Origin: a virus | Direction: 5' to 3' (one strand) | Virus record (IMG/VR): IMGVR_UViG_3300021957_000261 | Location: 1 to 25,929 of that record | DNA: 25,929 nt | Shown here: positions 1 through 25,929 of the stretch, piece by piece | How the letters are laid out: every line of letters begins with the position of its first letter | Numbering within the stretch: the stretch's first letter is position 1 | Made by a program: the position numbers and the translations under genes | Notes under the pieces: generated by a model | Told to the model about the DNA's origin: nothing | The model's database searches: none | Seen by the model: the letters and a program-made list of their open reading frames with translations, nothing else

Positions 1-219
1 TAGTTGTCTTAAGTATAATTCGCTAACAATAGAGGCCAACGCAGTGTATAAAACACCACGCCATCCATATAGTAATATAAAAGGTACGCAATTTAACCAA
101 AAGGTTATGCACATATTACATTTCATTGGTTTGTCTGGCATCCACTCATACCTTGAGAAGAAGTCTGCGGCCATGTGTCCTAAGCCTGCTGCACCTAATA
201 TACTAATCAGTAATTCCAT
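1..219 (-). CDS. small membrane protein, partial (runs off left edge)
   Basis: An open frame starts with ATG at 219 and stays open for 73 codons to base 1, so the 3' end lies outside the window. The visible protein begins MELLISILGAAGLGHMAADF and has hydrophobic stretches near residues 2-17 and 40-66, suggesting two membrane segments. Between them is a C-x2-C pair in KCNMCITFWLNC, which could bind a metal or form a disulfide. The start lies inside the preceding gene (17-nt overlap with the sigma-like gene), typical of translational coupling, so it is probably the next gene of the same minus-strand operon. I do not recognise the family. Small phage membrane proteins with a CxxC-F-W motif are common, but no function can be assigned. 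A plus-strand frame over the same bases is treated as a shadow. Confidence 0.72.
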   Translation of the reverse strand, partial: MELLISILGAAGLGHMAADFFSRYEWMPDKPMKCNMCITFWLNCVPFILLYGWRGVLYTALASIVSELYLRQL

Positions 220-727
220 TGTCTATTCTTTGTTTTATATAAGCCTTACATTCTTGTACTGCTTGTGAGATTGAGGTTCTTGGTATACCTGTAAGTCTTG
301 CTAACTCTGAGTAGTTAGACTCTTCTAACCACATATTAAATAGAGTAGCTCTAAACCATTGTTCTACGGTATCTGATAACATGTCTTCGAGTATACCTTG
401 GATAGACTCTATGGTAAGATCTGTCTCAAAGTCATACGCTTCATCGATGATACGCTCTGCGGTCTCTGGAAACAACTCATGAACTCTACCACTTTGCCTA
501 TACAGTTTATGGTATGGACTAGTCTTAGATTTGTAAGATCTCCAAATAATACCACTGAGGAATAACATACCTTGACCAGCGTCTACTATTTCTTGTCCAC
601 GTTTATGTGTCATAAACTGTTCAATAGCGTAGTGTGCTAGTTCCTGTCGGGTGTCTTTACCACAGCGGCATATGTTGCCAGACATCTTAACTATCTTGGT
701 ATAGTTTTGTTCTAAGAATTTATTCAA
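203..727 (-). CDS. sigma-factor-like regulator (region 4-type HTH)
   Basis: A 174-aa protein. The C-terminal part, about residues 120-168, contains ESNYSELARLTGIPRTSISQ followed by a basic helix. This is a helix-turn-helix like sigma-70 region 4, with the expected EL-x2-L-x-GIP-x-TSI pattern. The N-terminal half (helical, with GMLFLSGIIWRSYKSKTSPY) is placed like a diverged region 2. Small phage sigma-like proteins with this layout occur in Bacteroidota phages. The likely role is to redirect host RNA polymerase to phage promoters, or to act as an HTH transcription regulator; a small terminase subunit is a less likely alternative. The best start is TTG at 727, which overlaps the end of the upstream gene. 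The first internal ATG (residue 15) would remove the segment MNKFLEQNYTKI, which resembles the start of other small sigma-like proteins. It is near the distal end of the visible operon. Confidence 0.55.
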   Translation of the reverse strand: MNKFLEQNYTKIVKMSGNICRCGKDTRQELAHYAIEQFMTHKRGQEIVDAGQGMLFLSGIIWRSYKSKTSPYHKLYRQSGRVHELFPETAERIIDEAYDFETDLTIESIQGILEDMLSDTVEQWFRATLFNMWLEESNYSELARLTGIPRTSISQAVQECKAYIKQRIDNGITD

Positions 728-1229
728 GTTCTCTTTTCCTTTTTTGTTTTAGGTTCTTCATGTAGAACTCAGCCTCTCGAGTTATTTTAAACTCTTCGAT
801 GTTTCTACAGTTTGCATGGCGCCTTCTTTTGTAAAAGCTCTCATCATGATGACATGCTGTATCGTCTGTGAGTAGATTATGATTTACACAACCTATAATG
901 TACATCCATACCAGTTTAGTTCTCTCGTCCTTGGGTTTAAACCAGGCTATATGTTTTTGTCTTCTCGGTAGTTTACTAGGGTCTCTTAGTCTAAACATCA
1001 TAGTGTGTGAGTAAGGATCTCCAACTTCAAAGCCTTCGAGGTTGTGTCTCAGTAACCATGGCACTAGGCCAACTCCATTCTTATTACAAATAACTGCACA
1101 GTCTTCTTTACTTAGAGTATACCAATCATCGAAACCATAACGCTCACATACTCTCTGAGCAAATGCTAGGAATGTTAATATGCCTTCATCTTTAATGTGA
1201 TCGAATCCACTTGGTATTTTTATGTCCAT
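720..1229 (-). CDS. hypothetical protein, 169 aa
   Basis: An intact frame with an ATG start, 18 nt after the upstream stop, whose end overlaps the sigma-like gene by 8 nt. The protein is mixed alpha/beta in appearance, with several Trp and Cys residues and a strongly basic C-terminus (KNLKQKRKRELE). A His/Cys cluster, CHHDESFYKRRRHANC, lies near residues 126-141 and might bind zinc or nucleic acid. I do not recognise a family. Its place between replication genes and the sigma-like gene suggests a role in DNA metabolism or regulation, but this is guilt by association only. Confidence 0.75.
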   Translation of the reverse strand: MDIKIPSGFDHIKDEGILTFLAFAQRVCERYGFDDWYTLSKEDCAVICNKNGVGLVPWLLRHNLEGFEVGDPYSHTMMFRLRDPSKLPRRQKHIAWFKPKDERTKLVWMYIIGCVNHNLLTDDTACHHDESFYKRRRHANCRNIEEFKITREAEFYMKNLKQKRKRELE

Positions 1230-1247
1230 TTGTATAGTTTAGTTATA

Positions 1248-1577
1248 TTATTTATCTAATTCTTCTAGTCTCATTTGTAATGCAAAGATCTCATGATATA
1301 CCTTTCTAGTTTGTTTCTTTACCTTATTACACCATTCATATTCCTCATAGCCTTCTAAACCCTCTAATAGAGTATCAGCATAGTGTGTTAGTGCATATCT
1401 AATCTGTTCTAATTCTGTAAGTTTGTCTACAACTCCTGTAATAGCCTCTTTGATAGTCATACCATAGCTATAGTAAAACCAATCTTTAGCGTCTCTATGA
1501 TGACAGAATATTTCTGCTTCTAAGATTAGATCTTTGTAAGGATCAAAAAAATCTGCTATGCGTTTCTTCTTTTTCAT
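1248..1577 (-). CDS. hypothetical helical protein, 109 aa
   Basis: An intact frame whose ATG overlaps the TGA stop of the upstream gene as ATGA, a classic coupled start. The sequence begins MKKKKRIADFFDPYKDLILE and is predicted to be almost entirely helical, with Leu/Glu-rich segments at the C-terminus (YHEIFALQMRLEELDK) that could form a short coiled coil. No catalytic motif is visible and the family is not recognised. Tight coupling to both neighbours supports it as a real operon member. Confidence 0.75.
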   Translation of the reverse strand: MKKKKRIADFFDPYKDLILEAEIFCHHRDAKDWFYYSYGMTIKEAITGVVDKLTELEQIRYALTHYADTLLEGLEGYEEYEWCNKVKKQTRKVYHEIFALQMRLEELDK

Positions 1578-1801
1578 TCGTGTATCTGAGTTATGATTGG
1601 AGTTAGTATACGTTTAACAGTACCGCCTCTCTTTATATATTCGATTTTAATTAACCTATCTCTAGCCATATCTCTGAGTAGTCTTTTAACTTGTATGTCC
1701 TGTGAAGTCCACTCTCGAATATGTCTGTCATTAGGATCTGAATCCAGTTGAATCTGGTCTAATACTCTCTGTTTGTAGTGTGTTAGTGTCATTGTTGCCA
1801 T
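1574..1801 (-). CDS. small winged-helix-like protein, 75 aa
   Basis: The first gene downstream (on the minus strand) of the 127-bp palindrome copy A; its ATG at 1801 is only about 8 nt from the palindrome edge. The second half, residues 30-70, has a helix (QVKRLLRDMARDRLIKIEYI) followed by a basic turn, RGGTVKR, and a strand, a pattern like the recognition helix and wing of a small winged-helix DNA-binding domain. The fold assignment is tentative because the protein is short and has no diagnostic motif. Its location suggests that it, or the operon it leads, could be controlled by or act on the adjacent palindrome. The stop overlaps the next start (ATGA). Confidence 0.65.
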   Translation of the reverse strand: MATMTLTHYKQRVLDQIQLDSDPNDRHIREWTSQDIQVKRLLRDMARDRLIKIEYIKRGGTVKRILTPIITQIHE

Positions 1802-1808
1802 TTTTAAA

Positions 1809-1935
1809 AAAGTATAAAAAGTAATAAAATTGTCTCGTTTTAAAAACCCCTAAAATCCTTACGACTGCTTCCCAAATAGAGGTTTAAATATTGGGGGTTT
1901 CTAAAACATATATATTTTATTACTTTCTATACTTT
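1809..1935. repeat. 127-bp imperfect palindrome, copy A
   Basis: Outer arms at 1809-1830 and 1914-1935 (22 nt each) are complementary with one mismatch, and contain AAAGTAATAAAAT versus its complement. Six-nt spacers follow symmetrically (1831-1836 and 1908-1913). Inner arms GTTTTAAAAACCCC (from 1837) and GGGGGTTTCTAAAAC (to 1907) then pair with one or two mismatches. The central ~35 nt could form a further weak stem. No gene overlaps it. The stretch lies between the primase-helicase stop (1987) and the start at 1801. A second copy sits at 15069-15195 in the same orientation. On the minus strand the hairpin is followed by a T-rich run, so it could also slow or end transcription out of the helicase gene. 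A regulator site or replication origin are the main alternatives. Confidence 0.85.
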
Positions 1936-1986
1936 TTTTTACTATTTCAGTAACTTAGTAATCTTTTTTTAATAAAACTGTCTAAC

Positions 1987-4248
1987 TTAACTGTCTAAAT
2001 TTGGCATTGCCATATCAAACATAGCATCTCCGATAACTTGTTGACGAGTTAGACAAAACCAATGAGATCTCTTTTTAGTACCAAAACAACTACGATCTTC
2101 CATCCATCTCACGTGATCAGGACGGTCTAATGCATTAGTTAATTCTTGACCTAATTCCTGTTTCATTACTAATTTTATTTGCTTATTATTAGGGTCGTTT
2201 TTATACTTCCAATTACAGGCTCTTTTAATAGACTTACAATCAAACCAGTATTCATCCTCTTCTGGAAAGGCTTCAAAGAAATCTCCTGCTGCATCCATAA
2301 TAGCCTCATAGGTACTTGATTTATTTAGAGACTTTACAAATTGTTTAAGGTCAGTTTCATACTCGGATGGATTAAAGTAAAGACGGTGTGTTGTGTCTAA
2401 TTGCACTTGGCCTCTCTCATTCAGTTTAGTCTTTAGAGTAGGTACGATGTTTTTAATTAAGTAGTCTACAAAATGTCCCATTTCCTTCTGTATTTGTCCA
2501 TAATAATTTGCCACTTTATTCTTAGGCTCTTGATTTACTTCGACAAACCAAATACGTGAAGCTGATCCACTTACAGGTGCACTATCCCAATCATTTGATG
2601 TAAACATAAACTTACAGTGAATTGGAGACTCATACTTTTTCCCATACTTAGGATTAACCCATTGTGTATCAAATTCAGTAGTCCAATCCTTTAAGTTTGA
2701 CATTACTTCTTTTGGTTGCTTCCAGTTACCTGCCTCTTCAACTACTACTAATTGACTAGCTCCTAAGAAATCAGTAAAGTCAGATTCTAGAGCTTTACAT
2801 GAAACCTTTCTAGTTGCTTGAAGACCAACTAAGTATTTAAAGATAGCGACTACCGCAGACTTACCTTTATCTTCTGGTCCAATAAACCATAAGTTAGGTA
2901 GTTTAGCTTCAGGGTATGCAATTAAGATAGCACAGTACTGAAGTATTAGAGCATATTGATTACCGAAGCCATGACGTAGACCACCCTCGATCGTATCCCA
3001 TTCACCTGGTTGAGCTTTCCATGTGGGACGTGTAAATATATTACGTGTCTTACCATCTATGCCCAGATCGCGTGGAAACTCGTTAGAACAATAATCAGGC
3101 TTATAGCCAAACTTATCATATGATCTTGATGGTATAGCACGCGAACCATAGAATTTCTCAAAGATAGCTTTAGTCCATGGTATTAGATTATCAGTAACTG
3201 AATCCACTTTAAAATATTCAGTACCTACTATTTCATAACGACTAACATCTTCTGGACGCGCTTCAATTTTTTCTACATCAATACCTTCACGTTTATATGA
3301 TTGACGACGTATGTGGAGAGTTTCATCCTCATCTTGTTGTCTGTAGAATTCTCTACGCTCTTCCATAGTAGGTACATATATATGCTCGCCCTGTTTAACA
3401 GTTTGCTCAGCACCCTTTATTGGCCCATTCTCATGTATATGTCGCATCTCTGACTGAAAGTACTCACGTATCTCATCCGCTTGCATACCGCATCGAAGTA
3501 ATTGACATGCCATTGCAAATTGATAGTTATAGTTACCTTCATCATATGCAGGTTGCTTTGACATATAATACTTAAGCACCCAATCTATTTTAAGTCGATT
3601 ATCAGCGGTAGAATAAGTACCAACATAATCAGTTCTTGTAGTTGGTGTTTCTACATATTCCATAACATCTATCTCATGTTTTGCTAACCACTCATCTATT
3701 AGTTTAACAGAGACTCTACCTTTTACTTGAGCTACTTTCTGTACACGATCATGTACATTTGGCTTCTTCTTTACTAATTCATCTTTAGTGTTTACACCCC
3801 ATGGTCCACGAGTAAATCGACCAGGATCTTTACAAGCCACATCGATGTCAGCACCATACTTTAAGAGTCCATCACGTATAGCTTTAAAGTATGCAGTATA
3901 CAGAGAACGCTCTCCGAGATCCTCCTCTAACGCTATAATAAAATGTAATGATTTACTCGCTGAATTAATAACTGCGGAATAAGGTATCTTACTGCGCTTA
4001 ATTAGATCAGCTTGTTCTCTTTGACTATGTGTGTCCATTTCAAATAAGAAGTTACTAAATCTAATAACGTTAATACCTTTACGAGTAGTTCCTTTCTTCA
4101 TAGGATTAATCGACACATACTCTTGTGATTCTGCAATTTTACTTACAGGAAATGTTTTGTTCTCATATCGACTACCCATACAGGTATACTCGCCTGAGTT
4201 GAATAGACAATCTATCCATTCTTTTGTTAATTTAGTTTCTTTATTCAT
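1987..4248 (-). CDS. AEP primase - SF3 helicase fusion (replicative primase-helicase)
   Basis: A 753-aa two-part replication protein. The N-terminal third matches the archaeo-eukaryotic primase (PrimPol) pattern: an acidic E-x-D in FLFEMDTHS (about E70, D72), an S-x-H in SKSLHF (about 100-102), and ADID followed by DPGRFTR (about 133-147, with two Arg for nucleotide binding). The C-terminal half is a superfamily 3 / D5-like helicase: Walker A GPEDKGKS near 457-464, Walker B LVVVEEAG near 500, motif C FMFTSND near 546, and a likely arginine finger in SASRIWF near 563. It should make primers and unwind DNA at the phage origin. Its start overlaps the upstream gene by 8 nt, so the two are coupled. 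In motif I the first acid is Glu rather than Asp. No DNA polymerase is seen nearby, so the phage may use another locus or the host enzyme. Confidence 0.9.
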   Translation of the reverse strand: MNKETKLTKEWIDCLFNSGEYTCMGSRYENKTFPVSKIAESQEYVSINPMKKGTTRKGINVIRFSNFLFEMDTHSQREQADLIKRSKIPYSAVINSASKSLHFIIALEEDLGERSLYTAYFKAIRDGLLKYGADIDVACKDPGRFTRGPWGVNTKDELVKKKPNVHDRVQKVAQVKGRVSVKLIDEWLAKHEIDVMEYVETPTTRTDYVGTYSTADNRLKIDWVLKYYMSKQPAYDEGNYNYQFAMACQLLRCGMQADEIREYFQSEMRHIHENGPIKGAEQTVKQGEHIYVPTMEERREFYRQQDEDETLHIRRQSYKREGIDVEKIEARPEDVSRYEIVGTEYFKVDSVTDNLIPWTKAIFEKFYGSRAIPSRSYDKFGYKPDYCSNEFPRDLGIDGKTRNIFTRPTWKAQPGEWDTIEGGLRHGFGNQYALILQYCAILIAYPEAKLPNLWFIGPEDKGKSAVVAIFKYLVGLQATRKVSCKALESDFTDFLGASQLVVVEEAGNWKQPKEVMSNLKDWTTEFDTQWVNPKYGKKYESPIHCKFMFTSNDWDSAPVSGSASRIWFVEVNQEPKNKVANYYGQIQKEMGHFVDYLIKNIVPTLKTKLNERGQVQLDTTHRLYFNPSEYETDLKQFVKSLNKSSTYEAIMDAAGDFFEAFPEEDEYWFDCKSIKRACNWKYKNDPNNKQIKLVMKQELGQELTNALDRPDHVRWMEDRSCFGTKKRSHWFCLTRQQVIGDAMFDMAMPNLDS

Positions 4249-4573
4249 TTGTGATCATTTGTTTATATGTTGCAACTACTAACTCTATCTCTTCAAATTT
4301 TGTTTTAATGTATTTTGCAAGAGATGAATCATAATCAGTGGTTAGAAGGTCACCTACTAAACTATGTAAATCAGTCATCATTCTTTTTACTGAATCTTTT
4401 TTAATTCCTAAAATATAATCGTCATGTATATCTGGTCGTTTTTCTATAAAATGTAAATTCTCAACTATTTTATCTTCAAAGCTTTGCATATAGAATTTCC
4501 AATACTTTTGGTCTTTTGGACTATAGAGTGCATTGATAACCTCGTTGTCGAAATGTAATGATTTATACTGCAT
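4241..4573 (-). CDS. hypothetical protein, 110 aa
   Basis: An intact frame between the winged-helix gene (2-nt gap) and the primase-helicase (8-nt overlap), all on the minus strand. The protein is mostly helical and charged, with an aromatic N-terminal part (KYWKFYMQSFEDKIVENLHF) and no metal or nucleotide motif. It is not recognised. Its coupling to the primase suggests an accessory replication role such as a loader or modulator, but nothing in the sequence shows this directly. Confidence 0.75.
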   Translation of the reverse strand: MQYKSLHFDNEVINALYSPKDQKYWKFYMQSFEDKIVENLHFIEKRPDIHDDYILGIKKDSVKRMMTDLHSLVGDLLTTDYDSSLAKYIKTKFEEIELVVATYKQMITNE

Positions 4574-4575
4574 GA

Positions 4576-4977
4576 TTATTGGTTTTTAAATTTAGTTAGT
4601 AAATATCCTGGTTCAAACGGTGCTCTCATAATTGCACCAGACTCCATGCCTTTAGAGATAACTCTCTTAACACTCGATGTACTAATACTACATGCTTCTG
4701 CAATTGCATTAACAGATTGTGGCCATGTAGATCTGTGATGCATAAAAAGCAAGACTGCTTTCTCATACTGATTTAGATCTGACTCATAAATGAAGTCTTG
4801 TTCTTCTGAGATTGAATCACCTCGTTTAGGATCAAACTCTTTGACTTCTTTTAGTTTAGGTTCCATCATAGGCTGCATAGCTCTATGTAATTCTGATCTA
4901 AGTCCTTCGATAGAAGCAATAAGATCTTGTTTTGTGGTTACTCCATCTAAGAAGTAATTGATTTCTTGTTCGTTCAT
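4576..4977 (-). CDS. winged-helix DNA-binding protein, first gene of replication operon
   Basis: A 133-aa protein. The C-terminal half (about residues 70-128) reads as a winged helix: NQYEKAVLLFMHHRSTWPQS, then NAIAEACSISTSSVKRVISK as helix-turn-helix, then a wing region GAIMRAPFEPGYLL. This resembles the helix-turn-helix domain used by phage replication initiators and replisome organisers. The N-terminal half is charged and probably a flexible or oligomerisation segment. It is the first gene after a promoter-like site (5018-5049) and directly precedes the primase-helicase unit, consistent with a role in origin binding or operon control. A transcription regulator is the main alternative. Confidence 0.75.
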   Translation of the reverse strand: MNEQEINYFLDGVTTKQDLIASIEGLRSELHRAMQPMMEPKLKEVKEFDPKRGDSISEEQDFIYESDLNQYEKAVLLFMHHRSTWPQSVNAIAEACSISTSSVKRVISKGMESGAIMRAPFEPGYLLTKFKNQ

Positions 4978-4999
4978 AATTTAAAATTGTTTTTATTTT

Positions 5000-5015
5000 G
5001 TAACTTCGTTGTTAC
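5000..5015 (-). other. small stem-loop in leader of the replication operon
   Basis: GTAAC and GTTAC pair as a 5-bp stem around a 6-nt loop in the predicted 5' leader, about 23 nt before the 4977 start codon. It may protect the mRNA end or affect translation. It is short and could be chance. Confidence 0.3.
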
Positions 5016-5017
5016 AT

Positions 5018-5049
5018 CTGTTATACTTTATATATTGACATAGTTTCAA
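5018..5049 (-). promoter_or_regulatory. predicted promoter of the replication operon
   Basis: On the minus strand a T-run leads into TTGAAAC (TTG at 5049-5047), then 21 nt, then TATAACAG (5025-5018). The spacing fits the Bacteroidota TTG...TAnnTTTG layout, though the -7 box is imperfect. The same TTTTTTTGAAAC start and 21-nt spacing recur at the minus-strand small-RNA promoter near 5245. A TGTCAAT motif within the spacer is also found in the plus-island promoters. Confidence 0.5.
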
Positions 5050-5117
5050 AAAAAAGACAGATTTCTAAAAAAAGATTACTTTATGTACTTTTTGTTCTAA
5101 TTATGGTCCTTAGAGTA

Positions 5118-5209
5118 CAAAAAAAGGGGCTGGAAACATGAAATCCAACCCCTTCTAAAATCAATAAAAAATTATATTATGACTACAGTAAGTCCTCACA
5201 AAACCGTAA
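5118..5209 (-). ncRNA. candidate minus-strand small RNA (~90 nt)
   Basis: There is no gene-sized frame between the promoter-like site at 5245-5213 (TTG, 21 nt, TATAATAAG) and the strong minus-strand terminator at 5154-5119. Transcription between them would give an RNA of about 90 nt containing a small GACT/AGTC hairpin and the terminator hairpin. The terminator cannot easily belong to the fibre gene upstream, because that gene has its own terminator at 5391-5360. Function unknown; a short peptide leader cannot be excluded. Confidence 0.45.
5119..5154 (-). terminator. Rho-independent terminator, minus strand
   Basis: On the minus strand AAGGGGTTGG and CCAGCCCCTT form a 10-bp stem (one U-G pair) with an 11-nt loop, followed by seven T. 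On the plus strand the same position is a C-A mismatch, so the hairpin is built for the minus strand. Confidence 0.8.
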
Positions 5210-5212
5210 TCA

Positions 5213-5266
5213 CTTATTATATATCACACTCTTAATTTGTTTCAAAAAAATGTAGATACATATTAG
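5213..5266. promoter_or_regulatory. overlapping divergent promoters sharing TTGTTTCAA
   Basis: The nine bases TTGTTTCAA at 5237-5245 carry a TTG for the plus strand (5237-5239) and, as CAA, a TTG for the minus strand (5245-5243). Rightward, 19 nt later is CATATTAG (5259-5266), like the TATATTAG of the plus-island promoters. Leftward, 21 nt later is TATAATAAG (5221-5213). Each points at a predicted small RNA ending in a terminator. Confidence 0.45.
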
Positions 5267-5355
5267 GTAGTGGCGTTATTATTATGTTTCTATTTTTATT
5301 TTCTTTTAGCCACTACTAAGCCCCTAGTTATTGCCATTTCTAGGGGCTTTCTTTT
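5267..5355 (+). ncRNA. candidate plus-strand structured small RNA (~85 nt)
   Basis: A hairpin with arms GTAGTGGC (5267-5274) and GCCACTAC (5309-5316) closes a T-rich loop, and is followed by a one-nt gap and a perfect terminator hairpin (5318-5349) with a T-run. A promoter-like CATATTAG ends just before the first arm. Two hairpins packed end to end, the second a terminator, is the layout of a free-standing bacterial small RNA. The loop contains an 11-codon frame (MFLFLFSFSHY) without a clear ribosome-binding context, so a leader peptide is possible but less likely. Confidence 0.5.
5318..5355 (+). terminator. Rho-independent terminator, plus strand
   Basis: AAGCCCCTAG and CTAGGGGCTT form a perfect 10-bp stem with a 12-nt loop, followed by TCTTTT on the plus strand. 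No plus-strand protein gene lies upstream, which is the main argument for a plus-strand small RNA here. Confidence 0.85.
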
Positions 5356-5359
5356 GCAT

Positions 5360-5391
5360 AAAAAAGAGGGCCCCCATTTCTGAGAGCCCTC
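5360..5391 (-). terminator. Rho-independent terminator after the fibre genes
   Basis: On the minus strand GAGGGCTCTC and GGGGGCCCTC pair over 10 bp (with U-G pairs) around the loop AGAAAT, followed by six T. It sits about 45 nt past the stop of the 541-aa fibre gene and should end the structural operon. Confidence 0.8.
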
Positions 5392-5436
5392 GGCCTAAAT
5401 AAACTTAATAACAGCGCAGCTATTAGTTTACATCCA

Positions 5437-7062
5437 TTAGTTTATTTTTCTTAAAATAGTTCCATAATTAGTTACTGAACCTGTTGTTGAATCATTGTAA
5501 GCTTGGAAGTAAAAGTATTGTGTTACTGACCAATCAATTGTTTGTACTTCTACAGGATCTCCTGATCTTACTGTTTCATTTCCTGTTTCATTTGGTGTAC
5601 CATATGTATAAACCGCAGTACCTGCAGCAGTGATAAATAGTGTTTTTTGATAGTATGTTACTCCATTACTACTAGACTGTAATCCTGCTTGTTGTTTAGC
5701 AGAAGCATCTCCTACTACTGCTTGACCTACGGTCTGTGATTGTTCACTAAACCAATAAGATTCATAACATGTATTATTAAGAGTATCTCTATTCTCAAAA
5801 GATCTAAATTCTAAGATATCACCATTACCAAATGTATTAGCTGGTATAGTAACTACTGCGTAACAATTATCAGCCTGAGCCGTGTTAGGTACAGTAAATT
5901 GAGGTAGCTCAAAACTAACTATTCCACCACCACCTCCACCGATTGGTGTACCGTTGATGGCTAATTCAGAATTATTAGTTACTGTTACTTCTGATGAAGT
6001 TCCATCAGGTGATAACATTGTAATACCATTACCTCCTAATGCTGCTCCATCTGGTGCAACAATTTTAAGTGCTCTTACGTGTGTTGTATCTGCGGTATCA
6101 GCGGTTACTTGTCTTCCCATTGCAACTGCACCTGCTTGAGCAGCCGATGTTTGTTGTCCGAAAGCTACAGCTCCATCTCCTGATGCTGCTGAAGTTCTAC
6201 CGAATGCTATTGCGTATGTGCTAGTTGCTTCTGCGTATTGTCCAAATGCTGCAGCGGAAGTTTGAGTAGCTTGAGCATCATCTCCATATGCCATTGATTC
6301 TCCACCAGATGCTAAAGCATTTTTACCTATAGCAATAGAGTTAAGTCCACTTGCAGTGGAGTCTTGACCTACAGCTACGGCTCCTTGTGCGCTAGCTTCT
6401 GCTTGATATCCTACCGCAGTACTTAATGATGCAGTTGCATCAGTGTTATTACCTAAGGCTACAGATTGTTCACCTGCAGAATTAGCACTATGTCCTAAGG
6501 CTACACTAGATGTTCCGCCAGCATCGGCAGCACGTCCAACTGCGGTTGATGATAGTGCATTAGATAAAGAATCACGTCCTATAGCTAAAGTACCTGCATT
6601 ACCAGCAGCGGTTGCATTTAATCCAATTGCCATTTCTTCTCCAGATGCTGAACATGTAGCACCGTTACCGATAGCAAGACCTTGAGCTCCTGGTGCTGCA
6701 GCGTCTTTACCTATGGCAATACTTTCTGAATTACTTGCAATTGCATTATCACCTAATGCGATAGAGTTATTTCCTGATGCATTTGCAGCGGTAGTTGTTA
6801 AACTGGCAGCCGATTGCATTGAGTCAGTACCTGTACCACTTTCTAAACCTGCCGAAGCAGATGGTAAACCATTTACTGTTGCTCCTGTAAAATCTACAGT
6901 ACCACTAGAAAACTTAGTTTCTGTGTTACTCATTTCCATATTAGTAGCATTACCAGCACCGTCAGTTATTGCTTTTGCCGTTGCGGTAATGTTACCATTG
7001 TCGTCTGTTTTTAATAGCGCACCGAACGACTGATCTATTTGTGCATTTTGTAATGTTGCCAT
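5437..7062 (-). CDS. YadA-like tail fibre / receptor-binding protein
   Basis: A 541-aa fibre-type protein and the last gene of the structural cluster before a strong terminator. Residues 1-70 form an N-terminal domain (starts MATLQNAQIDQSFGALLKTD) shared in style with the next fibre, likely for attachment to the tail. From the hinge SGTGTDSMQSA (about 74-84) to about residue 320 there are many ~14-residue repeats of the type S-I-A-I/L-G-x-x-A-x-A, the left-handed beta-roll repeat of YadA/Hep_Hag heads, which trimerise. After NGTPIGGGGGG a separate globular C-terminal domain of about 165 residues follows (Cys, Tyr and Trp rich), the best candidate for the receptor-binding tip. No signal peptide or membrane anchor is present, so it is a phage fibre and not a cell-surface autotransporter. 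Confidence 0.8.
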   Translation of the reverse strand: MATLQNAQIDQSFGALLKTDDNGNITATAKAITDGAGNATNMEMSNTETKFSSGTVDFTGATVNGLPSASAGLESGTGTDSMQSAASLTTTAANASGNNSIALGDNAIASNSESIAIGKDAAAPGAQGLAIGNGATCSASGEEMAIGLNATAAGNAGTLAIGRDSLSNALSSTAVGRAADAGGTSSVALGHSANSAGEQSVALGNNTDATASLSTAVGYQAEASAQGAVAVGQDSTASGLNSIAIGKNALASGGESMAYGDDAQATQTSAAAFGQYAEATSTYAIAFGRTSAASGDGAVAFGQQTSAAQAGAVAMGRQVTADTADTTHVRALKIVAPDGAALGGNGITMLSPDGTSSEVTVTNNSELAINGTPIGGGGGGIVSFELPQFTVPNTAQADNCYAVVTIPANTFGNGDILEFRSFENRDTLNNTCYESYWFSEQSQTVGQAVVGDASAKQQAGLQSSSNGVTYYQKTLFITAAGTAVYTYGTPNETGNETVRSGDPVEVQTIDWSVTQYFYFQAYNDSTTGSVTNYGTILRKIN

Positions 7063-7086
7063 ATTGTTATATATTTAATTTTTTTA

Positions 7087-8634
7087 TTATACTATTCTAA
7101 TCTTTAAATCACCTGCATTATGATATACACCACCTAAAGGTATTCCACCCGCAGCCGCTGCAGTATCATCTGCATAATTTATATTTGCATAATCTAAGAT
7201 TTGTAATTTATCCATTGTTACAGTATCCGCAGTAACTGCATTGATACCTGAACCAATTGCTACTGCTCCATCAGCGGTTGCTTGTGCAAGTTTTCCTATT
7301 GCGATAGCTCCAATTGCTGTAGCGTCAGCTTCTTTACCAACTGCTATGGCATCTACCGCCGTTGCAGAAGAACCATATCCACCTACTACTGTAGCACCTT
7401 CAGCGGTTGCTTCACTAAATGCTCCGAATACACATGAGCTAAATGCTGATGCTGTTGAACTAGCGCCAACTACTACTGATCTACTACCTGATGCATTAGC
7501 ACTATCACCAATGGCAACTGTACGAGATCCAGTTGCTTGTGCTTCATTACCTACAGCTACATCTTTTTCATTTGTAGCATCAGTATTAAAACCAATTGCA
7601 ATGTTACTTCTAGCAAAAGCATTATCTCCACCTGCATTGGCTGTATTACCTATTGCGATATTATTAGCACTTGATGCAATTGAACCATCACCTAAAGCAA
7701 TAGTATCTGCTTCAGATGCATTTGCAGCCACAGTAGTTAAAGTAGAAGCTGATTGCATTGAATCAGTTCCTGAACCACTAATTAAACCAGCAGCAAGTCC
7801 ACCTCCACCGATTGGAGTTGAGTCAATTTGTAAGGTACCAGAAGCATCGATGTTTATTCTTCTATCTGTTCCACCTGCATCTGACATAATAATACCACCA
7901 GCAGTTGGTGTTGAATCTGTTTGTGTTTCTAGTGCTTTTACTGAAACTGTATCTATAGTTGAGGCAGTTACATCGTAACCTAATGCAACAGCTCCAGTTG
8001 CATTAGCAATAGTTCTATTTCCTACTGCGGTAGATTGAGTTGCTGAAGCATCAGCGCCATCACCTAATGCGGTACTATTTGAACCAGTAGCATTAGACTG
8101 ACCACCAAGTGCAACACTTTCATTTCCAGTACCTTGTGCAGAAATACCTACAGCTAAACTTCTACCTGAACCACCATCAGTGTCAGGTCCTATTGCCATC
8201 CCGTTACCTGCATTAGCATTATTCCCAATAGCCAATTTACCTGCGCCAGCAGCAATAGTATTAGCGCCTATTGCAATAGCACCTACTGATTGATTAGCTA
8301 CAGCATTTTTACCAATAGCAATTTGGTCTGTGTTAGCAGTTGAAGCACCATCGCCTAGAGCAATTGATTGAGCACCCGCTGCACTTGCAGCATTAGTAGT
8401 TAATGTATCCGCAGATTTTATTGAGTCTGTGCCAGCACCTGCAACCATACCACCTGGATTGATACCAGTTACTGTACCTGTAAAGTTAACAGTTGAAGAA
8501 CTAATTTGAATTGGTAGTACGCCACCGTTACCATCTTCTAGATTTTTAAGTGTACCATCAATTGGTTGTTCGTCTGAGGTTTTAATTAAACCTTCGTACG
8601 TGTCTTTAATTTTTTGATTTACTAAACTTGACAT
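7087..8634 (-). CDS. YadA-like tail fibre with internally duplicated module
   Basis: A 515-aa paralogue of the neighbouring fibre, 24 nt upstream of it. Residues 1-60 (MSSLVNQKIKDTYEGLIKTS) are an N-terminal domain. Two YadA-type beta-roll blocks follow, each opened by the same hinge: GAGTDSIKSADTLTT at about 66 and GSGTDSMQSASTLTT at about 277. The first block ends DSTPIGGGG, matching the end of the single block in the downstream gene. The C-terminus YHNAGDLKIRIV resembles short fibre ends common in marine phages. It lacks the large globular tip of the 541-aa protein, so it may form a shaft or a second fibre type. Expected to be a trimer on the virion. Confidence 0.8.
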   Translation of the reverse strand: MSSLVNQKIKDTYEGLIKTSDEQPIDGTLKNLEDGNGGVLPIQISSSTVNFTGTVTGINPGGMVAGAGTDSIKSADTLTTNAASAAGAQSIALGDGASTANTDQIAIGKNAVANQSVGAIAIGANTIAAGAGKLAIGNNANAGNGMAIGPDTDGGSGRSLAVGISAQGTGNESVALGGQSNATGSNSTALGDGADASATQSTAVGNRTIANATGAVALGYDVTASTIDTVSVKALETQTDSTPTAGGIIMSDAGGTDRRINIDASGTLQIDSTPIGGGGLAAGLISGSGTDSMQSASTLTTVAANASEADTIALGDGSIASSANNIAIGNTANAGGDNAFARSNIAIGFNTDATNEKDVAVGNEAQATGSRTVAIGDSANASGSRSVVVGASSTASAFSSCVFGAFSEATAEGATVVGGYGSSATAVDAIAVGKEADATAIGAIAIGKLAQATADGAVAIGSGINAVTADTVTMDKLQILDYANINYADDTAAAAGGIPLGGVYHNAGDLKIRIV

Positions 8635-8666
8635 ATGTTATTGTGTTTGTTTTATTTATTCGTTTT

Positions 8667-9869
8667 TTATGTTGTAAATGTGTATTGTACATTTCCTGGT
8701 ACCCAACCTCCTGTGTTTTGGTATGTCGTAAGCAAGACACCATTATCATCATATAGTGCCCATATTCTTTCACCAGCATATGAACCTGGGTTTGATCCCG
8801 CTACTATTCTATATGATTGGCCAGGTTCAACATCGATATATCTGTTAACTATACCTTTATAGTCTCTAGAACCAGTACTTGGGAAGTTAGGATCTCCGTT
8901 ATCAAATCTTTCAAATCTAATTCCAGCAGGGCCACTCAATTGACCTGCAACTGGATCTGTGGCATAATACAGTCTATTAATATCTGCCAACATATCGGAT
9001 GAGTTAGCAAATGAATAAGGCGTACCATTAAAGTTTACATCTGTAAACACCCCAGGACTAGTCTCTTTTTGTAGTATACACCAACCGGTATTCCAACCAT
9101 CTCCATACGTATCTTGTAATTTAAAATTATATACTAATACAGTACTGAGTGAAGTAATAGTGGCTGTAGTTGCCGCTGAAGTATTACCTGCGTTATCTGT
9201 TGCCGTACAACTACCTAAGTAATCTGTACCTGGTGATGCGCTACCTACAAGATCATTTGTAATTTGTATTTGCCAATCACCAAGACTATTTGTTGTTGTA
9301 GTGTAAGTTTGAGCATCTATTACAAATTCAATTGTACTAAAAGCTTCCGCCGTACCATTAACTAGAGGTGTAGCATCATTTGTTGTTGTAAACGAAGACC
9401 ATACTGGAGGTGCTGGAGGATTAAGGTCTATTGCCCATTCTTCATCTTCTAAGTTCCAGTCAGTATCTGTAGTATTCCATATTAGTTCTACAATTGGTAT
9501 TACCGCACAAGGTGCTGTACTACCAAATGTTCTGGTTTCAATGCCAAATTGATTAACATTAACACCCCAGATACAAGGTACTTGAGGTGCACCACCGTTA
9601 CAAACAGTATCGGCTATTGCGAACCACCATGTGCCGTTTTCAGGCTGTGAAATACCATAATGATCTGCAAGTGCTATTACCCATGAACCATATAAGGGTT
9701 GTGAAATGCCTAATTGTGCACATAGTGCTTGGATCCAACTACCATTAACAGGTCCAGTTGCTCCTAAATATAGAGCTGCCGCTGAAACCCATGTTCCACC
9801 AGTTGGTTCTGTAATAGTATTGTTACTAAGACAGAGTGCGTAGTCTCTTGTTGCTAATTGTATATCCAT
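8667..9869 (-). CDS. adhesin-like fibre with 18-residue repeats, Ig-like and DTYGDGWN domains
   Basis: A 400-aa protein with a mosaic layout. Residues about 20-92 hold four repeats with an exact 18-residue period, each with G-T/S-W (at about 24, 42, 60 and 78), e.g. PVNGSWIQALCAQLGISQ. Residues about 152-240 look like a bacterial Ig-like domain (PLVNGTAEAFSTIEFVIDAQ, ending in TATDNAGNTSAATTATITS). The rest begins LQDTYGDGWNTGWCIL, a motif found in secreted and surface proteins of Bacteroidota and some eukaryotes, followed by an all-beta region. It most likely decorates the tail or head and binds host surface polymers. It lies in the fibre cluster. Its leader and start share 22 identical nt with those of the tape-measure gene. 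Confidence 0.65.
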   Translation of the reverse strand: MDIQLATRDYALCLSNNTITEPTGGTWVSAAALYLGATGPVNGSWIQALCAQLGISQPLYGSWVIALADHYGISQPENGTWWFAIADTVCNGGAPQVPCIWGVNVNQFGIETRTFGSTAPCAVIPIVELIWNTTDTDWNLEDEEWAIDLNPPAPPVWSSFTTTNDATPLVNGTAEAFSTIEFVIDAQTYTTTTNSLGDWQIQITNDLVGSASPGTDYLGSCTATDNAGNTSAATTATITSLSTVLVYNFKLQDTYGDGWNTGWCILQKETSPGVFTDVNFNGTPYSFANSSDMLADINRLYYATDPVAGQLSGPAGIRFERFDNGDPNFPSTGSRDYKGIVNRYIDVEPGQSYRIVAGSNPGSYAGERIWALYDDNGVLLTTYQNTGGWVPGNVQYTFTT

Positions 9870-9888
9870 CTATATAGAAATATAATTT
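9867..9888 (-). repeat. 22-nt start leader shared with the tape-measure gene
   Basis: The 19 nt before the start codon, plus the ATG itself, are identical to 21310-21331. On the minus strand it contains TATATTTCTATATAG. It may be a translation-start leader or contain a TAnnTTTG-like promoter box (TATATTTC), although that would leave a very short 5' leader. Confidence 0.6.
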
Positions 9889-9893
9889 GTTAG

Positions 9894-10076
9894 TTAGTTG
9901 TTTCGTTTTAATCTCTCTACTGCATCGATAGCTCCTTGCGTACCAATGTAAGTAGTTGCAATAATCACCCAATCTGATGAAGTTAGATCGCCAAAGAGTG
10001 CAAGAGCTGTAGCTATAACGAAAACAAACAGTTTTTTACTTAACCAACTATTTAGTATTTTGTCCACTTTTCCCAT
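9894..10076 (-). CDS. small membrane protein, holin candidate (60 aa)
   Basis: The protein has a basic N-terminus (MGKVDKILNSWLSKK), a hydrophobic segment LFVFVIATALALFG (about 16-29), a second weaker one around WVIIATTYIGTQGAIDA, and a charged C-terminus ERLKRNN. Size and layout fit a small phage holin or related membrane protein placed between connector and fibre genes. No endolysin is adjacent, so the lysis role is inferred. A second small membrane gene at 17807-17968 competes for the same role. Confidence 0.6.
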   Translation of the reverse strand: MGKVDKILNSWLSKKLFVFVIATALALFGDLTSSDWVIIATTYIGTQGAIDAVERLKRNN

Positions 10077-10123
10077 TCTTACTTAAAAATATTTTTAGTT
10101 TTGTGATGTTCGTGTTCGTCGGC

Positions 10124-10717
10124 TTAGTTGCACGAGGAACAATCGGGGTCACAGTCTGTTCCGCAGTCCGCATATATCCAAAGGTTGTTTTGATTTCTTA
10201 ATAGTGGTACATTAGTTTGTAGTCCACTAAAATATTGATCTGTTTTATCTGGCATCATACCATCTGTTCCAGGATTTGTATACTCTGGGAACATACCAGG
10301 ATTATCTCTAAAGAACTCTACTAAACGAGTAGCATAAAACTCTGCTGTGTCTAATACAGTTCCTCTAAGGTATCTCAGTTCTTCTAAGGTGGTAGGTGCA
10401 GTCTCTTCTGACGTACCATTAACAATACCTTGATTAACTACTTTATATTTAATACTAGGCAAGATCATGTATAAAGCGTATTGCATTAGTGTTTTACCAA
10501 CATAATCATTTAGTAATAACTCTTCATCCGCATTTAAATCATTAGCTATTATACCAGCTTGTAATCTTGCATATAATTTAGATCCAACCAAATTTTGAAT
10601 GTAGATATCACTCGCTTGTAATATATGTGGTGTAATCTCATTTAGTCTAACATTGTCATCTAACTGAGTCCATTGTTTTAGTCTTTGTTCTGAGACTAGA
10701 AGTACTTGCTTCGCCAT
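10124..10717 (-). CDS. head-tail connector / adaptor protein
   Basis: A 197-aa, largely helical protein, directly downstream of the portal gene (1-nt gap). The N-terminal section LLVSEQRLKQWTQLDDNVRL and ASDIYIQNLVGSKLYARLQA is typical of head-tail connector proteins in Bacteroidota phages (DUF6712-like). These bind beneath the portal and pass the signal to the tail. An unusual feature is a Cys-rich end, DCGTDCDPDCSSCN, with four Cys in the last 13 residues, which could bind a metal or cross-link. The family is assigned from sequence style and position, not from a search. Confidence 0.65.
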   Translation of the reverse strand: MAKQVLLVSEQRLKQWTQLDDNVRLNEITPHILQASDIYIQNLVGSKLYARLQAGIIANDLNADEELLLNDYVGKTLMQYALYMILPSIKYKVVNQGIVNGTSEETAPTTLEELRYLRGTVLDTAEFYATRLVEFFRDNPGMFPEYTNPGTDGMMPDKTDQYFSGLQTNVPLLRNQNNLWIYADCGTDCDPDCSSCN

Positions 10718-10718
10718 A

Positions 10719-11867
10719 TTAATCGTTTGCTATATTTGTTATGTCTTCTTCAACAGCAATATCATCTGCATCAGTACCAATAATCATAGGCACTGGTTCC
10801 ACAGCTAATGTTACATTTAAGCCATATAAGTTTAATAAGTAACCAAAAGTATCGATTACTTTAGTTTGTTTTGGTCTTACAACTGAATTCATAAAGTGTG
10901 AATAAGCTGTAATAATCTCATCAGCATTACTAGAGAAACCAGATGCATCTACAACTCCCAACAATTTTGGAGAAGTCACCCTATGTGCGGTGAGTATACG
11001 TGATACAGTTCTAGCATCAACCAGTAAATAATAGTCATCATTTGCTGATTCTATTGGTGTTACTTCCATTTCTTCACCAGGTCTAGAGAAACCTAAGAAG
11101 AATCTACCAGCATTCTCTTCGCCAGTAAATGTGTTCTCTATTTCTCTATAGATATCTGCTCTTTCCTCAGGATTAGGAATACCATTTCTGAATTGAATAA
11201 ACATAGATGGAGATAAACCGTTAGAGATGTTCGCGTTGTGGAATCTAGCGATACGCGCATCAAGTTGGATATCGTTCATAGCCGATACATACGGTGGCAG
11301 TGGATAGACATCTTGACCTGGCTGATATGATTTACAGTAGTATATTTGTGATGCGTCATCACCTTTAGTGTTAGTTACACTAAATGCAGTGTATTCTACT
11401 GGTTTGTATTTTCTAATAGCAGTCCAATCAGATGAATAGTAATAACTTGTAATCTTATCTTCATCATTTGGAATAGCAGCTCTTACATTAGCAAAAGGTA
11501 AATGATACATTTCCGCTATGCGATTACCTTCTTTGTTCCAGATCACATTCATAGCATACCCACCGAATAGTGTGTAGTCTAATGCAATCTTACTAAAGAC
11601 TTCGTTAATAGTCTCACCATCAGAGTTTATATACTCTGTACCGTAGTCTATAATACCTTCACCAACAATACCATCTCTAATTGCATTAATACATGTAGCG
11701 TTAATTGCTGATGTATCATATAATCCTATAATAGTTTGTGGAAATAAGTTATCGCCACCAAATCTCATATAGTCTTTACCTCTTACTTCAGAGATAACTG
11801 GTAATTCTAGCGCTGTAAAGGCTTGTCCTTTAATAGAGTATAAACTCTCGGGATTTCTTGTGCTCAT
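10719..11867 (-). CDS. portal protein
   Basis: A 382-aa protein of the size of compact phage portals. It starts with a short N-terminal arm, then VISEVRGKDYMRFGGDNLFP, a region conserved in portals of Bacteroidota phages. CINAIRDGIVGEG and a mixed core follow, then a helical stem/clip area (RTVSRILTAHRVTSPKLLGV) and a C-terminal helix region. Portals form the dodecameric ring at one capsid vertex through which DNA is packaged and ejected. The gene lies between a small 138-aa structural gene (8-nt gap) and the connector. Its place downstream of capsid and tail-tube genes is unusual, since portals are normally upstream of the capsid gene beside the terminase. Confidence 0.8.
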   Translation of the reverse strand: MSTRNPESLYSIKGQAFTALELPVISEVRGKDYMRFGGDNLFPQTIIGLYDTSAINATCINAIRDGIVGEGIIDYGTEYINSDGETINEVFSKIALDYTLFGGYAMNVIWNKEGNRIAEMYHLPFANVRAAIPNDEDKITSYYYSSDWTAIRKYKPVEYTAFSVTNTKGDDASQIYYCKSYQPGQDVYPLPPYVSAMNDIQLDARIARFHNANISNGLSPSMFIQFRNGIPNPEERADIYREIENTFTGEENAGRFFLGFSRPGEEMEVTPIESANDDYYLLVDARTVSRILTAHRVTSPKLLGVVDASGFSSNADEIITAYSHFMNSVVRPKQTKVIDTFGYLLNLYGLNVTLAVEPVPMIIGTDADDIAVEEDITNIAND

Positions 11868-11875
11868 ATTTTATA

Positions 11876-12292
11876 TTATGTATAATTAGGTCTAAAGTAT
11901 GTATCTGACTCTCTTTGCTCATTATTAGAGATATAAGGCTTAGTGTCTATTTCACCACCTGGACTAAATATTAATCTAACCATACCTAAATTTATAGGAC
12001 CAAATGTTGGTTTATCAGTAGGTCCAAATGGTGGTGTTGTAACCACTTGATAAAAACCATCTCTGTGTTGCTTTGCAAAATCTGGAATTTGATCACATTG
12101 AACAAACCATCTAGAATACCTGTCATTAATTGTTAAAAATGCACTATCATTAAGTGGAAATGGTCCTAGCCACTCTTGTGTATTTAGAGATCTATACCAA
12201 GTCCAGAACTGGCCTTGATACGGTATACGTCCGTTCCAAAACATTTCTATATAAGAACCTGTTACTCCATTTTGTGTTACGATTGATGTCAT
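11876..12292 (-). CDS. hypothetical structural protein, 138 aa
   Basis: An intact frame just upstream of the portal gene. The protein is rich in aromatic residues, Pro and Gly and looks all-beta, with MFWNGRIPYQGQFWTWYRSL near the start. No signal peptide or catalytic motif is seen. The position between tail tube and portal suggests a head-tail joining or tail-completion protein. The family is not recognised and the assignment rests on context only. Confidence 0.7.
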   Translation of the reverse strand: MTSIVTQNGVTGSYIEMFWNGRIPYQGQFWTWYRSLNTQEWLGPFPLNDSAFLTINDRYSRWFVQCDQIPDFAKQHRDGFYQVVTTPPFGPTDKPTFGPINLGMVRLIFSPGGEIDTKPYISNNEQRESDTYFRPNYT

Positions 12293-12363
12293 ACTCTAGT
12301 TAGTTGTATTTGTATATTAAGAAATATAAAAACAGCGTGAGTTGTAATTAAGATAAATAAAAT

Positions 12364-12831
12364 ATGATAAAACACATCAAATACGGTGAATGGGAGTGTA
12401 TGAGTCTACCTCTTGCAGGTTTAGAGTCACCTATTGTTAAAGAATTACTAGATAGAATCAAAGAATTAGACTGGACTGACTACGAGCTGTGGACACATGG
12501 GAGCATTCTAGGAGACACTACTGCCAATGATATAGATTTAACTATTATAGGACCACATGATGTCCAGCGAGTCTCTAAGTTGTTAGAGGACTGCGTGAGG
12601 TTAGGTTACCAGCGTAATATACAAACTGATGTTAAATATCTAGTAGAAGGTCATTTATATGATGCTGTCGAAGGCCATCCACAATGTAATATAGAAGCAC
12701 ACTATCAACCAGAAATCTGGATTAATGGTACTACATATAAATATGGTGTGTTAGTTGATGGCTTATGGTGTACTGAAAGACATTGGCCTATGGTTAAATC
12801 AGCACCGTATTCTCCAAAACAATTAATATAA
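12364..12831 (+). CDS. nucleotidyltransferase-fold protein (MNT/pol-beta type)
   Basis: A 155-aa protein on the opposite strand to its structural neighbours. It contains the nucleotidyltransferase signature: THGSILGDTTANDIDLTIIG gives G-S (about 46-47) followed by D-x-D (D56, D58), and TDVKYLV supplies the likely third Asp (D89). These residues normally bind two metal ions and transfer a nucleotide from NTP to a target. The substrate (RNA 3' end, tRNA, protein or small molecule) cannot be read from the sequence. No HEPN partner gene is next to it, which argues against a simple HEPN/MNT toxin-antitoxin pair. It is a single-gene unit with its own leader and terminator, like a phage moron gene. 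Confidence 0.75.
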   Translation: MIKHIKYGEWECMSLPLAGLESPIVKELLDRIKELDWTDYELWTHGSILGDTTANDIDLTIIGPHDVQRVSKLLEDCVRLGYQRNIQTDVKYLVEGHLYDAVEGHPQCNIEAHYQPEIWINGTTYKYGVLVDGLWCTERHWPMVKSAPYSPKQLI

Positions 12832-12862
12832 AAAAAGGGCTACTAATTAAAGTAACCCTTTT
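12831..12862. terminator. bidirectional terminator between convergent genes
   Basis: AAAGGG-C-TACT and AGTA-A-CCCTTT pair around a 6-nt AATTAA loop. The C-A mismatch on the plus strand becomes a U-G pair on the minus strand, where seven T follow; the plus strand has four T. It serves the nucleotidyltransferase gene and the facing tail-tube gene. Confidence 0.75.
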
Positions 12863-12889
12863 CTGTTGATATTTAAGCTAGTTAAAGTT

Positions 12890-13405
12890 TTATGCTTCGA
12901 CTATACTTCCTGTAACTTCGAATGATGGTTGTTCTTCCATTCCGCTGAAAGTTAATTCACTCCCCGATCTATCTCCATACGCCACACCAGATACATTTGT
13001 ACCTGCAGTCATATATGCATTTCTAGCAATTCCTACTGACCAATATTTACCGTTATTGTCTTTAAAGACAACAACCATTTCATTGTTCTGAGATAGTAAT
13101 AAGATTTGATCTCTTATTGCTGCATCTCTTTTATTTAGGATCATTGTTAATGCCTGATCGTAGAATAATGTACCGTTTTCTTGTGATACATTGATAGTTT
13201 CTGTGAATGAACTAGTTTGTCTTGGAACCTCAAACTCAAAGAAGTCACTAGGTGTAAGTGCTGAACCACCTACTGTAATCGCTGTAATAGTTCCAGCCGA
13301 CTCAGTAAAAGATTCTGTGGGTCCGTTAGCAATAAAGATCTTCTCAATACCACCATTTTGGTCCACGCAATCGAGGGTTACCCCTTGGGTTATGTTACAT
13401 GCCAT
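12890..13405 (-). CDS. major tail (tube) protein
   Basis: A 171-aa protein beginning MACNITQGVTLDCVDQNGGI. This Cys-containing opening, the middle QENGTLFYDQALTMILNKRD, and the end (GVAYGDRSGSELTFSGMEEQ) match the style of small tail-tube-like proteins common in Bacteroidota phages and prophages. These form the hexameric rings of the tail tube. The length fits, and it lies right after the major capsid gene. Separate terminators follow both it and the capsid gene, suggesting levels are set by termination. A head decoration protein is the alternative. Confidence 0.65.
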   Translation of the reverse strand: MACNITQGVTLDCVDQNGGIEKIFIANGPTESFTESAGTITAITVGGSALTPSDFFEFEVPRQTSSFTETINVSQENGTLFYDQALTMILNKRDAAIRDQILLLSQNNEMVVVFKDNNGKYWSVGIARNAYMTAGTNVSGVAYGDRSGSELTFSGMEEQPSFEVTGSIVEA

Positions 13406-13430
13406 AGTTACTTATTGTTTTTTTTAGTTA

Positions 13431-13460
13431 ATAAAACCAGAGCCACCTGAGTAGCTCTGG
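13431..13460 (-). terminator. terminator after the major capsid gene
   Basis: On the minus strand CCAGAGCTAC and GTGGCTCTGG form a 10-bp stem (one U-G pair) with the tetraloop TCAG, followed by TTTTATT. It starts 10 nt past the capsid stop. The hairpin is strong but the T-run is interrupted, so partial read-through into the tail genes is plausible. Confidence 0.75.
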
Positions 13461-13469
13461 TAGTTTGAT

Positions 13470-14369
13470 TTACGCCATATCGTTAGTACCGAATAGGTTT
13501 ACTTCACCTACACCGACACCAAGTCTCCAAGCTGCTCTAAATTTCATTACATCAGAAGCTTCATCATAGAAGAATCTAAATGCATCTAACTCATCAGTTA
13601 AACCAGTTGCTGCTAAGATCATCTTACCAGGACCAGCAAATTTGTAATCAGATCCTACAAGACCTGAAGACTTAACCACAGTTACATTAGTTCCAGGTAA
13701 GATAATTACATCGTTACCAGATACTGAATCATAGTGGAATAAGTTAGAAGCTACTAAACCTCTTACTAAAGCTCTATAAGCATCAGGAGAAACAACCATA
13801 ATTAAGTCATCTCTATCTTTTACTGCTTCGTCGATTGCATCATATAAATCTAATGCTTGTTCTACTGCGTTAGCAGGAGTCCATGCTGCTGGTACACCAC
13901 CTTGTAGGTTAGCTCCGTTTGCAGATGTAATCTGTCCTTTAAGACCTGCTGTTGCACCAAATCCATTGATTAAGAAACCTTCGTTGTATTTTCTTAATTT
14001 GTCTGCGTAAGACTCAGAAATTACTTCTTCGAATGGTAACTCATTGTTTCCAGTACCTGCGCTCATAAATGCAGATTGGTATACTGATCTTAAGTCCTCG
14101 ATACACATTTCTGTTTTCGATTGTAAACTTTCGATTGTTACGTTTACTTGTGAGTAAGTTACTTCACCGTCTGAAGACCATCCACAAGATAGTGCTGATA
14201 CAGGTAATGCTGCATCAACTAAATTAATAGCGACTGTTCCACTAGTGAACCCGCTTCTTAGATCTACATAATCAAGTAGATCGGTTTTTAATACAGCCTT
14301 CGAGATAAGATCGATTGATAATTGATCTGTATACGCTGGAAGGGCTGAAATGTCAAATCCAAATGCCAT
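13470..14369 (-). CDS. major capsid protein
   Basis: A 299-aa protein directly after a scaffold-like gene (31-nt gap) and followed by its own terminator, the usual setting for a highly expressed capsid gene. It begins MAFGFDISALPAYTDQLSID. It contains ESLQSKTEMCIEDLRSVYQS and a KLRKYNEGFLINGF segment seen in major capsid proteins of Bacteroidota phages. A late beta-rich part (MILAATGLTDELDAFRFFYD) precedes the C-terminus. The length is normal for a compact HK97-fold capsid protein without an N-terminal delta domain; the scaffold is supplied by the separate upstream gene. The HK97 fold is inferred from context and overall pattern, not seen directly. Confidence 0.75.
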   Translation of the reverse strand: MAFGFDISALPAYTDQLSIDLISKAVLKTDLLDYVDLRSGFTSGTVAINLVDAALPVSALSCGWSSDGEVTYSQVNVTIESLQSKTEMCIEDLRSVYQSAFMSAGTGNNELPFEEVISESYADKLRKYNEGFLINGFGATAGLKGQITSANGANLQGGVPAAWTPANAVEQALDLYDAIDEAVKDRDDLIMVVSPDAYRALVRGLVASNLFHYDSVSGNDVIILPGTNVTVVKSSGLVGSDYKFAGPGKMILAATGLTDELDAFRFFYDEASDVMKFRAAWRLGVGVGEVNLFGTNDMA

Positions 14370-14400
14370 AATGTTAATTAGTTTTTTTTGTTAGTTTAAA

Positions 14401-14988
14401 TTATTTGTTGCGGATAGCTCTTAATGCATCCATTCTTGTAGCTAGAGTTGATTCAGCTTCTTGTTTTGCTTTGCTGAAGTTATTTCTAACTGGTTTTGTA
14501 GCAGGTTCATCAGCTACCACATTAAATCTTTCTTGTAAAAGAGATAATTCTTTTTTAAGTTCTTTGATTTCGTCAGTGTAAGGCTCTAACATAGTTGCAA
14601 TACCCTCAAGCATTCCTTCTACGTCGAATTCTTTCTTCTCTTCGATCTCGATTTCTTCTTCTTCCATTTTAACTTCTTCTTTATCTTCTTCAGAAGCTTC
14701 AACTTCAGCGCCCATATCTTCGATACTAGAGATTTCGCCGTTTTCACCAACAGTAATCAATTTACCATCAGTTGTTTCGTGTTTCCCTGCAGGTGCGAAT
14801 GGATCTTCTGATGCACCCTCTCCAGCTCTTACAAAAAGAATTGCTCCATCTTGTAATTCGCCTTCAGTATACACTTCAGTTCCATCTACTAGAGTTGCCT
14901 CTGCAAATGAATTTTCTACAACTGTTACGGTTTCTGTGTCTGCTCCGAGCATTACTCTAAGCTTTGAAATTGCGTTCTCGACTGTCAT
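14401..14988 (-). CDS. scaffold-like capsid assembly protein
   Basis: A 195-aa protein with two parts. Residues about 20-90 form a beta-rich domain (FAEATLVDGTEVYTEGELQD, then KHETTDGKLITVGENGEISS), a pattern often seen in the gene before the capsid gene in Bacteroidota phages. Residues about 93-125 are very acidic (runs of Glu), and 135-165 are a likely coiled coil, LKKELSLLQERFNVV, with a basic C-terminus (KAKQEAESTLATRMDALRAI). The coiled coil and basic tail fit a scaffold that binds the capsid protein and is removed by the prohead protease. It is the first gene of the minus-strand block after the regulatory region at 15.0-15.3 kb. Confidence 0.65.
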   Translation of the reverse strand: MTVENAISKLRVMLGADTETVTVVENSFAEATLVDGTEVYTEGELQDGAILFVRAGEGASEDPFAPAGKHETTDGKLITVGENGEISSIEDMGAEVEASEEDKEEVKMEEEEIEIEEKKEFDVEGMLEGIATMLEPYTDEIKELKKELSLLQERFNVVADEPATKPVRNNFSKAKQEAESTLATRMDALRAIRNK

Positions 14989-15040
14989 ACTGTAATAGTT
15001 TTTTTAGATTATTGTTGCCTGACTTAGTGCCAGGTATTAA

Positions 15041-15068
15041 GTAATATAGAAAAGCTCAATATTGACAA
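15041..15068 (-). promoter_or_regulatory. predicted promoter for scaffold-capsid block
   Basis: On the minus strand TTG (15068-15066), 17 nt, then TATATTAC (15048-15041), 53 nt before the scaffold start. TTGTCAAT at the -33 box shares TGTCAAT with the plus-island promoters. The -33 side abuts the palindrome copy B, so a protein bound there could block or aid polymerase. Confidence 0.45.
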
Positions 15069-15195
15069 AAAGTAATAAAAGTAATAAAATTGTTTACTTT
15101 TAAAAACCTCCAAATATCTCTCCACTCTTTCCCAGATAGAGGTTTAAATATTGGGGGTTTCTAAAACATATGTATTTTATTACTTTATATACTTT
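15069..15195. repeat. 127-bp imperfect palindrome, copy B
   Basis: The same length and orientation as copy A at 1809-1935, exactly 13,260 bp away. The right half (15131-15195) differs from copy A at 3 of 65 positions; the left half differs at about 15 of 62. Outer arms (15069-15090 and 15174-15195) still pair, and inner arms CTTTTAAAAACCTCC and GGGGGTTTCTAAAA remain largely complementary. It lies between divergent transcription units: the capsid block promoter to the left and the plus-island promoter P1 to the right. It is a candidate operator, replication origin or nucleoprotein site. Confidence 0.85.
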
Positions 15196-15209
15196 TTTAG
15201 TCTTTTTTT

Positions 15210-15266
15210 GAAAATAAATGCTCAAATATTTTTTTATGTCAATTATTTTTCGTATATTAGTAGTAT
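15210..15266 (+). promoter_or_regulatory. plus-island promoter repeat P1
   Basis: The first of three repeats with the shared core TTTTTTTATGTCAATT, then TTTTTCG and TATATTAGTAG (TATATTAG at 15253-15260). An upstream AAAATAAA block starts 43 nt before the TATATTAG box in all three copies. It drives the GNAT gene at 15304. Confidence 0.75.
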
Positions 15267-15273
15267 ACTAATG

Positions 15274-15287
15274 GAGGTTAATACCTC
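15274..15287 (+). other. leader stem-loop before the GNAT gene
   Basis: GAGGT-TAAT-ACCTC is a perfect 5-bp stem with a 4-nt loop, in the predicted 5' leader between P1 and the start at 15304. The ATG at 15271 would open an 8-codon upstream frame over the same bases. It may tune translation; it is short enough to be chance. Confidence 0.35.
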
Positions 15288-15303
15288 ACTAAACTAAATA
15301 ACA

Positions 15304-15885
15304 ATGTTAAAAATAGAAAAATTACACAGACAATTTGAAAAGACTATGGAGTCTAAACAATGTGAACCTACTAGAATGTCAATGGATGATATTGCAGATA
15401 GCTTAGCAGAAGATGGTGTTAGTTCATTATTCGACATGCTAGTAGAAACTAAAAAAATGTTAGAGATCATTATGCCTAGTCAAGAAACTCTTGCAGCTTC
15501 TTGGAAATATAGTGGTTCTTACTATAACACAATAACTAGCTTTACTAAACACGAAGCTAAATACTCTGCAGAACCACATATTAGAATGGTTGTTGCTAAC
15601 GAAAAAGTAAAAATAGAATTTAAACAAGTCTCTGACGAAGTTGTAGAATTAAATACAATTAAACTTAGTAAAGAGTTTAGACGTACAGGACTTGGTAAAG
15701 ATATTATGGAAAATCTAATGAAAATAGCACAACGATTAAGTTTTGATCTTATACTAGTGCCTGTTGCATTTGATTCAAGTATTGGTAGTTACAAAGAATT
15801 CTTTAAAGAAACTTTAAGATTACGTAAATGGTATTATGATCTAGGTTTTGAATACCAAAAAGATTCAGCCATAATGGTCTGGTAA
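15304..15885 (+). CDS. GNAT-family acetyltransferase-like protein
   Basis: A 193-aa protein with an N-terminal helical extension (about 1-60). The GNAT-like domain follows: a beta section IRMVVANEKVKIEFKQVSD, then LNTIKLSKEFRRTGLGKDIM, where RRTGLG (126-131) matches the acetyl-CoA pyrophosphate loop R/Q-x-x-G-x-G/A. The end, LRKWYYDLGFEYQKDSAIMV, is the usual closing F/Y-Y-x-x-x-G-F region. It should transfer an acetyl group to an amine; the target is unknown. It is the first gene of the plus-strand island, directly under promoter P1, so it is probably made early and may modify a host protein, as some phage acetyltransferases do. Confidence 0.75.
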   Translation: MLKIEKLHRQFEKTMESKQCEPTRMSMDDIADSLAEDGVSSLFDMLVETKKMLEIIMPSQETLAASWKYSGSYYNTITSFTKHEAKYSAEPHIRMVVANEKVKIEFKQVSDEVVELNTIKLSKEFRRTGLGKDIMENLMKIAQRLSFDLILVPVAFDSSIGSYKEFFKETLRLRKWYYDLGFEYQKDSAIMVW

Positions 15886-15894
15886 AAATAATTT

Positions 15895-15950
15895 GAAAAT
15901 AAACGCATAAATATTTTTTTATGTCAAATATATTTCGTATATTAGTAGAG
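15895..15950 (+). promoter_or_regulatory. plus-island promoter repeat P2
   Basis: The second copy of the P1 repeat in the same register (TATATTAG at 15938-15945, upstream AAAATAAA 43 nt before). It begins 10 nt after the GNAT stop and precedes the acidic-protein gene at 15974. Confidence 0.75.
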
Positions 15951-15973
15951 TAATAATTAAAACAAGTAAAACT

Positions 15974-16192
15974 ATGAACAATTTAGAATCAGAAATCAAC
16001 GACCTTAAACATGAGTTAATGGGTTTCACACGTGAACTACGGGCTTTATCATTGAGCGAAGACTCAGATGAATACTACGAAGTAGACTCTCTTATTAGAG
16101 ATATGGAAATGATCGACGGCTTAGGTCTTAGTGACGAAGAGTGGATCGAAGAAGCAGAGTCTTTAATTCAAGTAGCCGAAGACTTAGTATAA
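15974..16192 (+). CDS. small, strongly acidic protein (72 aa)
   Basis: It begins MNNLESEINDLKHELMGFTR. It contains about 22 Asp/Glu against about 4 Lys/Arg, so a very low pI, and is predicted mostly helical. It is placed under its own promoter (P2) in the accessory island. Small acidic phage proteins of this kind include DNA mimics that block restriction, CRISPR or nucleoid proteins, but the composition alone does not prove this. The next gene starts 28 nt downstream and shares its promoter. Not recognised as a named family. Confidence 0.75.
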   Translation: MNNLESEINDLKHELMGFTRELRALSLSEDSDEYYEVDSLIRDMEMIDGLGLSDEEWIEEAESLIQVAEDLV

Positions 16193-16214
16193 TAATTAAT
16201 TAATCAATAAAAAC
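16185..16214 (+). repeat. 30-bp leader repeat, copy 1
   Basis: TAGTATAATAATTAATTAAT followed by CAATAAAAAC, identical to 16480-16509. It overlaps the stop codon of the acidic-protein gene and ends 6 nt before the 16221 start codon. The AT-rich, A-ending form fits a Bacteroidota translation leader, copied between genes. A shorter relative (TAGTATAAACAATAAAAAC) lies at 17259-17277 before the 17285 gene. Confidence 0.75.
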
Positions 16215-16220
16215 AAAAAC

Positions 16221-16430
16221 ATGAACAATTATCAAGACATCAAAACAATCGAGCGTAACTTCGAAGAACTGTTACCTGACGTACAGATTACGGACATCGT
16301 TGAATTTAACGCAAGACAATATGACATATACACTACCGAGCGTAAACATGACACTAACTGTTATGCCGTGTATATTGTAGATGGATATATTAGAGATCGT
16401 GCAACTGACGACGAACTAAAACTAATTTAA
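16221..16430 (+). CDS. hypothetical protein, 69 aa
   Basis: An intact small frame in the plus island, co-transcribed with the acidic-protein gene. Sequence MNNYQDIKTIERNFEELLPD, then a beta-type section YDIYTTERKHDTNCYAVYIV and a short charged end. It looks like a small alpha/beta domain; no family recognised. Its stop lies inside the upstream part of promoter repeat P3. Its own start sits behind a copied 30-bp leader. Confidence 0.7.
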   Translation: MNNYQDIKTIERNFEELLPDVQITDIVEFNARQYDIYTTERKHDTNCYAVYIVDGYIRDRATDDELKLI

Positions 16431-16487
16431 AAATAAACCGCGAAAAGTTTTTTTATATCAATTATTTTTCGTATATTAGTAGTATAA
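16429..16487 (+). promoter_or_regulatory. plus-island promoter repeat P3
   Basis: The third copy, with TATATTAG at 16472-16479 and the core TTTTTTTATATCAATT (ATGTC changed to ATATC). The register is identical to P1 and P2. It continues directly into the 30-bp leader repeat and drives the 219-aa gene. Confidence 0.75.
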
Positions 16488-16509
16488 TAATTAATTAATC
16501 AATAAAAAC
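16480..16509 (+). repeat. 30-bp leader repeat, copy 2
   Basis: Identical over 30 bp to 16185-16214, 295 bp away. It ends 8 nt before the ATG at 16518 and joins the TATATTAGTAG of P3, so here it forms the natural 5' leader of the transcript. Confidence 0.75.
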
Positions 16510-16517
16510 TTAAAAAA

Positions 16518-17177
16518 ATGACAATTTCAAAAACAATGACAACAAACAAAAAACTAAGTTACACATGGGATGAGTACCTAGCATTCTGTAAAGAAAACAG
16601 GATTAAACTTAAAACATGTTTTAACAGCGAAGTATCTAGTTATAGTAAATACACCAAGTACATTGGTAAAAAGTATTTGACTATTGAAGAAAGAGATTAT
16701 AGTAACTCTGATTACGCACCTCGAACTATGTCTAACACAATTACATTTACATGGGGTGATCATTCTGAAGAATTTGAATTCGATCGAAGTAAAAAAATGC
16801 CAGAAAGTGTAGATTATCTACAAGCTGCTTTAGATTGGTATGATGAACTTAAAAATCCTTCAGATGAATTAGTAAGTTATGTAATGGATTTTTATGGAGG
16901 CTTAAAGCCTAGTTGGGATTTCTTTAAAACAAATCCAATTACTAAAACTGAAGTAAAGCTAGCAGTAAAATATTATAGAAAGATGGTAAGTCAAATTACT
17001 TGGAATGATGAAGGACACTGTGACTCATTTGATCGTGAACTAGTTCGTGATATTCTTTTTATCACAAAGGGAATGACAACTAATGTCAAAGAAGATATAG
17101 AATATGGTCGTTTAATGTCAAAATTCTTTACACCAGGTGGTAAAATTAAAAAGAAATATCAATCTTTAGTAAAATAA
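16518..17177 (+). CDS. hypothetical protein, 219 aa
   Basis: The largest gene of the plus island, under promoter P3. It is rich in Lys, Tyr, Trp and Asp, with YTWDEYLAFCKENRIKLKTC near the start, a central beta section (MSNTITFTWGDHSEEFEFDR), then helices (VDYLQAALDWYDELKNPSDE) and a basic end PGGKIKKKYQSLVK. No known catalytic motif stands out. No signal peptide is present. An earlier Met cannot be used without entering the leader, and the second Met (residue 7) is an alternative start. Its stop TAA shares an A with the ATG of the next tiny frame. Function unknown; an early host-takeover or defence-related role is only a guess from context. Confidence 0.75.
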   Translation: MTISKTMTTNKKLSYTWDEYLAFCKENRIKLKTCFNSEVSSYSKYTKYIGKKYLTIEERDYSNSDYAPRTMSNTITFTWGDHSEEFEFDRSKKMPESVDYLQAALDWYDELKNPSDELVSYVMDFYGGLKPSWDFFKTNPITKTEVKLAVKYYRKMVSQITWNDEGHCDSFDRELVRDILFITKGMTTNVKEDIEYGRLMSKFFTPGGKIKKKYQSLVK

Positions 17178-17248
17178 TGGTAGGCCTAGGAGAAATAGCA
17201 GTAGTCATCATAGCTTGGTGGCTACTATTTAAAACAAAAACCACTTAG
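17177..17248 (+). CDS. 23-aa membrane peptide coupled to the 219-aa gene
   Basis: An ATG overlapping the upstream stop as TAATG opens a 23-codon frame. The peptide runs MVGLGEIAVVIIAWWLLF and then KTKTT: one hydrophobic helix of about 15 residues with a short basic tail, as expected for a small single-pass membrane peptide with its tail in the cytoplasm. Such peptides can be holin-like, toxins or regulators of membrane proteins. It is short enough to be chance, but the coupled start, membrane-like composition and clean end support it. Confidence 0.5.
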   Translation: MVGLGEIAVVIIAWWLLFKTKTT

Positions 17249-17284
17249 TCAGTATAACTAGTATAAACAATAAAAACAAATATT

Positions 17285-17596
17285 ATGAGACATTCAAAAA
17301 TTAATTACAACGAAGTAGTTACCTACATTGGAAAACCTATTACCTATAAAGGTAAAACACTTTTAAACACAAATGACATTGTTCACATTGAAAGACAAAT
17401 GACTGCAAAAAAAATAGTTGTGTTTGCAATCAAAGAAGGTAATGGACAATTCACTATTAAATCACCACGTGCAGATTTTAAAACTCTACCAGGAAGACCT
17501 CATATGCAACCTTTTGCTAGTCTTGAAGACAGAAAGATTGAAGGTTTAAATATAGTTAATAGAAATGTACGCTATGTAATAGGCGCAATGCTCTAA
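17285..17596 (+). CDS. hypothetical protein, 103 aa
   Basis: An intact frame, preceded by an A-rich leader similar to the 30-bp leader repeat. It begins MRHSKINYNEVVTYIGKPIT and has a beta-rich basic core (KKIVVFAIKEGNGQFTIKSP), resembling a small beta-barrel or nucleic-acid-binding domain, though no family is recognised. It is probably co-transcribed with the 219-aa gene and the HTH gene downstream (17-nt gap). Confidence 0.7.
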   Translation: MRHSKINYNEVVTYIGKPITYKGKTLLNTNDIVHIERQMTAKKIVVFAIKEGNGQFTIKSPRADFKTLPGRPHMQPFASLEDRKIEGLNIVNRNVRYVIGAML

Positions 17597-17613
17597 AATT
17601 TTTAAATTAAACT

Positions 17614-17829
17614 ATGAAAAAGAATTGGAGTCCTTGTAAATTGTCAATGGACAGTGCTAATACTATTCGAGCTAAGTGGCTCGAAGGTACTAGTATTAAT
17701 TTACTAGCTAAACAATATGATATGAGTCGAGCAGGTATTAAGTCAATACTCAAAGGTAAGACTTACAATAAATTTGGAGAGTATGAAGATCTAATGTTAA
17801 AGAAGTCTACTTCTCTTTTCTCCTTCTGA
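17614..17829 (+). CDS. small HTH DNA-binding protein (71 aa)
   Basis: The last gene of the plus island. Residues about 10-55 form a helix-turn-helix of the resolvase/transposase-like (HTH_23) type: SANTIRAKWLEGTSINLLAK, then QYDMSRAGIKSILKGKTY, with the recognition helix in the second part. It resembles the DNA-binding domain found alone or attached to phage endonucleases. It may regulate the island or recognise phage DNA. Its 3' end overlaps by 23 bp the end of the minus-strand holin-like gene, so the two units are convergent and could interfere with each other. Confidence 0.7.
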   Translation: MKKNWSPCKLSMDSANTIRAKWLEGTSINLLAKQYDMSRAGIKSILKGKTYNKFGEYEDLMLKKSTSLFSF

Positions 17830-17968
17830 TCTCAATAATTCTGGCAATATTAAGTACTATACCAGTAACTAATAGTGTCATTGTTAGTATTGTAGACCAA
17901 TCAACCATTACAGCACCGACAGCACCTATAGTTGTTACGTTTGCTACTGAATCTTTGATTTCTTCCAT
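17807..17968 (-). CDS. holin-like small membrane protein (53 aa)
   Basis: A minus-strand frame that starts with ATG at 17968, sharing one base with the stop of the protease gene (TAATG), so it is coupled to it. The peptide starts MEEIKDSVANVTTIGAVGAV, has a strong hydrophobic segment after Trp24 (STILTMTLLVTGIVLNIA, about 25-42), and ends in a charged tail RIIEIRRRKEK. One hydrophobic helix, small size, acidic N-terminus and basic C-terminus match small phage holins or related membrane proteins. The first half contains a weaker hydrophobic patch that might be a second helix. No endolysin is nearby. It overlaps the convergent plus-strand HTH gene by 23 bp at the 3' end. Confidence 0.7.
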   Translation of the reverse strand: MEEIKDSVANVTTIGAVGAVMVDWSTILTMTLLVTGIVLNIARIIEIRRRKEK

Positions 17969-19509
17969 TATGCTTTAGTTGCTTTTTCGATAAATTGACC
18001 TGCTACAGAAAATCCTTGAAGTTCACCTTCTTTAATTTTTTGCCAAGTTTCTTCATCATTGATTTTATATGACGCCATCCAACTACCAGCTGGCACGTTG
18101 AAGCCCATCGCCTTACTTTTGTCCATTTCAGGATCAGTAACGATCCAAGATTCAAGAAGAGTATTATTAGTAGTAATGTCATCATCGTGGTTAATATCCG
18201 TGTTATTCTGTTTATTATACTCAAAGAATTTCTGTGCTATCTTAGCTACAGTTTCTTTACTAAAGAATACATGAAATGGATTACCATGCTCATCCTTTCT
18301 TAAGATTAATTGATCGGGAATCATTGCAGGTCCAGTCACTATCATTTGATCATCTTCTGAGAATGCAAATGTACCTGGATATCTCCAATAATCATTAGAA
18401 CTTGAAGCCACTTGACCTGCTCTACCGTCTGCACGACCTTTAGACATTACAACAGTTCTACTACCTTCTCTATATACTTCGACTTCTTCCCAATAATGAT
18501 TGCAGTTAACTCCGCCTTTAAAATCAAAAATACTGTAAGGTCTACCTCTGTGTCTGAAACCTGTGTTTATAGACCTCGACATAGACGATAATTCTTCACG
18601 AGTATATAACTTACCCATTCTTACCATAGCTCTACAGAAGTTACGAGAGTTGCTTGAGATAGGTCCTGTGTATCTGAATTTAATCTCTGGTTCTTTATCA
18701 GCATCTTGTTTACCAAGAATATCTAAACCAACAATACCTTTAACATAATCACCAACATTCTCAAAGTTAGATTTAGTTCCATCGATATAAACAGTATCGT
18801 CAAAGCTAAGTACTTCACCATGCATTTCACATAGTTGTATGATTAACTCTTGACGTTGTTCGTCTCTAATCTTTTTTAGTTTATTTGAGGCCCATTCTAT
18901 ACCAGCTTGTCCACCCCATGCATCAACCATAAGACCTCCACATCCTTCAGAGTAAGCAACATCTTTATATTGTAGATGTCTTGCAAACGCTGCCATTCTC
19001 GCTATCGTGTCTTCTGAGATGTTTTCACCTTTTGCTAATTGATTTGCACGTGCTTTACCAACGGGTGTACCACAGTCGCCCCAACCATTCTTATCAGCCC
19101 AATCTAAGGCTCTTTGTGCTGCATTCTTTGCAGACTCAGGATAATCATTGTAAGTTTCAAACTCTTGTTTATTTGCGATAGGTACACAGTTAGGAACCAT
19201 GCGACCTCCTTTTGGTTTCATACCAATAGCTTCATGATCTGGCCAACATGCATCGTCTAAATCAAAAGAGTCATAACAAATAGCAGCGGCTTGATCATCA
19301 TCATAACCTTCACCTTTTAAAATGGGTATACATCTACTTACATATTCTTCTTCAGTCTCACCACTAATTGGATCTACGAATTTCTCTTCGCTAAATGCTA
19401 AGAAGTCTACGCCTATTGCAGGCTTATCTACTATGGACATTACTTCTACTCCTAAATCATCAAATTCAAGGTTGTCCCAATCTATTAAAAGTTCTACTAT
19501 TTTATTCAT
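17968..19509 (-). CDS. XkdF-like prohead protease with N-terminal fusion
   Basis: A 513-aa multidomain protein. The C-terminal ~125 residues (MIVTGPAMIPDQLILRKDEH to GELQGFSVAGQFIEKA) match the XkdF-like phage serine protease group (Peptidase_S78_2), with likely catalytic His in TDINHDDD (about 441) and Ser candidates at ESWIVTD (about 455) and GFSVAG (about 500). Upstream are EEEYVSRCIPILKGEGYDDD (about 53-72), a helical domain (AQRALDWADKNGWGDCGTPV to about 215), and a His/Cys-containing domain ending in FKGGVNCNHYWEE (about 327-339), all seen in capsid-linked proteins of Bacteroidota phages. The enzyme should cleave scaffold and capsid proteins in the prohead. The exact catalytic residues are inferred. 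The capsid genes lie 3 kb away, separated by the plus island. Confidence 0.75.
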   Translation of the reverse strand: MNKIVELLIDWDNLEFDDLGVEVMSIVDKPAIGVDFLAFSEEKFVDPISGETEEEYVSRCIPILKGEGYDDDQAAAICYDSFDLDDACWPDHEAIGMKPKGGRMVPNCVPIANKQEFETYNDYPESAKNAAQRALDWADKNGWGDCGTPVGKARANQLAKGENISEDTIARMAAFARHLQYKDVAYSEGCGGLMVDAWGGQAGIEWASNKLKKIRDEQRQELIIQLCEMHGEVLSFDDTVYIDGTKSNFENVGDYVKGIVGLDILGKQDADKEPEIKFRYTGPISSNSRNFCRAMVRMGKLYTREELSSMSRSINTGFRHRGRPYSIFDFKGGVNCNHYWEEVEVYREGSRTVVMSKGRADGRAGQVASSSNDYWRYPGTFAFSEDDQMIVTGPAMIPDQLILRKDEHGNPFHVFFSKETVAKIAQKFFEYNKQNNTDINHDDDITTNNTLLESWIVTDPEMDKSKAMGFNVPAGSWMASYKINDEETWQKIKEGELQGFSVAGQFIEKATKA

Positions 19510-19521
19510 AATGTATGTATC

Positions 19522-21312
19522 TTACAACCTTGCTAGGTCATTTATTTTTGCATCGGCTTCTTGTTGTGATGTCATTTCATCTGAAACTACATAAGCTCTA
19601 ATTACTGGTTGTGTATTACCAGCAGTTTGATCACCTAAAGTTACTATATTTTCTTCTGAAGTATCTGCTTCAGCGGCAGCATTTAAGGCTTCTCCTGGAT
19701 TAAATGCAGGTATTGTAGGTGCTGCAGGTGTTCCACCGCCTCCACCGCCAGTACCTCCACCACCACCTGGAACTGGAGTTGATATAATATCTTTAACAGA
19801 TTTAAAACCAATTGCTGCAATTGTTGCAATATTGGCAATCTTAAGACCTATTTCAAATGGAGTAACTGTTTTAGTTGCTAATTCAGTAGTAATACCTTGA
19901 TATGTGTTGATAGTCGCTGCTGCAATTGCGGCTGCTTTACCAGCTGCACTATTCTCACCTAAAAGATCAGCGATAGCACCAAATGTTTGACCAGCGAGAG
20001 CGATCTGTTGATCTTTCTCTGCTTTTTGCATTTTCTTGTCAAACTTCTGTTTCTCTTTGTCTAACTTCTCTTTCTTCTTAGCAAATAAGTCATCTACTTT
20101 GGCTTTCTCTTCCGCAGTAGCTCTATATGTGTTAAGTTCATCTTGTGCAGCTTGTTGTTGTATCTCTAATTCAGCGTATGCCTTTTCCCATTGATTATCG
20201 ATTGCCTCTGTATTTAAAGTAGCAATCATATCATTAATAGACTTCTTTCTTTCTACTTCTTGTAATTCTAATTCTGCAGTTATTCTACCTGCATCTAGTT
20301 TTCTAGTTTCTAGTGCAGTTTCAGCATCAATACGTGCAGCGGTAGCCTCTGCTAATGAAGTTTCGAGTTCTTCACGCTTTTCATAGTTAGATTCTTGTGA
20401 AATCTGTAGTCTTAAGTTCTGTTCTTCTAGTTTAGCTTGTTTTGCTAAGTTTTCTGCTAGTTTTACTTGTGCTTCTCCTAATCTTTCTAAGGCTTCTTTT
20501 CTTTCTTCGTAAGTTCTATTAGTATCTTCAGCGATCTTTTGCTGAGTTTCCATTTCTTTGTTTAGTAATGCGTTGTCAACTATCAGTGCTTGTTGTGCAT
20601 CTCTAATACCTCTAAATTGATCTACTAATTTAGTGGCTACTTCAACAGCTTCTTTAACTTCTTTAACTACTGTCTTACCAAATTCTATAACAGCGTCTGT
20701 AGCATCAGCAACTTTATCTGTAACATCTTCGACTCCAAGTACTACTTTACCTACTGCGTCAGCCGCAATCTTTCCAGCTGCACTAAAGTTACCACTGAAC
20801 AACTCTTTTATAGCGCTACCAAGTGCAGGGATGAGTTCTAAGAGACCTTCAAACCTGTTCATTATATTTTCTTTAATGGCATTTGCAAAGCTCATCAGAG
20901 CTTCCTTAGGAGATGTGAATGCCCATACAATCTTTTCACCTAACATAGAGAAGAAGTCCATAACTTTACCAGTTATGATACCTAGAGCTTCCATTGCAAT
21001 GGCTAATTTTCTACTACCTTCTTCAGAATTCTTAAAGTATGCAAATAGTGATGTAAGTGCAATTAACAAGGCACCTAGACCAGTCGCTGCGATAGCTCCT
21101 TTTAGTCCTTTGAACCCTGCGGTTGCTCCCTTGATACCTGTTTTCATATCATCGAAAGCCTTTTTACCTTTTGCAAGTATAGTATTTTCTTGAGCTACCT
21201 TCTTGGTTTCTTTACCAAGCTTAGACATCTCTTTCTGTAACTCCTCTACGGACTTTACTTCCTTCTCAATACCATCAATGGTAAATGTAATTTTAACTTC
21301 TTCTTGTGCCAT
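19522..21312 (-). CDS. tail tape measure protein
   Basis: A 596-aa protein with the classic tape-measure build. Residues 1-50 are charged helix, followed by hydrophobic segments (IAATGLGALLIALTSLFAYF near 71-90, and more around 105-180). A long coiled coil, about 215-440, is rich in Glu/Lys/Ala/Gln. A second hydrophobic area (AAAIAAATINTYQGITTELA to IAAIGFKSVKDI, about 465-510), a Gly-rich hinge, and a short C-terminal domain ending QQEADAKINDLARL complete it. Both the hydrophobic pattern and this C-terminal end are typical of tape measures of Bacteroidota phages. The protein sets tail length; 596 residues suggest a short siphovirus tail. Its start leader is identical over 22 nt to that of the fibre gene at 9869. 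It lies between the tail-tip-like gene and the protease. Confidence 0.85.
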   Translation of the reverse strand: MAQEEVKITFTIDGIEKEVKSVEELQKEMSKLGKETKKVAQENTILAKGKKAFDDMKTGIKGATAGFKGLKGAIAATGLGALLIALTSLFAYFKNSEEGSRKLAIAMEALGIITGKVMDFFSMLGEKIVWAFTSPKEALMSFANAIKENIMNRFEGLLELIPALGSAIKELFSGNFSAAGKIAADAVGKVVLGVEDVTDKVADATDAVIEFGKTVVKEVKEAVEVATKLVDQFRGIRDAQQALIVDNALLNKEMETQQKIAEDTNRTYEERKEALERLGEAQVKLAENLAKQAKLEEQNLRLQISQESNYEKREELETSLAEATAARIDAETALETRKLDAGRITAELELQEVERKKSINDMIATLNTEAIDNQWEKAYAELEIQQQAAQDELNTYRATAEEKAKVDDLFAKKKEKLDKEKQKFDKKMQKAEKDQQIALAGQTFGAIADLLGENSAAGKAAAIAAATINTYQGITTELATKTVTPFEIGLKIANIATIAAIGFKSVKDIISTPVPGGGGGTGGGGGGTPAAPTIPAFNPGEALNAAAEADTSEENIVTLGDQTAGNTQPVIRAYVVSDEMTSQQEADAKINDLARL

Positions 21313-21331
21313 CTATATAGAAATATAATTT
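21310..21331 (-). repeat. 22-nt start leader shared with the 400-aa fibre gene
   Basis: Identical to 9867-9888, start codon included. See that entry for the possible translation-leader or promoter reading. Confidence 0.6.
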
Positions 21332-21345
21332 ATAGTTAAGTTGAA

Positions 21346-24300
21346 TTAAGAACAAAATCCTAATGCTGTTACAAATACAAACGCTTGATCTGATGTAGCC
21401 ACTCGAGGTGGTGTTTGAGAACATATTGTATCTGTTTGACCTGGTAATATAACCTCTATGCGATTAACACCACTACAATCTCTGTATTTGTAACTTCCTT
21501 GTTCGATAATAGAACTGTTAAAGATATCATATTCTCTACAAACATCATCCGCTGCACAACTAGCATCACTAGTACATGTAGTATTACCTTCAAAAACAGT
21601 AACATCTTCAGATGAACCAAAAGCCGAACCAACTTCTGCACATATTGTAACACTTTGTCCGCCATTAATTGGTTGATTATTATATACGATACCATTAAAT
21701 GTATAAGTATAAGTATGAGATACAAATGGGTTAGTATTATCAATAACAGTACATACTTGTTGAGGTGGTGGTGCAATACCTAGACAATCACTACAATCAT
21801 CATATAAAGTAGGATTAACATCATCACATGCTAAACATGGAGGTGCTACGTTTATTACTTGTCCACATACATTAGCAAATTGACCTGTTGCAATTTTATA
21901 TACACCAAATATTTGTAATGGAGTTGTTGTGTTAAATCTAACATTTGTAAATGTAGTATCATCACACGATGTCATGTTGTATGTGTATACACTACCTTGA
22001 CATGTTGCACAATCATCATATATGTTTTCTACAACTTGTGCTGTTGTAGTTGTATCTAATGTTCTAACTATCCAACAACCTTGTACGCCAACTATTTCTA
22101 TAACTTGACCTTTACTTAAGGTTACTGAACGATCTACATATTCAAAACTACCTTGAAAATCACAAGCTTCTACTTTGTAACTATTATTAGTAGCTATACC
22201 TTCACAATCTGCACAATCAGTAAATGTATTACCAATAGTGTAATTAGCTGCTTGAGTAGTAGTTGACTGTATATAGTAACATCCATTTCTTTCGTTTAGA
22301 TCTACTGTAGTTTGATTAGCTAATCCAAGAGGTGATGATGCAATATAAGTTGCTGAACTTGATTGTGAACAGTTATTTAGGTGCTCTCTAAGAATATAGT
22401 TTGTTGTTACTTGATCACACGTTAGAGTAACTGTAATAACATCTGATTGACATCCATTTGAATCTGTAACATAATATAAGTAATCACCAGGACATAGACC
22501 TGTTCTGTTAAATGATGTAGATGATGGATCATCTTGCCAATCAATTGTAGCAGGTAAACCTCCTGATGTAACAGTAACTGCTATCTCACCATTACATGGT
22601 CCTGGGCCACAATCTGTAGGATTTGTAGCAACATAATTACTAGTAACTGGATTATTAGTAGGTGGTTGGAGTGTAAACTGAACAATTGCAGTTCTACCAT
22701 TTGCATCTTCTACTACTAACTCATCAGTACCAATTGGTATGTTATCAATTGTAAAGACATAAGGTGCTTGACCTGGAGTTGCTTGTAAAACTCCTGTTTG
22801 ACCAGTTCCTGCTATAGTCCAAGTAAATGGAGGTGTACCATCTGTAGTAATGATTAAAGAACCATTATTACCGAAACATGCAGGATCAACTGTTGTAATA
22901 GAAAAATTAGTTAGAGGTTCGTTAGGCCAAAAGACTCTCTGATCTTTTACACTAATTAATTCACATTTAACTGCGGTACGGTTACCTATTTGTGCATCTA
23001 TAATCTTTTCAGGTCTATAGTACTTACCATCTATAAAGATAACATCATCAAATGTTAGTGTTTGTAGATCTACATTGTTAAGTGTAAAGTAAGCTGTTAG
23101 ACGTCTACTAAACTTATTGTACAATGAACTAATATAACGTGCCCAGAATACCTCAAATAGTGTGTTAGGTATTTCGCTATAGATTGGAGGTACTGGTACT
23201 AAATTACCTTGTGCATCAGTTGTATAATCATTAGGATCTGGATCTAAGAAATATCTAGTATCGTTTGCGAAGTTAAGATTAAGTGTAGTAGTAGAAGGTG
23301 GACCAACAGCATTTTCAATTGGCCAATACTCATAAGGCGAAACTAATGGGTATGTAACATAAGCAAGCTGATCCTGACTACCAGTACCTGTTTTGTAATA
23401 CCATGTAGTACCTCCTGTAGTAACTAAACCATTATAGAATAAGAATCTTGTTTTAGGTTTAATAGGTAGTCTTTGATTATCATCTACCTCAAAGATTTGT
23501 GGTATAATAAACTTAGGATTAGTATGTGCTGCACTACCTTGTGTATCTACAATTTGATCAATAGGTGTAGGTGCAATTCCTATAACTTCGACATCTCTTT
23601 TACCTTTTAGTAATTCATTTTGTGAATCAAACCTTAACCAACCATAAGCGTGTTTGTTATTATCTTGATGGAATGAATTTATATAGTCTTCATCCTCTTG
23701 TTTTGTAAATTCTATTTGTGCTGATTGTGTGTTAAACAGAGGCTCACTCACAACATCTTTTTCTCTAATTAATTTATTAGACCAGTCATATATTTCACCT
23801 GAACCTATAAAGTCTTTCCATGGTTCGATAATAAAGTGGTTAGGTCTATCACTTGCAGGTTGCATTACTAATCTAAACATAGTAATAATATCCTTAATAA
23901 AATCTATTTGTTGGTATTCACAATCTAAGTCTCTTGCAGGTGAGTACTTACCAGGTGCTGCTTGACACTGCCAATAGGCTTGACCTACTGAAGAAATTTG
24001 CGTTTGTACATCCCAATCAAAAAAGACTTGGAATATATCATCAGTTGTTGGTTGTGTACCACCATTTCTAGAATCATAAGTACCACTTGACCAGTTACCA
24101 TTTGTTGCAGAATTACCTGTTGCTAAGACTTCTATAATATTACCACCTGGTGCATCGACAAGACAAAGTTGTACATTACAGTAAACTGCGGTATAACCTT
24201 GATCTGAGTTTTCCATCTGTGCATCTACTCGACCTCCAAATTCAAAAGCATAATAGGCACCTCCAACTGCCGAAGGACCTGGAGCTACATAATATGAACC

Positions 24301-25317
24301 ATTACCAGAACCTACATTAGGATTACCAACATAATAGTTAGGTGCGTCAACAACTTGATTACTGAAGTAACCGAAATTAGCAATATCATTATTACCATTA
24401 TCTGATTCAAAGTATTCAAAGGTTTGTGATGATGCATCTCCATAACTTAATATAGCACCTGCATCTTGTTCTACACCAATAGTAGTCTGTTCTCGATTAC
24501 CAAAAGCACTCACATACATATGTCTAAACTGCTCATCACCTAAAAAACTAGATTCATATGTGTAACCACTATTCTGGAATATTTGATCCCATATTCTTTT
24601 AGCTCTAATCATAGGTTTAAACCTTGCTGGTGGTAGAGCAGATGATGTGTGTGTAAATGATTGCTCTTGTGCACCAGATCCACCTATACTAATTGTAGGT
24701 GAGTTTGTTGCAAGATCTCCATCATTATCATATGAATTACCATGATCTATAAGAGGAAATAAGAGATCGCCATCTGCATAACCCGCAGTTGCATCATTAG
24801 TTTGAGGAAAAGCTTGCCAACTATTTTTAACCTCTAGTTGACCTATACCTGAGGTAAAGTCATCAGCGTTAGTATAACTAACTGGTAAACCATCCCAATT
24901 AAAGTCTGTAAATGTTAACTGACACATAGTCAATTCGCCAATAGCAGAACTAAAGTCTCTCGTCTCTCCTAAGAATAATAGTTCATAATCTATCTTGTCT
25001 TGTTCTTGGTTTACAAAGATCTTCTGTAATCTAACATGGCCTGTTTTAAACTCAGCACCATCTACTAAGATCTCTGCTGGTTTCTTTATAGTAATATCAA
25101 AATCAATCCCGTCTATCTCAAACGCATTCTTAAAGAAAATGTTATTAGTTCTAGTACCAGGTACTTTAAACGTACGAGAGAACACTGAAGTAGCATCAGC
25201 ACTAGTTATATCTTCTATACTAAGTGTTAACTTAATTGGTTGTGTCTCATACAAATCTAAGAACAGAGACTCTTCTTGGAGTTGCGCTGCGTTAGGGTAT
25301 ACTTTTAATTGAATCAT
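21346..25317 (-). CDS. large tail tip / baseplate-like protein with SprB-like and Cys repeats
   Basis: A 1323-aa protein. The N-terminal ~150 residues (LKVYPNAAQLQEESLFLDLY, then FSRTFKVPGTRTNNIFFKNA) are a domain found beside tape measures in Bacteroidota phages and likely bind the tail end. A long middle part is all-beta. From about residue 800 two domains resemble SprB repeats: one near 808-885 (TTVDPACFGNNGSLIITTDG) and one near 895-965 ending GLCPGDYLYYVTDSNGC, the SprB hallmark G-Y-x-x-x-V-T-D-x-N-G-C. Three tandem ~70-residue repeats follow (about 970-1180), each closing with D-C-x-x-C-x-G (TDCADCEG, DDCATCQG, DDCSDCLG). A further Cys-rich segment ends the protein. It probably forms the tail tip and binds the host surface. 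The stop of the upstream gene lies 1 nt before its ATG. Confidence 0.7.
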   Translation of the reverse strand: MIQLKVYPNAAQLQEESLFLDLYETQPIKLTLSIEDITSADATSVFSRTFKVPGTRTNNIFFKNAFEIDGIDFDITIKKPAEILVDGAEFKTGHVRLQKIFVNQEQDKIDYELLFLGETRDFSSAIGELTMCQLTFTDFNWDGLPVSYTNADDFTSGIGQLEVKNSWQAFPQTNDATAGYADGDLLFPLIDHGNSYDNDGDLATNSPTISIGGSGAQEQSFTHTSSALPPARFKPMIRAKRIWDQIFQNSGYTYESSFLGDEQFRHMYVSAFGNREQTTIGVEQDAGAILSYGDASSQTFEYFESDNGNNDIANFGYFSNQVVDAPNYYVGNPNVGSGNGSYYVAPGPSAVGGAYYAFEFGGRVDAQMENSDQGYTAVYCNVQLCLVDAPGGNIIEVLATGNSATNGNWSSGTYDSRNGGTQPTTDDIFQVFFDWDVQTQISSVGQAYWQCQAAPGKYSPARDLDCEYQQIDFIKDIITMFRLVMQPASDRPNHFIIEPWKDFIGSGEIYDWSNKLIREKDVVSEPLFNTQSAQIEFTKQEDEDYINSFHQDNNKHAYGWLRFDSQNELLKGKRDVEVIGIAPTPIDQIVDTQGSAAHTNPKFIIPQIFEVDDNQRLPIKPKTRFLFYNGLVTTGGTTWYYKTGTGSQDQLAYVTYPLVSPYEYWPIENAVGPPSTTTLNLNFANDTRYFLDPDPNDYTTDAQGNLVPVPPIYSEIPNTLFEVFWARYISSLYNKFSRRLTAYFTLNNVDLQTLTFDDVIFIDGKYYRPEKIIDAQIGNRTAVKCELISVKDQRVFWPNEPLTNFSITTVDPACFGNNGSLIITTDGTPPFTWTIAGTGQTGVLQATPGQAPYVFTIDNIPIGTDELVVEDANGRTAIVQFTLQPPTNNPVTSNYVATNPTDCGPGPCNGEIAVTVTSGGLPATIDWQDDPSSTSFNRTGLCPGDYLYYVTDSNGCQSDVITVTLTCDQVTTNYILREHLNNCSQSSSATYIASSPLGLANQTTVDLNERNGCYYIQSTTTQAANYTIGNTFTDCADCEGIATNNSYKVEACDFQGSFEYVDRSVTLSKGQVIEIVGVQGCWIVRTLDTTTTAQVVENIYDDCATCQGSVYTYNMTSCDDTTFTNVRFNTTTPLQIFGVYKIATGQFANVCGQVINVAPPCLACDDVNPTLYDDCSDCLGIAPPPQQVCTVIDNTNPFVSHTYTYTFNGIVYNNQPINGGQSVTICAEVGSAFGSSEDVTVFEGNTTCTSDASCAADDVCREYDIFNSSIIEQGSYKYRDCSGVNRIEVILPGQTDTICSQTPPRVATSDQAFVFVTALGFCS

Positions 25318-25318
25318 A

Positions 25319-25929
25319 TTATCCTCTCATTGATTTAATGTTACTAGCTAATCTAAATGCAACTGTGTATTGAAACAGTCTGTCTTTTCTATACGTCTTT
25401 TCGTTGTAACTAGTTTTAGTAATAGTAACAGGAACCCATTGGTTTGCGTAAGGTCCTTCTGCAAATCTAACCTTTACTTCTGCACTTTGATATAGGTGTT
25501 TTAGTAACTCTGCTTCAGCATCATTCATATAGTCTGATTGTACTACAAAGTCATTTGCAATAGTTTGTGAATATGTTGTCGAACCTCTATCTTGGATATC
25601 TACATCATAACTTGAACCATTATAGTCTGCGGTACCTTTTAAGAAGTTATTGTTTTTGGTTTTAGTATTATGATTTACTCTCTTAGTAAATGTAAACTGA
25701 TCTCTATAACCTAATGAGTTTTGCCATGCGAATTGTATATGTGCATAGTCATTACACTTAGCATCTAATTGTTCGATACCTATAAGAGCACCATTACCAC
25801 TATAGATCTTATTATGTGCAATGTTATATCTCTGTATTCTCCATGCAGCAGCGTTCATGATATTTGTTTGTTGTTGACCATCTGGTGAACATGATGCTGG
25901 GCTATAAACTACTGGTACTATATAGTAAT
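25319..25929 (-). CDS. tail protein, 5' end beyond window
   Basis: The frame remains open from the internal ATG at 25858 to the right edge, and the extra residues (YYIVPVVYSPASCSPDGQQQ) look coding, so the true start probably lies outside. The visible ~200 residues are beta-rich, with HIQFAWQNSLGYRDQFTFTK, a pattern found in proteins next to tape-measure and tail-tip genes of Bacteroidota phages (there W-x-N-S-L-G-x-x-D is recurrent). It ends QYTVAFRLASNIKSMRG. It is likely a distal tail or tail-completion protein that acts with the 1323-aa protein, whose ATG is 1 nt after this stop. No enzyme motif is visible. Confidence 0.65.
   Translation of the reverse strand, partial: YYIVPVVYSPASCSPDGQQQTNIMNAAAWRIQRYNIAHNKIYSGNGALIGIEQLDAKCNDYAHIQFAWQNSLGYRDQFTFTKRVNHNTKTKNNNFLKGTADYNGSSYDVDIQDRGSTTYSQTIANDFVVQSDYMNDAEAELLKHLYQSAEVKVRFAEGPYANQWVPVTITKTSYNEKTYRKDRLFQYTVAFRLASNIKSMRG

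Follow-up and report, generated by a model that had tools for sequence, protein, structure and literature searches.

A long palindrome present twice in a phage genome: a putative stem-loop origin of a primase-helicase module and its second copy

The locus described here raises the question of why a phage genome should carry the same long non-coding palindrome in two distant places. The window, meaning the whole stretch of DNA that was analysed, is one virus record of 25,929 bases. As seen in Table 1, the two copies, A and B, lie in direct orientation with an offset of exactly 13,260 bp. Alignment of copy A with copy B gave 86.4% identity over 132 bp (E about 1e-41), which confirms the duplicated palindrome described in the initial annotation. 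The drift reported there for the left half was also recovered, as 16 of 66 positions differ in the left half and 3 of 66 in the right half (Fisher p = 0.002). Both copies are imperfect palindromes. The arms of copy A (1806-1856 and 1888-1938) are 80% complementary and those of copy B (15067-15113 and 15151-15197) are 77% complementary. Folding of the minus strand as RNA yielded z = -7.8 for A and -7.1 for B, folding as DNA yielded z = -6.8 and -4.2, and none of the shuffled A and B sequences folded equally well. Four occurrences of the 24-nt arm AAAAAGTATAnAAAGTAATAAAAT were counted in the window, all of them within A or B, whereas 0 were expected. Copy B retains the inner stem and, on either side of it, the conserved arm (AAAGTAATAAAAT). 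No credible gene overlaps either copy, as had been stated before.

Table 1. Positions of the two palindromic copies, their arms and the neighbouring features in the window
Feature	Position	Strand	Description
Copy A	1806..1938	-	Stem-loop element, putative replication origin of primase-helicase module
Copy A, outer structure			Outer stem of about 25 bp; symmetric internal loop of 5-6 nt
Copy A, inner structure			Inner stem GTTTTAGAAACCCC/GGGGTTTTTAAAAC; TTTGGG in apical loop
Copy A, left arm	1807..1830	+	Iteron-like arm AAAAAGTATAAAAAGTAATAAAAT
Copy A, right arm	1914..1937	-	Iteron-like arm AAAAAGTATAGAAAGTAATAAAAT
Copy B	15067..15198	-	Second copy, between capsid operon and plus-strand added genes
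Copy B, left arm	15067..15090	+	Iteron-like arm AAAAAGTAATAAAAGTAATAAAAT
Copy B, right arm	15174..15197	-	Iteron-like arm AAAAAGTATATAAAGTAATAAAAT
Copy B, left flank	15062..15071	+	TTGACAAAAA, last bases common to element-free relatives
Small gene	1574..1801	-	75 aa, directly after copy A
Primase-helicase	1987..4248	-	753 aa, DUF5906/SF3 helicase; presumed initiator at A and B
HTH_36 protein	4576..4977	-	133 aa; weak match to a replication-initiation PHROG

Each copy had been placed just upstream of a minus-strand transcription unit. Both do precede minus-strand genes; however, copy A is situated between two co-directional genes, in the interval from the stop of the primase-helicase gene (1987) to the next ATG (1801), and it ends only 4 nt ahead of that ATG. 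The 753-aa protein matches DUF5906 (E 4.3e-12) and the C-terminal region of the NrS-1 polymerase, for which a structure has been solved (E 9.5e-22; PMC7102993). Its N-terminus gave weak Foldseek matches to RepB' and the S-2L PrimPol from a low-confidence model. The model of its C-terminus (pLDDT 71.5) has a helix and strand order plausible for a winged helix; the fold searches, run with this model and with a poor full-length primase model, returned no significant match. A Pfam search gave no Toprim match. The HTH_36 protein is the other candidate DNA-binding protein of the same module.

Comparison with related contigs indicates to which unit copy A belongs. L005, L125 and L128 each have a homologue of the small gene at the corresponding position. 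Contig L128 is 98.55% identical to window positions 1-1793, where its homology ends; beyond this border, a DnaB-type helicase gene overlapping with the small gene is present and the element is absent. As L128 runs 3.4 kb past the left edge of the window, the genome in the window is incomplete. Contig L125 is 87% identical over positions 1-1792; its primase-helicase beyond this point is only 27% identical, and it has its own intergenic repeats. For both contigs, nucleotide homology thus stops at the start of the small gene (1792-1793), and in G031, whose primase is of the same type as that of L125, it picks up again at window position 5119. These two breaks and the resumption place copy A inside the exchanged unit, at its very edge. 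No comparable element was found in the three DnaB-type modules (L128, G018 and G008). Judging from these borders, the replication module is swapped as one unit, copy A included.

Five SF3 modules, a small number, could be compared, representing the lineages of the window, L124, L005/G002, L125/G031 and G011. Each of the 4 other phages carrying an SF3-type module shows a long hairpin, inverted AAAAGT-type repeats, or both in the same interval, and the sequence of the hairpin or repeat is lineage-specific. In L124, AAAAGTCGTACC is present five times in both orientations, a count reached in 0 of 300 shuffles. In L005, AAAAGTCTTAC is present three times in a hairpin sized like copy A (3 of 300 shuffles), and the L125/G031 interval contains AAAAGTGGAAA repeats together with a hairpin (1 of 300 shuffles for L125). 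The interval of G011 holds a hairpin with z -4.9. As with copy A in the window, the hairpins of L005 and L125 are located immediately 3' of the SF3 gene. The interval motifs of L124, L125/G031 and L005/G002 are absent or nearly so from the rest of their contigs. The count of 9-mer repeats exceeded that of shuffles in L124, L125 and L005; the same test was non-significant for copy A alone, which has 2 copies, and for G011. In copy A and G011, the signal consists of palindrome and fold, not of repeat count. No comparable large palindrome was found in the more distant SF3 phages Agrobacterium Milano and 7-7-1.

A short motif is also shared. On the primase-sense strand, every one of the five SF3 intervals contains TTTGG, and no other 5-mer with two or more G/C is common to them (0.16 expected). 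The longer TTTGGG is present in 4 of the 5 (0.017 expected), and copy B has TCTGGG. The NrS-1 primase-polymerase initiates at 5'-TTTGGTTA-3' (PMC8718748). A role of the TTTGG-type motif as a priming site in these intervals is suggested by this similarity, which is not proof.

The element goes with the SF3 module and not with whichever gene lies downstream, and this linkage bears on its possible function as RNA. A structured RNA or transcript-level element, such as an attenuator, a stabiliser or a 5' UTR, copied twice, would be compatible with the very stable RNA fold, with the short distance from copy A to the ATG, and with several single-side changes that preserve G-U pairs on the minus-strand transcript. 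Given that linkage, the lack of any Rfam match up to E = 1 and the lack of a terminator-like site, such an element appears very improbable. The explanation we favour, and consider probable, is that the primase-helicase has its stem-loop origin in copy A and that copy B duplicates this origin or the initiator-binding site. The putative origin role of copy A is well supported by the comparison of modules. In the proposed mechanism, the inverted AAAAGT... arms would be the binding repeats of the initiator, and once the initiator is bound to them, the SF3 ring would melt the hairpin. The melted or extruded hairpin would expose the TTTGG-type priming site, and priming would start at the loop. Paired replication origins were among the initial suggestions, and the comparison favours this candidate, the activity of B being putative. 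GC skew, which had been recommended as a check, follows gene strand and marks no origin.

The history of copy B is different from that of copy A. Relatives were gathered with the 299-aa structural protein adjoining B, resulting in 80 related contigs. Two of them, L008 and L010, are about 93-95% identical to the window over the capsid block and colinear across the site without B; L011, L009 and L016 are likewise colinear without it. At the position that B occupies in the window, the element-free relatives carry the short sequence TTGACAAAAA-CTAAACTTTTTTGAAAATAA or one closely similar to it. A search of 82 relative loci, 57 of which cover the B site, yielded no palindrome of this kind. Conservation had been taken to imply selection; for copy B, drifted and absent from these 57 relatives, the argument fails. 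Nor do close relatives show two copies per genome at similar positions, as they lack B, and among the sequences retrieved there is no second genome with both copies. In G002, a complete relative of 30.6 kb, there is a single site, and its motif is absent elsewhere in that genome with zero mismatches allowed. A second site is thus not needed by the family, and B is at most accessory. In the more distant phage L133, whose contig starts within the element, the sequence ahead of the small gene has GGGGTTTnnAAAACGAGnnAATTT in common with copy A at the corresponding position (shuffle p 0.003-0.007); with copy B it is not shared. Within the comparable segment, L133 agrees with A at 4 of the 5 sites where A and B differ, as read from the alignment. 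A accordingly keeps the older state, and B is the drifted copy.

These distributions also bear on the proposal of a shared operator, by which a phage DNA-binding protein, either the HTH_36 protein or the initiator, would act on A and B to co-regulate the small-gene and capsid operons. In favour of this, A and B each stand ahead of minus-strand genes and point the same way, B is located between divergent units, and initiator-bound sites can double as operators. An operator is expected to stay with its target gene, whereas this element stays with the replication module. Relatives without B keep the capsid operon, and phages with a DnaB module keep the small-gene operon (98.5% identical) without A. 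Co-regulation also leaves unexplained why each of the compared SF3 modules has an equivalent element after its SF3 gene and why DnaB modules lack one. A conserved operator was set aside for these reasons, and an operator role in general is considered unlikely.

The clean empty site for B might instead point to a non-autonomous, MITE-like mobile element inserted twice, and the long arms resembling terminal inverted repeats, the AT-rich composition and the lack of coding capacity would fit such an element. However, target-site duplication is not visible at A or B, no copy was found with three patterns in 2.9 million viral contigs, and a 20-mer scan of bacterial genomes returned chance coding matches only. 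Moreover, the position of A holds analogous elements of other sequence in other SF3 modules. Two MITE-like insertions are thus also an unlikely explanation. A match of the element to a Lactococcus phage was rejected as short, AT-rich and situated in an unrelated repressor-gene intergenic region. Searches for relatives of the plus-strand neighbour gene at 15304, considered as a carrier of B, found none. The self-repeats seen in G022 and G016 are fibre-gene and promoter repeats.

Contig L007 matches the window at 99.8% identity and stops precisely at 15071, on the base immediately ahead of the element, at B's edge. Direct repeats and such an end could be produced by a site of excision or inversion, as initially proposed, or by an assembly artefact. 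With an identity of only 86%, A and B are not an assembly duplicate, and excision would take out capsid, portal and primase genes. Element-free relatives are colinear across the B site with no rearrangement, so excision or inversion finds no support; recombination and artefact together are regarded as the least probable of the explanations considered. As L007 ends in the way an assembler does at a branch, B may be polymorphic in that population.

The second copy as an origin or initiator-binding site thus remains the preferred interpretation of B. At copy B, the run of minus-strand structural genes is broken by a set of plus-strand genes (15.3-17.9 kb), and this plus-strand stretch is missing from several relatives. 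As B retains the conserved arm and the inner stem, the initiator of A would probably still bind it. Its place in the late-gene block, where transcription units diverge, would make it another initiator-bound site some 13 kb from A, to act either as a second origin or as a fork-stalling or accessory site like SPP1 oriR or P4 crr. A further step, held only tentatively, is that both hairpins are functional origins of one SF3 primase-helicase and that an origin was copied into a late-region site of gene acquisition, by which the SPP1 layout was reached independently; the source of the copied origin, in this equally tentative scenario, would be the phage's own or a related replication module. For an uncultured group of phages that is present in many metagenomes, these results point to a probable replication origin. 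They further show that this putative origin and the primase-helicase are exchanged together, with initiator-specific repeats changing in step, and the five pairs of initiator and hairpin can be used to test the proposal of a stem-loop origin drawn from pRN1 and BIP-1.

Compared to known systems, the stem-loop type of origin is already known and its duplication is new. In P4, crr is a second cis site, and it is essential. The window resembles P4 ori/crr in having two separate cis sites with repeats and a primase-helicase initiator; unlike in P4, whose alpha protein is of the Toprim type (discussed in PMC4234260), no Toprim was found here, and the second site is missing from relatives. In pRN1, a stem-loop of about 100 nt located 3' of the primase-SF3-winged-helix gene is required for replication; it works when relocated on the plasmid, and its structure is conserved although its sequence is variable (PMC4234260). 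The same arrangement was described as a putative origin in Bordetella phage BIP-1 (PMC4234260). Copy A matches these in position 3' of a primase-SF3 gene, in size and in structure. Unlike in pRN1, which has no iterons, the arms in the window carry repeats specific to the initiator module, and the element is present twice. The NrS-1 primase-polymerase has a related SF3-type C-terminal region, and TTTGG stands on the sense strand of the interval (PMC8718748, PMC7102993). The likeness lies in the C-terminal region, N-terminal primase/polymerase kinship being without sequence support, and most modules here have TTTGGG, and B has TCTGGG, in place of the TTTGGTTA start. The closest parallel in layout is SPP1, with two related origins about 13 kb apart, of which oriR lies in a moron-carrying late-gene segment (PMC6316719). 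There, the role proposed for oriR-bound gp38 is to stall forks and thereby bring about rolling-circle replication (PMC6316719). The oriR site has been linked to the switch from theta to sigma replication. SPP1 uses gp38 and a DnaB-family helicase, whereas the window has an SF3 module and the DnaB type belongs to the element-free L128, G018 and G008; the SPP1 origins are direct repeats with an AT-rich region, whereas the elements of the window are long hairpins. Like oriL and oriR, the two related sequences of the window are divided between the replication genes and the late block, and if B functions, they would represent an independent case of an SPP1-like two-origin arrangement.

The minus-strand structural genes are interrupted by a block of plus-strand genes at 15304-17829. 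In the related phage contigs L013, L014, L015, L017 and L018 this block is missing, and 15071 is joined directly to about 17813-17829. The plus-strand gene 12364-12831, a weak nucleotidyltransferase match, is also absent from the relative L011, whose alignment to the window skips from 12357 to 12830; it is another added gene.

The left junction of palindrome copy B creates a promoter-like match (TTGACA-17-TAAAAT, 11/12) at 15062-15090, directed into the element. Such matches showed no excess over shuffles in this region. A near-identical upstream region occurs three times (TTTTTTTATGTCAA...CGTATATTAGTAG). This repeat is also carried by relatives, and is probably a duplicated phage promoter.

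Copies of the 66-78-bp upstream repeat
Copy	Position	Location
1	15198-15275	before plus-strand gene
2	15883-15960	before plus-strand gene
3	16417-16494	before plus-strand gene

Two fibre-like proteins are encoded at 5437-8634, the first containing YadA-head repeats; both coding sequences contain diverged 42-nt repeats.

A second conserved noncoding region (4977-5434) lies upstream of the HTH_36 gene, with 84% identity to L005 (up to 5099) and 87% to G031 (5119-5434). One edge of the swapped replication module is located within it. The small-gene operon (window 1-1801; L128 1991-7212) is 98.5% identical between the window phage and L128, whereas their replication modules, SF3 and DnaB respectively, are unrelated. 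This marks a clean module-swap boundary.

Follow-up and report, generated by a model that had tools for sequence, protein, structure and literature searches.

Two candidate small RNA genes with fixed loops at the late/early junction of a probable flavobacterial phage

The window analysed here is an entire virus record of 25,929 bases from an uncultured marine phage. Its minus strand carries the late genes, with the portal gene at 10719-11867 and the fibre proteins at 5437-8634, the final fibre protein having YadA head repeats, and the replication genes, with a primase-like protein (1987-4248) and an HTH_36 protein (4576-4977). A non-coding gap of 459 bp (4978-5436) lies between the fibre (late) and replication (early) operons, and the gene map agreed with the initial annotation, which had placed a pair of divergent small RNAs at this position. 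From the late to the early side, the gap contains the fibre-operon terminator, a plus-strand unit (about 5237-5355), a minus-strand unit (about 5250-5119), and the replication promoter and leader from 5054. A tRNA and tmRNA search of the window found none. The fibre genes (window 5437-8634 compared with the relatives L007, L024 and L084) showed large differences in length, number and repeats among otherwise close relatives, a pattern expected of receptor-binding proteins that phages swap with one another.

We scanned the whole 25.9-kb window for intrinsic terminators, allowing loops of up to 18 and ranking the matches by our own score. Seven matches were obtained, and the three located within 275 bp at the junction ranked 1, 2 and 4 (38.6, 35.1 and 31.8), while eight dinucleotide-shuffled windows used as a control together gave one match scoring 29 or more. 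The cluster of three strong terminators initially described is real; a standard scan listed the fibre terminator alone of the three because its loop limit is 8. The fibre-operon terminator (minus strand, 5391-5366) has an 11 bp stem with a GAAA tetraloop and is convergent with the plus RNA. The plus-RNA terminator (plus strand, 5318-5349, with a T-rich tail to 5355), AAGCCCCTAG[TTATTGCCATTT]CTAGGGGCTT, displays the fixed loop UUAUUGCCAUUU at 5328-5339, and the gene list bears out that no plus-strand gene lies upstream of it. The minus-RNA terminator (minus strand, 5156-5122, with seven T ending at 5119) scored 35.1 and ranked second of the seven. A GAAA tetraloop on differing stems is common among the ordinary terminators of these phages, with at least a dozen cases; 12 of 19 crude matches read CA[GAAA]UG. 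Long (12-nt) fixed loops are therefore unnecessary for termination.

The minus-RNA promoter (minus strand, 5250-5216) opens with TTTTTTTGAAAC (5250-5239) and contains TTGAAA (5245-5240), 18 nt, and TATAAT (5221-5216), giving 11 of 12 sigma-70 matches and making it the top site within 4000-6500. The number of promoter-like sites in that interval was at chance level (10 found, 9.9 expected). The plus-RNA promoter (plus strand, 5237-5267), identical in L007, consists of TTGTTT (5237-5242) and GATACATATTAGG (5255-5267). This -10 element is weak by the sigma-70 rule and lies 2 mismatches from the family form GATATATAATANG, which, with up to 2 mismatches allowed, was found at 12 sites in the window against 7.1 expected and is hence common; a strong promoter occupies the equivalent place in relatives. 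The plus TTGTTT shares TTGTTTCAA with the minus -35, so the TTG boxes of the two strands do overlap as first described. The 12-mer TTTTTTTGAAAC of the minus-RNA promoter is duplicated exactly at 5054-5043, ahead of the replication operon, whose probable promoter (minus strand, 5054-5020) reads TTTTTTTGAAAC and then TATATAAAG/TATAAC, a sequence shared with L024 and relatives.

Two further elements were observed. An 18-bp palindrome, TGTAACAACGAAGTTACA, at 4999-5016 within the replication-operon leader recurs exactly in 21 of 224 loci, a figure that includes many duplicates, among them L024, L007, L077 and L163. It may serve as an operator, perhaps bound by the HTH_36 protein, whose gene follows immediately. 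The second element, a promoter-like repeat matching TATTAGTAGTATAATA with 0-2 mismatches, stands ahead of plus-strand genes at window positions 15255, 15940 and 16474 (plus strand), and repeats of this type also precede short genes in L024 (about 5340-6210). The repeat is distinct from the TTGAAAC promoter and may mark another temporal class.

The putative plus-strand small RNA (type 1; 5268-5355, about 88 nt, start approximate) would consist of two hairpins, as originally suggested. In the 5' stem-loop (5267-5316), GTAGTGGC (5267-5274) is complemented by GCCACTAC (5309-5316) and encloses a U-rich loop; the second hairpin is the terminator. The putative minus-strand small RNA (type 2; 5209-5119 on the minus strand, about 90 nt, start approximate) begins with a hairpin at 5212-5180, in which the stem (5212-5204 with 5188-5180) presents the loop UUGUGAGGACUU at 5201-5190. 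Both folds were more stable than those of shuffled sequences, with z values of -5.32 for the plus RNA and -4.07 for the minus RNA and none of 200 shuffles as good. The closest relatives with the whole gap, L007 and L008, are 87% identical over 290 nt and conserve the plus RNA, the plan of which is common to the relatives. In L007 both plus-RNA stems are identical to those of the window and the differences are confined to loops and linkers, and the minus RNA is conserved in L007, L077 and L084. An 11-codon frame in the plus RNA was considered as a small protein and set aside because, judged by eye, its length was not kept in L007.

Annotated phage records gave no DNA match to the window. The portal protein matched mostly Nonlabens and Bacteroides phages at 23-29% identity, and the genome collection gave matches only to three phage contigs (L183, L185 and L187), each about 24 kb long, that are binned with the 2.3-Mb Flavobacteriaceae MAG FRAM18_bin221. 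Either that host carries several such phages or the contigs were wrongly binned. The window belongs to a group of uncultured phages that are probably flavobacterial. Relatives were gathered by scanning viral contigs for the HTH protein, the primase, the fibre, gp197 (10124-10717) and the promoter pattern. In these relatives, the junction unit comprises a TTGAAAC-N-GATATATAA promoter, an RNA of about 88-157 nt (a low-scoring L042 match was dropped from this length set as a coding match) and an intrinsic terminator, and in the mapped examples it lies beyond the final late gene.

Under a strict rule, TGAAAC had to be followed after 10-20 nt by [GA]ATATATAA, with a terminator no more than 220 nt further on. 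This recovered the unit downstream of gp197 in 16 of the 22 distinct relatives whose sequence extends over 6 kb beyond gp197 and in 28 of the 44 extending over 3 kb, a count that includes the window through its minus RNA only. Relatives were taken as distinct when they differed in a 300-nt stretch at gp197, so that near relatives such as L084/L086 and L109/L110 were counted separately; the duplicate loci L001-L005 and L016-L023 were skipped here and in the counts of GCCATT hairpins and loop hexamers below. Ten records lacking the strict unit were inspected. Five of them (L102, L135, L149, L165 and L171) contain the type-1 loop hairpin; in L095, L152 and L159, junction terminators are present and the type-1 loop was not seen, and inspection of L092 and L131 revealed no clear junction. 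In L102, L135, L149 and L165 the loop-bearing RNA comes after the final late gene, shares its strand and lacks the TGAAAC form of promoter; the hairpin there may be processed from the late mRNA. The cultured relative Nonlabens phage P12024S (portal identity 28.7%) holds a single copy of TTATTGCCATTT; no such RNA was found in it, a CCATT hairpin after a late gene (32319) being unconvincing.

The stems were compared in an alignment of six members (L009, L029, L169, L173, L183 and L188). Both helices, namely the 5' stem closing just before the terminator and the terminator stem, form in all six, with 120 of 120 cells paired, and 4 of the 20 pairs show a two-sided change. The covariation score was 0.277, compared with 0.110 in shuffles (0 of 500 as good), and structures slid by 1-3 columns retained 26-49% pairing with no two-sided change. 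Compensatory changes in the hairpin arms, the comparison proposed in the initial annotation, are thus present in the six aligned relatives, though the count of two-sided pairs alone was reached by 64 of 500 shuffles. As the structure was also derived from the same sequences, the covariation offers good, not overwhelming, support for the predicted stems. The 5' stem differs between lineages, being GUAGUGGC in the window, GUAGAUUGG in L183 and UGUCAAUC in L010, and equivalent 5' stems of different sequence occur in L009, L010, L029 and L183.

The loops behave differently from the stems. Strong hairpins were collected by requiring a stem of 9 bp or more, a loop of 8-18 nt and a stem arm with no fewer than 4 G or C. 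With every hairpin entered once per strand, GCCATT tied as the commonest loop hexamer (9 of 88 entries). GCCATT hairpins whose stem reaches at least 9 bp number 10; all sit at the junction, and one (L037) is a near copy of another. The 12-mer UUAUUGCCAUUU of the window plus RNA recurs on other stems in L102, L135 and L067 (0.40 expected), and UUAAGCCAUUUU was found in L084, L024, L171 and the distant relative L223 (0.42 expected). The type-2 12-mer, UUGUGAGGACUU, is shared by the window minus RNA, L007, L077 and L084 (0.18 expected), again on differing stems. A third fixed loop of 11 nt, UUCUUGAUCGU, occupies unrelated terminator stems at the same junction in L024 (5177-5188) and L191 (13425-13436), with 0.42 expected. 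These expectations were computed for about 0.96 Mb of non-redundant relatives; the MAG snippets L199-L218 entered neither count, and L219 and L224 were omitted from the base count alone. UUAUUGCCAUUU and UUGUGAGGACUU each have one further match, in the distant records P12024S and L219, and the L219 match was rejected as a chance coding match.

The placement of the loops also varies. The type-1 loop lies on the terminator of the opposite-strand RNA in the window, L007, L010 and L171 (with the variants GACCAUUUU and GCCCAUUUU in L009 and L029). L024, L084 and L086 carry it on the terminator of the fibre operon itself, and L102, L135, L149 and L165 on the 5' hairpin of a same-strand RNA. Transcription of the type-2 RNA would head towards the replication genes in the window and L007 and away from them in L077 and L084, and only one of the two RNAs is present in L009, L010 and L029. 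This variation in strand and position between phages argues against a leader or attenuator and for a self-acting element. The divergent, shared TTGTTTCAA core was seen in this clade only (the window, L007 and L008). As for the back-to-back launch of the two RNAs, central to the initial annotation, given the other arrangements of strand and position in relatives, it is not the essence of the system.

Both RNA genes are very probably real. Each has its own promoter (the plus one weak) and its own terminator, the structure is conserved across relatives, and the proposal of two separate small RNA genes is strongly supported by the relatives' conserved promoters, compensating stems and fixed loops. 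That the loops are kept letter for letter on changing stems suggests that the junction RNAs are working regulatory RNAs. A regulatory switch at this position, the role initially suggested, is conjectural. We propose two small RNA genes at the late/early junction, members of a family that occurs across a group of uncultured, probably flavobacterial phages. Each RNA would have its own promoter, start in or beside a stem, continue through a U-rich single-stranded stretch and end at an intrinsic terminator, displaying a fixed loop (UU-NN-U-GCCAUUU in type 1, UUGUGAGGACUU in type 2) on a freely changing stem. Function would reside in the loops, which would act in trans, most probably by pairing as seeds with particular phage or host mRNAs and so blocking or altering them during infection. 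The DNA itself shows the anatomy, conservation, compensatory stems, fixed loops and independence of neighbours; transcription, trans action, base pairing and targets are inferences. Seed-pairing sRNAs are built in this way, with a loop on a changeable stem, a U-rich stretch and a terminator, and a protein-binding hairpin would fit too; we consider trans action by base pairing an evenly balanced proposition.

Searches for pairing partners gave little. The complement of the type-1 loop, AAAUGGC, resembles a start-codon context. In 10 loop/genome tests of pairing with start sites, the loops did not exceed shuffled loops in 9, the exception being L100 (3 of 200 shuffles); the window loops were matched by 17 of 200 and 88 of 200 shuffles. 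The best phage start-site candidate, the gene at 1574-1801 (AAAAATGGCAACAATG), was rejected, being matched by 17 of 200 shuffled loops. We also rejected a 12-nt complement of the type-1 loop inside a fibre gene (near 6645), which had no counterpart among the top matches of L056, and an 8-nt kissing interaction of the plus loop (CCAUUUCU) with the fibre terminator (AGAAAUGG), which we attribute to chance since the GAAA tetraloop is common and the pairing is not kept in L009 and L010. In FRAM18_bin221, the single candidate host, near-complementary sites to the loop of its phages numbered 138, compared with 140 for the control, and five near matches inspected there included none at convincing gene starts. 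No complementary target stretches were found near the RNAs.

These negative pairing-target searches speak for the leading alternative, that the RNAs are real and a phage or host RNA-binding protein recognises their loops, which would serve as a decoy, in RNA protection or for an antitermination factor. A fixed loop on a variable stem is equally typical of a protein-bound hairpin, and the relocation of the loop to the fibre terminator in L024, L084 and L086 would fit as well. However, the stem ranges from 4 to 12 bp and may be a 5' hairpin or a terminator, which a specific protein would tolerate less readily, and two or three unrelated loops occur at the same junction; we regard protein recognition as unlikely, if a serious contender. 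It is improbable that the units are cis elements, with the minus unit an attenuated leader of the replication operon and the plus unit a mere insulating terminator. In the window and L007 the minus unit does precede the replication genes in the same orientation, but in L077 and L084 the type-2 RNA points away from them, so that its position is not fixed. Moreover, the minus terminator is followed by a separate promoter for the replication operon, and no gene lies downstream of the opposite-strand units on the strand that they occupy.

Still less probable is that the junction transcripts serve DNA replication, as primers or origin-activating transcription, with RNA products that have no role of their own. 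The junction adjoins the replication genes, and lambda pO/OOP was once regarded in this way according to PMC12197685, but the GC skew shows no origin-like turn across the junction and fixed loops would be superfluous for such a role. The least probable reading, which we consider very improbable, is that ordinary convergent terminators and chance promoter-like sites coincide here and no RNAs are made. Convergent terminators are common and promoter-like sites are at their chance number; against this stand promoters, compensatory stems and fixed loops conserved over many lineages, and GAAA-tetraloop terminators that dispense with 12-nt fixed loops. Base pairing in trans by the loops could also be taken further, into a modular system in which a stock of fixed loops (UUNNUGCCAUUU, UUGUGAGGACUU, UUCUUGAUCGU) is moved by flavobacterial phages between stems, strands and transcripts of the late/early junction, and the type-1 loop is antisense to host AUG contexts, for example of receptor surface transporters, shutting translation during infection as FopS does. 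As a whole this is improbable.

Regulatory RNAs of Bacteroidota phages are hardly described in the literature searched, and such phages occur in many marine metagenomes. A search of open-licence papers on phage small RNAs in Bacteroidetes or flavophages found no such family. Two forms of the loop family sit together in this 26-kb record, and fixed loops on interchangeable stems provide exact candidate seeds for target searches and for simple loop-swap experiments. To our knowledge, Bacteroidota mostly lack Hfq.

Rfam 15 at gathering scores gave no family match for the window and 13 relatives, including c4 (RF01695) and 6S-flavo (RF01685); nine weak matches (E up to 5) were far below the cut-offs. 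6S-flavo is a small structured RNA of Bacteroidetes with pairing ends, and the likeness to it lies in being a small structured RNA. Unlike 6S-flavo, which Rfam did not match here, the junction RNAs have about half the length of 6S RNA and no long helix with a central bubble in their folds. Lambda OOP is a short RNA beside replication genes, transcribed against its neighbours, and the junction RNAs resemble it in being short, having their own promoter and terminator and lying beside replication genes. OOP is antisense to cII and encoded opposite it, whereas here the RNAs lie in a non-coding gap and no cII-like target was seen. The antisense stretches of c4 from P1 and P7 lie in hairpins. PMC12197685 gives OOP an antisense role and describes c4, likewise a phage RNA, as working by short antisense stretches; unlike c4, the junction RNAs have neither an Rfam match nor complementary target stretches found nearby. 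FopS sRNAs shut the translation of transporter genes in Bacteroides. The FopS/GibS sRNAs of Bacteroides thetaiotaomicron bind mRNAs near the start codon, and their family is stated to be deposited in Rfam, according to PMC11697453. They are chromosomal, with the seed in a single-stranded 5' region, whereas the junction RNAs have no Rfam match and would carry theirs in a loop. What the two share is a short, terminator-ended form, the bacterial phylum and, for the type-1 loop, complementarity to the AAAUGGC start-codon context. The general kind, a phage-encoded intergenic small RNA, is already known; what is unusual in this family is that fixed loops are reused on different stems and strands.
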